From: Ignavibacteriales bacterium
GTDB taxonomy: Bacteria > Bacteroidota > Ignavibacteria > UBA10030
Assembly: GCA_026390595.1 (NCBI GenBank)
Contig: JAPLFQ010000020.1
Location: forward strand, 124,001 to 188,000
Reading direction: 5' to 3'
Length of the DNA stretch: 64,000 bases
Each line of letters opens with the position of its first letter. The stretch's first letter is position 1. The notes below the pieces were generated by a model, which ran no database searches, was not told the origin of the DNA, and worked only from the letters and a program-made list of their open reading frames with translations. A program made the position numbers and the translations under genes. This document shows, piece after piece, positions 1 through 64,000 of the stretch.

Positions 1-30
1 AGCTCTCTTCGCAAATCGATCTTCTTCATG
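1..30 (-). CDS. Start of a minus-strand gene running off the left edge (possibly GyrI-like domain protein)
   Basis: An ATG on the minus strand at position 30 opens a frame that reads MKKIDLRRE before the window ends. A strong Shine-Dalgarno sequence (GGGAGG) lies nine bases upstream of it, in the gap to the preceding gene. The nine residues resemble the beginning of GyrI-like small-molecule-binding domain proteins, but that is too little for a firm name. It is co-oriented with the CoA-binding protein gene and probably cotranscribed with it. Confidence 0.35.
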
Positions 31-58
31 AGAACGTACCTCCCGAAAGGTTTTCGTT

Positions 59-544
59 CTATTGCCTCCCGTGAACCTGATGCGCGTTTCCTTTCGGATA
101 GGTGCCGAACAATTTCGACATCCATCTGTGGAAACCGTGGATAGACGTTACGGGCTCGGCAAACATCAGGATACACTGACCGTGGACCGCAGTGATGCCG
201 TGCTTTTCGCAGAAACGAATCGCCGAGTACGATTCTGCCCCCCTCTGCATCCACACACGATCGACACCTGCATCCAGAACCTCATTGAGAAATATTTCAG
301 TCTGCACGGGAGGGACACAAATCACCACACCACCCACCTTCTCGGGGAGAGCCTTCAAGCCGAGATAGCAACGGTCACCTTCAATAGAGTCAGCTTCACG
401 ATGGATGGGGAACAATCTGTACCCTTGCTGCTTCAACGTCCTATAGATCGCGTTACCGAACTTCTTCGTGTTTCTGGATACTCCAACCACAGCGAATGAT
501 CGCTGCGAAAGGAATTCAGAGATCTCAACCTGTGTTGGTTTCAT
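59..544 (-). CDS. CoA-binding domain protein (YccU-like)
   Basis: A 161-residue protein that is almost entirely a CoA_binding_2 (YccU-type) Rossmann domain. The N-terminal signature reads SFAVVGVSRNTKKFGNAIYR and is followed by the family's VVICVPP and WMQRGAES motifs. The open frame extends further upstream, but the ATG at 544 is preferred because it overlaps the stop of the preceding gene in an ATGA arrangement. That arrangement implies translational coupling. The family binds CoA or a nucleotide, and its physiological role is poorly known. Family assignment is firm; role is not claimed. Confidence 0.85.
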   Translation of the reverse strand: MKPTQVEISEFLSQRSFAVVGVSRNTKKFGNAIYRTLKQQGYRLFPIHREADSIEGDRCYLGLKALPEKVGGVVICVPPVQTEIFLNEVLDAGVDRVWMQRGAESYSAIRFCEKHGITAVHGQCILMFAEPVTSIHGFHRWMSKLFGTYPKGNAHQVHGRQ

Positions 545-1080
545 GTCTTCTTGCCGCCTTTCCTTGTCGTCGCGCGTTTCCTGGGTTTCGTGTTCAGCTT
601 CACAAGCACCTCTTCGGCCGCGAGGACCTCGCCACAAGGGACCATGACCTTGATCTCATTGATGATGTGGCCATCATACTCACCAGAAGCTCTGAAGAGA
701 GTATAGTCTGATCCACCCAACGACACCGGGCTCGCTTTCCGCGAGTAGAGAAACGGGTGCAGCCCCTTCTTGCCGAGGCAATCACTCACATAGCTCGCGG
801 CAGCCTCGTCACTGACGCCGTACACTCTGGCCATCGCCTCATAGATCTCATAGTCCTCATGCTTGTGACACAGGTATCGCTTGTTGACCAGCGAGGCACA
901 GCGCGTGCAGTACGAAAGGCAGCAGATGATGCAGACGCCGACCGCGTCACTGCCTTTGTGATTGGAGCAGTGCAGCCCCACAGTGAAGACGCTTCCACAG
1001 TTGGGGCAAAATTCAGCATCCTTCGCGACTTGTTCTCGGCATTCGCCGCAAAGTTGCGATTTGTTTCTTCGGATGCGCAT
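541..1080 (-). CDS. Zinc-ribbon / B-box-like protein with a DUF2007-like C-terminus
   Basis: A 179-residue soluble protein rich in cysteine pairs. Residues 1-30 form a zinc ribbon (CGECREQ...FCPNCG). It is followed by a B-box-like block with CSNHKG, CIICC, CTRC and CHKH, suited to binding more zinc. The C-terminal part (LGGSDYTLFRASGEYDG through the VLVKLN region) resembles the DUF2007 'putative signal transducing' fold. The start at 1080 is chosen for its GAGGAGG ribosome site six bases upstream. It couples by ATGA to the CoA-binding gene. Function unknown; a role in protein-protein contact or signalling is only inference. Confidence 0.65.
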   Translation of the reverse strand: MRIRRNKSQLCGECREQVAKDAEFCPNCGSVFTVGLHCSNHKGSDAVGVCIICCLSYCTRCASLVNKRYLCHKHEDYEIYEAMARVYGVSDEAAASYVSDCLGKKGLHPFLYSRKASPVSLGGSDYTLFRASGEYDGHIINEIKVMVPCGEVLAAEEVLVKLNTKPRKRATTRKGGKKT

Positions 1081-1300
1081 TGGATGCCTCCTCGAGGTTG
1101 CAACCAGCCGGTGAGACTTCTGCACGCCTTAGTTGCTATGTCCAGGTGTGGCAATCTACATATCTGGCAGGGCGAAGTAATCCGGTGCGGTTGGCCTCAG
1201 CTCGCCACAATGGTACTGTTCTTTCTCAACTGACGCAACGGCAACAGATTGGATCCGATCTTGCTCCCGAATAGCAAAAACCGGTTATTGAGATCGTTTC
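1081..1300. other. Intergenic stretch upstream of the zinc-ribbon gene
   Basis: With the terminator to its right this makes a 325-base gene-free gap. It should hold the promoter of the small minus-strand operon (zinc-ribbon, CoA-binding, next gene), since the hydrogenase operon is terminated just before. I see no convincing promoter hexamers or operator dyads in it. Confidence 0.4.
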
Positions 1301-1342
1301 TGTTGGCAAAAATGCGAACAGCTGCCAGGAGGCAGCTGTTCG
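1301..1342 (-). terminator. Rho-independent terminator of the hydrogenase/Hdr operon
   Basis: A perfect 12-bp stem (CGAACAGCTGCC, 1315-1326, with GGCAGCTGTTCG, 1331-1342) and a four-base loop. In the minus-strand direction it is followed by a run of five T (A-run at 1308-1312 on plus). It lies 64 bases beyond the stop codon of the [NiFe] large subunit gene. Confidence 0.9.
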
Positions 1343-1405
1343 TGAGGATCTGGATTTCAGTATGAGAGGAGGACAACCTCATCGATACTCAGAGGGTCAA
1401 ACTTC

Positions 1406-2869
1406 TCAGCATCGGTTGATCTCCTCGATTATCTGCCCCTCCTTGTCCCGAATCCTGAGTATGAACGGCCTTCGTCCTGGCATTGAATGCGTCGCACATC
1501 CGAAGCAGGGATCGTACGCCCTGAACGCCATCTCGATCATGTTCAGCGTCCCTTCGGATACTTCCTTCCCTTTCTTGATCAAACCGCGGGCTGCCTTGTT
1601 GATCGACATCGAAATGGGGGCGTAGTTGTTCGTCGTGCCGACGATGAGGTTTACTTTTGTCACCATTCCTTTTGCATCGGTCGTGTAGTGGTGCGTGAGA
1701 GTGCCGCGCGGAGCTTCAACAATGCCGACTCCTTCTGTGGGAATCTCGGTCGGAATTGTCCGGAAGTTCGTCCCGGTTATCTCGGGGTCGCGCACGAGAT
1801 CGAGCGCCATTTCGGCGGCTGATAGCAACTCGATGACCCGTGCCCAGTGCGTTGCAAGTGTGGCGTGAACCGGCTTTCCTCCCAGCGTAGAATACATTTT
1901 CTCATACTCCGCCTGAGCCAACGGGGTCGGCATGCCATCTGACGCATTCAGCCGGGATAATGGCGTCGCACGGTACACACCGCTCTCCTTCCCGTCGACG
2001 AGGCCCTTCCACCCGACTTTTTTCAGGAAGGGGAACTTAAGGTACGTCCATGGTTCGACCTCTTCGGCAATGTTCTCGAGGTACTCGGACGGCGAGTATT
2101 TCACAAACTCTTTCCCATCCGGATCCACGACCCTCACTTTTCCGTCATAGAAATTGACCCTGTTGTTCTCATCGACCAATCCCATGTAATACGTCCTGTG
2201 AGAGAACGCATCCGAGAGGATGAGGTCGACATATTCCTGATTCTTGAGAACGATATCGTTGAATACCTGGAGGGTGAACTTTCCGAACTCGACAAACCAC
2301 AGGCAGTGTTCCTCTATCAGTTTTGCTTCTTCAGCCGTGATTCCTTTACTCATGCCCCCCGGGAGAGCCGTGACCTGGTGTGTTTGTTTGCCACCCAGGA
2401 TCTTGATCACCTGCTGGGTCCTTTTGCGCATTTCGATAACTTTCCCCCCTACCTCAAGGCCAACCTTCTTCACCACGCCGAGTATGTTCCGTTCCGCAGC
2501 TGGAGCCGTTGGACCGACGATGAAATCTGGTCCACCGAGGGCATAGAAATGCGTCGTATGGTCACCAGCGAAGAATACATTGTACAGGAGTTGGCGCAAT
2601 TTCTTGCCGGTTGGCGGAGGAGTAACGTGGAACACCTCATCGCATGCTTTCACCGAAGCCATGTGGTGCGCCTCCGGGCAGACGCCGCAGATGCGCGTCG
2701 TAATACGAGGCAATTCCTCCACCGGTCTTCCGACACAGAACTGCTCGAACCCGCGCAATTCGGGTATCTGGAAATATGAATTCTCTACTTCTCCTTCGTC
2801 ATTAAGAAAGATGTCGATCTTGCCGTGGCCTTCAAGTCGAGTAATCGGATCGATTTTGATATGCTTCAT
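1406..2869 (-). CDS. mvhA: [NiFe] hydrogenase large subunit, group 3c (MvhA-like)
   Basis: A 487-residue catalytic subunit that activates H2 at a NiFe(CN)2CO site. The N-terminal nickel-binding motif RICGVCPEAHH (about residues 59-69) and the C-terminal motif DPCFGCATHSMPG both keep their two cysteines. About 25 residues follow the last His ligand (ending EEINRC), which suggests removal by a maturation endopeptidase. Such an endopeptidase gene is encoded at the head of the same operon. The ATG overlaps the stop of the small subunit gene (ATGA). Closest functional family: F420-non-reducing/heterodisulfide-reductase-linked hydrogenases (MvhADG). It is the last gene before the terminator. Group assignment rests on length, motifs and the MvhD and Hdr neighbours. 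Confidence 0.93.
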   Translation of the reverse strand: MKHIKIDPITRLEGHGKIDIFLNDEGEVENSYFQIPELRGFEQFCVGRPVEELPRITTRICGVCPEAHHMASVKACDEVFHVTPPPTGKKLRQLLYNVFFAGDHTTHFYALGGPDFIVGPTAPAAERNILGVVKKVGLEVGGKVIEMRKRTQQVIKILGGKQTHQVTALPGGMSKGITAEEAKLIEEHCLWFVEFGKFTLQVFNDIVLKNQEYVDLILSDAFSHRTYYMGLVDENNRVNFYDGKVRVVDPDGKEFVKYSPSEYLENIAEEVEPWTYLKFPFLKKVGWKGLVDGKESGVYRATPLSRLNASDGMPTPLAQAEYEKMYSTLGGKPVHATLATHWARVIELLSAAEMALDLVRDPEITGTNFRTIPTEIPTEGVGIVEAPRGTLTHHYTTDAKGMVTKVNLIVGTTNNYAPISMSINKAARGLIKKGKEVSEGTLNMIEMAFRAYDPCFGCATHSMPGRRPFILRIRDKEGQIIEEINRC

Positions 2870-3831
2870 AACTTTTCAACCCTCCGCAGGATCGAGTGAG
2901 CAAGAGAAAACCTGTAGAATGTACCTATAGGATCGGCAATCTGATCGAGAATTCTCTCGATCTCCTGCGGATCCTGTGCGTCGATCACAGAACTCAGGGC
3001 ACTTACCATTTTGGCCCCCTGGTCGACGACATTCGGAGGCGGCCCATAGCAGCCGCGGCATGGCATATTTGCCTTGGTGCAAAGGGCATCGCAACCACTT
3101 CTCGTCGCAGGGCCCATGCAGACAATTCCCTGATCGAGGAGGCATTCGTTCGGATCAGGCATGATCTCATAGGGGCGGAAGAATTGTCTGAGTTTCTTCT
3201 CCTTCCGCTCGCGGGGGCATTCGTCGCAGCAGGTTTTCTCAGTCGCCCCCAGAACGGATCCTTTCGGCGGGAGAGGCTTGCCGCTCAAGATATGTTCGAT
3301 GACATTCCATATTTGCTCCGGCTGAGGAGGGCAACCGGGGATGTAGTATTCCACATCCACGGTTTGATCGAGCGCTTTGACCGTTTCCCACATTTCAGGG
3401 ATTTCGATGGACCCTTCCGGCATCGTCGTGTGTGTTTGCGGAAAGGTTCCGCCGTTCTTCTTGATTGTTGATGGCGATTCTTTATAGACAGAGTTCCAGA
3501 TGGCGTCCTTCGTCGTCAAGTTCGCCAGCCCGGGGATTCCTCCTTCGAGGGCACATGAACCAAAAGCGACGAGAACTTTCGATTTTGCCCGCAATAGATG
3601 CGCGATCTCGAGGTTTTCAGAATTCCGGATCGACCCGTTGAAGAGACACAGGTCAATACTCTTGTCATCCATGGCTCTGACGTCGTCATATTTGAAATCC
3701 AAAGCCACCGGCCAGAACACTATATCAAACGCGCTGGCGACGTCGAGGATCTTCTCGTGAATGTCCAGGACGGCGATGTCACACCCTCCGCAACTTGCCG
3801 CCCAGTACAGTGCTAACTTCGGCTTCGCCAT
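2866..3831 (-). CDS. mvhG: [NiFe] hydrogenase small subunit, group 3c (MvhG-like)
   Basis: A 321-residue electron-transfer subunit without a Tat signal, so cytoplasmic. Cysteines for the proximal cluster are seen in ASCGGCDIAV and the GSCALEGG and PGCPPQPEQ motifs. A C-terminal cysteine-rich block (KTCCDECPRE, CLLDQGIVCMGPATRSGC, CTKANMPCRGCYGP) supplies ligands for two further iron-sulfur clusters. Two ATGs lie in tandem. The downstream one (3831) is preferred because AAGGAG sits six bases before it but touches the upstream one. It passes electrons from the NiFe subunit to the MvhD and Hdr/NuoG-type subunits upstream in the operon. Confidence 0.93.
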   Translation of the reverse strand: MAKPKLALYWAASCGGCDIAVLDIHEKILDVASAFDIVFWPVALDFKYDDVRAMDDKSIDLCLFNGSIRNSENLEIAHLLRAKSKVLVAFGSCALEGGIPGLANLTTKDAIWNSVYKESPSTIKKNGGTFPQTHTTMPEGSIEIPEMWETVKALDQTVDVEYYIPGCPPQPEQIWNVIEHILSGKPLPPKGSVLGATEKTCCDECPRERKEKKLRQFFRPYEIMPDPNECLLDQGIVCMGPATRSGCDALCTKANMPCRGCYGPPPNVVDQGAKMVSALSSVIDAQDPQEIERILDQIADPIGTFYRFSLAHSILRRVEKL

Positions 3832-3869
3832 GATCATCTCCTTCTTTCCGTATTCAAACCTTGTTCCAG

Positions 3870-4310
3870 CTATTGATGCGCAACGGGCTGGTGAATTTCA
3901 TTGTGCACCGTGAGCTTGAGAGGACCAAGAGTCCGGATCTCTTCCGTCATCTCATTCACGATTGCCGCAAACCTGTCCCCTTCCGATGCGGACACCCATT
4001 CGAGCCGCAAGCGCCGGGGATCAATGCCGAAATCTCTTACCAGCCTCTTCAGGAACGGGATACGCCGGATGGTCTTGTAGTTCCCCTCCTGATAATGGCA
4101 GTCACCGAGATGGCACCCCATGACAATGACCCCGTCCGCCCCAAGTTGAAACGCTTTCAGTATGAAGGCCGGGTCAACCCGCCCGCTGCACATCGTCCGG
4201 ATAACACGGACGTTGGGTGCCGACTTGATGCGCGATACCCCCGCAAGATCTGCGCCGGTATAGGAACACCAGTTGCACAGGAATCCTATGATCTTTGGTT
4301 CAAATGCCAT
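3870..4310 (-). CDS. mvhD: MvhD/FrhD-type [2Fe-2S] electron-transfer subunit
   Basis: A 146-residue protein of the MvhD (FrhD/HdrA-linked delta subunit) family, the [2Fe-2S] link between group 3c hydrogenases and HdrA. The conserved cysteines are in FLCNWCSYTGADLAG near the N-terminus, RTMCSGRVDP (about residue 60) and GCHLGDCHYQEGN. In many relatives MvhD is fused to the C-terminus of HdrA; here it stands alone directly after the NuoG-HdrA hybrid gene. This supports docking of the hydrogenase onto the C-terminal HdrA half. Start is the only sensible ATG; the gap to the upstream gene is 62 bases. Confidence 0.92.
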   Translation of the reverse strand: MAFEPKIIGFLCNWCSYTGADLAGVSRIKSAPNVRVIRTMCSGRVDPAFILKAFQLGADGVIVMGCHLGDCHYQEGNYKTIRRIPFLKRLVRDFGIDPRRLRLEWVSASEGDRFAAIVNEMTEEIRTLGPLKLTVHNEIHQPVAHQ

Positions 4311-4372
4311 AACTCAACACCTTTCCATTGTTCCAGTAATCGACTGCGACCGATCGTGACGGTGACCGGAGA

Positions 4373-6133
4373 TCAGATCATTAATCCATCCAGCTCTGCC
4401 AGTATCTGCGCGTCCGTGAATCCCACCCCGATCATTGCGGACGACGGGCACGCTGCAACACACGTTCCGCACCCCTTGCACAACGCCTCGTTGACGTGCG
4501 ATATTTTCTTATCCTCCAGGAACTCAATGGCACCGTAAGGACAGAGTCCGTTGCACATCTTGCATCCGCTGCAATACTCATCCTGAACCATGGCACGCAC
4601 CGGCTCGATCTCGACCTCTCCCTTGGAGATCAACGACAGGATACGCGCGGCCGCAGAGCTTGCCTGAGCCACGGTGTCGGGGATATCCTTTGGTCCCTGG
4701 GAGCATCCGGCAATGAACACGCCTTCGGTAGCTGTAGAAGTCGGGTCCAGCTTGGGATGACGTTCGAGGAAAAATCCGTCCGGGCTCTTGCTGATCGAAA
4801 ACAGGCGCTTGATCACTCCGCTGTCTTCACGCGGCTCGATTGCATTGCAGAGAATAGCCATATCAACCGGTATCTCCCGGAACTTGCCGATGAGAGTATC
4901 CTCACAACGGATCTTGAGGGAAGGCTCTCCGTTGACGTCCCAGGCCCCTTCGACTATTTCCGCCGCCTTGCCGCGGATCATCGTGATCCCTTCATCGAGC
5001 AGACGGTTGTAGAATTCCTCGTATCCCTTGCCGAATGCGCGCATGTCGATGTAGAACTGATAGATTGCTGCATCGGTGCGATCGCGGACGAGGTGGGCAA
5101 ACTTCAGCGCATACATACAGCAAACACGCGAGCAATACGCGTGATGATTGACGTCCCTTGAACCGATGCAATGAATGATGCCGACCGCCCGGGGCTCTTT
5201 GCCGTTCTTCATCACGACCTTGCCCCCCGTTGGCCCGGTGGAATTGAGGATCGCCTCAAAATCAAGGGAGCTGTACACATTGTCGAGGCGCCCATATCCA
5301 TACTGCGCCATCTTGCCCGCGTCAAAAAGATCGAATCCGGTCGTGAGCAGAACCTGTCCGACCTCGATATCCACGAACTCATCTTCCATCTTGAAGTTGA
5401 TGGCGTTTGGCTCGCACGCTTTCGCACACGTCTCGCACCCGCCGGTCTGGAAATGGATGCATGAGGCCGTGTCGATGACCGGCACTCTCGGGACAGCCTG
5501 GAGTGTCGGGACGTAGATTGGGGTCTTTGGGCCAAGCGTGAATTCCGGTTTCTTCCCGCGATAGTCCTCCAGGACCATCTTCATGTGCCCCGTCGGACAG
5601 ACGTGTACACACGATCCGCAGACAATGCATCGGTCGGATCGCTCATCGAACGGAAGGACCACTTCGCGCTTGATGCCGGTATGCGCGAAGCCCAGCACTC
5701 CCGCTTTCACCACGTCATTGCACATGTTCACACAGTTGCCGCACAGGATGCACGCATCTTCGGCCTCATCACGCTCCAGGCTGACGAACCGCGGCTTCTC
5801 TGCGCCCAATCGCTCCCCCATCTCACGGACAACTTTCACATTCGGCCACCGGGACATCATGAGTTCCATGATGACTTTGCGGAGCCACTTCACTTTGTCC
5901 GAATTCGTCCGGACAGTCATGCCGCCCCGCACCGGGAAGTTGCATGCGGTCACGATGCGGCTGCGTTTTCCCCTGACCACCTCGACACTACAGAGCCGGC
6001 ACACACCATATGGCTCACAGTATTCGCTCTGGCACATCGTGGGGATCCAGACGCCCGCTTTTTCCGCGGCTTTCAGAATAGTGGTGTCTTCGATGACTTC
6101 GACTGATTGTCCATCAATATTGATCGTTACCAT
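4373..6133 (-). CDS. Hybrid NuoG-type ferredoxin domain fused to the C-terminal half of HdrA
   Basis: A 586-residue iron-sulfur flavoprotein made of two unrelated halves. Residues 1-80 are a complex-I/HydA-type [2Fe-2S] domain (Cys 34, 45, 48 and 64). Residues 125-185 carry two [4Fe-4S] motifs (CILCGNCVNMC and CIVCGSCVHVC), as in NuoG/HoxU/HydA. From about residue 205 the sequence is the C-terminal half of HdrA: the cluster CIHFQTGGCETCAKAC, the GPTGGKVV and HCIGSRD motifs, CSRVCCMYALK, DMRAFGKGYEEFY, and the FAD-site segment GVFIAGCSQGPKDIPDTVAQ. Two more [4Fe-4S] motifs follow at 521-562. The HdrA N-terminal Rossmann segment (GxGxxG) is absent and sits in a separate gene at 11134-12003. I infer that it is the electron hub joining NuoEF-like, Mvh and HdrBC subunits. 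Confidence 0.9.
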   Translation of the reverse strand: MVTINIDGQSVEVIEDTTILKAAEKAGVWIPTMCQSEYCEPYGVCRLCSVEVVRGKRSRIVTACNFPVRGGMTVRTNSDKVKWLRKVIMELMMSRWPNVKVVREMGERLGAEKPRFVSLERDEAEDACILCGNCVNMCNDVVKAGVLGFAHTGIKREVVLPFDERSDRCIVCGSCVHVCPTGHMKMVLEDYRGKKPEFTLGPKTPIYVPTLQAVPRVPVIDTASCIHFQTGGCETCAKACEPNAINFKMEDEFVDIEVGQVLLTTGFDLFDAGKMAQYGYGRLDNVYSSLDFEAILNSTGPTGGKVVMKNGKEPRAVGIIHCIGSRDVNHHAYCSRVCCMYALKFAHLVRDRTDAAIYQFYIDMRAFGKGYEEFYNRLLDEGITMIRGKAAEIVEGAWDVNGEPSLKIRCEDTLIGKFREIPVDMAILCNAIEPREDSGVIKRLFSISKSPDGFFLERHPKLDPTSTATEGVFIAGCSQGPKDIPDTVAQASSAAARILSLISKGEVEIEPVRAMVQDEYCSGCKMCNGLCPYGAIEFLEDKKISHVNEALCKGCGTCVAACPSSAMIGVGFTDAQILAELDGLMI

Positions 6134-6147
6134 GGTTTTCTCGCTCG

Positions 6148-7974
6148 TTACTCGACTGAGATTGCATCAAATTTGCAGACATCGTAACAGATACCGCACT
6201 TTCCGCACTTGGCCACATCGATTGTATGGACCTGTTTCGACTCTCCGACGATTGCCCCATCGGGACAGTTCTTTGAGCACACGTGGCAGCCGTGTCCTTT
6301 TTCGACGCACGCGACCGGATCGATCGTGTAGTGAATGAGCTTGCGGCACTCATGACCAGGACATTTCTTCTCCTTTACATGTGCCTCATATTCTTCCCTG
6401 AAGTACTTCAGCGTCGTCAGCACAGGATTCGGGGCTGATCCGCCAAGAGCGCACAGCGAAGACTCAACAACCATATTCGAGAGCTCTTCGAGCAGCACAA
6501 GGTCTTCCTCTGTCCCTTCCCCCACGGTGATCTTCTCGAGAATGTCGAGCATGCGCTTTGTCCCTTCGCGGCACGGGACGCATTTGCCGCACGACTCGGT
6601 CTGCGTGAATGAGAGGAAGTACTTGGCCATATCGACCATGCAGTTGTCTTCGTCGGCCACGACCATTCCGCCGGACCCCATCATCGAGCCCACTTTTGTC
6701 AGCTCTTCGTAGTCGACTGGCAGGTCAAGCAAACTCTCGGGGATGAATCCTCCGGAAGGTCCGCCTGTCTGAACAGCCTTGAATTTCTTTCCGTCTCTTA
6801 TCCCGCCGCCAATGTCGTAGATGATCTTTCTCAACGTAATGCCCATCGGGACTTCGATCAGGCCCGTGTTGTTCACCTTACCCGAGAGCGAAAAGACCTT
6901 GGTTCCTTTGCTGCCTCCCCATGGATCGGCCGTCACGTCTCCCGTTCCAATGCTTGTGAACCATTGCGCTCCGCGCAGGATGATCTGGGGGACGTTCGCC
7001 CACGTCTCAACGTTGTTCAGGCACGTCGGCTTGTCCCAGAGCCCCTTTTCGACCGTATGCACGTACTTGGCCCTCGGCTCGCCGGGACGGCCTTCGATAG
7101 AAGCCATCAATGCCGTCGATTCACCACAGACGAAAGCGCCCGCTCCACGTGCAATCGTGATATCGAAATCGAGATCTTTCTCAAAGATGTTCTTCCCGAG
7201 CAGCCCCGCCTCTCGTGCATGCGTGAGCGCAACCTGCAAACGTTCCAGAGCAATCGGGTACTCATTCCGGATATACACGTATCCATGCTTGGAGCCGACC
7301 GCGTATGCCCCAATCAGCATCCCTTCGATTACAGCATGCGGATCTGATTCAATCGTGCTGCGATCCATAAAAGCACCCGGATCTCCTTCATCGGCATTGC
7401 ACACGATGTAATGGACGTCGCTCGGCATATTCTTGCACGCTTCCCATTTGATGCCGGTAGGGAAACCTCCGCCTCCACGTCCGCGCAGACCGGAGGTCTT
7501 GATTTCGCGTATGACATCATCCGGTGTCATGGTGGTAAGGACTTTCGCAAGCGCTTCGTAGCCACCGCGGGCGATATACTCTTCGATGCTCTCCGGGTTG
7601 ATAATTCCGCGGTTCCGCAAAACAATCGGCATCTGGTCGGCGAAGAATGGGATCTGTGCCATCTTCGGGATCGGTAACTTCGCGTTTGTCGGTGTATACA
7701 TCAACTGCTTGACAGGGCGGCCCTTTATGAAATGCTCCTTCACGAGGTGTGGTATGTCGCTTTCTTTGAGCAACTGATAGAAGATCCCATCGGGTTGGAC
7801 GACCATGAGCGGACCCACTGCACAGAATCCGTTGCAGCCAGTCGTCACCACGCCCACCTCATCCTGCAGCCCCTGTTTGCGGATTTCATCCACCAACTTG
7901 TCCTTGATTTTCATTGATTGGTTGGCAATGCACCCCGTGCCTGCGCACACCATCAAGTACGATCTATACGCCAT
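6148..7974 (-). CDS. NuoF/HydB-like diaphorase subunit (FMN, NAD(P)-binding)
   Basis: A 608-residue subunit with the domain order of HydB of bifurcating hydrogenases. There is a thioredoxin-like [2Fe-2S] domain (GTGCIANQS, TTGCNGFCAVGP; residues 1-95). The NuoF core follows, with FMN and NADH loops (GLRGRGGGGFPTGIKWEACK, NADEGDPGAFMDRS), then an SLBB domain and a [4Fe-4S] site (SCGKCVPCREGT). Two extra C-terminal [4Fe-4S] motifs (CHVCSKNC, CGKCGICYDVC) complete it. It should exchange electrons with NAD(P)H at FMN. The ATG at 7974 has AAAGGAG eight bases upstream. It follows the ferredoxin-like and NuoE-like genes as in hydCB operons, but the expected [FeFe] catalytic HydA is replaced by the NuoG-HdrA hybrid and MvhDGA. 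Confidence 0.93.
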   Translation of the reverse strand: MAYRSYLMVCAGTGCIANQSMKIKDKLVDEIRKQGLQDEVGVVTTGCNGFCAVGPLMVVQPDGIFYQLLKESDIPHLVKEHFIKGRPVKQLMYTPTNAKLPIPKMAQIPFFADQMPIVLRNRGIINPESIEEYIARGGYEALAKVLTTMTPDDVIREIKTSGLRGRGGGGFPTGIKWEACKNMPSDVHYIVCNADEGDPGAFMDRSTIESDPHAVIEGMLIGAYAVGSKHGYVYIRNEYPIALERLQVALTHAREAGLLGKNIFEKDLDFDITIARGAGAFVCGESTALMASIEGRPGEPRAKYVHTVEKGLWDKPTCLNNVETWANVPQIILRGAQWFTSIGTGDVTADPWGGSKGTKVFSLSGKVNNTGLIEVPMGITLRKIIYDIGGGIRDGKKFKAVQTGGPSGGFIPESLLDLPVDYEELTKVGSMMGSGGMVVADEDNCMVDMAKYFLSFTQTESCGKCVPCREGTKRMLDILEKITVGEGTEEDLVLLEELSNMVVESSLCALGGSAPNPVLTTLKYFREEYEAHVKEKKCPGHECRKLIHYTIDPVACVEKGHGCHVCSKNCPDGAIVGESKQVHTIDVAKCGKCGICYDVCKFDAISVE

Positions 7975-8001
7975 GTGAGCGTCTCCTTTGCAGCAGCTGC
8001 T

Positions 8002-8391
8002 TCATGAATGGGTTTTCTCGCTTCGGCGAACGAGAACGTATTCCTTCACAACCTGACCCTTCAGGACGTGTGAATCGAATACCCTTTTCACTTTGTCCGG
8101 TGTGAGAGAAACGTACTTGACAGCCATCGGTTCGCCTTGTATCTCAACGGTCATCATCGGCTCCTGCGCACAGTCTCCTGCGCAGCCGGAATTTGTGACA
8201 ATGACATCATGGAGATGCCGGTCCTCGATTTCAACCATCACCGCTTTCATTATTCCCCTGGCGCCGGCCGCGATCCCGCACGTTCCCGTGTGCACAATCA
8301 TTCTTACGCGGGCCGTTCCGAGGCGAATTGCCGTCTTGTAGCGCGCTTCGTCCCTGATTCTCTCCAAATCAGCAATTGTCATCTTACCCAT
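8002..8391 (-). CDS. Thioredoxin-like [2Fe-2S] ferredoxin
   Basis: A 129-residue protein with a C-terminal thioredoxin-like [2Fe-2S] domain. The ligand cysteines are seen in HTGTCGIAAGARG and NSGCAGDCAQEP. Such small ferredoxin subunits occur between hydC and hydB in many [FeFe] hydrogenase operons, which matches its place here. The open frame continues upstream, but the ATG at 8391 has an AGGAGG site nine bases before it and leaves a 13-base gap from the NuoE-like gene. It probably carries electrons within the diaphorase module. Confidence 0.9.
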   Translation of the reverse strand: MGKMTIADLERIRDEARYKTAIRLGTARVRMIVHTGTCGIAAGARGIMKAVMVEIEDRHLHDVIVTNSGCAGDCAQEPMMTVEIQGEPMAVKYVSLTPDKVKRVFDSHVLKGQVVKEYVLVRRSEKTHS

Positions 8392-8404
8392 CTCTCGATT
8401 CCTC

Positions 8405-8857
8405 CTATTCGTATTGCTTGAGGATTTTTGAAACCTTTGACGCCGGGACTTTTCCGTGAAGGGTTTTCCCGACTGTGATGACCGGAGCGAGACCGCAGCA
8501 TCCAAGACACCGGACGCTTTCGACGCTGAACTTCTTGTCCGGCGTGGTCTCCCCTTCTTTGATGTTCAGTTCGCGCTCGAACTGCTCCATGATTTTGACT
8601 GCTCCCTGAACATAACATGCGGTCCCCGTACACACTGAAATCGGGTGCTTGCCTTTCGGTTTCAAACTGAATGCTTTGTAGAATGTCGCGAGGTTGTATG
8701 TCCGACTCGGGGGCACATCCAGATACACCGAGATATACTTCAACACATCCCGAGGGAGGAAATACAGTTCGTTTTGAATGTCGAGCATAACCTGAATGAT
8801 TGAACTCGGGTGTCTTGGATGTTTCTGAAGTATCGACTCGATGACCTGTGTATCCAT
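8405..8857 (-). CDS. NuoE/HydC-like [2Fe-2S] subunit
   Basis: A 150-residue NuoE-family protein: a helical N-terminus (LPRDVLKYISVYLDVPPSR, TYNLATFYKAF) and a thioredoxin-like [2Fe-2S] domain with CTGTACYVQGA and RCLGCCGLAP supplying four cysteines. In complex I and bifurcating hydrogenases this subunit pairs with NuoF/HydB. The ATG at 8857 has GAGGTG just upstream. The gene lies 14 bases after the HATPase gene and 13 before the ferredoxin gene, so the block is one transcript. Confidence 0.93.
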   Translation of the reverse strand: MDTQVIESILQKHPRHPSSIIQVMLDIQNELYFLPRDVLKYISVYLDVPPSRTYNLATFYKAFSLKPKGKHPISVCTGTACYVQGAVKIMEQFERELNIKEGETTPDKKFSVESVRCLGCCGLAPVITVGKTLHGKVPASKVSKILKQYE

Positions 8858-8871
8858 GGTTCACCTCAGCA

Positions 8872-9438
8872 TTAGTGTATCAGAGAATCTTCTTCCTGGT
8901 TCAGATATCCCCGGATGACCATGCGGGCCTTGACAGACTGAAGCGGATCGCCCGCCAGCTCTTCCCGAATCTCCTTCGAATCGAACACAAATCTTCTTCC
9001 CTCCCGGACGTGGAGAAACACGACATCCACATCTTCGCACGCGGTCACAAGAGCCGTGATCGTATCGGTCATGCTCCCCAAGGGCTTGCGATCCGGATGA
9101 CTTGCCTGAAAAACCGCAGAGACAGTCGTGCCGCGCTCCGGACTCGATGTAATCTCCATCCGACCGTTCGCCTCTTTCGCCGCCTGTTGTAGCAGCGCCA
9201 GGCCCATCCCGGTCGTATGTGCCGGCTTCGTCGTGTAGAAGGGGTCGTCGGCCCTTTGCATTTCCTCCGATCTCATCCCCTTCCCATCGTCCGTCACTTC
9301 GATGTGCAAGAGATCGCCGGGGACGTCCTCCGTCACGGAGATGTGGATGTTCCGCGCTCCTGCCGCGATTGAATTCTCTGCAATATCAAGTATGTGCAAC
9401 GAGAGATCTTCCATAATGTCGTTCGTTTTATCAATCAC
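8872..9438 (-). CDS. HATPase_c (anti-sigma/histidine-kinase-like ATPase) protein of hydrogenase operons
   Basis: A 188-residue soluble protein with a GHKL ATP-binding domain: N box DIAENSIAAGA, G1 box VTDDGKGM, an F-box-like region DPFYTTK, and G2 GMGLALLQQA. There is no dimerisation or phospho-acceptor histidine domain. The C-terminal 60 residues are an unassigned extension. Genes of this kind sit beside DRTGG and [FeFe]-hydrogenase-domain genes in hyd operons of Thermotogae and Clostridia. A role in regulation or assembly is inferred from that context. Its ATG overlaps the stop of the DRTGG gene (ATGA). Confidence 0.85.
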   Translation of the reverse strand: MIDKTNDIMEDLSLHILDIAENSIAAGARNIHISVTEDVPGDLLHIEVTDDGKGMRSEEMQRADDPFYTTKPAHTTGMGLALLQQAAKEANGRMEITSSPERGTTVSAVFQASHPDRKPLGSMTDTITALVTACEDVDVVFLHVREGRRFVFDSKEIREELAGDPLQSVKARMVIRGYLNQEEDSLIH

Positions 9439-9824
9439 GAAATGCCAAGCCGGGCGAGCCCTGCCACTGTCGCGAAGGTGGGCAGACCTGACACCAGCAG
9501 AGCCACGTTATGTTCGGCTGCCATCCGCACTGTATCTGCTTCCGGTTCCCGTCCATGGCTCACGATGATGGCAGCGAGACCTTTCTGAACTGCAACAGCG
9601 ACTGTGTTTGTATGCACCTGCATCGTCACCCATACATCTCCGGACTTGCTATGAGCAATCACGTCGCTCATAAGATCTCCCGCATACCCACCGGTCACCA
9701 CACGCCCCAGCAGGTCCTCACTGCAACAGGCCGTGAGTCGCAGCTGCCGGGCGATTTCCCTAAGCTGAATGGACTCGTCCTTCAATATTGCCACGCACTT
9801 TTCTGTTTTGTTTCCCGACAACAT
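9435..9824 (-). CDS. DRTGG domain protein
   Basis: A protein of up to 129 residues dominated by a DRTGG domain (QLREIARQLRLT, VVTGGYAGDLMSDVI, then HTNTVAVAVQKGLAAIIVSHG). The domain is of unknown function, found in Pta N-termini and as stand-alone proteins in hydrogenase operons next to [FeFe]-domain genes. The start is uncertain. The ATG at 9824 gives a 65-base overlap with the upstream gene, while a GTG at 9794 or TTG at 9785 would shorten this and fit the domain boundary better. Coupled to the next gene by ATGA. Confidence 0.8.
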   Translation of the reverse strand: MLSGNKTEKCVAILKDESIQLREIARQLRLTACCSEDLLGRVVTGGYAGDLMSDVIAHSKSGDVWVTMQVHTNTVAVAVQKGLAAIIVSHGREPEADTVRMAAEHNVALLVSGLPTFATVAGLARLGIS

Positions 9825-11100
9825 CCACGAGATTCGTGGAGAGCGTCTCGAACGTCTTCAACGTGAGAAAGACGCAATCGTCGGTTTCGGCATCCCCCTT
9901 CACAACATCTTCCGCAAACGTCATGCATGTGGGGGCGCCGCAGACACCGCAATCAATTTGCGGCAGCATATCGTAGATCTGATTCCGGCGCTGCATTTTC
10001 TGCAATCCCCGCGAGATATCCTTGTCGAGAGGCTCGACCGGGCTCGGAGCTATTCGGCCGACAAGCGAGAAGAAATCCTTCTGATACAGCTCCCGGATTT
10101 TCTCTCTATCGTCGCACGGCTCCGCACCGTGATCCTGCACCATGCGCAGGACCCTTCCCCGGGCGATGTACGGATTCTCGACATTCAGAGATCCACCGAC
10201 ACATGCTGTCGGGCACGAATGGCATTCGATATACTGAATATCCCTCAGCCTGCCGTTTTCGATCTCGTCAAGAACCCTCATCACGTCCGCCAATCCTGCT
10301 ATCGCGATAGACTCTTCGGCCTTGAGACACGCGACCTGCCCTCCGACGTTTGGCCAGCCAAGGCCGAGCCCGCGAATATCTTTCCTTCCGTTTGTTGCAT
10401 CAGCGTTCGGCAGTGCGCGAAGAACATCCGGGTAGATTTCAGAGATCGGGATCACGCCGTCAAGGAACGAGTGCTTCTTTCTCGGCGGGTTCTTGAGGGC
10501 AGTCATTTTTGCAGGGCAGGGCGCCAGGTAAATCGCTCCAATGTCACTCTCTTTGAGCCCCAGTTCCCGCATTTTCACACGCTTCGCTTCCCTGGCGGCA
10601 ATCTCCATCGGCGATTCTATGGGAATAAGATGATCGAGGAGATTCGGGTATCGGCTCTGAATCAGTCTCACGATAGTCGGGCAGAACGGCGAAATCATCG
10701 GCCGCGGGCTTGGGTTCGTATCCAGATATTCCTGGATCGCGATGCTTACCGATTCCGACGCGCATGTCACATCATAAGCGTCGTCAAATCCGACCGACTT
10801 GAGGGCGTTCAGGATCGCGGCGGGCTTGACATCCTTGCCAAATTGAGAGTAAAAGACCGGAGAAGGCAACGCGATTGTGTACTTGAATGCCGACAGATCA
10901 CTGAAGGAACTTGTCTGCGGCACGATGGCGTGATTCGGACATGCTCTGACGCATTCACCGCAGTCGATGCAGTGATCACTCAGGAGAACTGCTTTCCCTT
11001 CGCGCACGCGGATGGCCTGCGTCGGGCAGACGCGCAGGCATCTCATGCGTCCGGTACACTTCTCTCGATTGATCCGTATTGATCGAAATTCGCTTTTCAT
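9760..11100 (-). CDS. [FeFe]-hydrogenase-like H-cluster domain protein (accessory/sensory type)
   Basis: A 446-residue protein: two N-terminal ferredoxin motifs, a central [FeFe]-hydrogenase large-subunit domain, and a C-terminal [4Fe-4S] 'Fes' domain (IDCGVCGAPTCMTFAEDV). H-cluster cysteines are present as SPFCP (Cys140), APCPAK (Cys195) and SCPTAC (Cys296, Cys300). The proton-relay Cys of the usual TSCCP motif is replaced by Phe139, which argues against ordinary H2 turnover. In the first ferredoxin motif (CTGRMRCLRVC) the second ligand is Arg18. The ATG at 11100 is chosen over an upstream TTG at 11121; no strong ribosome site supports either. It resembles the accessory [FeFe]-domain proteins encoded with DRTGG and HATPase genes. 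The role as sensor or assembly factor is inferred. Confidence 0.85.
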   Translation of the reverse strand: MKSEFRSIRINREKCTGRMRCLRVCPTQAIRVREGKAVLLSDHCIDCGECVRACPNHAIVPQTSSFSDLSAFKYTIALPSPVFYSQFGKDVKPAAILNALKSVGFDDAYDVTCASESVSIAIQEYLDTNPSPRPMISPFCPTIVRLIQSRYPNLLDHLIPIESPMEIAAREAKRVKMRELGLKESDIGAIYLAPCPAKMTALKNPPRKKHSFLDGVIPISEIYPDVLRALPNADATNGRKDIRGLGLGWPNVGGQVACLKAEESIAIAGLADVMRVLDEIENGRLRDIQYIECHSCPTACVGGSLNVENPYIARGRVLRMVQDHGAEPCDDREKIRELYQKDFFSLVGRIAPSPVEPLDKDISRGLQKMQRRNQIYDMLPQIDCGVCGAPTCMTFAEDVVKGDAETDDCVFLTLKTFETLSTNLVDVVGKQNRKVRGNIEGRVHSA

Positions 11101-11133
11101 TCCTGCGTCAGCTGCAAACAAGAGACTATCTAT

Positions 11134-12003
11134 CTATTGGGTCGACTTTTCGTTCACGAGTTTGTCACCAAGCACGATTGACCTGCCGGATGGGATGCGC
11201 GTGGCTGGACAATTACTCCAGCACTGCCCACACCCCGTGCATTTCTCCGTGTCGACATATCGGGCTTTCTTCCGTACCCGGATCTTGAAGTTGCCGATGT
11301 AGCCGGAAACGCTGTCCACCTCCGAGTACGTCAGCAGTGTGATGTCCTTTCGATGTCCCACGGACACCATCTTCGGCGTCAGGATGCAGGCTGCACAATC
11401 CAGCGTCGGGAAGGTCTTGTCGAACTGCCCCATCCTTCCACCGATCGTCGGCTCTTTCTCGACGAGATACACGTGGTGCCCGGCATTCGCGATCTCGAGA
11501 GCGGCCTGAATACCAGCGATGCCCCCTCCGACTATGAGCGTGGCCTTGTTGACCGGCATGCGTGTGATCTGAAGCGGCTCCTGGAGCGCGACTCTGCGCA
11601 CCGCGGCATTGACGAGTGCGATTGCCTTCTTCGTCGCCTGTTCCTTGTCATCGTGGACCCAGGAACAATGCTCACGGATGTTGGCGATCTGAACGAGGTA
11701 CCGGTTCAGCCCGGCGGATTCAGCCGCCATTCTGAACGTCAACTCGTGCATGAGCGGAGAACAGGCCGCTACCACGACCCTGTTGACACCGAGGTTTTTG
11801 ATGTCCTGTTTGATCAGATCCTGGCCCGGATCCGAGCACATGAATTTGTAGTCGCGTGCAATGACCACGTTCGGTTGTTTCGCGATGAAATTGCACACCT
11901 GCGTAACGTTCACTGTGGCGGAGATGTTGACACCGCAGTGGCAAACGTAGACACCAATCTTTATCTGCCCGTTGCCGTTGGTTGGCTTTGCACTCTCATG
12001 CAT
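11134..12003 (-). CDS. N-terminal half of heterodisulfide reductase subunit A (split HdrA)
   Basis: A 289-residue protein that matches only the first half of HdrA (usually about 650 residues). Seen in order: the N-terminal domain with CHCGVNIS and DYKFMCSDPGQDLI, the AACSPLMHE and NIREHCSWVH motifs, then the FAD-binding Rossmann start LIVGGGIAGIQAALE (about 156-170) and EPTIGGRMGQFDKTFPTLDC. A single [4Fe-4S] motif (CTGCGQCWSNC, 255-265) closes it. It then stops; the remainder of HdrA is found in the hybrid at 4373-6133. The ATG at 12003 has GGAGG upstream and overlaps the HdrB stop by eight bases. I infer that both halves assemble into one FAD site. Confidence 0.92.
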   Translation of the reverse strand: MHESAKPTNGNGQIKIGVYVCHCGVNISATVNVTQVCNFIAKQPNVVIARDYKFMCSDPGQDLIKQDIKNLGVNRVVVAACSPLMHELTFRMAAESAGLNRYLVQIANIREHCSWVHDDKEQATKKAIALVNAAVRRVALQEPLQITRMPVNKATLIVGGGIAGIQAALEIANAGHHVYLVEKEPTIGGRMGQFDKTFPTLDCAACILTPKMVSVGHRKDITLLTYSEVDSVSGYIGNFKIRVRKKARYVDTEKCTGCGQCWSNCPATRIPSGRSIVLGDKLVNEKSTQ

Positions 12004-12877
12004 AGTGAGCCTCCGCTAACGATGTTATCTTGCTGCCCAGAGGAATGAACGATGAATCGAGTCCAAGGCTCTTGGACGGAAGACCGAAAGCGATTCCGAG
12101 TAGTTGGGTGAAGTACAGAATGGGGACGTCGAACTTCGTACCGAACGTTTTGTTGATTTTCCCCTGATATGCCTCAAGATTGAAATGACACAGAGGGCAA
12201 GTCGTCACGATGACCTCAGCCCCGCTGTCGGCAGCACATTGCAGCAGGTCTTTATTGAGCTTAAGGGCGGTGTCTTCGAATGTCGTCATCAGCATTCCGC
12301 CGCAGCATCGGACCTTCATCGGGAAATAGACTGACTCGCCCCCGCAGGCGTCAAACATTCTGTCGAGGAGCATCGGATTTTCGCGATCGTCGAATGTCTT
12401 GTCCGGCCGCACGATCTGGCATCCATAATAGGGGGCTATTTTGAGGCCGTTCAGCGTTTGCCGGACACGCCCCCTGATTGCCTCGACTCCGATATCATTC
12501 ATCAGAACATCAACCGGATGACGGACTTTCGAGGTATTGTTGTAACTCAGGCCTCCTTCGGCCAGAGCTTCGTTCACGTCGCGGTGCATCTCGGGGATCT
12601 CTCGGAGGATCCTGTTGGTCTTCAGGAGCACGGTGAAGCACGAGCTGCATGGCGCCAGAATCTCCATTCCCATTTTCTCGGCGATCGCGAGGTTCCTCGC
12701 GGAGACTGCAAGCGATACGGTCTCTTTGACTGACATATACATCGTCGCGCCGCAGCAATTCCAGTCGTCGATCTCGACCAGTTCCTGTCCAAGCGCCTTG
12801 AATACCTCTCTCACCGATTCATCGTAACCTCGCTGCGTTTTTTCAAGGCTGCAGCCGGGATAATACGCGTATTTCAC
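11996..12877 (-). CDS. hdrB: Heterodisulfide reductase subunit B (HdrB)
   Basis: A 293-residue protein with two CCG domains that bind non-cubane [4Fe-4S] clusters: WNCCGATMYM with APCSSCF, and RCCGGMLMTT with TTCPLCHFN. HdrB is the disulfide-reducing subunit in HdrABC; the substrate in a bacterium without CoM/CoB is unknown. Two in-frame GTG codons lie near the start. GTG 12877 is preferred because AAGGAG lies seven bases upstream and it gives the family-typical MKYAYYPGCSL start. It follows HdrC after two bases. Confidence 0.92.
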   Translation of the reverse strand: MKYAYYPGCSLEKTQRGYDESVREVFKALGQELVEIDDWNCCGATMYMSVKETVSLAVSARNLAIAEKMGMEILAPCSSCFTVLLKTNRILREIPEMHRDVNEALAEGGLSYNNTSKVRHPVDVLMNDIGVEAIRGRVRQTLNGLKIAPYYGCQIVRPDKTFDDRENPMLLDRMFDACGGESVYFPMKVRCCGGMLMTTFEDTALKLNKDLLQCAADSGAEVIVTTCPLCHFNLEAYQGKINKTFGTKFDVPILYFTQLLGIAFGLPSKSLGLDSSFIPLGSKITSLAEAHYA

Positions 12878-12879
12878 GG

Positions 12880-13566
12880 TCACTCTCCTTTTTTGGATTC
12901 AAGTTTCATCTCACCGAGCCCTCTGTAGCCAACATATTCGGGTGAGTACTCAAGCTTCTCGGGCAGGTGGCGCATTTCAATTTCCTGCGCTTTCTTGATG
13001 ATGCGTGAAAGCGAGCGGTGGGCTTTGATCCGTTTCGGGAAGAGAGCGAGCCGGTTTGTCCGAAGCATCTTGATACCGAGAGGGACATACGCAAAGAGCT
13101 TGAATATCCCGGTCCTCATGTAGTACAACGCTATCACCGATCCCTCATGGAGCCTCCCGAAGTTCCTGAGGCTGCCGATAAACAGCTTCGCCATCAACTG
13201 CACCTGCGGAGCCTTTGACTTCAGGTTTTTCTCCATTTCCGTTCGCTTGAGCGCATAGATCAAATCCGTAATCTTGATACCCGACGGGCAGCGTGTCGTG
13301 CATGCGTAGCACGACGCACAGATCCAGATGGACCGGCTGTTCATGATCGCCTCCAGCTCACCGGCGCGGTACAGTGCAATCAGCTGACGGGGAGAAATGT
13401 CCATTGCGTAGCTGACCGGGCATGATCCGGTACACGTGCCACACTGGATACAGCGCTTGATTCGCTCACCTGCCGGGACAGCTTCCACGTGTTTCAGGAA
13501 GGCCTGCCTCAGTTCCGCTTCGCTCCGCGACATCAGTCCAGGGAGGTAATTTGAAGTGTGTGCCAT
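12880..13566 (-). CDS. hdrC: Heterodisulfide reductase subunit C (HdrC)
   Basis: A 228-residue iron-sulfur protein with two [4Fe-4S] motifs, CIQCGTCTGSCP (about 39-50) and CASCYACTTRCP (about 83-94), typical of HdrC. The following helical part (LIYALKRTEMEKNLKSKAP onward) is the usual C-terminal domain. It relays electrons from HdrA to HdrB. An 80-base gap separates it from the protease gene; ATG at 13566 with GGAG upstream. The length is slightly above the family's common 180-200 residues because of a basic C-terminal tail. Confidence 0.92.
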   Translation of the reverse strand: MAHTSNYLPGLMSRSEAELRQAFLKHVEAVPAGERIKRCIQCGTCTGSCPVSYAMDISPRQLIALYRAGELEAIMNSRSIWICASCYACTTRCPSGIKITDLIYALKRTEMEKNLKSKAPQVQLMAKLFIGSLRNFGRLHEGSVIALYYMRTGIFKLFAYVPLGIKMLRTNRLALFPKRIKAHRSLSRIIKKAQEIEMRHLPEKLEYSPEYVGYRGLGEMKLESKKGE

Positions 13567-13646
13567 ACATGCTCCGTCGTCGTCAAATGGTGACTAGTGT
13601 CTCGATTCACGAGTTGCTCGAGTCAGTCCGGGTTCTGGAAAGCAGG

Positions 13647-14255
13647 TCACGGCTCGAATTGACCAACTATTGCCATCCGATCCTTGCAACCGTCTCTGGG
13701 ACTCGACACAAGGTGATCGATGACCTGCCACTCTCCGGCATGAACCGGGGAGTCCATTCCATCCGCTTGTATATCATTGAAGATAAGATCGACTAGCGTT
13801 GGTATCGCTTTTGCGACCTCTGCCGTGCAAGCGTCACGAAAGGTGGTAGTATCAGAAACCTCGATTCCATAGACCGTAAGTTTGTCGGGAAGCGCTGCTC
13901 CCAGGAGTTTTGCAAGAGCGAGCACCTGGCCAAGGTCGATCTGGTGGGACGAGGCAAGCTTCAGAGGTTCCTGATCGGGCAGCTGGATGAACCGATACAG
14001 GGTTCCTGCGGGTTGATTTCCTGAGGTGATCGCGTCCACAATAATGCGTTCCCCACATCCGACCACAAAGTCCAGGAGCTCGAGCCCCCCTACCGCAATT
14101 TCCTCGTATGTTATGAAGTCATCTGTGAGCCGTTTCTTCAGTTCTTGAACAACTCTGATCCCCACTCCATCATCTGAGAGCAATTCATTGCCCAGACCAA
14201 TTATCGTCAGGGGCTTTCGATGGGGTGATCGGTCGGGATTAGTCAAAGCGGACAT
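13647..14255 (-). CDS. Hydrogenase maturation protease for the group 3c enzyme
   Basis: A 202-residue HoxW/HycI/HyaD-family endopeptidase that trims the C-terminus of the [NiFe] large subunit after nickel insertion. The nickel-sensing motif GNELLSDDGVG (about 22-32) is intact; downstream IIVDAITSG and SSHQIDLGQVLAL also fit the family. It lies two bases behind the MarR-like gene and ahead of hdrC, so the operon carries its own maturation factor for the MvhA subunit at the far end. The tail after IFNDIQ is longer than in most relatives. Confidence 0.9.
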   Translation of the reverse strand: MSALTNPDRSPHRKPLTIIGLGNELLSDDGVGIRVVQELKKRLTDDFITYEEIAVGGLELLDFVVGCGERIIVDAITSGNQPAGTLYRFIQLPDQEPLKLASSHQIDLGQVLALAKLLGAALPDKLTVYGIEVSDTTTFRDACTAEVAKAIPTLVDLIFNDIQADGMDSPVHAGEWQVIDHLVSSPRDGCKDRMAIVGQFEP

Positions 14256-14257
14256 GC

Positions 14258-14677
14258 CTATTTTGTCTCGCCAACAACCTTCAGCAGCCAGGAAAAATCT
14301 GCGGCAAGCTCGGTGCGCCAGCTCGCAAGCAGCTCACTTCCGATTTCGGTATACAAGCCAACAATCTTCTGGACCGCTCTCTCGCCAGGCTCAGTCAGAA
14401 CTACAAGTTCTTTTCGTCGGTCATCCGCATCGAGCGTTCGCGTAACAAACTCCCGATCCTCAAGATCTTTCAGGAGTTTTGAAGCACGCGTCGAGCTCAC
14501 ATTGATGAGCTCGCTGAGCCTCTTCACAGAGGGAGGATGATCTGAGTAAAGCACACTCAGACAATGCATCTCATCGACCGTAAGTTCAGCGCGCGACGAG
14601 ACGTATTTGTCAATTCCCCGGCACCGACGGGTCAGACGGAGAAGATCGACCCCAAATCTTGGCTCGGTTGAGTGCAT
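14258..14677 (-). CDS. MarR-family transcriptional regulator
   Basis: A 139-residue winged-helix regulator, first gene of the Hdr/hydrogenase operon. The MarR fold is seen in ELTVDEMHCLSVLYS, SVKRLSELINVSSTRASKLL (recognition helix), and the wing DADDRRKELVVLTEPGE. The ATG at 14677 is preferred to an upstream TTG at 14698; neither has a clear ribosome site. A dyad with CAATA half-sites lies 33-66 bases upstream, so autoregulation together with control of the whole 13-kb operon is likely by analogy. No conserved redox cysteine pair is evident (single Cys near residues 20 and 38). Confidence 0.88.
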   Translation of the reverse strand: MHSTEPRFGVDLLRLTRRCRGIDKYVSSRAELTVDEMHCLSVLYSDHPPSVKRLSELINVSSTRASKLLKDLEDREFVTRTLDADDRRKELVVLTEPGERAVQKIVGLYTEIGSELLASWRTELAADFSWLLKVVGETK

Positions 14678-14709
14678 ACGTTGAGTGAGAGTGTCCAATA
14701 GAACTGTCT

Positions 14710-14743
14710 ACAATAGGCAATTATTGTGCAAACGAAACTATTG
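14710..14743. promoter_or_regulatory. Candidate MarR operator (three CAATA half-sites)
   Basis: The dyad ACAATAGGCAATTATTGT (14710-14727) has perfect 6-base arms and a 6-base spacer, a size typical of MarR operators. A third half-site, CTATTG at 14738-14743, pairs with the first CAATAG as a wider inverted repeat. It sits just upstream of the marR-like start. Promoter hexamers cannot be assigned with confidence. Confidence 0.5.
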
Positions 14744-15239
14744 CGGAATTCTCAACGAATTCGAAGATTCCCATTCTTGACCCTGGTGAATAATCATACA
14801 CTCATATAGAAACCCCACACATTCTTACATGTCTCAATAAGACTACAGATTCTTGCTGACGGGAGAGTTCCTTCTTTCAGGAACTCTCCCGCACAGGCAA
14901 TCGAGTGCGTAAGAAGATCACAAGAAGTTGGAACTAATTCCGTACGATGCCGGAAGCATGTTGTTCAATTACCGCGACTCTCTGCACACGGAAATTGCAT
15001 TCTCAATTCTCTGAATCGATAACATCGTTGTTTGCTGAACTCGCGCGCATCACTTTTGGGAAACGAGTCAACATCATGATACCGTCCAACATCCCGCGCA
15101 CGATTCGATGAAATCGAATTTGTAAAGGTCGCCCGTTTTCAACATATTGATGCACGCATGCCAACAGACGTGCACAGAACCTACGCACTCACGGGCGCAC
15201 GTAGGTGCAGCTTCAAGTATTCGGAATGAGTATCATCCT
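14744..15239. other. Divergent intergenic region between marR-like and histidine kinase genes
   Basis: About 500 bases that should contain the promoters of both divergent transcription units. Apart from the operator at its left edge and the perfect hairpin at 14860-14891, I see no recognisable gene or convincing promoter. The kinase frame stays open upstream to about 15147, but that stretch does not look coding. Confidence 0.4.
14860..14891. other. Perfect 12-bp hairpin in the divergent intergenic region
   Basis: CGGGAGAGTTCC (14860-14871) and GGAACTCTCCCG (14880-14891) form a perfect stem around an eight-base loop. No T-run follows on either strand, and the flanking genes diverge, so it is not an ordinary terminator. 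It could be a 5' leader structure, a protein-binding site or the terminator of a small RNA. Confidence 0.55.
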
Positions 15240-17219
15240 GTGAAGACGATTCAGTCGCAACTCATCCTCGCATTTTCCATTGCAATTCTTGTCCCGGCCC
15301 TTGTTACCGGCTATGTCGGAATGCGGATCATTACCGATCAGGTTATCACGCGAGCCGAGACAAAAACGATTTCCGACCTCAACTCCGCACGCGAACTTTA
15401 TCGTAACAAGATTTCCGAAATCCACAGTATCACGCGCCTCACGGCACTCCGCAAACTTGTCCGTGCCGCCGTTCTTAACCGGGACCACGCGTTTCTTTCA
15501 AAGGACTTTCGATCTATCCTCGAGCGTGAGAAGCTGGACATTTTGTCTGTCACTGACGCACGCGGCACTGTGATCGCCCGTGGCCGCAATCCTGCCCTCT
15601 ATGGAGACATCATACTCGAAGATCGGTTCATCGAACGTGTGCTCCGAACGCGTCAGCCTGTGAGCGGCACCGATCTCCTTACGAGGGACATGCTCGTCAA
15701 AGCCTCGCCGGACCTTGCCGCCAATGCGCTTATGGATATTATCCCGACACCCAAGGCGAAGGAGCGCAAGGACCGCCAGGAGACTTCCGGCATGATGCTC
15801 GCATCCGCCGTGCCGGTCTTCGATGACAACGACCATTTCCTGGGTGCGATCATCGGCGGCGTCCTTCTGAATCGGAACTTCGAGATCGTCGACAAGATCA
15901 AAGAAATTGTTCACGAAGGTCAAATCTACCAGGGAAAGGAAATAGGCACTGCGACGATCTTTCAGGGTGATCTTCGCATTTCAACAAATGTCAGGAACGC
16001 TGACGGGAGCCGGGCGCTCGGAACGCTTGTCTCGAGTGAGGTGTATGATGCCGTGCTCAGAGAAGGCAAACGCTGGGTGGGAGAAGCCTTTGTCGTCAAC
16101 GCCACCTATATCACCGCGTACGAGCCGATTCGAGATCTGATGGGGAATATCATCGGAATGCTCTACGTCGGAGTCCTGAAACAGCCGTTCGACGACGTCC
16201 TGCAGCGAACCCTCGTCACATTTCTTGGGATCGCGTTCCTGGGAATCATTCTGATTGTCCTAGCGTCGATATTCCTGGCGCGCCGTATTTCACGCCCGCT
16301 GCGCCAACTCGAGGAAATCTCCAAACAGATTGCTGAGGGAGACTACAAACACGATTTCACGGCCAAAGGCCCCAGCGAGATCGAGCACCTTGGCCGCTCG
16401 CTGAACGTAATGTCAAGACAATTGGAGACTGAGAAACGCGAGCTTGAGGAATGGGGTGCAACCTTGGAGAAAAAGGTCGCCGAACGCGCAGATGAAATGA
16501 AGAAGATCAACTCCCAACTCTTCCGATCTGAAAAGCTGGCGTCCCTTGGCAAGCTGGCAGCGGGAGTCGCCCACGAAATTAACAACCCGTTGACCGGAAT
16601 TCTCACGAACAGCAGTCTTCTGCTGGAGGACCTCCCTGCCGATGATCCCAGGCGAGAAGACGTGGAGGTCATGGTACACGAAACAATCCGATGCCGGGAG
16701 ATCGTAAAGCGGCTGCTCGATTTTGCCCGTCAGACAAAGCCGCAAACGCGCCTTGCCAGTATCAATACGCTTATCGAGAACATCATCCTGCTCGTCCGGA
16801 ATCAGGCGTCATTCAGGAACATTCTTATTGAGAAGAATCTCCACGGAGACATGCCCGACATTCATGTTGATCCGGATCAGATCCAACAGGTGTTTGTAAA
16901 TATCATCCTGAATGCCGCCGAGGCAATGACAAAAGGAGGCGTCCTCACGATCTCTTCGACCATGTCACCCCAACGGGATAGTCTCATTGTCAGCATCGCC
17001 GACACAGGGCCCGGCATTTCGGAAGAAGTTCGCGAACTCATCTTCGATCCTTTCTACACGACAAAAGAACATGGAACCGGTCTTGGACTTTCCATCAGCT
17101 ACGGAATCGTTGAGCAACACGGTGGAACGATAACCGTGGAGAGCACCATAGGGAAGGGATCGGTCTTCGTCATCCAACTCCCCGTCCAGACAAGCGAAGG
17201 GAATGGACATACGGCATGA
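15240..17219 (+). CDS. Membrane sensor histidine kinase (Cache-type sensor, HAMP, HisKA, HATPase)
   Basis: A 659-residue kinase: TM1 (LILAFSIAILVPALVTGYVG), an extracytoplasmic Cache-like sensor of about 280 residues, and TM2 (FLGIAFLGIILIVLASIFL). A HAMP domain (RRISRPLRQLEEISKQI) and a coiled coil follow, then HisKA with the phospho-acceptor in GVAHEINNPLTGI. A C-terminal HATPase_c completes it (NIILNAAEAM N box, DTGPGI G1, HGTGLGLSIS G2). The proposed start is GTG 15240, immediately before the first membrane helix. Upstream TTG/ATG codons near 15147 would add a tail unlike the family. It overlaps the response-regulator gene by ATGA, so the two form a pair. The signal is unknown; its position next to the hydrogenase operon suggests redox or H2-related sensing. 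Confidence 0.88.
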   Translation: MKTIQSQLILAFSIAILVPALVTGYVGMRIITDQVITRAETKTISDLNSARELYRNKISEIHSITRLTALRKLVRAAVLNRDHAFLSKDFRSILEREKLDILSVTDARGTVIARGRNPALYGDIILEDRFIERVLRTRQPVSGTDLLTRDMLVKASPDLAANALMDIIPTPKAKERKDRQETSGMMLASAVPVFDDNDHFLGAIIGGVLLNRNFEIVDKIKEIVHEGQIYQGKEIGTATIFQGDLRISTNVRNADGSRALGTLVSSEVYDAVLREGKRWVGEAFVVNATYITAYEPIRDLMGNIIGMLYVGVLKQPFDDVLQRTLVTFLGIAFLGIILIVLASIFLARRISRPLRQLEEISKQIAEGDYKHDFTAKGPSEIEHLGRSLNVMSRQLETEKRELEEWGATLEKKVAERADEMKKINSQLFRSEKLASLGKLAAGVAHEINNPLTGILTNSSLLLEDLPADDPRREDVEVMVHETIRCREIVKRLLDFARQTKPQTRLASINTLIENIILLVRNQASFRNILIEKNLHGDMPDIHVDPDQIQQVFVNIILNAAEAMTKGGVLTISSTMSPQRDSLIVSIADTGPGISEEVRELIFDPFYTTKEHGTGLGLSISYGIVEQHGGTITVESTIGKGSVFVIQLPVQTSEGNGHTA

Positions 17220-18616
17220 GCTCGCATATTCTGATTGTTGACGACGAAATCGTGATCTGCAAAAGCTGCGAAAAAGTGTTCCGGCGTTCAGGGCACACCG
17301 CCGCGATTGCCACGTCCGGCCGCGAAGCGCTGTCGATGCTGGAATCGGAAAGCTTCGATGTCGTCTTCACAGATCTCAAGATGATGGACATGGGAGGATT
17401 GCAGGTACTGCAAACAGTCAGAGAGAAATACCCGTCCACTGTCGTCGTGATTATCACCGGTTATGCGACAATAGCCTCAGCCGTGGAGACGATGAGATCT
17501 GGAGCGTTCGACTTCCTCCCGAAGCCGTTCACCGCCGGCGAGCTGCTTGCTGTTCTCGATAGAGCATTGGAGAGAAGAAAACTCCTCAAGATGTCAGAAC
17601 CGGGATTCGCATACGTTGAGTCAGGAGGCTTCGAAGGTCTGATCGGTTCCAGTGCCGCGATGAAAGAAGTCTACGGCTTGATCCAGAAGGTTGGGCCGAC
17701 GGACAGCACGGTGCTCATTATCGGTGAAAGCGGTACGGGAAAAGACCTGACAGCGAAAGCAATCCACGAGCGAAGCAAGCGAAAGGCTGCGAAGTTCTTT
17801 GCCATCGACATTTCAACGCTCTCAAGCACGCTCTTGGAGAGCGAGCTGTTCGGACACGTTAAGGGCTCTTTTACCGGCGCGACGGTTGACAGGGCGGGGG
17901 TCTTTGAGGTCGCAAACGAGGGGACAATTTTCCTGGATGAAATCGGGAATCTCTCGATGGAAACCCAGGCCCGCCTGCTCCGGGTTCTGCAGGAGAAGGA
18001 GTTCATCCCCGTCGGAAGCACGACGGTCCGCAAGGTCGATCTGCGGCTGATATTTGCGACAAACCAAAACCTTAGACAACTCGTCAGTGAAGGGAAGTTC
18101 AGAGAGGACCTCTACTATCGGCTGAACGTGTTCCCGCTCCGCCTCCCTCCTCTGAGGGAGCGACGCGAAGATATTCCCGAGCTTGTCGTACATTTTCTGA
18201 AGAAATTCTGTTCTGCCATCAGCCGATCCATACCGCACGTACGCGCAGAGGCAATGGAGTTGTTGATGGACTACCACTGGCCGGGCAATGTCCGGGAGCT
18301 CGAACACGCCATCGAGCGGCTGACAATTCTTGTCGAAGGAGATGAAATCGAGCCAGTACACATTTCGGCCGCTCTCTATCGCACCGACTCTTCTCTTCGC
18401 TCAATGATTCCGAAGACGAGCGATGAGCTCAAGGAGCTTAAGAAGAAAATACGAGAGTCATCTGTCCAGGAAGTTGAAAAGCTCTTCATCGAAGAGTCTC
18501 TCGTACGAAACAACTGGAACGTATCGAAGGCTGCACGCGAAGCAAACATGCAGCGGTCGAATTTCCAGGCGTTGATGAGAAAATACCACATCAAGAGGCA
18601 CGCCCCGCCCGCATAA
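17216..18616 (+). CDS. NtrC-family sigma-54-dependent response regulator
   Basis: A 466-residue activator: receiver domain (phospho-acceptor Asp in VVFTDLKMM, Lys in PKPFTAG), then an AAA+ sigma-54 interaction domain with Walker A GESGTGKD and Walker B GTIFLDEIG. The sigma-54 contact loop reads GSFTGA rather than GAFTGA, and the arginine-finger region is RLNVFPLRLPPLRER. The C-terminal Fis-type helix-turn-helix ends NNWNVSKAAREANMQRSNFQ. It is translationally coupled to the kinase. A strong sigma-54 promoter lies 200 bases downstream, in front of the next gene, and is its obvious candidate target. Confidence 0.92.
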   Translation: MSSHILIVDDEIVICKSCEKVFRRSGHTAAIATSGREALSMLESESFDVVFTDLKMMDMGGLQVLQTVREKYPSTVVVIITGYATIASAVETMRSGAFDFLPKPFTAGELLAVLDRALERRKLLKMSEPGFAYVESGGFEGLIGSSAAMKEVYGLIQKVGPTDSTVLIIGESGTGKDLTAKAIHERSKRKAAKFFAIDISTLSSTLLESELFGHVKGSFTGATVDRAGVFEVANEGTIFLDEIGNLSMETQARLLRVLQEKEFIPVGSTTVRKVDLRLIFATNQNLRQLVSEGKFREDLYYRLNVFPLRLPPLRERREDIPELVVHFLKKFCSAISRSIPHVRAEAMELLMDYHWPGNVRELEHAIERLTILVEGDEIEPVHISAALYRTDSSLRSMIPKTSDELKELKKKIRESSVQEVEKLFIEESLVRNNWNVSKAAREANMQRSNFQALMRKYHIKRHAPPA

Positions 18617-18813
18617 CTGATTGTGCACCTGTGTATTTCTACTATGCACCCCTCGGCGGGCACAATCCCTCATTTTAGCAGTAATTCAAAGATCCCAGGC
18701 AGACGGCGGGCTTTCAGCTGCCCAAGCATCGGAAATTCACTCAATCGCTGATATCCTCACTAAGTTGTGACACATGAAGGTATTACCGCCCCGGCACCTC
18801 CATCAATCACTGA

Positions 18814-18829
18814 TGGCACGCGGCTTGCT
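18814..18829 (+). promoter_or_regulatory. Sigma-54 promoter (-24/-12)
   Basis: TGGCACGCGGCTTGCT matches the sigma-54 consensus TGGCACG-N4-TTGCW at every defined position, with correct GG-to-GC spacing. It points towards the dual-receiver gene, whose ATG lies 57 bases further on. A small palindrome TGTGACACA lies at 18766-18774 and an inverted repeat ATTGTGC/GCACAAT at 18620/18660. Either could be an enhancer site, but this is a weak suggestion. Confidence 0.8.
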
Positions 18830-18886
18830 GCATATCGCGCAGCAACCGAAGCACACTGAGTTTCAACCATCACAAAGGCAACCAAA

Positions 18887-20059
18887 ATGATTACCCAAAA
18901 AATACTCGTAGTCGATGACGAAGAGAATGTTTGTCAGAGCATCAAGAAAGTCCTTTCCCGTAAGGGATACAACATTTCCCAGGCCTTCACGGTCGATGAT
19001 GCGGTAAAACTCATCAAAGAGATGACGTTTGATCTCGTCATCACCGATATGATGATTCCAGGGACAAGCGGATTGGAGCTGCTCCAGATCATCAGAGACG
19101 ATTATCCGGAGCTCGAAGTCATCATGATCACCGGGTATGCTTCGATCGAGTCGGCGGTCAAAGCAACAAAGCTTGGGGCGTCGGCCTATCTCCCGAAACC
19201 CTTCACGCCTGATGAGCTGACCAAGGTTACCGAGAAAACACTGGCTGCAAGAGTGACGAGCGCAAGAAGGAAAGCCTCTGAAGTCCCGGAACAGCAAGAA
19301 GGCGAGATCGAGGAAGGCAATATCGACATCGATATGCCCTTCAATGCCCGGGAAGTTGCGAAGCAGACGTCCAGGGAATACGTTGAGACGCTGACACATA
19401 CGGATGTTCCGTTGCCCAAGAAGGGCGCGGCGAAGGAGTATTGCTTCCTGGGACAACGTGAGTGCAGAAAACTCGTTCTGGACGGTAAAGAGTGTGCAGG
19501 TGAGTGCCCGATTCTCAAGAAGGAAAAGGCACGGGCGTCAAAGTCAACGAGTGTCAGAACGCTTTCGAACGACATCATCGATGTGGATCTCCCCTTCAAC
19601 CTTGCTGAAGTGGAGCGGATAACCGGTTCGGACTACATCAATTGTCTCACGCGATCGGATATTCCGCTTGCGGGTTTGTACGGCAAAGACCCCAACGCCA
19701 AGTATTCCGTGCTTGTAGTGGATGATGAACCAATCGTTTGCCATAGTATCCGCAAGATCCTCTCGAAGCAGAGCTGTGCGGTCGAAGAAGCCTTCGACGT
19801 CGACTCTGCAATGCTGAAACTGAAGATCCAGTCATACGACCTGGTGCTCCTCGATCTCAAGATGCCGAAACGCAGCGGGATGGAAGTCCTCAAATCCATC
19901 CGGACTCAGTATCCTGACGTGCCGGTCATCATGGTCACCGGCCATGGTACGATTGAGACCGCAATCGAGGCGACGAAGTTCGGAGCCTTCGATTTCATTC
20001 CAAAACCGTTCACGCCACAGGAACTGACAAAGGTCGCTGTCGAGGCCCTTGCAGCCTGA
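18887..20059 (+). CDS. Dual-receiver response regulator with duplicated linker motif and four-cysteine spacer
   Basis: A 390-residue soluble protein with receiver domains at both ends (1-122 and about 272-390). Both have the acidic pocket, phospho-acceptor Asp (54 and 323) and conserved Lys (KPFTP). There is no DNA-binding or enzymatic output domain. The linker holds two copies of a 30-residue motif, residues 146-176 and 230-261. Their shared pattern is D-[IV]-D-[ML]-P-F-N-x2-E-V-x3-T-x3-Y-x3-LT-x-[ST]-D-[IV]-P-L. They flank a four-cysteine segment (Cys 186, 193, 203 and 207) that could hold Zn or an Fe-S cluster. I do not recognise the motif. Expression appears to depend on sigma-54 and hence on the preceding activator. 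Confidence 0.85.
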   Translation: MITQKILVVDDEENVCQSIKKVLSRKGYNISQAFTVDDAVKLIKEMTFDLVITDMMIPGTSGLELLQIIRDDYPELEVIMITGYASIESAVKATKLGASAYLPKPFTPDELTKVTEKTLAARVTSARRKASEVPEQQEGEIEEGNIDIDMPFNAREVAKQTSREYVETLTHTDVPLPKKGAAKEYCFLGQRECRKLVLDGKECAGECPILKKEKARASKSTSVRTLSNDIIDVDLPFNLAEVERITGSDYINCLTRSDIPLAGLYGKDPNAKYSVLVVDDEPIVCHSIRKILSKQSCAVEEAFDVDSAMLKLKIQSYDLVLLDLKMPKRSGMEVLKSIRTQYPDVPVIMVTGHGTIETAIEATKFGAFDFIPKPFTPQELTKVAVEALAA

Positions 20060-20076
20060 ACTCCGGCACTCACTCA

Positions 20077-20120
20077 AAGGGGTGAGTTCCTCGAGCATAG
20101 CGCTCCTGAACTCACCCCTT
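20077..20120. terminator. Bidirectional terminator between convergent genes
   Basis: AAGGGGTGAGTTC (20077-20089) pairs perfectly with GAACTCACCCCTT (20108-20120) across an 18-base loop. A T-containing tract (GTTATTT) follows on the plus strand. It lies between the dual-receiver gene and the convergent VirK-like gene and can serve both. Confidence 0.75.
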
Positions 20121-20163
20121 GTTATTTGCGTACTCAGTGAAGACGCCGCGCCCGGATTGATAC

Positions 20164-20634
20164 TCAGCGTTCGTAGAGACACACCGCATTGCCGTCATCG
20201 CCCGCGCTGATCGCGCCATAAAACGTTTCGTCCATCAAGACCTGATAGGTTGTCGGATTGAGATACTTCGCGTTGATTTCCACAGCATTATCCTCATAGA
20301 TCTTGATCTTGACGTAGTTGTACACATGCCCCTGCTTCGGGTGGGAAATCAACATGGTCTGAGAGGTGGTCACAAATGCTTTCGGGTTCCTCACGGAATT
20401 CGGAGCGAAGTACTCGTACGTGCTGATCGACATCCCCCCTACCGCGTCGGGTGCTTTCGTTTCCACGCTGTCGATAATGAGCTTGCACCGCGCGTAGTAA
20501 ATGACGGCACGCGCTTCCGAGCCGGTCCTGAGCGCAAACATCAGTTGATCGAAATTCTTGAGCATCTTGATCTGGGCGGTGGTCCCGCATGTGATCATCG
20601 GACAGACGAACAGCAATGCCAACAACCTCTTCAT
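20164..20634 (-). CDS. VirK-family exported protein
   Basis: A 156-residue protein with an N-terminal signal peptide (MKRLLALLFVCPMITCGTTA). The mature part follows the VirK family throughout: FDQLMFALRTGSEARAVIYY, CKLIIDS, DAVGGMSISTYEYF, LISHPKQGHVYNYVKI, YEDNAVEI and VLMDETFYGAIS. VirK was described in proteobacterial pathogens and symbionts, but the molecular function is unknown. ATG at 20634. It stands between two small minus-strand genes without obvious functional linkage. Confidence 0.85.
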   Translation of the reverse strand: MKRLLALLFVCPMITCGTTAQIKMLKNFDQLMFALRTGSEARAVIYYARCKLIIDSVETKAPDAVGGMSISTYEYFAPNSVRNPKAFVTTSQTMLISHPKQGHVYNYVKIKIYEDNAVEINAKYLNPTTYQVLMDETFYGAISAGDDGNAVCLYER

Positions 20635-20672
20635 ATCATCCCTTGCCTGGTTTCAGAATAGAACAACACTCT

Positions 20673-21032
20673 TCACTGTGATCCCGCTTTCTCAGCCCTG
20701 AGCAAGTCGGCCGTTTCAACCGCGTGACGGAGATGCGGAATAACGATGCTCCCACCCACGACTAACGCAACATTCAAGGCATCGTGAAGCTCTTCATCCT
20801 TCCAGCCAGCCTCGACGCACTGGAGAAGATGGTAATCTACGCAATCGTCGCAGCGCAGCACGGCGGAGGCCGTCAATCCAAGCAACTCCTTTGTCTTGCC
20901 GTCAAGCGCACCATCCTTGTATGCAGTGGTGTCCAGATTGAAAAACCTCTTGATCCCGAGATGATCAATCTGCAGGACCCTGTCATTCATGCGTGCCCGG
21001 TATTCCCTAAACTCTTCAAGACGACTGCCCAT
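20673..21032 (-). CDS. AhpD/carboxymuconolactone decarboxylase-family protein
   Basis: A 119-residue helical protein of the CMD/AhpD superfamily. The redox-active CxxC with nearby His is present (RCDDCVDYHLLQC), as in AhpD-like peroxidase partners. The YKDGALDGKTKELLGLTAS helix is typical of the family. The frame continues upstream, but ATG 21032 is preceded by a strong GAGGAGG site six bases away. A disulfide reductase or peroxidase-partner role is the family expectation; the substrate is unknown. Confidence 0.88.
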   Translation of the reverse strand: MGSRLEEFREYRARMNDRVLQIDHLGIKRFFNLDTTAYKDGALDGKTKELLGLTASAVLRCDDCVDYHLLQCVEAGWKDEELHDALNVALVVGGSIVIPHLRHAVETADLLRAEKAGSQ

Positions 21033-21160
21033 GGTGCCTCCTCGTTCCGTGGCGGTTTGGATTTGATTGCATGCTTTTCCCAAGAATGGCAAATGTGTGA
21101 TGACTTTCAAGGGATACCTGCATCAATCCTGCTCCAACCCATTCGGCGCGCCGGAAACAG

Positions 21161-22219
21161 CTAAGAAGCGCAATTTCCTGATCGCCTCAGCTGGCGTGCA
21201 ACATCAAGTATGGTTTTGACGACGAGGTCGGGCTCATCAAGGTGAACGTTATGACTGCTGCGCTCTGCCACAACCAAACTGGAGGATGGCACCAGCCCTG
21301 TATGAGCCCGAATGAGGTCCTGCCAGATAGTCTCAACTGACCGGGCCTGATCAACGGTGAGACCACCGATACGAGAAATGTGATCAATCATTTTCTCAGA
21401 GGAATGAGCGATCACCCGGAGAGGAACACGGGGAAAGCCTTCTTGGCCTCCAAGCTCTCTGCGCAGATCCTTCCGTTCGGTCAGGAGGTATTCTGCCATC
21501 GCCGTCTTCGGAGTATGCGGTAAAAGCATGTGACGCCAGAGGATCGCCTGTGCCTCGGCCGGCACAGCCTTGTGTTCAAGCCCCTCATACATTCGTATCA
21601 CCCGCTTTTTCATCAGCCTTGTGAAACCGAATCCACTGAACCACTCGAGGATCCTTATTCCTCCCTTCTTGTCAATCCCGCTATTATGAAACACAGAAGG
21701 CTCCAGTTCACTCCGGAACCGGCCATTGTCTGAAGAAACGGGATCGATAAGCACAATTCCCCCGACGAGTTCGGGGTAGAGGCGAGCGAAATGGTTCACA
21801 TACAGTCCGCCAATTGAATGACCGACCAACACAACCGGCCCCGTGATTTCCAACGCATCCACGAGTTGCTTAAGTTCAGCGGCTACTGACTCGCTAAAGC
21901 GCGGCTCGTCAGATGGGGCGCTCCAGCCGTAGCCTGCCCGGTCATATGTCAACACTCTGGTCGTCGCAGCAAGCTCATCCTGAATACTCCACCACTCGGC
22001 CGACACACCCCCCAGAGCGGATTCTATCACGACAGTCGGGTATCCGACGCCTTTCAACGTGTAGTACACTCTCCTTCCGTCGATATCCACGGTCGTTCCC
22101 GGGGGTTTCGGCGTTTGGTACCATCGCATGAGAACAATCAGGTTAATGACCCGAAGCAGGAAGAGCACCGCCAGAACGATTGCGACGATTTGAAAAGCAA
22201 GTGTCATGAATATTCCCAT
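21161..22219 (-). CDS. Membrane-anchored alpha/beta hydrolase
   Basis: A 352-residue alpha/beta-hydrolase preceded by one hydrophobic N-terminal helix (FQIVAIVLAVLFLLRVINL), so it is probably tethered to the membrane. The nucleophile elbow is GHSIGG (Ser about 136). The conserved glycine-rich region near the oxyanion hole is SALGGVSAEW, and the catalytic His is likely that of SSHNVHLDEPD near the end. The acid residue is not certain. Two ATGs (22219 and 22207) are possible starts. Substrate not predictable. Confidence 0.82.
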   Translation of the reverse strand: MGIFMTLAFQIVAIVLAVLFLLRVINLIVLMRWYQTPKPPGTTVDIDGRRVYYTLKGVGYPTVVIESALGGVSAEWWSIQDELAATTRVLTYDRAGYGWSAPSDEPRFSESVAAELKQLVDALEITGPVVLVGHSIGGLYVNHFARLYPELVGGIVLIDPVSSDNGRFRSELEPSVFHNSGIDKKGGIRILEWFSGFGFTRLMKKRVIRMYEGLEHKAVPAEAQAILWRHMLLPHTPKTAMAEYLLTERKDLRRELGGQEGFPRVPLRVIAHSSEKMIDHISRIGGLTVDQARSVETIWQDLIRAHTGLVPSSSLVVAERSSHNVHLDEPDLVVKTILDVARQLRRSGNCAS

Positions 22220-22311
22220 GGAGTCGTTAATTGAGAATCGTGGTTCGAAGTGCCCGCGCGGCGTCGAGACAACTGGCGCGTTCGCACGCGATGCTCAGTA
22301 TTTCGGTTCAA

Positions 22312-23802
22312 CTACAATCCGCTCATGTAATGCTCGAACACCCTGCGGAAATGGAATCCATAAATGGAGAACGTTATCGCAAGAGGAAACAACCGAGGTC
22401 TTGTGAAGAGTGACCAGAAGAACAGTCTCCAGTAATACTGCCGCCCTTTCCCGACGATACCGAGGTAGAACACTGACTTGATCAAGGCTTTGAGGTAGTC
22501 GGTCTGAAAACGAAAAGACGTCTTCTGGATCGGCTTGAAGTCCGTCAGGAATCGTTTGACGCGCAGGTAATATTCCCTCTGGGAATAGATTTGGCCCAGC
22601 ACCTCCTGATATCCAACCATCAACGATTGAAGATCCATCTTGGGCAGAAAGTTTATCGAGAAATCGGTGTTGTTCCCCGACATCTTCGAGAGTATCCGTC
22701 CTTCGCTCAACAGTCTTCTGTAGAGACGGGTTCCTGTGGGGGCATTCAGAAGTCCCACCATTGCCGTCACGATATTGGTTTCCTGAATGAACCGGATCAG
22801 CCGGTCGAAAATGGTCGACGGGTCCACATCGAACCCAACGATGAAGCCCCCCTGGACTTCGAGACCGAACTTCTGCATCTTTTTCACGGAGGCGACGAGA
22901 TCACGGTTCCTGTTCGGGCTCTTTTTGCATTCTATCAGGCTCTCCTCGTTCGGGGACTCAATCCCGACGAAGACTGTATCGAATCCGGCACGGGTCATCC
23001 ATCGCATCAGGTCGTCATCATCAGCAAGATTGATGGAAGCTTCCGTATTGAGATTGAACGGATGGTTATGCACTTTCATCCAGTCTACGATTGCCGGGAG
23101 AATATCCCGCCGGAGTTTTTCCTTGTTTCCGATGAAATTATCATCGACAAAGAAAACCCCTCCCCGCCACCCCCTCTTGTACAAAGCATCCAATTCTGCA
23201 AACACCTGTTCGCGGGTTTTCGTCCTCGGCCTCCGCCCGTAGAGGACCGTGATATCGCAGAATTCGCAGTCGAAGGGACATCCTCGTGAATACTGGACGT
23301 TCATTGAACCATAGTGCTTCAGATTGACAAGATCCCAGGCCGGAATAGGTGTCGTCGTGATATCGGCCCATTCGTCGGTGCGGTACAGGCGCTTCGGAGT
23401 CCCCTTCTCCCAATCGTTCAGAAACTGAGGAAGTGTGATCTCCGCTTCGTTCAGCACGAGATGATCGACATCTCCATACTCTTCAGCGTGAGCGGTGAAG
23501 TGCGGGCCTCCCGCCACCACTTTTTTCCCCTTCTCTTTGCACTGCCTGATAATCTCCTCGGCCGATTCTTTCTGTGCGGACATTCCGCTGATGAACACGG
23601 CATCGGCCCAATCAATGTCCTTGCCGAGAAGCGTCCGCACGTTGCAGTCGACAAGTTTCTTCTGCCACGTCTGCGGCAACATCGACGCGACTGTCAGGAG
23701 GCCCAAGGGGGGAAAACTCGCTTTGCGGGAGATGAATTTGAGAGCGTGCCGGTAACTCCAAAAAGTGTCCGGGTACTTGGGGTAGACCAAGAGAATGTTC
23801 AT
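22312..23802 (-). CDS. B12-binding domain radical SAM protein
   Basis: A 496-residue protein with an N-terminal cobalamin-binding fold (MNILLVYPKYP, DADAV-like segment WADAVFISGMSAQ, VVAGGPHFT). A radical SAM core follows with the cluster motif GCPFDCEFC (about residues 177-185) and the family's FVDDNFIGN and FVGIESPN segments. The C-terminal part looks like DUF4070, seen in a subclass that includes the hopanoid methylase HpnR. The start at 23802 has AGGAG four bases upstream; the frame upstream of it is dismissed. The reaction is unknown. Methylation or ring formation on a lipid or pigment is the family range. It is followed by no obvious pathway partner. Confidence 0.88.
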   Translation of the reverse strand: MNILLVYPKYPDTFWSYRHALKFISRKASFPPLGLLTVASMLPQTWQKKLVDCNVRTLLGKDIDWADAVFISGMSAQKESAEEIIRQCKEKGKKVVAGGPHFTAHAEEYGDVDHLVLNEAEITLPQFLNDWEKGTPKRLYRTDEWADITTTPIPAWDLVNLKHYGSMNVQYSRGCPFDCEFCDITVLYGRRPRTKTREQVFAELDALYKRGWRGGVFFVDDNFIGNKEKLRRDILPAIVDWMKVHNHPFNLNTEASINLADDDDLMRWMTRAGFDTVFVGIESPNEESLIECKKSPNRNRDLVASVKKMQKFGLEVQGGFIVGFDVDPSTIFDRLIRFIQETNIVTAMVGLLNAPTGTRLYRRLLSEGRILSKMSGNNTDFSINFLPKMDLQSLMVGYQEVLGQIYSQREYYLRVKRFLTDFKPIQKTSFRFQTDYLKALIKSVFYLGIVGKGRQYYWRLFFWSLFTRPRLFPLAITFSIYGFHFRRVFEHYMSGL

Positions 23803-23849
23803 GGGGCTCCTGGCACACATTCGGCGGCGAATCGTCCGACGAAGAAAGG

Positions 23850-24662
23850 TTACATGAACCACTGATGTCTGTTATACACAGCGTCGCCGTACTGCTTCAT
23901 GAAATGCATCTCTTCTTCATTCAGCGGCCCCTGACGCAGGACCTCGAGATTCTTTACGAGCTGGCCCTCATTCGAAGGAGCGGTGAGACAGACATGCACG
24001 TGAGGATTTGAGAGAACAAACCGGTAGCACATTCCCGCATCGGGAATACGTCCGTCTTTCGGCCACCCCTTTGTTCTCCGGATCAGGGCGGTCCATCGAG
24101 TCGCCGTATAACTCACAATGCCCGGCTGGTGTGCTCTAAGATAGGGAAAAATATCCATTTCGGCACTACGGTGAGCCGCATTGTACCGCATCATCATGAC
24201 GTCCAAGGCCCCCTCTGAAGCCAGTTTTCCGACGAACTTGCGGTCGTGACATGACATGCCAATGGACCTCACCTTTCCTTCTTCGCGGAATCGCATCATC
24301 TCATCGATCGCTTTCCGGGGAAACTGCTTCGGATCGGTCACGCCGAGGAAGAGGAACACGTCGATATAGTCAGTGCGGAACTGACGGAGACGTCGTTCAA
24401 GCGTTCGGCGGAGGTTGGGATATCCGATAAGAAGATTATATGCTCCCGTGGCAAGAACATGCTTGTCGCGATTACTCCTGAATGCTTCACGGAGTCCCTT
24501 CGAGAGCTGCGTATCGATACCGTAGCCAAAGAAGAAATTGATCCCTTCGTCAAGAGCGCGGTGGACGGCTCGAACTCCTGGGCGATACGAGGCGCTGAGA
24601 CCGAGACGCGAGGTCCGCAGGCCCGTTGCACCCAAGGCCACTGTTTGCGAGAACCCTTCCAT
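23850..24662 (-). CDS. Aldo/keto reductase-like protein lacking most of the catalytic tetrad
   Basis: A 270-residue TIM-barrel protein of the aldo/keto reductase superfamily (TGLRTSRLGL start, LERRLRQFRTDYIDVF, KVRSIGMSCHDRKFV, VVSYTATRW-like segment). The usual catalytic residues are not where expected. The Asp of GINFFD is Phe (GINFFFGYG, residue 45), the Lys strand reads VLATGAY, and the His of DLYxxH is replaced (DVFLFLG). Tyr48 might still be the tetrad Tyr. The frame is intact with AGGAAA before the ATG, so it is not an obvious pseudogene. A binding or altered catalytic role is possible. Confidence 0.75.
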   Translation of the reverse strand: MEGFSQTVALGATGLRTSRLGLSASYRPGVRAVHRALDEGINFFFGYGIDTQLSKGLREAFRSNRDKHVLATGAYNLLIGYPNLRRTLERRLRQFRTDYIDVFLFLGVTDPKQFPRKAIDEMMRFREEGKVRSIGMSCHDRKFVGKLASEGALDVMMMRYNAAHRSAEMDIFPYLRAHQPGIVSYTATRWTALIRRTKGWPKDGRIPDAGMCYRFVLSNPHVHVCLTAPSNEGQLVKNLEVLRQGPLNEEEMHFMKQYGDAVYNRHQWFM

Positions 24663-24733
24663 GGAGTTTCCTTTCTCCTACGGCGTGACATCTCTTCAGG
24701 GAATTCAGCCTGACATGCCGTGCAACCTACGGC

Positions 24734-26233
24734 TTACTTTTTCTTCGCGGCGTGCTGCCTGAGGTATTCGCGCATTTCTTCCAGATTCTGCGACAATTCC
24801 CACCAACCGTTTTCGAACGTAGCATAATCGGGACCCGACATGGCCGACGCATAACGGACTGAGTTGGCATAGAACAACCATTGCCTGATCCAACGATGTT
24901 CGATCGCCTCGTCGAAGGGATTTGTTTTGTTTGCCAGACTGCTTGTCCATGCTTCAGTCATCAGCTTCGTAGCCGCGAGAACCATCGAGTCGGCTTCCAC
25001 ATTCGTTTTCGCCAGCTTGGCGAAGTGTGCGTTGCTCCAGCTCGTTCCGTGGCATGTCTGGCAGACCTTTTTCATCTCAGATTGCCGCCGATCCTGCTCC
25101 ACCTGATCGATGAGGTATTCAGATGCCGGTGCACCGGTAAACGTTGTCGGCAGCGGCAGCCCATCCTTGTTCCTGAGAATCGCCGTGTTGCCGCTCTTCG
25201 GTTGGGGATGGGAATACGGTAGTCCAAAAATCCTGACCCACAGTCGGGATCCAAAATCATGGTTGCGCTCGACGACTGTTTCCCCATCAGGTGATGTTAT
25301 CATGCTGTTGTGGCACGTGGCACAGGTGGGTGCACGAAAGTCCTTGCCAACTGTCCAGGGCACCGAAGCCCAATTGACCGAGTGTTCCATCGAGGCTATG
25401 ATGTTGCCGTGCTTGCTCTCTTTGTAGACATCCCACGCCGGAAGATCCGGTTTCAGGTGGCATTGTCCGCAGGTATGGGGTTTTCGGGCAATCTCGATGG
25501 AGAAGCTATGCCGGGGATGACACGATGTGCAGGCGCCCGTGCTGCCGTCGGGATTGCCGCGTCCGACTCCCTGGTTGGGCCAGTTCGTGAGGTTTGGGAC
25601 TTCCACATCTCCTGCGCTCGTTGATACAGTTTTTAGCCCCATGACTTCAACGTGCGTTCCATGACATGCGTAGCACGTTTCGTTCTTTGTTGTCTGGGAT
25701 GCCGGATTGCGTTTCACCGAGCGCCCCTCTGAAACCTTCATCCCGAGTATTGTCTCGACGAGAGCCGAATAGACTGGATTGTCCTCAAGGTTCCCGAGGG
25801 CATGAGCTTTCTTCCCCAGAGCGTATTGCCGGGATTCCACACTGTGGCAGGTAGCGCAATCGGCGGGTGAGACCACTACGTTGATCTTGTAGCCGAAGTG
25901 CTCAAAATTGTCCTTATGGCTGCTTGCTCGCTGACTGTGACATTCGTAGCATCCCACAACAACTGACAGAACTTGCTTGGGGACTGCTTCATTCGAGATC
26001 CTTCTCTCCTTCACCGGTTTGGACAGCCCTGCTGCCGGTGTTGTGATAGCGTGCCTGCTCAACATCCAGTCTTCAACGATTCCAGGAGTGACGGTTTTGT
26101 GACATTCCAGGCACGCCTGCGTCTCTTCGCTCAAAGCTGGCTCCGCTGGGGGGACCTGTTGTCGGGCCACGCCGGCGGAGCAGATAACCATGGACACGAG
26201 AACAATGACCGCCGCAGATTTCATGATTTGCAT
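24734..26233 (-). CDS. Octaheme c-type cytochrome, hydroxylamine oxidoreductase (HAO)-like
   Basis: A 499-residue periplasmic protein with a signal peptide (SAAVIVLVSMVICSAGVA). Its eight CxxCH motifs are, in order, CLECH, CYECH, CATCH, CYACH, CTSCH, CGQCH, CATCH and CQTCH. All carry His, so there is no CxxCK active heme as in other multiheme nitrite reductases. The C-terminal helices with the GPDYATFENGWWEL motif match the HAO family. HAO-like enzymes of anaerobes oxidise hydroxylamine or reduce nitrite; direction here is unknown. ATG 26233 has AAGGAG six bases upstream. No quinol-oxidising partner is encoded beside it. Confidence 0.82.
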   Translation of the reverse strand: MQIMKSAAVIVLVSMVICSAGVARQQVPPAEPALSEETQACLECHKTVTPGIVEDWMLSRHAITTPAAGLSKPVKERRISNEAVPKQVLSVVVGCYECHSQRASSHKDNFEHFGYKINVVVSPADCATCHSVESRQYALGKKAHALGNLEDNPVYSALVETILGMKVSEGRSVKRNPASQTTKNETCYACHGTHVEVMGLKTVSTSAGDVEVPNLTNWPNQGVGRGNPDGSTGACTSCHPRHSFSIEIARKPHTCGQCHLKPDLPAWDVYKESKHGNIIASMEHSVNWASVPWTVGKDFRAPTCATCHNSMITSPDGETVVERNHDFGSRLWVRIFGLPYSHPQPKSGNTAILRNKDGLPLPTTFTGAPASEYLIDQVEQDRRQSEMKKVCQTCHGTSWSNAHFAKLAKTNVEADSMVLAATKLMTEAWTSSLANKTNPFDEAIEHRWIRQWLFYANSVRYASAMSGPDYATFENGWWELSQNLEEMREYLRQHAAKKK

Positions 26234-26309
26234 AGCATACTCCTTCGAAGTTCGCTGTTGAGTTGTCACCACAATACGGGGGACAAGATCGGGGGCACGA
26301 CGCGAGGCT

Positions 26310-26762
26310 CTATTCCCATGATGAAATTTCCTGTGAGACAAGAGCGACGACCTTTTTCACCGCTTGGGCGACAGGCGGTGTCAGGTTTTGGGAGTGATCG
26401 TAGGATTCACCCTCGATCCCATAGATAATCACTCTCTTCGGGAAACTCTCCCCGGCTCGAGCGAGTTCGATGACGGAAGCAAGAGTTATACCGTGTGTAG
26501 ATCGCTGGTTTCCGCTGTTGGGGAGAGGGTTGTGACTCACATCGACATGGTGGATCGTACCGGGGGGCTTCTGAGACTGGACTGCATCGATGAGGATAGC
26601 TGCATCGCATTCCTGCAGGTAATCCACCAACCTTGTTACCTCACCGTTGAGCTCTACTATTGCGGTATTCCGTAGCGAGTGGGATCTCAAAAGCCTGGCT
26701 GCGAACAAACCGGCCCCGTCATCACCCCGAAAATCATTTCCGATCCCTACGACGACAGTCCT
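26310..26762 (-). CDS. Hydrogenase maturation protease for the group 3b enzyme
   Basis: A 150-residue [NiFe] hydrogenase endopeptidase with the motif GNDFRGDDGAG near the N-terminus, followed by AILIDAVQS and the NQRSTHGITLASVIEL region. The GTG at 26762 yields the compact start MRTVVVGIGND and has GGGAG five bases upstream. An ATG at 26807 is also open but overlaps the preceding gene. It closes the group 3b operon and is the probable processor of the alpha subunit. It differs clearly in sequence from the protease at 13647-14255. Confidence 0.88.
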   Translation of the reverse strand, partial: RTVVVGIGNDFRGDDGAGLFAARLLRSHSLRNTAIVELNGEVTRLVDYLQECDAAILIDAVQSQKPPGTIHHVDVSHNPLPNSGNQRSTHGITLASVIELARAGESFPKRVIIYGIEGESYDHSQNLTPPVAQAVKKVVALVSQEISSWE

Positions 26763-26781
26763 CACGACGGCTCCCAGGAGG

Positions 26782-27276
26782 TCAGAATGAGCGTTCCTCC
26801 ACCACATGAACGAATTCAGCGAAGCCGGCGATGACGGGCTTCGCCAGGCGGCGGAAGTCCTTGAACTTCATATGGATCGCTTTCGTGTGGGTGCATGCGT
26901 TGAAAACAATGTCCTCATCATCCTCGAGGCATTCTTCGACGAGTACCGGTAAGCCGTACAAATTTCCGAAAGGGGGCATGGCACCAAGCTGGCAATCAGG
27001 AAAGAGCATACCGAGGTCTTCTTCATGAGCAAGCTGGACGTTTTTTGCCCCAAACACGCGCCGGATCATCTGCTGGTTGATACGCTGATCCGCCCTCAAG
27101 ACTGCCATCCAGTAGTGCTGATCGATCTTTATCAGGATCGCCTTGGCCATCTCGCTTTCCGGCACATGCGCGACGGCGGCGACATCGTGAGCTGAAAAGG
27201 CGGGGTCGTGCTCGAGAACTTGGAACTCGACTTTGTTGCTCTGGAGATAGCGAAGGAGATCGGTAATCTTTGCCAT
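26782..27276 (-). CDS. YbaK/ProRS-type aminoacyl-tRNA deacylase domain protein
   Basis: A 164-residue YbaK/EbsC-family protein, which hydrolyses mischarged aminoacyl-tRNA or related adducts. Typical elements are visible: VLEHDPAFSAHDVAAVAHV, the catalytic-site Lys segment EMAKAILIK, and LGAMPPFGNLYGLPVLVEE. Start at 27276 has GGAGG six bases upstream. Why it sits between a hydrogenase alpha subunit gene and its protease is not clear; it may simply be carried along. Confidence 0.87.
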   Translation of the reverse strand: MAKITDLLRYLQSNKVEFQVLEHDPAFSAHDVAAVAHVPESEMAKAILIKIDQHYWMAVLRADQRINQQMIRRVFGAKNVQLAHEEDLGMLFPDCQLGAMPPFGNLYGLPVLVEECLEDDEDIVFNACTHTKAIHMKFKDFRRLAKPVIAGFAEFVHVVEERSF

Positions 27277-27373
27277 TGGCAGCCTCCGGGTCAAGGGAGA
27301 ATCAACGACACATTTCTGAAGAATGGTGATCCCGAACAGGGCGTTGCCTTCCGGCAACAGGCTTCTTCACATC

Positions 27374-28657
27374 CTACTGAATGTCCAACCGGACAAAATG
27401 CGTTGCGCAGGAAATGCAGGGATCATAATTGCGGATCGCCTGTTCGCATTGCCACGTCAGCTTCTCCTGCGACAGGTTGAGCCGTGGAGGGACAAATTCC
27501 CGCAGATCCAATTCCATGGTCTTCTGGTTTTGCGACGTGGGCGGGACGATCTTCGCATCCATGATCAATCCCTTTTCATTCAGCCGATACCGATGGTAGA
27601 GGAATCCTCTTGGCGCCTCTGTGATTCCGTAGCCAGTGCCGGCCCTGGGCTGCACCTCGACGGACGGACGCTCGGGCATCTCATACTCACCGATGATGCG
27701 CAATGCCTCTTCGCACGCGAACACCATCTCAACGCTTCGCACCATAATGCTCTTGAACGGGTTATTCAGCGGAAGGGTGAGACCAACCGCAGTCGCCGCC
27801 TCCTTCGCCATGGGAGAAAGCTTGTCATAATTCAGATTGAAGCGCGCCAGCGGCCCGACGTGATACGCTCCCCTTCCCTTCATCACCGAATGGAGGGCAT
27901 TCGAATACCAGACATGTTCCTCGGCGAAATTGTTCTCGTATTCTGCTATCGGGATATTCAGCCCTTTGTTCGAGACGAGTCGCCCTTCATTGAACGGGTA
28001 CTCAGTCTCATGACGCAGCGACACATACTCGTAGTCGCGTTCGAATTCCGGGAACGGGAATGTTGCGACAAGCTGAACCGTGTCCACCGCCGCATCGCGC
28101 GCCCATTTCAGTTTTTCCACAAGCCCATTCAGCTCCTGCTTCGTGGGAAGCCGGTAGAATCCCCCCACTTTCAGGTTTATCGGGTGGATCTCCCTGCCTC
28201 CAAGAAGCGTAACGATCTCATTGCCGATCTTTTTCAGTTTCAGGGCCTTCTTGACCGCTTCTCCGTGATCCTTCGCCATCTGGAGTACATCCTGATAGCC
28301 GAGGAAATCCGGCGCGTGCAGCATGTAGACGTGCAGCGCGTGGCTTTCAATCCATTCCCCGCAGTAAATCATGCGCCGCAGCGCCCTCAATTGCCCTGTC
28401 ACAGAAACACCGCACGCCGATTCCATCGCATGGATGGAGCTCATCTGGTAGGCGATAGGACAAATACCGCAAATGCGCGCCGTGATATCGGGAGCTTCTG
28501 TGAACAGTCTGCCACGCAAAAAAGCCTCGAAGAAGCGGGGCGGCTCGAAGATGTCGAACCGGACATCGGTGACAATCTTGTTCTGGACCTTGATGTGAAT
28601 GCCCCCCTCACCTTCAACCCGGGCAAGATAATCAACCTTGATGGATCTACTTTTCAT
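27374..28657 (-). CDS. [NiFe] hydrogenase alpha (large) subunit, group 3b
   Basis: A 427-residue catalytic subunit of the cytoplasmic NAD(P)-linked (sulf)hydrogenase type. Nickel motifs are [10 protein letters not shown] near residue 60 and [16 protein letters not shown] at the C-terminus. Only seven residues follow the last His, a short tail as in group 3b enzymes. ATG 28657 overlaps the end of the small subunit gene by 11 bases; an earlier GTG at 28666 is possible. Its length, tail and partners (beta, gamma and delta genes upstream) separate it clearly from the group 3c subunit at 1406-2869. Confidence 0.93.
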
Positions 28658-29426
28658 GTGCTTCACTTTCTTTTCGGAACGATTCGGCGTAGGCGTTGTA
28701 ACTCCGGAACAGGTGGAGAAGCTCGAGGTTCTTCATGCCAAGCGTTCTCCAGTACTCCGCCAGCGATGATGTGTTCGGTGTTTCTTTGGGACCGAAGCAG
28801 CCAAAACACCCCCGGTCATACGACGGGCAGAGGGCGTTGCAGCCGGCTTGCGTCACCGGGCCCAGGCACGGCGGACCATGTGTCACCAGCTCACAGACCG
28901 TGCCGCGTCGCTTGCATTCCACGCAGACGCTGTAGGTTGGAGTCGCCGGTTTCCGATCATTCAGGAATGCGCTCAACACCTCCACGAGCTGGACCTTGCT
29001 GATCGGACAGCCGCGCAATTCGAAATCGACAAAGACGTGGTCAGTAATCGGCGTCGATTTGTTCAGGGTCTCTATGTACGACGGCGTCGCGTAGACGATG
29101 GAAGTGAACTCCCGAACGTCTTTGAAATTGCGCAGCGCCTGGATCCCGCCGGCTGTCGCGCATGCGCCAATGGTCACGAGCACCTTCGAAGAGCGGCGCA
29201 CCTGATGAATACGCTCGGCGTCGTGCGGGGTGGTGATGGATCCTTCGACGAGTGACAAATCGTAAGGGCCCTTCACAACCTGACGGGAGGCTTCCGGGAA
29301 ATTGGCTATCTCAATGTTCTCGGCAACTGCCAGCAGTTCATCCTCACAATCGAGCAGACTCAGCTGACAGCCATCACACGACGAAAACTTCCAAATTGCG
29401 AGTTTCGGTTTACGTTCTTTCTTCAT
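28647..29426 (-). CDS. [NiFe] hydrogenase delta (small) subunit, group 3b
   Basis: A 259-residue small subunit with cluster cysteines in [29 protein letters not shown], and the C-terminal [27 protein letters not shown] and CFGCFGP segments. No signal peptide, so cytoplasmic. It transfers electrons between the NiFe site and the flavoprotein gamma subunit encoded just upstream. ATG at 29426; 80-base gap to the gamma gene. Confidence 0.93.
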
Positions 29427-29506
29427 GACTTCTCAGTGCGATCGATGTTCAGGGAATGGCAATTCAAGCTGCAAGAGCGATTCAACCAACAACAGGGTTT
29501 GTGCCT

Positions 29507-30373
29507 TTAGATCTCCCACTTTACCAGTAGATCCTTGATCTGATCATAGCGGAACACGGGGCCGTCTTTACAGGTGAACAGCGGCCCCCACTGGCAATGG
29601 CCGCAAAGGCCGATGCCGCATTTCATATTGCGCTCCATCGAGAGATAGATCGCTTCGGCCTTGACACCGCGTTTCAACAACTCGAGGGCTGTGAAGCGCA
29701 TCATCACTTCCGGGCCGACGATCATGCCGACTGTATTCGTCGGGTCGAACCCAGCTTTCGTAATCAGCGTCGTCACAACGCCAACATTTCCCCTCCAGCC
29801 GGAAATTGCGCGGTCGACCGACACGAACACCTCAAGGTCGAATCGTGCCCGCCAATTCTCGAGCTCGTCCTTGAAGAGAATATCGTCCGGAGTCCGCGTA
29901 CCGTACAGCAGCACCACTTTTCCGTAGGCCTCACGGTGAGCCAGAATATGGTAGAGGGCCGGCCGCAGCGGAGGCAGTCCGATACCACCCGCGACCACGA
30001 CGACGTCCCGTGTGCGCGCCTGTTCAACAGGCCACGAGGTCCCAAACGGCCCGCGGATACCCACGATATCGCCGCGGCGCAGTTTTGCCATCGCTTTAGT
30101 AACGGTGCCAACTGCCCGCGTGGTGTGGACAAGCGTCGCGCTTGACGGGTCGCCGCAAATGGAGATCGGGACTTCTCCCACCCCGTAGACATAGATCATG
30201 TTGAACTGTCCGGGCAGGAAGGAAAAATGGGAACGCCCATCTTTCGGACCGAGTTCCAGGGTAAACGTATCGTCGGTATCCTTCCGCACCCTTTTTATGA
30301 TGTACGGACGAGGTACCATCGGGCTAGCGCATACCGCTGCTGCTTCAGGATGAGATTCAAGAACGGACGCCAT
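29507..30373 (-). CDS. Group 3b hydrogenase gamma subunit (FAD/NAD(P)-binding)
   Basis: A 288-residue ferredoxin-NADP reductase-like flavoprotein. The FAD domain includes [20 protein letters not shown]; the NAD(P) domain has [15 protein letters not shown] and [14 protein letters not shown]-terminal [2Fe-2S] site lies in [19 protein letters not shown]. It connects H2 oxidation to NAD(P) reduction or the reverse. The ATG at 30373 overlaps the cNMP-binding gene by 17 bases; ATG 30319 is an alternative. Confidence 0.92.
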
Positions 30374-30818
30374 AGAGATCCAATAGTTGTAGTCGTGTTG
30401 ATTCCAGTCGTTGTCCCATGATATGGGAGAAGCGCTTCAGCAATTCGTACCCCAGGTTATGATCGTCTTCACATTTCTTGCGGAGACACTTTCCGTCGAG
30501 TGCGATGGCGCGGGTCAGATCCACTGCCTTGGCATCAAAATGCCAGCTATAGGGCGGGATCAGCCAGGACCAACCAAGGATATCCCCCTCGCCGAGCGTC
30601 TCGATGGTGATATGCCCGCGTTCCGGAGAAAACAGTTGGAGCGCAACGCGCCCTTCCCGGATGAGGTAGAACTGGTTCGCCTCTGTTCCTTCACGGAAAA
30701 TGAACTGATCCTGCTCAAATCGAACGTTGGATGAACAGCCCGTCACCAGCTGCAGATACTCAGGGGTGAGGTCTTTGAAGAACGGATGCTGGACGAGAAT
30801 GCGTTCAAGAGTTTCCAT
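30357..30818 (-). CDS. Cyclic nucleotide-binding domain protein without DNA-binding domain
   Basis: A 153-residue Crp-type cNMP-binding beta-roll ([42 protein letters not shown]) with the C-helix but no helix-turn-helix. The phosphate-binding cassette lacks the canonical RAA arginine pattern, so the ligand may not be cAMP. Such stand-alone domains recur inside group 3b hydrogenase operons of bacteria and may regulate the enzyme allosterically (inference). AAGGAG lies six bases before the ATG. Confidence 0.85.
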
Positions 30819-30821
30819 CGT

Positions 30822-31976
30822 TCACTCCTTGTTTGGACTTGATCCTCGATTCATGAGATACGTCTCGCGAATGACTCTGTATTCTTCCGTGATGTCAATG
30901 CCGACGGGACACCATGTAATGCAACGTCCGCAGCCGACACATCCGATGGTGCCGAACTGGTCCACCCACGAAGCAAGCTTGTGCGTGATCCAATGACGGT
31001 AGCGGGCCCGTGACGACGGGCGCACGCTGCCCCCGTGAATGTAGGAGAAATCGAGCGTGAAGCACGAGTCCCACTTGCGAATACGTTCTGCCGTTGTTCC
31101 AGCCAGATCAGTTGTATCTTCAACTGTCGCACAGAAACATGTCGGGCAGACCATCGTGCAGTTCGCACAGGAAAGGCACCGGGCTGCGACAACATCCCAG
31201 CGGGGGTGCTCAGTGTTTTGGTAGAGAACTTCGCGGGTGTTGTCCGGTTCAAGTGATCGACCGGTCAATTGCGCAGCGGCTTTGATAAGATGTTCGGCTT
31301 TCTCGACCTCGGCATCCTGGGCCGGGCGGCGCGTGACCGTCTCGATGATTTTAGCGCCCCGCTCGGTACCAACTTCCACGATCAAGTAGTGCTCTCCATC
31401 TGCAACCTCGCTGAGCGCGAGATCAAAACCAACACGCGCACGCGGTCCCGTTCGAACGGAAGAACAGAAGCAGGTCCCACCGGCTTGCACGCAATTGACT
31501 GCGATGATGAACGCATTGTTGCGGGCTCGCAGATAGGCCGGATCCTGATAGGCCCCTCCTCCAAATACCTTGTCCTGGATCTGGATCGCACTCAGATCGC
31601 AGGCTCTGACACCAAGGAGAGCGTACTGTTCCTCTTTCTCCGGCGGAGGAATTTCCTCGGAGACCTGGAAACCTTCGCCATTCTTGTGAGAGGTAAGCAG
31701 TTTCAGGATTGGTGGAAAAAGATATCGCTTCCATGAGTGCGGTCCGGCTGAAAACGCGAACAATGAGCCGGCCGTCCCATCCTTCAGGCGATAATGGGCA
31801 GGAGACTGCTCATCGCTTTTGCCGATGGGCAGCTGCGCAGTGGAGGTTATTTCGTCGAGAACGATTGCCGACCCTCTGAGGATCGGGCCTATGACCGTGT
31901 AGTGTTGTTGCCGAAGGGACTGTATTAATTCATTCAGTGCATCAGGTTCGATTCGATACATCCTTGGTGTCGACAT
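30822..31976 (-). CDS. Group 3b hydrogenase beta subunit (dicluster ferredoxin-type)
   Basis: A 384-residue iron-sulfur subunit like HydB of sulfhydrogenases and AsrA of anaerobic sulfite reductase. Motifs include [26 protein letters not shown], and two C-terminal [4Fe-4S] sets, [16 protein letters not shown] and [12 protein letters not shown], with [16 protein letters not shown] between them. It is the first gene of the hydrogenase operon. Only 71 bases separate it from the rubrerythrin gene upstream, so cotranscription with that gene is possible. Confidence 0.92.
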
Positions 31977-32047
31977 TGGACTCTGCCAGTTGTTCAGTAT
32001 GTGGTGCTAGGGTGACATTCTCCGCCCGCAGTTCTCCGCTCACACAA

Positions 32048-32707
32048 TCATATCTTCTGGAATTTATCCTTTTTGGTCTTGCAGACGGGACATTCTTCGT
32101 ACTTGTCCGAACCTACGATGTAGCCGCACTCCGGACACATCATGTACGGCAGCCGCGCAAAGTTCGTTTCCTGCTCTATTGCTTTCTTCAGCAATCTTCC
32201 GTGACGTGCATCCGCTTCGAGAGCTCTCCTGAACCACTCAGCGGCTTCCGTGAAATGCTCTGACTGGGCAACCGTCGTGTCCGACGCATAAAGATTCTGC
32301 TCGAGGTTCTCGTTGCTCAAAGACAATTTCAGGTATTGCTTGGCTTTCCCCGGAGCGATGGAATCGATCGACGGCACAATGGGTTCGACCCCTTTGCTCC
32401 GCAGCAGCTTCGCCGCTGCTTCAGCATGGACCTTTTCCGAACGACCAAGAGCGCGGAAAAGAACGGCGATATCTCCCAGGTTTTCCTTCATGGCCTGTTT
32501 TGCAAAACGGTCATACCAGAGAGAGCGTTTCAACTCACCTCCGTACGCCCTTTGCAGATTCTCAATTGTGGCAAGCTTCTGCGTGCCTTGCGTCGGTTCG
32601 GGTTGCTTGGATTCTTCCTTCTTCTGACAGCCTGATTGCCAGAGCAACATCGGAAGAGCCAGGGTAATGACACATACTAGATGAAGAAATCGTGCGGGAG
32701 CTTTCAT
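32048..32707 (-). CDS. Exported rubrerythrin-like lipoprotein
   Basis: A 219-residue protein with an N-terminal signal sequence ending in a lipobox-like WQSGC (Cys27). A diiron rubrerythrin domain follows (YGGELKRSLWYDRFAKQA, SEKVHAE, ENLEQNLY, EADARHGRL supply carboxylate and His ligands). A C-terminal rubredoxin-like iron site ends it (CPECGYIVGSDKYEECPVC). Rubrerythrins are usually cytoplasmic peroxidases; a lipid-anchored form would detoxify H2O2 outside the inner membrane. AGGGG precedes the ATG. The lipobox is not ideal (Gln at -3). Confidence 0.85.
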   Translation of the reverse strand: MKAPARFLHLVCVITLALPMLLWQSGCQKKEESKQPEPTQGTQKLATIENLQRAYGGELKRSLWYDRFAKQAMKENLGDIAVLFRALGRSEKVHAEAAAKLLRSKGVEPIVPSIDSIAPGKAKQYLKLSLSNENLEQNLYASDTTVAQSEHFTEAAEWFRRALEADARHGRLLKKAIEQETNFARLPYMMCPECGYIVGSDKYEECPVCKTKKDKFQKI

Positions 32708-32977
32708 GACTTACCCCTGTGATGTGTGTGAGGATAGATTGTACCGCTCGATCAATAGTATTGACAAACGGGTTGCAATTTTCATTCCACTGACCGGATG
32801 GGAGATTTGGCTCGAACCGAAGTATCGAAGGCCAGAATGCGACGTCCATCACTCAGATTTGCGAAGGCGCAGACATCATTTTCGCAAACTGTGCAAGAAT
32901 TCTCCAGCGAACCTCACATTCCCATTTCTGGCGACCGAGAAATTCTCGCCCGCCAATGTCCCCGGTTCCTCCAGATG

Positions 32978-35299
32978 CTATTTTGTTTCAGCCCCCTGCA
33001 TCGAGGCTTTGATGCGACCCAGGAGCTCGGACCCTTTCTGTCCCAACTTGCCCTGTTGCTGCGACTCAAACACTGCCATCGCCGTGATATTGACGATATC
33101 GGAGACATCGGAGCCGGGGATCAGGAGGTAGACGGGTTTCCGCATACCCACAAGCATAGGTCCGATTGCCACTGCACCACCGAGGTGAGCAAGGAGTTTG
33201 TAGGCGATATTAGCCGATGTGAGGTCGGGGCAAATCAGAACATTTGCGCCGCCTTTGAGCGATGTAAACGGATACACCTCGGAAATGATCTCCGGGGATA
33301 CCGCCGTGTCAGCTTGCATCTCGCCATCGACGATGAGATTGGGCGCGCGGCGTTTCACGATTTCCGTCGCGATCCGAACCTTCTCGGTCAGCGGATGCTT
33401 CGTGCCTCCGAAGTTGCTGAACGAGAGCATTGCAACCCGCGGCTCCATGTCCATTTGCTGCACTTTCTCTGCGGCAAGCAATGCGATCTCTGCCAGATCC
33501 TCGGCAGAAGGTTCGATGTTCACCGTTGCATCCGCGATAAAAATGGTCCGGTTCTTGAAGACCATCATATAGAGACCGGCGATGATCCTCGAGCCCTCCT
33601 TCTTTCCGATGATTTGCAGCGCAGGCCGGACGGTCTCCGGATAATGCTGCGTCAAGCCTGAGATAAGTCCATCGGCGTCATCCATCTCGACCATCATCAT
33701 GCCAAAGACGTTGTGCGTCTTGATCTGGTTCTCGGCATCGACGCGGGTCAGGCCCTTCCGTTGACGGGTAGCGTAGAACGCGGTGACATACTCGTCAAAC
33801 CGGGGTGACTTTCCGGGATTGATAATTTCCGCTCCCGTGAGGTCGAGTCCGAGGTCCGCAATACGCTGCTTGATCAAGGTTCGACTTCCAAGAAGAATCG
33901 GTTTCGCGACACCTTCATCCAGAATCTGCTGCGCAGCCCGGAGGATTTTTTCCTCCTCGCCCTCGGGGAACACGATGCGCTTCGGCTCTGTTTGGGCTTT
34001 GTGAATAAAGAAGCGCATGATCTCACGTGACTTGCCCAGGCGGGCTTCGAGCGAATCACGATACTGCTCAAAGTCCTTAATCGGCATTCGGGCGACACCC
34101 GAGTCCATGGCTGCCTTCGCGACCGCTGTGGCTTCCCAGATAAGCACGCGCGGATCGAACGGCTTCGGTATGATGTATTCCTTCCCGAATTCAATTCTCT
34201 TTCCGCCATAGGCGCGAATGACAGAATCCGGCACTTCCTGCTTCGCCAGCTTCGCGAGTGCGTGCGATGCAGCGATCTTCATTTCGTCGTTGATCATTTT
34301 CGCCCGGACATCGAGCGCGCCGCGGAAAATGAACGGGAAGCCGAGAACGTTGTTGACCTGGTTCGGATAATCCGACCGTCCCGTCGCCATGATAATATCA
34401 TCACGCGCGGAGGTTGCATCCTCGTAGGTAATTTCCGGATCCGGATTCGCCATTGCAAAGACAATCGGCTTGTCCGCCATCGACCGGACCATTTCCTTGG
34501 TTACGATTCCTTTCGCCGAAACTCCGCAGAAAACATCTGCACCCTTGATGGCCTCCGCAAGCGTGCGTGCCTCGGTATCGACAGCAAAATAATCCTTGTA
34601 GGGGTTCATCCCTTCCGTCCGCCCTCTGAAGCAGACTCCCTTCGTGTCAACCAACATCATGTTCTCGCGCCGAACACCGAGTTTTTCGTACAGCTTCGCG
34701 CACGCGATACCAGCCGCACCTGCTCCACTGAAGACGACTCTCACCCTGTCTATCTTCTTTCCTACAACCTCCAGGGCGTTCACCAATGCAGCACCGCTGA
34801 TGATCGCCGTGCCGTGTTGATCGTCATGGAAGACCGGGATATTCATGGTCTTCTTCAGTTCTTCTTCAATGTAGAAGCATTCAGGGGCCTTGATATCCTC
34901 GAGATTGATGCCGCCGAACGTCGGTTCGAGCATTTGCACTGTCTTGATGATATCGTCCGAATTGTGCGAGTTCAGCTCTATGTCAAACACATCGATGTCC
35001 CCAAACCTCTTGAACAGTACACCTTTGCCTTCCATCACCGGCTTGCCGGCGAGCGCACCGATATCACCAAGGCCCAGAACAGCAGTGCCATTTGAAATGA
35101 CAGCGACGAGGTTTCCTTTTGCCGTGTAAAGATATGCATCATCAGGATTGTCGTGGATGTCGAGGCATGGTTCAGCAACACCGGGAGTATAGGCAAGCGA
35201 GAGATCGCGTTGAGTCTGGCAGGGTTTTGACGAAATTACTTCGATCTTCCCTCTTCGGCCGTGGGAATGGTAATCGAGAGCGTCTTGTTTCCTAATCAT
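32978..35299 (-). CDS. maeB: NAD(P)-dependent malic enzyme with phosphotransacetylase-like domain (MaeB type)
   Basis: A 773-residue enzyme converting malate to pyruvate and CO2. Malic-enzyme half (1-430): LAYTPGVAEPC, catalytic GKGVLFKRFGDIDVFDIEL, metal-site PVFHDDQHGTAI, nucleotide fold VVFSGAGAAGIACA. C-terminal half: a phosphotransacetylase-like domain (KRIVFPEGEEEKILRAA, FLGS-like LLGSRTLIKQ, LICPDLTSANIAYKLL). This usually regulates the enzyme by acetyl-CoA rather than catalysing. Start 35299 has AAAGGAG upstream and overlaps the preceding stop (ATGA). It feeds pyruvate to the PFOR encoded 1.5 kb away. Confidence 0.94.
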   Translation of the reverse strand: MIRKQDALDYHSHGRRGKIEVISSKPCQTQRDLSLAYTPGVAEPCLDIHDNPDDAYLYTAKGNLVAVISNGTAVLGLGDIGALAGKPVMEGKGVLFKRFGDIDVFDIELNSHNSDDIIKTVQMLEPTFGGINLEDIKAPECFYIEEELKKTMNIPVFHDDQHGTAIISGAALVNALEVVGKKIDRVRVVFSGAGAAGIACAKLYEKLGVRRENMMLVDTKGVCFRGRTEGMNPYKDYFAVDTEARTLAEAIKGADVFCGVSAKGIVTKEMVRSMADKPIVFAMANPDPEITYEDATSARDDIIMATGRSDYPNQVNNVLGFPFIFRGALDVRAKMINDEMKIAASHALAKLAKQEVPDSVIRAYGGKRIEFGKEYIIPKPFDPRVLIWEATAVAKAAMDSGVARMPIKDFEQYRDSLEARLGKSREIMRFFIHKAQTEPKRIVFPEGEEEKILRAAQQILDEGVAKPILLGSRTLIKQRIADLGLDLTGAEIINPGKSPRFDEYVTAFYATRQRKGLTRVDAENQIKTHNVFGMMMVEMDDADGLISGLTQHYPETVRPALQIIGKKEGSRIIAGLYMMVFKNRTIFIADATVNIEPSAEDLAEIALLAAEKVQQMDMEPRVAMLSFSNFGGTKHPLTEKVRIATEIVKRRAPNLIVDGEMQADTAVSPEIISEVYPFTSLKGGANVLICPDLTSANIAYKLLAHLGGAVAIGPMLVGMRKPVYLLIPGSDVSDIVNITAMAVFESQQQGKLGQKGSELLGRIKASMQGAETK

Positions 35300-35679
35300 G
35301 GGGAGACTCCTTTCGAACGCTTGTGCACATTCGACTTCAATGAAGCCTTTTGACAGCTGGGACAGAGTTCCGTGAGAGGATTTTTTTCCAGAAGCTTCTT
35401 CGGGATGGTGCCTCCACAGGAGGCACATTTCAGTGATTTCCCCTTCCCCGCCTGACGGAGCAGGTGAATTTCTGTTCCTTGCAGCAACATGTTTGAACAC
35501 GCCTTGTCAGGATTGGCGTTGCACTCTCTGACGGTCAGATCACACGTTGAACACACGAACAGCTCCCCCTCAGCGAACGACAGCGCCGGTGGCGTGAGTG
35601 AGAGCTCAGTCAGCGCTGATTTCAACTTCCTGATCGGTGAGGGATCGGATCGCCTCTTCGCCTTTTTCGCCACGGACAC
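35296..35679 (-). CDS. DksA/TraR-like zinc-ribbon small protein
   Basis: A 127-residue protein with a GTG start (35679; the second GTG at 35673 has a better placed GAGGG). The middle carries CSTCDLTVREC and an isolated Cys. The C-terminal zinc ribbon KCASCGGTIPKKLLEKNPLT...CPSC resembles DksA/TraR. The coiled-coil with acidic tip that lets DksA enter the RNA polymerase channel is not evident, so a DksA function is not claimed. Coupled by ATGA to malic enzyme. Confidence 0.65.
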   Translation of the reverse strand: MSVAKKAKRRSDPSPIRKLKSALTELSLTPPALSFAEGELFVCSTCDLTVRECNANPDKACSNMLLQGTEIHLLRQAGKGKSLKCASCGGTIPKKLLEKNPLTELCPSCQKASLKSNVHKRSKGVSP

Positions 35680-35715
35680 CCTCAGATTTGGTCTTGAGTG
35701 CGGAATGCATCGGTA

Positions 35716-36705
35716 CTACTTGTACCGATTCAACGCCTTCATATAGTTGGCTCGCTCGAACGCGGCCGGGTCTGCAACCGACGCCTGGCTCATGCTCCCC
35801 TTCATCTGCTCGATGGAAAGGTACTCATGCTCGACCATCCACTTATTGAGATCTTCGAGGACCATCGTGATGTGCTTTGGCCCATGCTTCAGGAGCGCTG
35901 AGCACATCATCGCCACGTCTGCGCCGGCCATCACCATCTTGATCACATCTTCCGCCGTATGAATACCTCCGGTGCCAGCCAGGCTGGTCTTCACCACCCC
36001 GTGCAGGATGGCCACCCATCGCAAGGGAACTCGCAGCGCATCCGAAGTGCTGAGAGTAACATTCGGAGTCACTTCCAGTGCTTCAAGGTCAAAATCAGGC
36101 TGATAGAAACGATTGAACAGAACCAGGCCGTTGGCGCCTGCCCGGTCCAGCCGGGCAGCGACGTTGGCCAGTGAACTGAAGTACGGGCTCAATTTCACCG
36201 CAACGGGAATTCTCACTGCCCGCTTCACAGCGTGCAGTACGTTGATGTAGCGTTCCTCGACTTCCTGGCTTGTCAACGCCGGATCCGTGGGAATATAGTA
36301 GATATTCAATTCGATTGCATCGGCACCCGCCTGCTCGAGCTTTTTCGCATAGTCAATCCAGCCCCCGGTGGAAATGCCATTCAGGCTTCCGATTATGGGG
36401 ATGCCGAGCGATTCCTTGGCGCTGTGGAGCAACTCGACATACTGTTCGGGCCCGATATTGTATTCTTCAGGCCTCGGAAAGTAGTCAAGTGCTTCGGCGT
36501 GGGCGCGCGAGCCATAGGCAAGGTAGTGCTCCAGTTCAGCAGCATCGTGTTCGATCTGTTCCTCAAACAACGAATACATGACGATTGCCGATGCGCCTGC
36601 ATCTTCAAGACGTTTCATACCATCGAGACTGCGGGAAAGCGGGCTCGCAGATGGAACGAGTGGATTCTTGAGTTTCAGGCCGAGATACGTAGTTTTCAGA
36701 TCCAT
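35716..36705 (-). CDS. Dihydroorotate dehydrogenase-like protein
   Basis: A 329-residue FMN TIM-barrel of the DHODH family ([20 protein letters not shown] start, [41 protein letters not shown], and the phosphate-site [20 protein letters not shown]). In true DHODH the NxxCPN-type catalytic loop bears Ser or Cys; here the region reads NIYYIPTD, so the reaction is probably not pyrimidine synthesis. Homologues are frequently encoded next to pyruvate:ferredoxin oxidoreductase, as here (71 bases after nifJ). ATG 36705 preferred. Confidence 0.85.
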
Positions 36706-36776
36706 AATTCCGTGTCCTTCATTCAATTTCAAAGTGGAGTGGTTCAGTTCTCAAGTCGTGAGGTGAACTGCGCCCG

Positions 36777-39700
36777 TCAAGCTTTGGGCGCAGGTTCTTG
36801 CTTTGCCTTCTCTCCATCTCCGCCGGCCAGCTGCTCGTACATCGCCCATCGGCTTTTGACATCTTCGGCCGCAAGCCCCATCAACTCCTTCGCACGCTCG
36901 GGATAGATTTTCTCCAACATGTTGAACCGTGTTTCGAGAGAAGTGAAATCGGTCAGCGGTCCTTTCGGCGCCTTCGAATCCATCCTCATCGGGTTCTTAC
37001 CTTCCTTCGTCCACATCGGATTGTACCGGAAGAGCGGGAAGTACCCTGTTTCGACTGCCAGCTTCTGGTTTGTCATGCCTTTTGCCATGTCAATCCCATG
37101 GGCGATGCAATGGCTGTACGCGATGATAAGCGAGGGGCCATCATATGCCTCGGCTTCGAGGAACGCGCGGACTGTCTGCGCATCATTGGCTCCCATGGCA
37201 ACCTTCGCCACATAGACATTTCCGTACGTCAACGCCATCAACGCAAGGTCTTTTTTCTGTGTCGGTTTGCCCGCAGCAGCGAACTTTGCAATGGCCGAAC
37301 GGAATGTGGCTTTCGACATCTGGCCGCCCGTATTGGAATAGACTTCAGTGTCGAGAACCAGGATGTTCACATTGCGTCCGGATGCAAGGACATGATCCAA
37401 CCCACCATAGCCTATATCGTATGCCCATCCGTCGCCACCCATGATCCACACACTTCGTTTCACAAGGTTGTCCGCGATATGGAGCAGGTTCTTCGCTCCA
37501 GGCGTCTTGCTGACCAGGAGCTTCTCCTTCAAGGCTTTCACGCGTTCGCGCTGTTCGTAGATTCCTGCCTCGTCGGACTGGTTTGCGCTCAGCAAAGCAC
37601 TCGCCAGATCTGTTCCGATTTCGTTGGCAAACTTCGCGACCAATTCCCAGGCCATTTCAGTGAGCTTGTCGATCGTCAGACGCATGCCGAGTCCGAACTC
37701 CGCATTGTCTTCAAACAACGAATTCGACCAGGCCGGTCCACGGCCATCCTTGTTGGTCGTCCATGGTGTCGTCGGTAGATTCGCGCCATAGATGGACGAA
37801 CATCCCGTCGCGTTCGCAACAATCGTCCTGTCTCCGAACAACTGGCTCACAAGCTTCACATACGGCGTTTCGCCGCACCCGGAGCAAGCGCCTGAATACT
37901 CGAAGAGAGGCTGCAGAAGCTGCGAGCCCTTCACCGTATCCGTCTTCACCGTCCTGCGATCAACTTCCGGCAGATCCAGGAAGAAGTCGTAGTTGACGCG
38001 TTCCTGTTCGCGAATCTCAGGCTGCGGCTTCATGTTAATCGCCTTCACCTTCACCTGCGATTTGCTCTTTGCGGGGCATACCTCAACGCAGAGCGAGCAG
38101 CCCGTGCAATCCTCGGGAGCCACCTGGAGGGAGTATTTCATTCCCTTGTATTCCGTGCTCTTGAACTCCATCGACTTGAACGTCGGAGGAGCGTTCTTCA
38201 GCTCTGCAGGGTCGAACACCTTCACACGGATTGTCGCATGCGGGCATACCATGACGCACTTGTTACACTGGATGCAGATCTCCGGTTCCCACACAGGGAT
38301 TTCGAGAGCAATATTGCGTTTCTCCCATTGAGCAGTGCCAACCGGAAACGTCCCATCCTGGGGCATCTGGCTGACAGAGAGTGCGTCACCCTTGCCGGCG
38401 ATGATCATCGCAGTAACGTGCCTGACGAAGTCCGGCGCGGCGGCCGACACGACAGGCGGCATCTCGAGCGTGCTCGTCGCCTTGTCTGGCACTTTTACTT
38501 CGAACAGGTTTGCCAGCGTAGCATCGACTGCAGCGTAGTTCTTCTGCACGACTGACTCGCCCTTCTTTCCATACGTCTTGTAGATCGAGCTCTTGATAGC
38601 GGTAATAGCAGCATCCTTTGGCAGCACGCCGGAGATAGCGAAGAAGCATGTCTGCATGATCGTATTCACACGACCACCCATGCCCGTCTGGCTGGCGACC
38701 TTGTAGCCGTCGATCACGAAGAATTTCAGCTGCTTCTTGATGATTCCTTCCTGGATGTGACGCGGAAGCTTGGCCCATACTTCATCCGGACCGAAGATGC
38801 TGTTCAGAAGGAACGTCCCCCCCTTGACGGCATTCTGCAGCACGTCGAACTTCTCGAGGAAGAACCACTGGTGGCATGCGACAAAATTTGCCTCGGTGAT
38901 CAGATAGCAGGAGTGAATCGGACGGGGTCCGAACCTCAGGTGCGAAGTTGTGGTTGAGCCTGATTTCTTCGAATCGTAGACGAAGTAACCCTGCGCGTAG
39001 TTCTCCGTGTCCTCGCCAATAATCTTGATGGAGTTCTTGTTGGCGCCTACTGTTCCATCCGCTCCGAGACCGAAGAAAATCGCACGCACGACATCATTCG
39101 GCTCAATCCCGAACGTCGGGTCGTATACCAGGCTCGACATGGTAACATCGTCATTGATACCGACTGTGAAGTGATTCTTCGGCTGGTCTTTTTTCATTTC
39201 ATCATAGACTGCCTTCACCATCGTCGGCGTAAACTCCTTTGAAGAGAGACCGAATCGTCCGCCGGTGACCTTCGGGAAGGATTTGAACGGGGCCTTTCCG
39301 GCCGCCAGCGTTTCGCTCAGGGATGTTATGACATCCATATAGAGCGGATCTCCGGGCGCACCCGGCTCTTTCGTCCTGTCCAGTACCGTGATGTGTTTGA
39401 CAGTGGCGGGCAACGCGTTCACGAAGTACTCTGGTGCGAACGGCCTGAAGAGATGGACTTTCAGGAGTCCGACTTTCTCTCCCTTGCTCATCAGGTAATC
39501 GACGGTCTCGTGCGCGGTTTCTGCGCCGGAACCCATCACGACAACAACCCTGTCGGCATCCGGGGCTCCATAGTACTGATACAATTTGTACTGACGCCCT
39601 GCGATCTTCGCAAACTTGTCCATCGCCTTCTGAACGATATCAGGGCAGGCGACATAGTACGGGTTGCAGGCTTCACGTGCCTGGAAGAAGACGTCCGGGT

Positions 39701-40388
39701 TCTGCGCGGTCCCGCGCAAGACAGGTTTCTCCGGGTTCAGAGCGCGTTGCCTGTGCTTGAACACGAGTTCATCGTCGATCATCTGGCGATAGTCTTCGTC
39801 AGCCAGCTGTTCCATCTTCATAACTTCTGCCGACGAGCGGAATCCATCGAAGAAATGTACGAACGGGACGCGCGATTCGAGCGACGCGGCCTGTGCGATG
39901 AGAGCGAAGTCATGGATCTCCTGCACCGAGTTCGAGGCAAGCATTCCCCAGCCCGTCGAACGGACCGCCATCACGTCCCCATGGTCGCCGAAAATCGACA
40001 GTGCGTGCGTGGCGACGGTTCGTGCGGAAACATGAAACACGGTGGAGGTGAGCTCGCCTGCGATCTTGAACATATTCGGGATCATCAGGAGGAGGCCTTG
40101 CGATGCCGTAAAAGTCGTCGAGAGAGCGCCCGTCTGCAGTGCTCCGTGAACGGCGCCTGCTGCTCCGCCTTCACTTTGCATCTCTGCAACCAATGGGATC
40201 GTCCCCCAGATGTTTTTCTTACCCTGAGCAGACCATTCGTCTGCCCATTCACCCATCGTCGAGGAGGGAGTGATAGGATAAATGGCAATTACTTCGCTGC
40301 ACTTGTGAGCTGAATACGCCGCGGCTTCATTGCCATCAATGGTTACCATCTTACGCTTTATGGTCGGAACAGCATCTTGAGCTGACAT
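36777..40388 (-). CDS. nifJ: Pyruvate:ferredoxin (flavodoxin) oxidoreductase
   Basis: A 1203-residue single-chain PFOR, full length for the family. It oxidises pyruvate to acetyl-CoA and CO2 with reduction of ferredoxin, or the reverse. Seen in order: the pyrimidine-binding TPP domain (IAIYPITPSSTMGEWADEW), the gamma domain (FGLGADGTVGANKNSIKII), two [4Fe-4S] motifs (CIQCNKCVMVCP, CTGCSLCVEVCP), and the proximal cluster CSGCGETPY. The TPP-pyrophosphate site follows (GDGWAYDIGYGGLDHV, LDTEVYSNTGGQ). It lies divergent from citrate synthase. The ferredoxin it reduces is a natural partner for the bifurcating hydrogenase complex. Confidence 0.96.
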   Translation of the reverse strand: MSAQDAVPTIKRKMVTIDGNEAAAYSAHKCSEVIAIYPITPSSTMGEWADEWSAQGKKNIWGTIPLVAEMQSEGGAAGAVHGALQTGALSTTFTASQGLLLMIPNMFKIAGELTSTVFHVSARTVATHALSIFGDHGDVMAVRSTGWGMLASNSVQEIHDFALIAQAASLESRVPFVHFFDGFRSSAEVMKMEQLADEDYRQMIDDELVFKHRQRALNPEKPVLRGTAQNPDVFFQAREACNPYYVACPDIVQKAMDKFAKIAGRQYKLYQYYGAPDADRVVVVMGSGAETAHETVDYLMSKGEKVGLLKVHLFRPFAPEYFVNALPATVKHITVLDRTKEPGAPGDPLYMDVITSLSETLAAGKAPFKSFPKVTGGRFGLSSKEFTPTMVKAVYDEMKKDQPKNHFTVGINDDVTMSSLVYDPTFGIEPNDVVRAIFFGLGADGTVGANKNSIKIIGEDTENYAQGYFVYDSKKSGSTTTSHLRFGPRPIHSCYLITEANFVACHQWFFLEKFDVLQNAVKGGTFLLNSIFGPDEVWAKLPRHIQEGIIKKQLKFFVIDGYKVASQTGMGGRVNTIMQTCFFAISGVLPKDAAITAIKSSIYKTYGKKGESVVQKNYAAVDATLANLFEVKVPDKATSTLEMPPVVSAAAPDFVRHVTAMIIAGKGDALSVSQMPQDGTFPVGTAQWEKRNIALEIPVWEPEICIQCNKCVMVCPHATIRVKVFDPAELKNAPPTFKSMEFKSTEYKGMKYSLQVAPEDCTGCSLCVEVCPAKSKSQVKVKAINMKPQPEIREQERVNYDFFLDLPEVDRRTVKTDTVKGSQLLQPLFEYSGACSGCGETPYVKLVSQLFGDRTIVANATGCSSIYGANLPTTPWTTNKDGRGPAWSNSLFEDNAEFGLGMRLTIDKLTEMAWELVAKFANEIGTDLASALLSANQSDEAGIYEQRERVKALKEKLLVSKTPGAKNLLHIADNLVKRSVWIMGGDGWAYDIGYGGLDHVLASGRNVNILVLDTEVYSNTGGQMSKATFRSAIAKFAAAGKPTQKKDLALMALTYGNVYVAKVAMGANDAQTVRAFLEAEAYDGPSLIIAYSHCIAHGIDMAKGMTNQKLAVETGYFPLFRYNPMWTKEGKNPMRMDSKAPKGPLTDFTSLETRFNMLEKIYPERAKELMGLAAEDVKSRWAMYEQLAGGDGEKAKQEPAPKA

Positions 40389-40878
40389 CGTTACTCTTGC
40401 CTTTCTTCTAAGGGTTGATAATGAATCGGTTCAACTGACGCAATATCTATTCCAACCAACGCGACCTCCGGAACTGCGAAATACAGACAAATTTCGCCAA
40501 TTATTGCAGGAATGTTCCGATTTTCGAGAAGCTCACTTGGCTTTTTGGCAGAATGAATAAACGGAAAATCAGTAGTCGGAATTGACAATTCACTGGACCC
40601 AAAGGGCTGTTGTTACTGACGCCAAGGAAGTCTGCTCACGACTCCAGTCAGCCCTCACGGAAGTGATTGTCGAACAGCAGGAAGGAGATGCAAACTGGAG
40701 ATACACGAATACGCGACGTCCGCGGCAGCGACTGACAGCACGATGCGGGCAAGAGGTGAATGAATCCGGGCCTCAAATGAACGATCGCTGTCAGGAATTC
40801 GCGGTGGAAGATGAGGCATTTATTTCGTTTCTTCGCATAGCAAATTGCTCTTGTTTTCTGAATCCCCAGGATGAATCA
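40389..40878. other. Divergent promoter region between nifJ and citrate synthase
   Basis: A 490-base gap with no gene. The frame of citrate synthase stays open back to 40582, but the translated extension is unlike any citrate synthase and lacks a better start. A lone TTGACA-like hexamer near 40584 has no matching -10. An AGGA ribosome site precedes the chosen start at 40879. No clear operator dyad seen. Confidence 0.4.
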
Positions 40879-42165
40879 ATGCCCGATACGCTAAGCATCA
40901 CTGACAATCGCACCGGTAAGAAGTACGACGTTCCAATCGAACATGACACGATCAAGGCGACTGACCTGAGGCAAATAAGAGTCAAAGATGAGGATTTTGG
41001 CCTGCTCAGCTATGATCCCGCCTTCATGAACACCGCATCGGTCAAAAGTAAGATCACCTACATCGATGGCGACGAGGGGATTCTCGAGTATCGCGGATAC
41101 CCTATCGAGCAGCTCGCCGAACGATCCACCTCATTTCTCGAGGTCGCCTATCTGCTCATCCACGGTGAGCTGCCGAACGAAAAGCAGCTCGAAGAATGGC
41201 GAATGAGCATCAAGATGCACACGTTCGTGCACGAGAATATCAAGAAATTGATGGAGGGATTCCGGTACGACTCTCATCCGATGGGCATGTTCATCAGCAC
41301 GATCTCTGCCCTCTCGACCTTCTATCCGGAAGCCAAGGATATCATGAACGCCGAAGCGCGTCGGAAACAGATCTACCGTCTCATCGCCAAGGTCCCGACG
41401 ATCGCGGCATTCGCCTACCGCCATACGAAGGGAATGCCGTACGTTTATCCGAGCAACGACCTGACCTATGCAGGGAATTTCTTAAATATGATGTTCAAGA
41501 TCGGAGAATCGAAATATGTCATCCACCCCACGCTTGAGCATGCGTTGACCGTCCTTTACATTCTCCATGCGGATCACGAGCAGAACTGCAGCACGAACAC
41601 GATGCGCGGTATCGGCAGCTCTCATATCGACCCCTTTTCCTCAGTGGCCGGAGCGGCTGCGGCATTATGGGGACCTCTCCATGGCGGCGCAAACGAGGCC
41701 GTGCTCCGAATGCTCGACGAAATCGGCTCGATCGACAGAGTTTCGTCTGTCATCAAGGATGTGAAAGAAGGAAGAAAGAAATTGATGGGATTCGGGCACC
41801 GGGTCTATAAGAATTACGATCCGCGCGCCCGGGTCATCAAGAAACTCGCCTACGATGTGTTCGAGGTTACCGGCAAGAACAAGAAGCTCGACCTCGCACT
41901 TGAACTCGAGCGCATTGCGCTGGAAGACGAGTACTTCGTGAAGCGGAAGCTGTACCCGAATGTGGATTTCTATTCAGGCCTCATCTACGAGGCGATGGGA
42001 TTCCCGATGGACTTCTTCCCTGTTCTTTTTGCCATACCCCGTACTGCGGGCTGGCTCGCACACTGGCAGGAACACATACTGGATCCGGAACAGAAGATCG
42101 CCAGACCGCGCCAGGTCTACCTTGGACAGCGGGGCAAGACGTGGATACCGCTAGACAAACGGTAG
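40879..42165 (+). CDS. gltA: Citrate synthase
   Basis: A 428-residue type II-like citrate synthase that condenses oxaloacetate and acetyl-CoA. The N-terminal beta-rich domain (SITDNRTGKKYDVPIEH) is typical of hexameric gram-negative types. Catalytic residues lie in ALWGPLHGGANEA (His), GFGHRVYKNYDPR (His) and the Asp region PNVDFYSGLIYEAMG. Start at 40879 gives the family length. Its place beside nifJ puts acetyl-CoA production and use under one divergent control region. Confidence 0.95.
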   Translation: MPDTLSITDNRTGKKYDVPIEHDTIKATDLRQIRVKDEDFGLLSYDPAFMNTASVKSKITYIDGDEGILEYRGYPIEQLAERSTSFLEVAYLLIHGELPNEKQLEEWRMSIKMHTFVHENIKKLMEGFRYDSHPMGMFISTISALSTFYPEAKDIMNAEARRKQIYRLIAKVPTIAAFAYRHTKGMPYVYPSNDLTYAGNFLNMMFKIGESKYVIHPTLEHALTVLYILHADHEQNCSTNTMRGIGSSHIDPFSSVAGAAAALWGPLHGGANEAVLRMLDEIGSIDRVSSVIKDVKEGRKKLMGFGHRVYKNYDPRARVIKKLAYDVFEVTGKNKKLDLALELERIALEDEYFVKRKLYPNVDFYSGLIYEAMGFPMDFFPVLFAIPRTAGWLAHWQEHILDPEQKIARPRQVYLGQRGKTWIPLDKR

Positions 42166-42314
42166 GCGAAAATGTCCGTCACTTGACTTACGTTTCACCA
42201 TCACAGGGTCAAGGTCACTCTCTCAAAACCTCAAGCTGCCACCGGCACCATCTGCGACATCTTGAGCCGCATTCCAGATGTTGAGTTTCAGCACTGTTCA
42301 ACCAAGAGCGCCTT

Positions 42315-43115
42315 ATGAAGATCAAACTCAACGACACGACGATCAACTACACAGAGCGGGGTTTGCCGCAGGGCATCCCTGTCGTTTTCATCCATGGATT
42401 TCCGTTCAACCACACGATGTGGGAACCGCAGATGAAGGCGCTACCGAATCACTTCCGGGCGATCACGTACGACATCCGCGGTCACGGAGAGAGCGACGTC
42501 GGCGACGGGCAATATACGATCGAATTCTTCGTCGACGACCTTCTTGCGCTCCTCGACCACCTCGTCATAAACCGGGCAGTCATCTGCGGACTCTCGATGG
42601 GCGGCTATATCGCGTTGCGTGCCTACGAACGGTTCCCTGAACGAATCAAAGCGCTCGTGTTATGCGATACAAAAAGTGAAGCTGACACGAACGAAGCGAA
42701 GCTGAAGCGATCGGCTCTCGTCAAAAACATCAAGGCCAACGGAACCGGGCCATTTGCAGATGAATTTGCAGTCTCGATTTTTGCCCCTCAGACCTTTCAG
42801 TCCCATCCTCATATCGTCGAATCCATCAAGAAGATGATTCGCGCCAACTCCCCACTGGGTATCGCCGGAGCTGCACTCGCCCTCGGCTGCCGGACAGACA
42901 CCACGGCTGTTCTTCCGCGCATCAACGTACCGACGTTGGTTCTTGTAGGCGACCAGGACAAGCTTACACCGCCGGCAGTCGCCGAATCGATGCACAGGCA
43001 GATCACAAACTCTGAACTCCACGTAATTCCTTATGCCGCTCACATGAGTAATCTTGAAAACGCTCCCGCGTTCGACACGTATCTCATCGAATTCCTCAAT
43101 CGCGTGAAGGCGTGA
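42315..43115 (+). CDS. Alpha/beta hydrolase
   Basis: A 266-residue cytoplasmic alpha/beta hydrolase. The oxyanion region is VFIHGFPFNHTMW, the nucleophile GLSMGGYIA (Ser about 94), the acid VGDQDKLTPP and the His YAAHMSNLE. It resembles 3-oxoadipate enol-lactonase-like hydrolases, without other pathway genes to support that substrate. It is followed within eight bases by the uracil-DNA glycosylase gene. Confidence 0.87.
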   Translation: MKIKLNDTTINYTERGLPQGIPVVFIHGFPFNHTMWEPQMKALPNHFRAITYDIRGHGESDVGDGQYTIEFFVDDLLALLDHLVINRAVICGLSMGGYIALRAYERFPERIKALVLCDTKSEADTNEAKLKRSALVKNIKANGTGPFADEFAVSIFAPQTFQSHPHIVESIKKMIRANSPLGIAGAALALGCRTDTTAVLPRINVPTLVLVGDQDKLTPPAVAESMHRQITNSELHVIPYAAHMSNLENAPAFDTYLIEFLNRVKA

Positions 43116-43122
43116 TCAAAGC

Positions 43123-43833
43123 ATGGAGCGCTCAACCGTCAGGCCTGTGAGCGAGCTTGCTGCACTGCAGCAGCAGATCATCGGATGCCATCTGTGCCCC
43201 CGCCTGGTGCGCTGGAGAGAGAAGGTTTCCCGCGAAAAGACGAGACGATTTGTTGATTGGGAATACTGGGGCAAACCAATTCCCAGTTTCGGCGACCCGA
43301 GAGCCCAGGTGCTCCTGATTGGACTTGCCCCTGCAGCCCATGGAGGAAACCGAACGGGCAGAATGTTCACCGGTGACAGAAGCGGTGACTGGCTTTTCCG
43401 TTCGCTCAGCAAAGCGGGTTTCGCGAACCAGCCCCTGTCTGAATCGCCTGAAGACGGACTGAAGCTTCGGAACTGCTACATCACAGCAGCCTGTCGGTGT
43501 GCGCCGCCGCAGAACAAACTGCTCCCCAAAGAAATCCGCAATTGCCGACCCTTTCTTCTGCAGGAGATGCACCTCCTGCGGAGAGTACGGATCATCGTCG
43601 GACTCGGCAAAGTCCGTTTCGATGCCGCGTTCTCTGCGCTTCGGGAACTCGGCTGGGCACACACCGGGAAGAAACCCGCATTTTCGCACGGAGCTGAATT
43701 CGCAGTCAATGACCGCTTGACACTGCTCGGCTCTTTCCATCCGAGCCAGCAGAACACGTTCACGGGCAGACTCACTGAGCCGATGCTCGATTCGATCTTC
43801 CAACGCGCACAAACGCTCCTGCATTCATCCTAA
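43123..43833 (+). CDS. Uracil-DNA glycosylase, family 5 (UDGb type)
   Basis: A 236-residue iron-sulfur DNA-repair glycosylase removing uracil (and other deaminated bases) from DNA. The family 5 motif GLAPAAHGGNRTGRMFTGD is clear. Motif B-like GSFHPSQQNTFTGRL near the C-terminus holds the DNA-intercalation loop. Cysteines in CHLCPRL and the CRCAPP and NCRPF regions can ligate the [4Fe-4S] cluster. It has the catalytic-loop Ala instead of the Asp used by family 1, as is usual for this class. Confidence 0.92.
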   Translation: MERSTVRPVSELAALQQQIIGCHLCPRLVRWREKVSREKTRRFVDWEYWGKPIPSFGDPRAQVLLIGLAPAAHGGNRTGRMFTGDRSGDWLFRSLSKAGFANQPLSESPEDGLKLRNCYITAACRCAPPQNKLLPKEIRNCRPFLLQEMHLLRRVRIIVGLGKVRFDAAFSALRELGWAHTGKKPAFSHGAEFAVNDRLTLLGSFHPSQQNTFTGRLTEPMLDSIFQRAQTLLHSS

Positions 43834-43847
43834 ACCCATGTGATACT

Positions 43848-46328
43848 ATGAAGCTGAAACCGGTTCCCCTGTTTCGAGATCACCGCCTGTTCATCCTGCT
43901 CGTTGTCGCATACATCATCATCGGGATGCTTCGGCTCAACGATCTTTCGCTGTACACAGACAGCACCCGCTACATCATCTGGGGGACTTCGTTCGCGCAA
44001 GGAAGTGGATTCGTCGATGACACGCAACCCGAACCGGAACGCTATGTCGTGAACGCCCCCTTCTTCTCTGTTCTGCTTTCACCGGTGCTTCTTGTTTTTC
44101 CGCATTCGCTTGTCGCCGGAAAAATATGGACCCTGCTGCTCGGCGCTCTCTTTCTTCTGGCGTTCTACGCGCTCCTGATGCGATGCTTCGGCAAGACAGT
44201 CGCTCTCCTGGGAATCGTACCGCTGGTTTTCAATCCTCTTTTGCTGCTCATGTCGACCGAAGTTCTTTCGGAGACCTCATTTCTCGGCGCTCTCACATTG
44301 TGTTTCCTGCTGCTCGAACGGCTTGAAACCAGTGACACAGCCTGGAGTCGTGATCTAATGGTTCTCCTTGTGATCACGTCGCTCCTCGTGCTTCTGAGAG
44401 AAGTAGCCGTCGCATTCGTCGGCGCCGTGGTTCTCTACTTTCTCGTGCGGAAGCAGTATAGGCGGGCGATTCTCGTCGCCCTTCTCGCTGTCGTCTGCGC
44501 CGGTGCGTGGATGTATCGAAACCTGGTCCTGGTGGGCGCGCCCATCGCCTCGCAGGCGACTAACGTCAACTTCGTGTTTGAGCATTTCCTCACTCCTCCG
44601 CAAGCATCGCTCGTTCAGGAATTCGGGCTTCGATTGACGACCAACCTGTCGGGGTACGCCATCCATCTCGCGGGCCTGATATTGTATCCTCTGCCGGACA
44701 TGCTGATCGTCGAGCCGACCGGGATGTTCCTCGCGTACTACAAAGCGATGAATGTGATCAAGTATGTTATCCCGATCATCTTTCTCCCCCTCCTGTTCAT
44801 TGGGATCTGGCGGGATATGAAGGACCGGAAAACAGGATTTGCGCGGTTCGCATTCGTCGCCGCGTATCTTCTGGTCATTCTTTTCTATCCGGTTCACGAT
44901 GTGCGGTTCCTGCTTCCGCTGCTGCCAATCCAGATTTTCTACGTTCTGACGTCGCTCCGATGGATGCAGATCCGGTGGCTGGCAGACAATGGACGAGCCG
45001 TACGCGCAGGGACAGCGTTTCTCATCGCAGCCGTGGTTCTGCCCAATCTTCTTTGTCTGATCGAAATCGAGAGAACCAATATCCGGTACACAAGCAACTC
45101 TCTTGCTTTCTACGACCACCTGCAGCAGGCCAGGCTTGGGAAGAACATGTTCACCAAGCCATGGAAGATACTCGGCGATACAATCAGGATGCGCACGCCT
45201 GAAGAATCGACAATCGCCGGATCACTGAAGGAGGCCTGCATCTTCATCGGCGACCGGAAGCTCCTCGAGCTCAACAATGCTGTGCCTGTCACAACCTTCG
45301 AGCTCTACCTCCGGACATACGCTGCTGATTTCATCATCGCGACGAGTTCCTGGGACAATGTTCTCTCGTACGAGTTCCAAATGGGAGAGTCAAAACGCTT
45401 CTGGTTTGAACCGGTCAGCGCGGTAGCCGGCATGAGATTGTTCAGAGTCCGTTCCACGCAGCTCACGCCAAGAGAAGAGTGGCTGTACACCAAACGGATG
45501 GAGATCGACACGGCGAGCGCCAACGGGCTTTTGCGGCTCGGCCGCCGGGAGCTTCTGCGCGGAAGGCACGACGCCGCGATCGCGCTGCTTCAAAAGGCTC
45601 AAACGATGGCACCGGCCCAGGTTCTAATCCCGTATCAGCTTCTCGCGGCCTATGCGATGAGCGGCAAGCTGGAGGAGGCTTCCCGTCAGCTGCAAGTCTT
45701 GTATGGATATGCCCAATCGACCACATATCTGCCGGTCGCGTCGAAACTCCTCGATGTTGCATACTCTCAACAGCAGGCCGCTTCATCCGACAACGCGGTT
45801 GAACGCTCCACGATGATGGTCAACGGAGCTCGATTCTACTGGAGCCTGGGATACTATGGTCACGCATACGGCATGATACGAAATTGCCTGGCGAGCGACT
45901 CCACGTATTTCCTCGGACTCCTCTGGGGATGGGATTTTGCGATGCAGCGGGGCGATACGGCGCAAGCCCGCTTCTATCTTCGCCAGCTCAGGACCAATGA
46001 CAGGACCAATGCAGTGGTGCAGCAATTCACGTTGATCGAACAGACAGAGGACACGCTTCGTCTTAGTTCAAATCCTCTGCGGCGAAGCGCCTTGTATTTG
46101 TCGATCGCCCGTTCGTATAAGATCGTTGATCTCCCGGATGAAGCCATCGACGACGCACAACGCGCACTGCGCGAAGATCCCCGGAACATGGAAGCCTGGC
46201 TCTTCCAGGCGCAGCTCTTTGAAGAGAAGAAGATGCCATTTGCTGCCCGCGCAGCATTCAAGGAGGTCTTGAGGTTGGATCCGGGGCATGCCACCGCGAA
46301 GGCGAAGCTCTCCCCCCAGAAACAATAG
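43848..46328 (+). CDS. Polytopic membrane protein with C-terminal TPR-like domain (glycosyltransferase-39-like)
   Basis: An 826-residue protein. The first 420 residues contain about ten hydrophobic helices with an early loop carrying DSTRYIIWG. This layout is like PMT/ArnT-family glycosyltransferases, but the canonical DE motif is not obvious. The last 300 residues are soluble and helical with TPR-like repeats (ANGLLRLGRRELLRGRHDAA, LYLSIARSYKIVDLPDEAID, AWLFQAQLFEEKKMPFAARA). It could be a lipid-linked sugar transferase with a protein-interaction tail. Function uncertain. Confidence 0.7.
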   Translation: MKLKPVPLFRDHRLFILLVVAYIIIGMLRLNDLSLYTDSTRYIIWGTSFAQGSGFVDDTQPEPERYVVNAPFFSVLLSPVLLVFPHSLVAGKIWTLLLGALFLLAFYALLMRCFGKTVALLGIVPLVFNPLLLLMSTEVLSETSFLGALTLCFLLLERLETSDTAWSRDLMVLLVITSLLVLLREVAVAFVGAVVLYFLVRKQYRRAILVALLAVVCAGAWMYRNLVLVGAPIASQATNVNFVFEHFLTPPQASLVQEFGLRLTTNLSGYAIHLAGLILYPLPDMLIVEPTGMFLAYYKAMNVIKYVIPIIFLPLLFIGIWRDMKDRKTGFARFAFVAAYLLVILFYPVHDVRFLLPLLPIQIFYVLTSLRWMQIRWLADNGRAVRAGTAFLIAAVVLPNLLCLIEIERTNIRYTSNSLAFYDHLQQARLGKNMFTKPWKILGDTIRMRTPEESTIAGSLKEACIFIGDRKLLELNNAVPVTTFELYLRTYAADFIIATSSWDNVLSYEFQMGESKRFWFEPVSAVAGMRLFRVRSTQLTPREEWLYTKRMEIDTASANGLLRLGRRELLRGRHDAAIALLQKAQTMAPAQVLIPYQLLAAYAMSGKLEEASRQLQVLYGYAQSTTYLPVASKLLDVAYSQQQAASSDNAVERSTMMVNGARFYWSLGYYGHAYGMIRNCLASDSTYFLGLLWGWDFAMQRGDTAQARFYLRQLRTNDRTNAVVQQFTLIEQTEDTLRLSSNPLRRSALYLSIARSYKIVDLPDEAIDDAQRALREDPRNMEAWLFQAQLFEEKKMPFAARAAFKEVLRLDPGHATAKAKLSPQKQ

Positions 46329-46707
46329 GAAACGAACTCAGACACGCCTTCCGCCAAAAAGACGGCGGACAGAGCCATCCCCTCTCCCGCGCACGCGATT
46401 AAATAAACAAAAGGGACTGCTCAAACTGTGAGAATCCTATCAAGAACGAAACGTCTCCTCTCGTGCGTGGGCATGCGTGACGTGAGAGGGGAGCAGTGGG
46501 GTGGGTGCTTTTGACGAGAGTAGAACCTATCTCGAAAACACCCGGACAAGAAGAGAATTTCAGGCAAAGGCGCAAAGCCACAAGATTTTGGTTGAAAATC
46601 TTGGCTTTGCCTTATTCGCGACTTTGCGTGAGAATTGTTGATGTCTTCTAGTAAAACGAACAAGTACACGATAGTGTTCCATACCAACGCACCACGAGAT
46701 ACCAACT
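46329..46707. other. Intergenic region with repeat-like hairpin
   Basis: A 379-base gap between two plus-strand genes. It holds a weak TCCGCC/GGCGGA inverted repeat just after the membrane-protein gene (46350-46369), too short and without a T-run for a confident terminator. A longer imperfect palindrome lies at 46563-46640. The epimerase start follows at a GTG. Confidence 0.45.
46563..46640. repeat. Imperfect palindromic element (GGCAAAGGCGCAAAG type)
   Basis: AAAGCC-AC-AAGATTTT (46573-46589) pairs with AAAATCTT-GGCTTT (46594-46608) around a GGTTG loop. Flanks are GGCAAAGGCGC on the left and CTTATTCGCGACTTTGCGTG on the right. The 'GCAAAGGCGCAAAG...CTTTGCGTG' wording is reminiscent of dispersed intergenic repeats seen in various bacterial genomes. 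Copy number cannot be judged from one window. Confidence 0.45.
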
Positions 46708-47691
46708 GTGAAAAACGTCCTCGTCACCGGCGGCACCGGTTTTCTCGGCTCCAATCTTGCCGCGGCGCTTCTTGAAGGAGGCTGCAACGTCCGGATCCTG
46801 CGCCGCGCGGGATCAGACACCGCGGCATTGGGTCCGCTCCCCGTGGAGCATTGCATCGGCGACGTGCGGGATGTCGATTCGCTGCGGCGGGCCGCGAAAG
46901 GGTGCGACACCGTGTTCCACACCGCGGCCCTCATTTCCTACTGGAGAAAAGAACGCCTCCTGATGTATGAAGTCAATATCCAGGGGACACGCAATGTCGC
47001 CCAGGTGTGCATCGAGAATGGGATCCAGAGGCTGGTCCATACGAGTTCGACCGCAGCGGTCGGTTTCCCTGAGGACGGGGCACTTGCAGATGAAACCATA
47101 TGCTTCAACTGGGAACCGTATGACGTCGGGTACAGGAATTCAAAACACCGGGCGGAGGGCGAAATCCAGCGGGCTGTCAGCCATGGACTCGACGCCGTCA
47201 TTGTGAACCCGACAGTCATCATCGGTCCAGGAGACATGCATTTTCACGGCGGCCAGCTCCTTCGTGACGTCTGGAGGAAGAGAATCTTCTATTACGTTCA
47301 GGGCGGAATGAGCGTCGCGTATGTGAGCGATGTGGTTCGCGGCCATCTTCTGGCAGCACGCCAGGGCCGCGCCGGAGAGCGTTACATCCTGAGCGGAGAG
47401 AACCTCAGTCACCGCGAGATCATCTCAACGACCGCCGATGTCGTCGGTGGAATTCAGCCTCTGTTCAGGTTGCCGCAGTCTCTGGTTTCGCTGGTCACAG
47501 CGGCGTCTGAGTCTGTTGCCGGAGTTCTGAACCGTCGCCCCTGGGTATCGAGAGAGCTGCTGGCGGGAAGCAATCTCAATTATCATTTCAGTTGCAGGAA
47601 GGCTCAGAAAGAGCTTGGCTACACGTTCACGCCATTTCGCGAAGCCGTTGAGAGAACATTCGAGTGGTACATAGATCGAGGATTGCTCTAA
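46708..47691 (+). CDS. NAD-dependent epimerase/dehydratase (extended SDR)
   Basis: A 327-residue extended short-chain dehydrogenase starting at GTG. The NAD motif is VTGGTGFLGSNLA; catalytic Ser in SSTAAVGF and Tyr-Lys in YRNSKHRAE (Y-x3-K). It resembles dihydroflavonol-4-reductase-like and hopanoid-associated (HpnA) SDRs. Substrate not determined. The ribosome site is weak. It converges with the Ig-repeat lipoprotein gene and is ended by the shared terminator. Confidence 0.87.
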   Translation: MKNVLVTGGTGFLGSNLAAALLEGGCNVRILRRAGSDTAALGPLPVEHCIGDVRDVDSLRRAAKGCDTVFHTAALISYWRKERLLMYEVNIQGTRNVAQVCIENGIQRLVHTSSTAAVGFPEDGALADETICFNWEPYDVGYRNSKHRAEGEIQRAVSHGLDAVIVNPTVIIGPGDMHFHGGQLLRDVWRKRIFYYVQGGMSVAYVSDVVRGHLLAARQGRAGERYILSGENLSHREIISTTADVVGGIQPLFRLPQSLVSLVTAASESVAGVLNRRPWVSRELLAGSNLNYHFSCRKAQKELGYTFTPFREAVERTFEWYIDRGLL

Positions 47692-47861
47692 GAGGGCAGG
47701 ATGGTGACGCGGAGCCTTCCCCGACGCAGTTGAGCTTATGATCTTTCTCAATGGTCTATGGTGTACGACTGATTGACAATTGTCAATTGGCTGTTGACCA
47801 TCTTGCCCCGTTCACGGGGTCACAATTCATACCGCCGCTCTCCGGACCACCCACAAATAGA

Positions 47862-47897
47862 AACTCCGTCTCCTCCTTTACAGGAGAAGACGGAGTT
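47862..47897. terminator. Bidirectional terminator between convergent genes
   Basis: AACTCCGTCT (47862-47871) pairs with AGACGGAGTT (47888-47897). After a single C/A mismatch, CTCCT pairs with AGGAG around the loop TTAC. The minus-strand side continues into a T-rich tract. It ends the pilus operon after the Ig-repeat gene and may end the epimerase transcript too. Confidence 0.85.
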
Positions 47898-47918
47898 GAT
47901 TTAACTTACAGTCTCTCT

Positions 47919-50900
47919 CTACGGGACAATCACAGCCGGGAATGATACGATGCGCGAATCGAGATTCGCTGATTGAATCTCTATTTGGATGATCATGGAC
48001 TGACCAATCGTCGCACCTCCATTCGTCGAGAGATCGCCCACAAAGAAGGTGAAGTCAGTTATCCGCGCACCGGGGAATCTTGCGTACGAAGCATTCGGCA
48101 TGACGAATCCCCGCGTGCTTGAGAGGTCACCTCCGACCTCGAATTTTATGCCTGGAACATCCGAGGTGAATAACACGGTGGCGGTGATAGTTGTGCCGTC
48201 AGGTAATGGATTCCCATTGGCGTCTTTGAAGGTCATAGAGATCGGAGCCGACACCAATCCACGCGGGACCTGTATGGTCGCAGCCGGCACGCCCGTGATG
48301 ACGATCGGCGCCCTGTTCTGAACCACCAAGACGCTGTCGATGATCCACTTTCCTCCTCTTCCCTGGGTCTGTGCATACACCCAATGATAACCCGGGCGAC
48401 CAGAACCGGAACTCAGATCACAGAACGGTGGAGCAGCCGGCTTCGGATTGACAGCATACAACCACGATGTCGAGATGCCGGTATTGTTGGTGTACGACGC
48501 CGATGGACCAGTCGTTCCTGTCTGCATCACGCCGGCCTGCGTATTGTAGTACACTGCCGTATTCACCTGGACTGGGTTGCTGAATGTGTCAGCAACGACC
48601 GTAGTGAATTGAACCTGGTTAAAGAACGGGAATTGTATCACCGGGTCAAATCCAGGGAAGACCCAGTGTCCAGGTGTAATCGTAAAGTGCGCCTGGTCCG
48701 CAAACCCCGCGTGGACGCTCACCCTGACGGGCTGCGATGCAACCTGACCTCCACCTGGGAGCTGAAGCTTCGCAACGACCTGCACGACACCCGCCTGCGT
48801 GCCGCTCACGATTGCCGTCCGGAGTTTTCCTGAATCGTCGGTGCTGTCCGCAGATGGGATGATCTGGGGAGGCAAACCTCCTCCCACATTGTTGTTCGGG
48901 TAAAACTGGAGACTAAACGTCGCAAACACGCGCCGCGTCCTGTCGATTGGAATACCAAGCGAATCGCGCACTTCATACGTTATGACAGAGTTCTCCGTGT
49001 TGCCGACACCGGCAACATAGATGTCAGTATTCGAGATACCGAGGAATGCAATCTGCGATGGCTGCCGGGCCGTTGGGGGTACAGTATTCGCCACCTGCGG
49101 CGGCTGGAGGTTGCCATAGAACTTCTTTACAAATGACCCCGCCTCACCATTCACAGTGACCGTGAACACCACCTCACCACTTATGCCGCCATTCGGGTTA
49201 AGGTCAGTCACACGGAATCGATAATGTGTGAAGTTTGCTTTGTCCTTCGTGTCAGGCGTGAACAGATTTACATCGCCGACGAGACCGATGCTCGCCGCTG
49301 CCTGGCCCGAAACATTGACCGTAATATTGTGTCCAGACGAAACAGGATTGCCATTGGCATCAGCCACGGTGAAATCGACATCATAGGATGAAGCATCAAA
49401 AATCTTGAGAGTATCATTCGGAACATTCTGCAGCGTGACGATCGGAGCGCCGGAGAAAAGGAACTGAATCGGGACACTGATTGCTGCACCGGCTTCCCCG
49501 ACAGTCTGAAGTGTTATCGTGCCATATCCTGGTCCACCTGCAGTAGGATCGTTCGGGAATGGCTTGCCTCCCTGCAGCGTCACCGTGGCCAGTCCATTGG
49601 CATCCGTCTGCGCGAACGGCTGAATCAACCCGCCGTTCGAGCTGAACGAGACAGCTGTGCCGGCCTGGACGGGATTGCCAAACTTGTCGCCAACCTGAAC
49701 GGACATTGTCCCGATTGGGCCGGTTTTTGCGATACCCGGCATATTGACGCGCGACAGAAACGCCGTGAGCTTCGTGGGATCCGGGAATCCGCCGGAAATC
49801 GTTATCCGACCCGAAGCGACAGTGATCGTTTGGCCGGATACAGTTGCCGTGGCGACGATTTGGACCACACCCGACCGGACGCCTGAATTGAATGTCGTGG
49901 TCACCTCACCGCTGCCATCGGTGTACCCGCTGATCGGTGAGAGAAACTCGCCACCTCCAAGTCCATTTGTCGGAGAGATTGAGAAGTTCACCAAGAGCCG
50001 ACGTTTTGGATCAAGAAGATTCCCAACCGAGTCTCGCGCCACGAACGTGAGCGTCGTCGCTTCAATCGCCCCTGTTCCACGAACTGAGAGCTGATTTGTC
50101 ACATTGCTCTTGAGCGTGAGGCTGGACGCGAAGCCAGACGAGTAAGAGCCAATCGATTGCGTCAACCTTACTATGTTCCGCTGACCGACCGCGATTCCCC
50201 CGTTACCCACGGTTTCCACCCAGATGCTGGCGGTGTCGTTTTTCGGTGCTGGATTTCCGCCCTGCCAGACGGTAGATGCCCAACCGTTTTCATTTGTCAC
50301 GGCACGTGGGAAAATCAATCCTGCGCTGGTACCAAAATACAGAGCTGTACCAGGTTGGACAGGATTTCCATACCGATCGCCAACTTGAACTATGATTTGA
50401 GCGACATTAGCACCTGCTTTGGGCCAAGTCACAAGTGAGATCGTGTCCTGCGGCATCACCTGAACACTTCCTTCTGTCCCCGTCGCAATTGCCATCGTGA
50501 AGTGAGCTTGATCAGCAAGACCTTGGGAAATGGTGATCGTCACCGGTGACGATATCACTGTGTCTCCGCGGGTCGTGGCGACAATTTGAACTACTCCTGG
50601 CTTTATTCCAGCGTTCAACGTTGTTGAAACCTGGCCAGCTGCATCGGTTGAGTCTGCGACAGGTGACAAGTACTCGCCACCACCAGTCCCGCCGAGAGGC
50701 ATTATCTTGAATTTAACATAGGCTCGCTTCGAGGCATCGATAGCATTTCCCACTGAATCTTTTGCCACAAACGTGATTCTCACTGCCTCGGTAGAGCCGG
50801 TTCCTTTGACTGATATCGGACCGAGCGTCCCAGGGAGTGATCCACCGACAAGCGTAAGACTCGCTGCATACCGCGCTTTGCCTCCACCGACAACCACAGG

Positions 50901-53363
50901 CGGCACGGTTGACGTATCTTGCAGGACGATCCCAGGGAATGTTGTGACGGCATTGCCGTTCGGGCTCGCCACTGTCACCTTGAATGTAACTGCACCGCTG
51001 GAACCCTTGAGCACCTTATCCTGAACCGTCGCTGTGAGAAGAGTCGATACGGGATCATCGAGATCCAGAAGCGTCTTCGCCACATCTCCGGACAGCGCTA
51101 AGTTGCCGGCACCTGGACCATCGACGGTAAGATTGACTGTCGTCCCTGCTACAAGTGGATTGCCGTTAACATCCTGTACCCGATATTGGAACGTCGCGAC
51201 TCCGCTGTCGGGAATGGAAATGAGTGCCGACGGAGGCACGATGCGGCTCTGACCAGAGAAGAGGAATGGAATCTTCTTGCGTATCGCGATGCCCCCTTCG
51301 CCCACTGTCTGTACAGTAATAAAGCCGTGTCCCACTCCGCCGAGTGTCGGTTCATTCGGAGCCGGATTGCCGCCATACACGACGGCGGATGCCTGGCCCG
51401 CAGCGTCGGTGGTTGTGTTGGCCTGGATAAGGCCGCCTGAAATGCTGAAGGCGAGCGCCGTTCCTGGCTGCACCGCATTTCCGAATTTGTCACCAACCTG
51501 AACACCGACTGTTCCAAGCGCTCCGGCTTTGATGAGACCCGGCATATTGACGCTCGAGAGAGTAGCAGTGAACCGGTTCGAGTCAGGGAGTCCACCGGCG
51601 ATCGTGACCCTGATCGGAGAGGTCGTGATTGTGCGTCCGGCGTACGTTGACCGAGCTATCACCTGAAGAACGCCAGCTCGTGAGCCAGCATTGAACGTCG
51701 TCGTCACCTGGCCGAAGGCGTCCGTCGAATCTGCCGCCGGGAACAGGAACTCTCCCCCTCCCACACCGCCGGTCGGCGACAGGGAGAAGGTTACGTATGC
51801 TCTCTTTCGAAGCTCGATGGGATTCCCCACCGAATCCTTGGCAGCGAACGTCAGTTTCGCGGTTTCATTGGCACCGGTGCCGCTGACTGAAAGTTGAGTG
51901 TTGTCGATCCCCGCGAGAGTCAGACTTGAGATGTACCCCGACTTCGACGGCGCGACAATCACACTGGTGTCACTGAGTACGAATCCAGGGAACGTGGCGG
52001 ACACATTACCGTTTTGGCTGACGACAGAGATTTTGAACGTGACGGCTCCGCCTGGTCCGCGCAATTTCTTGTCACGCACGGTCGCTTTGAAAAGCGTGCT
52101 GTTGGGATCGTTGGTATCTTCCAGAGTCTTCGTGACATCACCCGAAAGCTCCAGATCACCTGAACCAGGACCGTCCACCGTCAGCGTAACGCTTGTGCTG
52201 CCGGCGAGAGGGAATCCGTTCGGATCCTGCACACGATACTCAAAGGATGCAACACCGCTGTCCGGAACCACGACTGTAGAAGAGGGAGTCAAAATCCTCG
52301 TCGCTCCGGAGAACAACACAACAGTACTTTTCTGGATGACCTTGCCGCTGTCACCAATGGTCTTTGCCGTTACGATTGCCACCGAATTCGATGGACGTGG
52401 ATTGGCGGAAATCAGATCTACCTGAGCAATTCCATCGCGGTCGGTCACAGCGTTGGGCTGAATGACGCCGCCGGTCGTCGTGAAGGAGACCGCCGTCCCC
52501 TGCTGTACGGGGTTCCCTTCCTTGTCACCGACGATAACCTGTATCTGTGCCCGGAGATTATCGTATACGCCTCCGGCGATGTTGAGCGGCTTGCGACTGA
52601 TAGAGAAATGGCTGTCGTCGGGAAGGCCACCGGAGATGGTTATTTTTATCGGACTGGATTTGATGGTCAGTGGAGGCGTGCCCGGAACGGTTGCCGTCGC
52701 AAGAAGTTGCAGGACGCCTGCTTTCGTGCCGCTGGAGATACGCGTCGTCACTCGACCGGTCAATGGATCGGTTTCGGAAGTCACGGGGAACACATATTCC
52801 CCGCCGCCGGGGCCGCCAAGAATAGAGAAGTTCACGGTGAGTTTGTTAACACCCGCGATCGGGATACCCAGAGAATCTCTCACTTCGAACTGAAGGACAG
52901 CCGTCTCGTTGGAACCGGTACCGCGAATGGAGATATTGTCGGAACTTGATGCGACGAGGACTATGTTCGCCGCCTTGCCCGTCGACACCGCCCCCGAGGG
53001 GCTCGAGCTGTCGGCTTTGAGCCGCAACACGATCGTCGTGTCCACCCCGGGGTTCAGCGTTACAACAGAGGTGTCATTACCGTAACCGGAGCGGGAACCG
53101 ATGATCCGGGTTTTCGTCTGCGAGAGAAGTTGGTACACCAATCGGAATGTTCCGTCCGATCTTGATGTATCCCGGGCCAGGCCGCCAACGTCGTACACGA
53201 TTGCATTGGTGACCGGCGTAAGGTTGTCACTTCTCATTACCAAACCGCGGACCGACGTCGGGATGGATGTGACCTGTGTATCAGGCCCTGTCGGGTTTTG
53301 ACATGACACCAGAAGCGTCAACACCGCGATAATCCCCCACAACAAGATCGTACGGACGTTCAT
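47919..53363 (-). CDS. Giant Ig-like-repeat lipoprotein of the pilus operon
   Basis: A 1814-residue secreted lipoprotein: signal peptide with lipobox LLVSC (Cys21), then a carboxypeptidase-regulatory-like domain (about 35-115). About five tandem super-repeats follow, starting near residues 130, 480, 830, 1075 and 1420. Each begins with a Big_1/invasin-like domain (pattern S-x-G-T-G-x-x-E, RDSVGN, GGGE, TTTFNAG, AGVLQVIA). A second Ig-like domain (VQVGDKFGNPVQPGTA) comes next and usually a third (VPDSGVATFQYRVQDxNG). The third super-repeat lacks the last domain. The start at 53363 has GGGGAG six bases upstream and lies 44 bases after the secretin gene. Likely an adhesin or surface component assembled by the pilus machinery; inference. 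Confidence 0.85.
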   Translation of the reverse strand: MNVRTILLWGIIAVLTLLVSCQNPTGPDTQVTSIPTSVRGLVMRSDNLTPVTNAIVYDVGGLARDTSRSDGTFRLVYQLLSQTKTRIIGSRSGYGNDTSVVTLNPGVDTTIVLRLKADSSSPSGAVSTGKAANIVLVASSSDNISIRGTGSNETAVLQFEVRDSLGIPIAGVNKLTVNFSILGGPGGGEYVFPVTSETDPLTGRVTTRISSGTKAGVLQLLATATVPGTPPLTIKSSPIKITISGGLPDDSHFSISRKPLNIAGGVYDNLRAQIQVIVGDKEGNPVQQGTAVSFTTTGGVIQPNAVTDRDGIAQVDLISANPRPSNSVAIVTAKTIGDSGKVIQKSTVVLFSGATRILTPSSTVVVPDSGVASFEYRVQDPNGFPLAGSTSVTLTVDGPGSGDLELSGDVTKTLEDTNDPNSTLFKATVRDKKLRGPGGAVTFKISVVSQNGNVSATFPGFVLSDTSVIVAPSKSGYISSLTLAGIDNTQLSVSGTGANETAKLTFAAKDSVGNPIELRKRAYVTFSLSPTGGVGGGEFLFPAADSTDAFGQVTTTFNAGSRAGVLQVIARSTYAGRTITTSPIRVTIAGGLPDSNRFTATLSSVNMPGLIKAGALGTVGVQVGDKFGNAVQPGTALAFSISGGLIQANTTTDAAGQASAVVYGGNPAPNEPTLGGVGHGFITVQTVGEGGIAIRKKIPFLFSGQSRIVPPSALISIPDSGVATFQYRVQDVNGNPLVAGTTVNLTVDGPGAGNLALSGDVAKTLLDLDDPVSTLLTATVQDKVLKGSSGAVTFKVTVASPNGNAVTTFPGIVLQDTSTVPPVVVGGGKARYAASLTLVGGSLPGTLGPISVKGTGSTEAVRITFVAKDSVGNAIDASKRAYVKFKIMPLGGTGGGEYLSPVADSTDAAGQVSTTLNAGIKPGVVQIVATTRGDTVISSPVTITISQGLADQAHFTMAIATGTEGSVQVMPQDTISLVTWPKAGANVAQIIVQVGDRYGNPVQPGTALYFGTSAGLIFPRAVTNENGWASTVWQGGNPAPKNDTASIWVETVGNGGIAVGQRNIVRLTQSIGSYSSGFASSLTLKSNVTNQLSVRGTGAIEATTLTFVARDSVGNLLDPKRRLLVNFSISPTNGLGGGEFLSPISGYTDGSGEVTTTFNSGVRSGVVQIVATATVSGQTITVASGRITISGGFPDPTKLTAFLSRVNMPGIAKTGPIGTMSVQVGDKFGNPVQAGTAVSFSSNGGLIQPFAQTDANGLATVTLQGGKPFPNDPTAGGPGYGTITLQTVGEAGAAISVPIQFLFSGAPIVTLQNVPNDTLKIFDASSYDVDFTVADANGNPVSSGHNITVNVSGQAAASIGLVGDVNLFTPDTKDKANFTHYRFRVTDLNPNGGISGEVVFTVTVNGEAGSFVKKFYGNLQPPQVANTVPPTARQPSQIAFLGISNTDIYVAGVGNTENSVITYEVRDSLGIPIDRTRRVFATFSLQFYPNNNVGGGLPPQIIPSADSTDDSGKLRTAIVSGTQAGVVQVVAKLQLPGGGQVASQPVRVSVHAGFADQAHFTITPGHWVFPGFDPVIQFPFFNQVQFTTVVADTFSNPVQVNTAVYYNTQAGVMQTGTTGPSASYTNNTGISTSWLYAVNPKPAAPPFCDLSSGSGRPGYHWVYAQTQGRGGKWIIDSVLVVQNRAPIVITGVPAATIQVPRGLVSAPISMTFKDANGNPLPDGTTITATVLFTSDVPGIKFEVGGDLSSTRGFVMPNASYARFPGARITDFTFFVGDLSTNGGATIGQSMIIQIEIQSANLDSRIVSFPAVIVP

Positions 53364-53407
53364 GACGAACTCCCCAAGTACTTTAGTGTGCCGTTCAGAA
53401 TCGTTGG

Positions 53408-54643
53408 TCATTGCTTTTTCGTTTTCTTGTCAACATCCTGCTGAATTTCTTTGAGCTTGTCCTGAATGATGTTCCGTTCCTTCGCAAGCTCCTTCACGCG
53501 GTCTTCAATAGTCGGGACGAGCTCTGCCTTCAGGAGAATGATGAGCTCTTTCCGTACCGTCTCCACTTTGTCATATCCGAAGATGTACCGGAGCCCGAAC
53601 ACCCACCATGGCAAATCTTTCAGCAACGGAATTCCTTCGCGCGTGACATTGTCCTCGTTTGAATACAATCCTCCCACGTACGTCTCTTCGCCGTTCAGAA
53701 TTGTCGCGCGCCCATCGGACTGGCTCTTGTTGATCAGGGTGCTGACGGTGCCTGGAGTCACGGTGCTGCGTTCTGCGTGGTATGAGAGGTCGATGAAATC
53801 GGTAGAGCCGTATCGGTAAACCTTCGGACTCACATCAAGGATTGTTCCCGTGCTGTAGAACTTGTCAATGATATTTCCGGAGAAGTCCCGCTCTTTGATA
53901 GAGAAATCAGTACCAACCTGGAGCCTCCCTTTGGATCCGGACCGGACGGTGGTCTGAGGCCGGGAAAGCACCTCGCCAACCTGTTCACTCTCAAAAATCT
54001 TGAGCGCAGCATCGATATTGACTGCGAGCTTGGGATTTGTCGGCGAGACAGTGACTCCGAACACATTGCTGGTGACCCGATCGGCCCCATTGAACTGCAC
54101 ACCGAGGTTCAGGTCACGGCCTCTGAAGATATTGAAGCTCATGCCGCTCTCGCGCAATTTCGCCTTGTTGATTTCGAGGAAGATCGCAGAGATCGTCACC
54201 TCGCGGGTTTTTGAGATGATTGCCGACGAATCCGTTGGCGCTGAGACTCCGGATGGCGTACCCCCGGCCGAGGCAGCGAGCATACCAACGGTCGCAACCT
54301 GTATATAGTCCTCGAGCTCCTGATACCAGAGGTTGTTTGTCCGCAGGATGAGCTCCATGGCATCCTTCCAGTACATTGACTGGATCTCCACGTTGATCGG
54401 TGTCGTAAGCGGCGCTGGATCAACGATAGGTTTCTTCAGGAACTTCTTGCTGAGTGTGCTCAGGGATTCCATGGCGTTTTTGTACGGGACATCACTCTTG
54501 AAGGACACCAGCTCTTCCTGAGTATAGGTTTCCTTCCCCTGAGCCGCGCGTTTCATCCTTTGTTCCTCCCGGCTCTGAGCGAGAAGAGCGTTGGCAAGAA
54601 GGAGCAGGCAGCAGGTGATGAAGATACTTGTTCGTTTTTTCAT
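53408..54643 (-). CDS. Short secretin (PilQ/GspD-like)
   Basis: A 411-residue outer-membrane secretin: signal peptide (SIFITCCLLLLANALLA), an N-domain (VPYKNAMESLSTLSKK, INVEIQSMYWKDAMELIL), and the secretin core. The core is seen as SKTREVTISAIFLEINKAKL, EVLSRPQTTVRSGSKGRLQVG, GTILDVSPKVY, LNGEETYVGGLYS and the final GIPLLKDLPWWVFGLRYIFG. It is short: one N-domain rather than several and no AMIN domain. A lysine-rich coiled coil ends the chain. It forms the pore of a type IV pilus or type II secretion system and sits between PilO-P-like and Ig-repeat genes. Confidence 0.9.
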   Translation of the reverse strand: MKKRTSIFITCCLLLLANALLAQSREEQRMKRAAQGKETYTQEELVSFKSDVPYKNAMESLSTLSKKFLKKPIVDPAPLTTPINVEIQSMYWKDAMELILRTNNLWYQELEDYIQVATVGMLAASAGGTPSGVSAPTDSSAIISKTREVTISAIFLEINKAKLRESGMSFNIFRGRDLNLGVQFNGADRVTSNVFGVTVSPTNPKLAVNIDAALKIFESEQVGEVLSRPQTTVRSGSKGRLQVGTDFSIKERDFSGNIIDKFYSTGTILDVSPKVYRYGSTDFIDLSYHAERSTVTPGTVSTLINKSQSDGRATILNGEETYVGGLYSNEDNVTREGIPLLKDLPWWVFGLRYIFGYDKVETVRKELIILLKAELVPTIEDRVKELAKERNIIQDKLKEIQQDVDKKTKKQ

Positions 54644-54650
54644 GACTCCC

Positions 54651-55562
54651 TCATTTACGTTTCTTTTTATCGAAAACCATTGCCTTCGCTATCTTCCTCG
54701 TAATACCCCCCTCGTTGACCGTGAACTCGATTTTGCTGTCCGCCGGACTGATGCGGCTCACAAAGCCTCTCCACACCTTATCCCCAAGATGCAGGACCAT
54801 CAACTCGCCTTTGTACATCACGAACGCCTTGCCCGGAAGAACCGCCCGAACATCCATTTGCCTTGTGTCCAATTCGCCTTCCGGCGCATCACCGGAAAGA
54901 GCCGAAAGGATGATGGGGTCGAACGGATCGAAGGGGGACTGGGTAAACGTAAGCGACTTCGCCGCGAGAGACGTGTTCAGCTCCTGAATCTTCGTAAAAT
55001 ATGCATGCAGCTCCATCGAGAACCCGACATATTTGCGTGTCTCCTTCGACTCCACGTTGACGAATTCTTTGCCTTCGAGATTGATCCACGCGATTTTGTA
55101 GAGCCTGCTGCCGTTTTCGAGGTAATACACGAACTTGTAGAGGTTTTCGAATGCCGCTTCACAGTCTGTCAACTGGTAGACATTGTACCCGTACGGGCCG
55201 AGATCCTTTGTCTGGTCAAAGGTCACTTGACCCAACCGAACGAATTCATTGTCGTTCGTGATCCCGGCTTCGTCAATCCCCTTGCTCATATACGCGTACG
55301 TCTGGGACGTGATGTCGAACGCCGGAATCTCTTTGCTGCGCGAATCGTAGCGACGCTTCGTGTCGGCGAGTTTGTCCGTGAGTTCGTTCACCTCGGCGAC
55401 GGTCTGCGGCACATCGACCAGTTCTTTTTCGATCTTCTGGATTTCGGCAAGCGTCGTCTTCAATTGCTTCGGCTGCAAGTACAGCCAATAGAATAGTCCG
55501 CCGCCGGTGATGACCAAGAAGACAACAGCAAGAACGATGGTATTACGTATCTTAAAGGACAT
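54651..55562 (-). CDS. PilO-like alignment protein with PilP-like C-terminus
   Basis: A 303-residue inner-membrane protein: one TM helix (IVLAVVFLVITGGGLFYWLY), a coiled coil (LAEIQKIEKELVDVPQTVAE), and a PilO-type ferredoxin-like domain (GYNVYQLTDCEAAFENLYKF, ALEN-like YLENGSRLYK). A C-terminal beta segment (RAVLPGKAFVMYKGELMVLHLGDKV, FVSRISPADSKIEFTV) resembles the PilP/GspC HR domain. It follows the PilM-PilN fusion in gene order M-N-O-P-Q. The PilP assignment is by position and pattern only. Confidence 0.75.
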   Translation of the reverse strand: MSFKIRNTIVLAVVFLVITGGGLFYWLYLQPKQLKTTLAEIQKIEKELVDVPQTVAEVNELTDKLADTKRRYDSRSKEIPAFDITSQTYAYMSKGIDEAGITNDNEFVRLGQVTFDQTKDLGPYGYNVYQLTDCEAAFENLYKFVYYLENGSRLYKIAWINLEGKEFVNVESKETRKYVGFSMELHAYFTKIQELNTSLAAKSLTFTQSPFDPFDPIILSALSGDAPEGELDTRQMDVRAVLPGKAFVMYKGELMVLHLGDKVWRGFVSRISPADSKIEFTVNEGGITRKIAKAMVFDKKKRK

Positions 55563-55568
55563 AGTGTC

Positions 55569-57158
55569 TTACCGTGGTTTAGTTGGGGCGCCATCACCCT
55601 TGTCGACCTGTTCAACAATCAGATCGAATTCGTACACGATCTTGTCCCGGATAGCAGTTGTTCTGACTTGTTTCAATGTCGCGCGTTCGAACAGACTGGC
55701 CAGACGCGAGATCCGTGTGCGGTAGATGGAACGGCCGCTGATCCTGAGGATTGTGGGGTTCTGATCGTCTTTCACAATCTTGTAGAGCCAGAGGGAATTC
55801 AAATCCTCGACACTGTTGGCAAGATAATGAAGGACCCGACTCCACCGGTCACTGCCGGGCGCGATCGAATCATAGACAGAAGCGGCGTTCGCGTACCGGG
55901 CGATGTCGGTCTGCAGTTTTGAGCGCGTAACTCGCAGATCTTCCAGGTCCTTCAGCTCACCCCGCTTTCGAACGAGCTGATCCTTCTGGCGCTTGATTTC
56001 CGTACTACGGCTTTCGATGGACGTCAACAGGAATACGATTGAGCCGATGATCATCAGCGCGAGGACCCATCCATGCCATGCAAGTTTGAACGCCTTCTGC
56101 CCTTCGGTGATCATCACCGGGCAGAGGTTCATATCGTAGAACCCGTGCCTCTTGGGTTCGAGCGCCCTCCACGCCGTCGCCAGCGGAATGGCGTACTCCG
56201 AGATCGCTTCTCCGACGAGCCCTTCGTAGACGCTCATGTCAAGCTCGGGGGTCTGGAGGTACTCCACGGTCGCGCTCGTGAATTGCGGAGCGAGCGACTC
56301 GCGCAGACTCACCTTGTGGCATTCTCCGCACAGGATGATCCGGTCGATGCGCGTCAGGGCGATGTTGTCTTGCTCGAGCAAGATGCGGCTGTAGATCGTG
56401 TTCTCGATATTGGACGAGCCGTACCCTTCGCTGATGATCGGAGCAAAGTGAAGATAGTTCTTCCCCTGCATAAAGATGAGGCGGCTGAAGTCATTGCCGA
56501 CGTACACCAGCACTGTGACCTCGTCCTCCTGCAGGTCAAAGGAACTTCTGACCAGTCCGATGAGCGCGGTATCCGCGCTGTCGATCACATCGATCTTCGG
56601 TACCCGGTTGCCGATAAACGGCTTGATCTCCCGCAAGAGGTCATAGATGTGCATCCCGTCTTCACGCACGATGCTGAGAAGTCCGCCCTGGGCGGTCGGG
56701 ATGAAATCAAGCGCATCGAGCGCAGGTGCAGCGGAACGCATTGCCGAGAGCTCCTGGGCAACATGCTTTTTCAGCTTTGTCCCTTTGAGACCGGAATCGC
56801 TCTCGAATTCTTGATAGGTAACGGCTGGCTCGCTGAGCGCGTAGGAGAGTGTGTATTTCGTTGACGGGAGATCTGTCAGGATGCTCAGCAGAACGGCAGC
56901 ATTGTTCTGCCCTTCCCGTTCGGACATTTCAGTCGGCATCGCCTGCTCACCAAACGACTCGGCACCCATCTCCGCAGTTTCCGCTCCCGCCTCTGTCGAA
57001 GATCCGGGCTTCTCCTCAAACTTCTGAACCAGCGCAACCGTCTTGTAGTCCCGCAGCGTCACCTTCCCCTTCTTCATCGACAACTGGACAAATTTCAGCT
57101 CCAGACCGTCGACGAACAACGCAACCGCAGTTTTGCCTTGACCAGGCTGGTATGGCAT
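55569..57158 (-). CDS. PilM-PilN fusion protein
   Basis: A 529-residue protein. Residues 1-360 are a divergent actin-like PilM domain (TAVALFVDGLELKFVQLS, IDVIDSADTALIGLV, VLVYVGNDFSRLIFMQG, FAPIISEGYG). Then comes a TM helix (WVLALMIIGSIVFLLTSI) and a coiled coil (RQKDQLVRKRGELKDLEDL), followed by a PilN domain (GSDRWSRVLHYLANSV, LWLYKIVKDDQNPTILRISG). PilM normally binds the short PilN N-terminus. Here the two are one chain with the TM between them, which is topologically consistent. An acidic insert (about 48-85) separates two PilM subdomains. Confidence 0.82.
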   Translation of the reverse strand: MPYQPGQGKTAVALFVDGLELKFVQLSMKKGKVTLRDYKTVALVQKFEEKPGSSTEAGAETAEMGAESFGEQAMPTEMSEREGQNNAAVLLSILTDLPSTKYTLSYALSEPAVTYQEFESDSGLKGTKLKKHVAQELSAMRSAAPALDALDFIPTAQGGLLSIVREDGMHIYDLLREIKPFIGNRVPKIDVIDSADTALIGLVRSSFDLQEDEVTVLVYVGNDFSRLIFMQGKNYLHFAPIISEGYGSSNIENTIYSRILLEQDNIALTRIDRIILCGECHKVSLRESLAPQFTSATVEYLQTPELDMSVYEGLVGEAISEYAIPLATAWRALEPKRHGFYDMNLCPVMITEGQKAFKLAWHGWVLALMIIGSIVFLLTSIESRSTEIKRQKDQLVRKRGELKDLEDLRVTRSKLQTDIARYANAASVYDSIAPGSDRWSRVLHYLANSVEDLNSLWLYKIVKDDQNPTILRISGRSIYRTRISRLASLFERATLKQVRTTAIRDKIVYEFDLIVEQVDKGDGAPTKPR

Positions 57159-57228
57159 TTCGAGCTTTGTCCCTAGTTGTGAGAGTGAGTGAACCGTGGT
57201 GGTGCTTGGTGAAACTACAAACGTTGCT

Positions 57229-58548
57229 CTACCCCTCCGACGGATTGACCTGGAGAAGCTGCTGAATCCGCCGCTTGTTGTTCGCGTAGTTAAGCGCGTT
57301 TTCCAGTGAAATCTTTTTCTGCAGATACAATCGCTTCAGGTCCTGCTCCATCGTGGTCATCCCCTGCTCGACTCCTTCGGAAATCATCTGATAGATTTCC
57401 CCGGTGTTGTTGTTCTTGATCGCAGCTTTCACAGAAGGGACGCCAAGCAGCACTTCCTTTGCCATCACTCGTTTGCCATCAAGACTCGGAACGAGCTTCT
57501 GCGACATGACACATCGAAGTGTGTCGGCAAGCCTGTTCCGCACACGCTCTTGTTCAACCGGCGGAGTTTCACCGATGATTCTGTCAATACTTTCGACCGA
57601 GGAAGCGGTATGCAGTGTGGAGAAAACCTTGTGACCGGAGTCGGTGATTTCAAGCGCTGTCAGAATTGTTTCCGGATCCCGCAACTCGCCGATCATGATG
57701 ATATCAGGATCCTGGCGCAACGCCTGTACCGCTCCGTCCTTGAACGACAAAACATCACGCCCTACTTCCCTGTGACGGATAATGCAGCGGTCTGATTTGT
57801 GCACAAATTCGATCGGTGAAGCGATGATGACGATGTGCGCATCGACCGCACGGTTGTTCGCATCAATAATCGCATCGAGCGTGGAGCTTTTGCCGGACCC
57901 TGTGATGCCGGTGACAAGGCACAGACCTTCCTTCGTTCCGGCGAGGCTTAACATTCTCGTTACATTCGGGTGTAACTCGAGGTTCTTGTAAGGGCGAACT
58001 GTGTTGTTGATCGCGCGCATATTGAGCGCAAGCTGGTCGAGGTCGAAATACGCGTCAGCACGAAATCGGCGGAATTCGCCATTCTCGAGGTACAGCATGT
58101 ATGAAAAATCCAGATTGCGGTTTTCATACAAGAACGCCCGCTGCCGTTCACCCAGCACACTTTGAATAAGATAGTTCGTTTCGTCGGTGGCATACTGGCC
58201 CAGAGTTTTGTCAGGCTTCTTGGAACCGTAGACGCGAAACCAGACCTGGCCGCCCGAACCATAGCCCCCCTGATCAATATCAGAGGCGCCGATGCTCAGC
58301 ATCCGCAGCAGGAAGTAGTTTATCAGGGCCCGGAGCTTCTGCTTGTCCCCATCATCCATTCTCCCGAGAACATCGCCAATCATCATTTGGCGTTCGAGGC
58401 CGGTAACGGTCGAAGGAAGTTGTGATGCCAATTCCTTCAGTAACCTTCTCGCATCGGCCACAAATGGTGGCTCTGGCGCCATAGCGACAGATTGAGGATC
58501 AGTCGCCGGAGGTTTTGCAGCACCAGGGTTTTGGACAGGAGTGGTCAT
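57229..58548 (-). CDS. pilT: PilT-like type IV pilus retraction ATPase
   Basis: A 439-residue secretion ATPase of the PilT/PilU class. Walker A GITGSGKSST, Asp box ASPIEFVH, Walker B PDIIMIGELRDPETI and His box GHKVFSTLHTASSVESI are intact. The C-terminus (EVLLGVPSVKAAI) is the PilT AIRNLIRE-like region in altered form. The N-terminus has a proline-rich 30-residue extension. It is the first gene of the PilT-MN-OP-secretin-Ig-repeat transcript. The retraction role is inferred from its class. Confidence 0.9.
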   Translation of the reverse strand: MTTPVQNPGAAKPPATDPQSVAMAPEPPFVADARRLLKELASQLPSTVTGLERQMMIGDVLGRMDDGDKQKLRALINYFLLRMLSIGASDIDQGGYGSGGQVWFRVYGSKKPDKTLGQYATDETNYLIQSVLGERQRAFLYENRNLDFSYMLYLENGEFRRFRADAYFDLDQLALNMRAINNTVRPYKNLELHPNVTRMLSLAGTKEGLCLVTGITGSGKSSTLDAIIDANNRAVDAHIVIIASPIEFVHKSDRCIIRHREVGRDVLSFKDGAVQALRQDPDIIMIGELRDPETILTALEITDSGHKVFSTLHTASSVESIDRIIGETPPVEQERVRNRLADTLRCVMSQKLVPSLDGKRVMAKEVLLGVPSVKAAIKNNNTGEIYQMISEGVEQGMTTMEQDLKRLYLQKKISLENALNYANNKRRIQQLLQVNPSEG

Positions 58549-58954
58549 TCAGTGTGCTCGACTATTGAGTTTTTGGTCGCGCGAACGCCATGGAGTCGAG
58601 AGGGAAAACAGGCACCCCCCCTATGGTGTGATAATAAGAAACTCCACACGAAAATGCAACTCCCTTAAAGAAAATAATCTGAAGTCTTCCCCATTTCGTT
58701 CCCCCATAGCGACTTCACCCGTTTTGAGGCGAGGTCGTGTTTTTTGCCAGAATTCTCATATTTGCACAGGCCGCGAATCATCCTCCTTGTTTCGGAAGGT
58801 GAAACCGAGGTGTTATCCCTCTAAGAATCCGACTTCTCAGCGGCTAGTTATTTAAGTCCTTGCAGGCTAAAGTGTTGTGACGCAGGACAAATACCGGATC
58901 GACGAGGTTGGGGTGCTGAGAGCGCTGGCGGGGCAAGAAGTAAATGCGCAGAAG
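58549..58954. other. Upstream region of the pilT operon
   Basis: A gene-free stretch that should contain the promoter of the pilT-led operon (minus strand). Nothing specific is recognisable beyond A/T-rich patches near 58620-58690; the pilB terminator borders it on the right. Confidence 0.4.
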
Positions 58955-58989
58955 AGAAGAAAGAAAAGGCACCCACGGAGTGAGTGCCT
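58955..58989 (-). terminator. Rho-independent terminator of pilB
   Basis: On the minus strand AGGCAC-T-CAC, loop TCC and GTG-G-GTGCCT form a ten-position stem with one mismatch (58967-58989 on plus), followed by TTTTCTTTCTTC. It lies 38 bases beyond the pilB stop. Confidence 0.85.
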
Positions 58990-59027
58990 CAGAAAGAGAC
59001 AGCAGCGCAATAGATCTTAGTCTTGGA

Positions 59028-60824
59028 CTAGTCGTCCTCGGTTGTGTTGGCAATAACCTCTTCCAGCGAGGTGCTCCCTTCCAACATTCGTTCCATTCCA
59101 GATCGCCGCAGAGTCCACATACCATCCTTTGAGGCCTGGTCACGGATCCTGTTTTCATCGACCTTGTCACCTGCACCGAGGATAATTGATTTGATTTCTT
59201 TCGTGAAGAACAGCGCCTCGTGGATGGCAGCGCGGCCTTTATAACCGCCGCCACATTTGTCGCACCCGACGGCCTTGTAGACCGTATGCGCACGAAGATC
59301 CTCCTCCGTGAACCCGAATTTTATCAGATCGCCGAACTCATCCGCTTCGACGGGCGTTTTGCAGATCTTACAGAGGGTTCTGATCAAACGTTGCGCGACG
59401 ATAATGTTAATTGCATAGGCAATCAGGAACGGCTCAATACCCATCTTATACAAACGCGCAACTGCGCTGGGGGCATCGTTCGTGTGAAGAGTCGAAAAAA
59501 CAAGGTGACCAGTGTTTGCCAGTTTAATGGCGGTCTCGGCAGTGATCTTATCGCGCATTTCGCCAACGAGCACGATATCGGGGTCGTGACGCAGAATTCC
59601 TCTGATGGATTGCTCAAACCCCATCTTCGGACCGATTTTCAATTGACGTGCACCCTTGATGATATACTCCACCGGCTCTTCGATCGTCAACACGTTGACG
59701 GTGGGATCAATCACCTGGTACAGAGCAGCAATCAGCGTGGTGGATTTTCCGGATCCTGTGGGACCGGTCAGAATGATAATCCCCTGCGGTTTCGCGATCG
59801 CCTTATAGAAGAAGGCTCTCGCAGGACCTTGGAGACCGAGTTTTTCAAGATCGGTGATAACCTTGCGATCATCGAGCACGCGGATAACAACGCTCTCGAA
59901 TTTGTTCTTGAATTCCGTCGTCACGATAGGCATGATCGACACACGGAACCTGAGTTGGTGACCGTCAACGGTTCGCTGGATGAATCCGTCCTGTGACGCT
60001 TCACGCTCGAATCGATCGACGTTTTTCGTCCGATCCTTGACAACAGCCAGAACCGCTTCAGGCATCGTGTTTTCCTGGCAGTGCCAAACCTGCAGGTTGC
60101 CATCCACACGGAACATGAAGTTCGTCTTGTTCCCTTCTGCAGCGACAATATGAACGTCGCTCACGTCCCTCCGGACGGCCTCCACGAGACATCCCTCGAA
60201 CAGGTTGACAAGTGCGCTCTTGTTGATCTCGGCTTCGAGTACGTCTTCGTCAACCTCAGAATCGCCGCCCGTCCCATCGTCTCCGATATTGACGTCTCCG
60301 TCCTGCTGCAAAAGCTTCAGGAACTCATTCTGCGCCGGCACGATCTTGTCCATCAGCATCTGCAGATCTTTCATCCGCACGTAGCAGATTTCATATTTCT
60401 TCACATTGAAGCTTCGCGCAACGACAGGCAGGTTGCGATCGGTGGGATCGGCAGCGATGATCACGAGCTTGTCAGTCTGGCGCTCGTCATACTTGAACGG
60501 GAGCATCTTGGCCTGCACCATCATCTCACGCTGCTGATCGGGAAGACCTTCGACCAGTTTCTTGATGAATGCAGTGCGGGCGTCGTCGACTTTCTCATCG
60601 GCCACGTAGATTTCGCGAAACGCGTAAAGGTTGGCAACTTCACGGAACACCGCGTCGTGATCGGCCCCAAACTCTGTGACGAGGATCTGTCCGAGGTTTT
60701 TCCGGTTCTTCTTGTTCTCCTCGGAATCCTTCATCTTCAGAGACTTCTCAAGAGTCTCAAAATCGATGATCCCCTTCTTGAGAAGCGTATAACCGATTTT
60801 ATCAGTTATATCTATTTCTGGCAT
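59028..60824 (-). CDS. pilB: PilB/GspE-like assembly ATPase
   Basis: A 598-residue extension ATPase. An N-terminal GspE-N-like domain (IGYTLLKKGIIDFETLE) is followed by the catalytic core: Walker A GPTGSGKSTT, Asp box EEPVEYIIKGARQL, Walker B HDPDIVLVGEMRD, His box HLVFSTLHTNDAPSAV. The zinc-binding tetracysteine (CKICKTP and CDKCGGGYKGR) is present as in GspE/PilB. An acidic stretch (about 180-205) marks the domain linker. AGAAGGAG precedes the ATG. It powers assembly of the pilin-like protein encoded upstream. Confidence 0.94.
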   Translation of the reverse strand: MPEIDITDKIGYTLLKKGIIDFETLEKSLKMKDSEENKKNRKNLGQILVTEFGADHDAVFREVANLYAFREIYVADEKVDDARTAFIKKLVEGLPDQQREMMVQAKMLPFKYDERQTDKLVIIAADPTDRNLPVVARSFNVKKYEICYVRMKDLQMLMDKIVPAQNEFLKLLQQDGDVNIGDDGTGGDSEVDEDVLEAEINKSALVNLFEGCLVEAVRRDVSDVHIVAAEGNKTNFMFRVDGNLQVWHCQENTMPEAVLAVVKDRTKNVDRFEREASQDGFIQRTVDGHQLRFRVSIMPIVTTEFKNKFESVVIRVLDDRKVITDLEKLGLQGPARAFFYKAIAKPQGIIILTGPTGSGKSTTLIAALYQVIDPTVNVLTIEEPVEYIIKGARQLKIGPKMGFEQSIRGILRHDPDIVLVGEMRDKITAETAIKLANTGHLVFSTLHTNDAPSAVARLYKMGIEPFLIAYAINIIVAQRLIRTLCKICKTPVEADEFGDLIKFGFTEEDLRAHTVYKAVGCDKCGGGYKGRAAIHEALFFTKEIKSIILGAGDKVDENRIRDQASKDGMWTLRRSGMERMLEGSTSLEEVIANTTEDD

Positions 60825-61009
60825 AGATGAACTCCTTCTAGCTCCTGAACCTCAACCGCATCGATTTCGACGACCATTTTCTATCGAAGCAATGATCCCG
60901 CGAAAAGACCTCCCACGAATCGCTCACACCCTTCTGATGATACGTTGCATACATCCTTCTCTGCGTCTGTTCGCGTCCTTGTCTCAGAGATTCACTTGCA
61001 ACTGCACCT

Positions 61010-62389
61010 TTAGCCCAGCCCCAGATAGTACATCACATACCGGATGAGTTGGCCGGGGGCTTTCGGGCGGATCGTCGCCGTTTCGGACGAAACAAGCGTC
61101 AGCGCCGTCAGCACAAGCATGATGATCATGGAAACGGCGAGCTGAATCGCTTCGATGGCGTTCGCAAGCTTGTAGGTCGTTTCCTTCTCGTAGTACTCCG
61201 CAAGCTGGATAGCCGTGTTCTTCACCGTCCCGGTCTCGGCGCCGGAATTGAAACGGGAAATCGCCGTTTGCGTGAACACCCCTGTCGCCTGGAACGCTTC
61301 GGTCAATCCCTTTCCCTTCTCGAGCATCATAGGGATGGCAATCGTCTTGATCTGATGTTCCATGTACTTGTTGCCGCACGCCTCTGCCGCCATGCGGATA
61401 ACGTCGATGTTTTCACCTGATCCGCTATAGAGCGCATAGAACACGCGACAGTAGATCTCGATGGCGGTCTTGTGCAGCAATGGACCGACGATCGGGACCT
61501 TTATGATTGTCTTGTCCAACAGAAAGCGCCCGCGCTCTGTCGTGATGAACCTGCCAAACAACACCACAGGCACGATGATCACCAACGCCACCGGTATCGC
61601 GTTCGCCGTCAGCCATCGGCTGAACCCCAGCGTCGCCTTCGTCATCGGCGGGAGCTCGATTTTGAACTTCTCGAACATCTCTGCCGTTGCGGGGAAAATA
61701 TAGCCCACGTAGAAGAGACAGGCGAGGAACAGGATGAACAGAGTGACGAGAGGCATGATCAGCGCGCTTTTGAGATTGCGCTTGAACTGAGCGTTGCGCT
61801 CGAGGAACTTCGCAGTGCTCTCGTAGATCTCCGTCATGTTACCGCTCTTCGAGGCAAGGCCCAGCATGTTGGCGGTGAACTTGCCGAACACCGGAGCTTG
61901 CTTCATGAACACCTTTTCGCTGTCCTTCCCCTGCTTCAGCTCGCTGTTGATTTCCTTGACCGCGTCCTTCAGAGCAGGGTTGTCGATGTCGTTCATGAGC
62001 AGGATCAGGATCTCATTGAACGGCAGCTTCTGTTTCATCAGGTCGGCACTCATGCGAACGAAAGTGATGATTTCGACTGCCGGCGCCGCGCGGGCCTTTC
62101 CTCCGAACAGCTTTTTCCGAACGTAGATGACACGGTAGCCCATCTTCTCAAGGGCTTGCTTGACTTCGTCCTTGGAATACGCTTTCTGTTCACCGTCGAG
62201 CGGTTTTTCCGTCCCCTTCTGGACTTTGTACATCCACACGACACGTTCAAGAACCCCCGTCAGCTTGAACTTCTTCTCGGTCGACATCTGAGAAGCTTTT
62301 TGCTTGGCATCCTTGAGACTGTCCGCGTTGATCAAACCGGAAACCGGCTTGCCAGCGACGGTCAGACCCTCAATTTTGTACTCAGCCAT
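61010..62389 (-). CDS. pilC: PilC/GspF-like inner-membrane platform protein
   Basis: A 459-residue protein with two GspF domains (FVRMSADLMKQKLPFNEIL and FYALYSGSGENIDVIRMA) and three hydrophobic helices (LFILFLACLFYVGYIFPA, IPVALVIIVPVVLFG, LAVSMIIMLVLTALTLV). It has a longer than usual N-terminal soluble part (about 100 residues with YKVQKG and GYRVIYVRKKLFG). It organises the assembly platform for PilB. ATG 62389 with AAGGGG upstream. It lies between pilB and the pilin-like gene. Confidence 0.92.
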   Translation of the reverse strand: MAEYKIEGLTVAGKPVSGLINADSLKDAKQKASQMSTEKKFKLTGVLERVVWMYKVQKGTEKPLDGEQKAYSKDEVKQALEKMGYRVIYVRKKLFGGKARAAPAVEIITFVRMSADLMKQKLPFNEILILLMNDIDNPALKDAVKEINSELKQGKDSEKVFMKQAPVFGKFTANMLGLASKSGNMTEIYESTAKFLERNAQFKRNLKSALIMPLVTLFILFLACLFYVGYIFPATAEMFEKFKIELPPMTKATLGFSRWLTANAIPVALVIIVPVVLFGRFITTERGRFLLDKTIIKVPIVGPLLHKTAIEIYCRVFYALYSGSGENIDVIRMAAEACGNKYMEHQIKTIAIPMMLEKGKGLTEAFQATGVFTQTAISRFNSGAETGTVKNTAIQLAEYYEKETTYKLANAIEAIQLAVSMIIMLVLTALTLVSSETATIRPKAPGQLIRYVMYYLGLG

Positions 62390-62530
62390 GGAATCCCCTT
62401 GGAAGATTTTCGCGTTGCAGCGAGGAACGGAAGAATTCTGTACAGATTATACGATATTTACGAGACTCTGTCAAGCAATGGGAAATCGTCCGGCGCATGC
62501 ACCGATGGAGGGCGACCGAGGACGGGGCAC

Positions 62531-62565
62531 AAAAAAAAGGCATCCCGCCTGAGCGGGATGCCTTT
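62531..62565 (-). terminator. Strong Rho-independent terminator of the pilin-like gene
   Basis: AAAGGCATCCCGC (62536-62548) pairs perfectly with GCGGGATGCCTTT (62553-62565) around a four-base loop. An eight-A run (62531-62538 on plus) gives an eight-T tract in the minus-strand transcript. Such a strong terminator right after a small gene fits a highly expressed pilin. Confidence 0.95.
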
Positions 62566-62596
62566 CTGCTAACAATACATCTGAAACGGAGCTGGC

Positions 62597-62980
62597 TTAC
62601 TGGAAGTCACCAGCATAAACCCAGGTGCCGAGCTTTCCATCGCTGTCAACTGTGACCTTGATGGTGTTCGAGGCATTCTGAGCTGACACCGCCGTGAACA
62701 CGATCGTGTTCGTGGTCGGCGCTGCCGTATAGATTCCGTTCTCATTCGTCTTCATCTTGGTCGGAATGGCAAACGTGGTATAGTCACCCTGTCCACCGCC
62801 CATTGAACTCGGACGAATCCTGAACTGGTACGCCTGTGCTGACAGGTTGTTCAGGTCATTGATCATGGCATCACGGTTTGACTGAACGCTTTGAGCGCTG
62901 AAGAGGCTCAAGCCGACTGCAATGGCGATACCGACGATGATAACGCCGAGGATGATGAGCAGAAGTTGCTGTTGTCCCAT
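62597..62980 (-). CDS. Pilin-like protein with non-canonical N-terminus
   Basis: A 127-residue protein starting MGQQQLLLIILGVIIVGI, a 25-residue hydrophobic helix as in type IV pilins. It has no charged leader and neither GFTLIE nor a Glu5. Similar MGQQQ proteins are known to me from Ignavibacteria and relatives, where they accompany PilB/PilC genes. The rest is a small soluble domain (DAMINDLNNLSAQAYQFRI, GLY-rich GGGQGDY, then beta-type segments ending KLGTWVYAGD). AAGGAGG seven bases before the ATG and a very strong terminator suggest high expression. Probable major pilin or pseudopilin. Confidence 0.75.
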   Translation of the reverse strand: MGQQQLLLIILGVIIVGIAIAVGLSLFSAQSVQSNRDAMINDLNNLSAQAYQFRIRPSSMGGGQGDYTTFAIPTKMKTNENGIYTAAPTTNTIVFTAVSAQNASNTIKVTVDSDGKLGTWVYAGDFQ

Positions 62981-63214
62981 AGTGTAACCTCCTTGATTGA
63001 GTTATTGGATTCTGTAGCCTACAATGTCGCCGTTGGTTGAGTTGTGCTTCGATTCACTCAACATACGTGCCCGGCGCACAGGAATCCCCTTTGTGCGAAA
63101 TCAGACGGAAATAGCGGGTTCTCAATGTCAATACACGTCTGGGATAGGTATTTATTACCTGGAGAGGAACTTATTTCCGATCCATAATTACCGCGCAGGA
63201 AGCTCGCGGTATGC
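62981..63214. other. Leader/promoter region of the pilin-like gene
   Basis: A 234-base gap upstream of the pilin-like gene. It holds a 7-bp stem GTTGAGT/ACTCAAC (63036-63062) that would lie in the pilin mRNA leader or promoter, and the end of the partial membrane-protein gene. No consensus promoter is assigned. Confidence 0.4.
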
Positions 63215-64000
63215 TCAGTTTGAGGCAGATCTGGGCATTTTCAGCAAAATCAGGTAGAAAATGAAGAATAGGATCAGCAACACAACCGAGCCAAGTGCCA
63301 TCAATTCGCCCATCGGGAGCTGAGTCCAACGAAGCAGAAAGGGGGATATTTTCATCGAAGACGGACTGAGCAACGGAGAATACTTCCAATCCAGATAAAT
63401 AATATCGTTCTCAAACACACTGAACCCGGCGAGCTGCTCGTTGAACTTCCAAATCTGCAGGAATGAAAAGGCCTCGGCCAGACAGAAGTAAAACTGCTCA
63501 ATCGAAAAGAGCAAGCCAAAAACCGTCATGAATCCAAAAGCGCGTGCAAACCGCGTCGACTCGTGACTCTTCAACCAGAAGGCAATCGGGATCAGAAGAA
63601 ATGGAATCGCCATGACGAGGTAGCGCGGGCCGGTGCAGAATCCTCCATGCCAGTCGCTGCGTGATGCAATGAACAGCACTCTGAACGCAACCGCTAATGT
63701 CACCGTCCAGAAGAGTTGTCTATTCTCACGCAGAAAGCTCTTTGAGAGGAACGCTCCGAGTACCAGGGCGGGCATGAAGAACAGGACGCCCTTCCCCGCT
63801 CCGAAAATCAGTCCGTAGAGCCCCCTGAATGGATACACGAACGTACCATAGCCGAAGATCTCGCCGGAAATCGCGCTCGCGGTTCGGCCCGTCTCAAAGA
63901 AGCTGCCGAATCGGAAATAGTTATACCAACCCAGGAGAAAGAGGAGAATAAAAACACCAACCGCGAAGACAGCTCCCCTCTCCAACCGGCCGAGAAGCGA
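63215..64000 (-). CDS. Polytopic membrane protein (5' end beyond window)
   Basis: At least 261 residues of a membrane protein whose frame remains open to the right edge; a TTG at 63985 is not a convincing start. About six hydrophobic helices are visible (VFILLFLLGWYNYF, FFMPALVLGAFL, YLVMAIPFLLIPIAFWL, ALGSVVLLILFFIFYLIL). The HGGFCTGPRYLVMAIPFL loop is reminiscent of the C-terminal half of GT39/PMT-like glycosyltransferases. Assignment is tentative. Confidence 0.65.
   Translation of the reverse strand, partial: SLLGRLERGAVFAVGVFILLFLLGWYNYFRFGSFFETGRTASAISGEIFGYGTFVYPFRGLYGLIFGAGKGVLFFMPALVLGAFLSKSFLRENRQLFWTVTLAVAFRVLFIASRSDWHGGFCTGPRYLVMAIPFLLIPIAFWLKSHESTRFARAFGFMTVFGLLFSIEQFYFCLAEAFSFLQIWKFNEQLAGFSVFENDIIYLDWKYSPLLSPSSMKISPFLLRWTQLPMGELMALGSVVLLILFFIFYLILLKMPRSASN

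Follow-up and report, generated by a model that had tools for sequence, protein, structure and literature searches.

A dual-receiver protein with a conserved four-cysteine linker beside a kinase-activator pair and an Hdr/hydrogenase gene cluster in Ignavibacteria

In Myxococcus xanthus, FrzZ is a dual CheY-like response regulator whose two receivers come without an output domain (PMC4618731). Receivers that serve as phosphate sinks or in feedback are known as well; examples are the phosphate-sink models (PMC4214558) and a response-regulator-like protein that acts back on CckA (PMC9430884). Known electron-bifurcating complexes include NiFe-HydABCSL and HdrABC/Mvh (PMC8880783). Here we analyzed a 64,000-nucleotide stretch of Ignavibacteriales DNA (the window) that encodes a dual-receiver protein, dREC, close to Hdr and hydrogenase genes. 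The features of the locus are collected in Table 1.

Table 1. Positions of dREC, its parts, and its neighbors in the window
Feature	Position	Strand	Description
Electron-transfer gene cluster	1406..14255	-	Divergent from dREC; gene content from sequence
Cache-HAMP-HisKA-HATPase sensor histidine kinase	15147..17219	+	Domain content; adjoins activator and dREC
NtrC-type sigma54 activator	17216..18616	+	REC, AAA+ with GSFTGA loop, Fis-type HTH
Candidate activator site	18622..18648	+	TGTGCACCTGTGTATTTCTACTATGCA; about 165-190 nt upstream of promoter
Sigma54 -24/-12 promoter element	18814..18829	+	TGGCACGCGGCTTGCT; 73 nt before dREC ATG
dREC (dual-receiver protein)	18887..20059	+	390 aa, no output domain; translation and Pfam
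Receiver domain 1	18893..19240	+	About residues 3-118
Linker motif, copy 1	19322..19414	+	Residues 146-176; IDIDMPFNAREVAKQTSREYVETLTHTDVPL
Four-cysteine module	19436..19528	+	About residues 184-214; C186, C193, C203, C207
Linker motif, copy 2	19577..19669	+	Residues 231-261; IDVDLPFNLAEVERITGSDYINCLTRSDIPL
Receiver domain 2	19700..20050	+	About residues 272-388
Hairpin 3' of dREC stop	20077..20120	+	RNA fold z-score -6.2

A preliminary description of this DNA had called dREC a protein without an output domain, and two Response_reg domains were indeed its sole Pfam matches at cut-off. Both receivers contain the acid pocket DD, the phospho-acceptor Asp, the Thr/Ser, and the Lys of a phosphorylatable receiver. 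As a conservation set, we used 27 full-length relatives from Ignavibacteria and Acidobacteriota, among which D10, D11, D54, T82, and K104 of receiver 1 and D279, D280, D323, and K373 of receiver 2 were invariant. Because the catalytic residues are invariant, both receivers should be phospho-competent. AlphaFold modeled both of them well from a full-length alignment of 20 sequences.

The linker between the receivers had been described beforehand as holding two related motifs around four cysteines and as not recognized as a named domain. Each of these points held. Aligned without gaps, the two motif copies are identical at 15 of 31 residues (48%) and similar at 22 of 31, and one half of the linker scored 91 against the other in a local comparison, far above the maximum of 45 in 2,000 shuffles. 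The translation places the cysteines at the positions reported, in the arrangement Cys186-x6-Cys193-x9-Cys203-x3-Cys207 between the two copies. Profile searches of Pfam, NCBIfam, and the PDB with the linker gave insignificant matches only, with no significant Fe-S family and no ferredoxin-type domain among them; one member of the linker family weakly resembles Fer4_20 (E 0.016, not significant). A match to a known domain of other function and variation of the cysteines among relatives had been named in advance as possible refutations; the libraries searched gave no such match, and the cysteines proved to be conserved in two phyla.

Both motif copies and the four module cysteines are kept in all 27 relatives, and cysteines elsewhere in dREC vary. 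The spacing C-x6-C-x9-C-x3-C is found in 20 of the 27, with x6/x8/x4 in four and x6/x8/x3 in three. Within residues 140 to 270, 20 positions are invariant, including D147, D149, P151, F152, T161, S162, L169, and D173 of motif 1 and D232, D234, P236, F237, Y250, D258, and P260 of motif 2. Mean identity to the window protein over the same relatives was 0.63 for motif 1, 0.62 for the cysteine module, and 0.64 for motif 2, values that stand beside 0.66 and 0.65 for the receivers and 0.16 and 0.26 for the spacers flanking the module. Because its motifs and cysteines are conserved and no library entry matches it, the linker is, as judged from its sequence, a genuine conserved module undescribed in the libraries searched. 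It thus represents a domain unmatched in the Pfam and NCBIfam versions used and conserved in two phyla.

When the linker alone served as the query, 15 of 61 near genomes proved to have it; across the order, it is present in 17 of 98 genomes, and in Acidobacteriota it is present in 8 of 297 sampled genomes. That sample was chosen from the phylum label of a single locus in a named scan, which returned 21 linker loci, mostly labeled Ignavibacteria/Ignavibacteriae or Bacteroidetes and one labeled Acidobacteria. Other proteins with the DVD[ML]PF motif were sought in 11 genomes, and the ten extra matches read (G529:C119 and G054:C225 are excluded from this reading) were discarded as short, unrelated, or antisense-looking open reading frames without the remainder of the motif.

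Next to dREC, the order Cache kinase, NtrC-type activator, dREC was found in nearly all Ignavibacteria loci with upstream sequence, a count that leaves out two loci in which the dREC gene is broken (L042 and L044). In L042 (about 7000-8600, G001:C96), a cut dREC gene runs into a VhuA-like gene in antisense orientation, which probably reflects a chimeric assembly. Of the eight Acidobacteriota loci, three (L082, L085, and L086) share the kinase-activator-dREC order; in four (L081, L084, L087, and L092), dREC has neither kinase nor activator as a neighbor, and L083 ends at a contig edge. In L027 (1194-4304) and L034 (1020-4142), the first pair has a second, more distant kinase/NtrC-like pair close by.

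The receivers of dREC are also related to that of the activator. Among the best 30 of about 112 receivers of the same genome, those of dREC ranked as the two most similar to the NtrC-type activator's receiver, both over the whole domain and over helix alpha1, the partner-specificity region of receivers. In a tree, the two dREC receivers grouped with the NtrC receivers (support 0.945), and their clade held one intruder from the same genome. Since the dREC receivers are the closest kin of the activator's receiver, these comparisons suggest that they likely share a kinase with the activator. The intruder (locus L142, G000:C20:91600-91932) lies outside the window; there, a receiver precedes a region that resembles, by eye, a GcvH-like (lipoyl-type) domain, and another open reading frame of this kind adjoins it.

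In its promoter, dREC has the sequence features of a sigma54 gene, with a TGGCAC-N5-TTGCW element and an activator encoded nearby. The promoter element was the sole exact match to its pattern in the window, and ten shuffles gave one match in total. A TGGCA[CT] element was found at the same position in all 20 dREC promoters compared, one of them from Acidobacteriota; several of the 20 are degenerate at -12, and that of L029 is weak. Farther upstream, a TGTGCA/TATGCA pair is conserved in near relatives, and its pattern matches the window once; its position makes it a candidate activator site. TGTATA-N6-TATACA palindromes, for which the chance expectation is almost none, lie upstream of the dREC promoter in L038 (three), L039 (three), and L040 (two), and L038 and L039 have another between dREC and the Hdr operon. 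At about 10870-10910 of L038, such a site is followed, by eye, by a Bacteroidota-type promoter look-alike (TTG...TAnnTTTG) before the Hdr operon.

Downstream, the hairpin after the dREC stop is a probable terminator; it has a weak T-run and went unlisted in the consensus terminator scan. Because this strong hairpin follows the stop, the sequence suggests that dREC is transcribed as a single-gene unit. An Rfam search of the region found no RNA element. Its promoter and neighbors make dREC look like a gene that the adjacent kinase-activator pair switches on through sigma54. Upstream of the window's own Hdr operon, there is no good sigma54 site, and for that reason joint regulation of dREC with that operon is only suggested. 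The D. vulgaris sigma54 regulome paper does not mention control of Hdr or hydrogenase.

The cluster divergent from dREC encodes a Vhu-type NiFe hydrogenase, NuoF, NuoE, a split HdrA, an Fe-hydrogenase-like protein, HdrB, HdrC, and a maturation protease, genes that confirm the hydrogenase/Hdr neighborhood proposed beforehand. HdrA is split between 11134-12003 and 4373-6133: one gene covers HdrA2 profile positions 1 to 256, and in the other part, a NuoG-like 2Fe-2S N terminus is fused to positions 240 to 638. Two further genes of the cluster (8872-9438 and 9760-11121) encode a stand-alone, kinase-like HATPase and an Fe-hydrogenase-large-C protein that carries an Fe-S domain at its C terminus. 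In Acidobacteriota locus L082, a divergent Hdr/Fe-hydrogenase-like cluster lies beside dREC as it does in the window. In the order, HdrB of at least 72% identity occurs in 11 of 17 genomes with dREC versus 0 of 81 others (Fisher p 1e-10), and in Acidobacteriota, HdrB at E <1e-60 occurs in all eight genomes with dREC versus 20 of 289 others (Fisher p 2e-9), with both p values ignoring the shared ancestry of the genomes. Close HdrB is absent in 6 of the 17; two of these (G015 and G058) have an HdrB of 46 to 48% identity on the same contig, and the remaining ones may be incomplete genomes. Co-occurrence is also seen where dREC does not adjoin HdrB. Genomic association with Hdr or hydrogenase genes, the check that had been proposed, was thus found both in the neighborhoods and in the presence/absence statistics.

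We tentatively favor, with somewhat less than even confidence, a role for dREC as a connector target of the kinase-activator pair that shares its phosphoryl groups, with a four-cysteine module that probably holds a metal or cluster. Going by domain content, the Cache-domain kinase would sense an extracytoplasmic signal and phosphorylate the NtrC-type activator, which, judging by sequence and conservation, would drive dREC transcription from its own sigma54 promoter. The same kinase most likely supplies phosphoryl groups to both dREC receivers, because they are kin to the activator's receiver and have kept the phosphorylation residues. dREC could then act as negative feedback or as a phosphate sink, or it could pass its phosphorylation state to a partner. 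The preliminary description had proposed a phosphorelay adaptor; a connector or feedback role is favored over an intermediate relay step because dREC looks like a sigma54 output and its receivers are kin to the activator's. However, the four Acidobacteriota loci in which dREC has no kinase or activator neighbors speak against the connector or sink role, as does the conserved linker, which phosphate sinks do not need.

The linker would contribute to this connector role through its two DVDMPF-helix-helix motifs, which flank a four-cysteine site whose ligand is probably Zn or an Fe-S cluster. Most likely, the linker sets the packing of the receivers or binds a partner from the Hdr/hydrogenase system, and should the site hold an Fe-S cluster, the connector would respond to redox state. 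A short module with four invariant cysteines could hold Zn or an Fe-S cluster or could serve thiol chemistry. With AlphaFold, a confident linker fold was not obtained either from the full protein (20 sequences; linker pLDDT of about 40 to 60) or from the linker alone (23 sequences; pTM 0.21), and it is therefore from conservation that we take the module to bind probably a metal or cluster. In these low-confidence models, two short helices come after DVDMPF in each motif copy.

A structural zinc module is a possible alternative to which we give a substantial minority of our belief. Here, a Cys4-Zn2+ site would lock the motif copies as a docking scaffold for the receivers or a partner, without redox sensing. 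The module is small, with four cysteines in Lys/Arg-rich surroundings and short predicted helices, all of which are typical of zinc-stabilized mini-domains. However, the usual CxxC knuckles are absent, and the profile searches returned no zinc-finger family at a significant E value.

The same cysteines could instead form a redox-gated phosphorelay adaptor, in which the state of an Fe-S center decides whether phosphoryl groups pass between the receivers or are retained on them, and which would tune hydrogenase/Hdr expression to match ferredoxin or H2 status. The invariance of the four cysteines, with a CxxxC-Pro end that we take to be reminiscent of ferredoxin-type ligands, and the tight link of dREC to an anaerobic electron-transfer cluster agree with this adaptor. 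The lack of a ferredoxin or cluster family match in Pfam, NCBIfam, and the PDB, where Fer4_20 was insignificant, argues against it, and the variable x8/9 and x3/4 spacings also fit Zn. On this evidence, we consider a redox-gated adaptor unlikely.

We also hold it unlikely that dREC works as an output in the manner of FrzZ, with the phosphorylated protein binding a target, such as a subunit of the Hdr/hydrogenase complex, through its linker motifs and controlling the target's activity or placement. The two receivers without an output domain, the resemblance of a duplicated motif with invariant D-x-D-x-P-F to a binding element, and the co-occurrence with HdrB even at a distance all point toward such an output. 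Against it, the motif occurs in no other protein among the matches read from the 11 genomes. Another idea, which seems to us distinctly unlikely, is that the linker is a new small sensory domain in which the DVDMPF copies clasp a metal or Fe-S center on the four cysteines between the receivers, so that dREC would read both its phosphorylation by a kinase that senses the envelope and the redox state inside the cell, and would adjust hydrogenase/Hdr metabolism of the electron-bifurcating type. Finally, a disordered linker under weak constraint with incidental cysteines is highly improbable: the low AlphaFold confidence would suit it, but it is contradicted by motifs and a cysteine module that are conserved at the level of the receivers in two phyla, with 20 invariant residues, when the spacers are not.

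How, then, does dREC compare with described systems? The upstream genes of its locus are of the NtrC/AtoC type, and its receivers are close kin of the activator's; in contrast to members of that family, dREC has no AAA+ or HTH domain and is a third component of the locus. Like sink and feedback receivers, dREC has no DNA output and may either compete for the kinase or feed back on it, but the literature searched held no example of two receivers with a cysteine module between them. Among the products of the associated operon are NuoF/NuoE-like, HdrA/B/C-like, and Vhu-type subunits resembling those of NiFe-HydABCSL and HdrABC/Mvh; dREC itself is by sequence no subunit and is tied to them by neighborhood and co-occurrence. 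Our literature search did not find the dREC architecture, two receivers with a four-cysteine linker, described. Dual receivers without an output are already known, and what is new to the libraries and literature searched is a conserved, probably metal-binding module between them. If that module gates phosphotransfer by redox state or metal, two-component signaling would be linked directly to electron bifurcation in uncultured anaerobes. Like FrzZ, dREC has two REC domains and no other recognized domain. FrzZ serves a chemosensory pathway, whereas dREC, which looks like a sigma54 target, sits beside a Cache-HisKA kinase and an NtrC-type regulator, and the conserved neighbors of the loci do not mark dREC as the output of a CheA-type chemosensory system. 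Its linker, with motifs and four cysteines that match no family searched, may further set it apart from FrzZ. We file dREC as a variant of the dual-receiver kind and not as a FrzZ.
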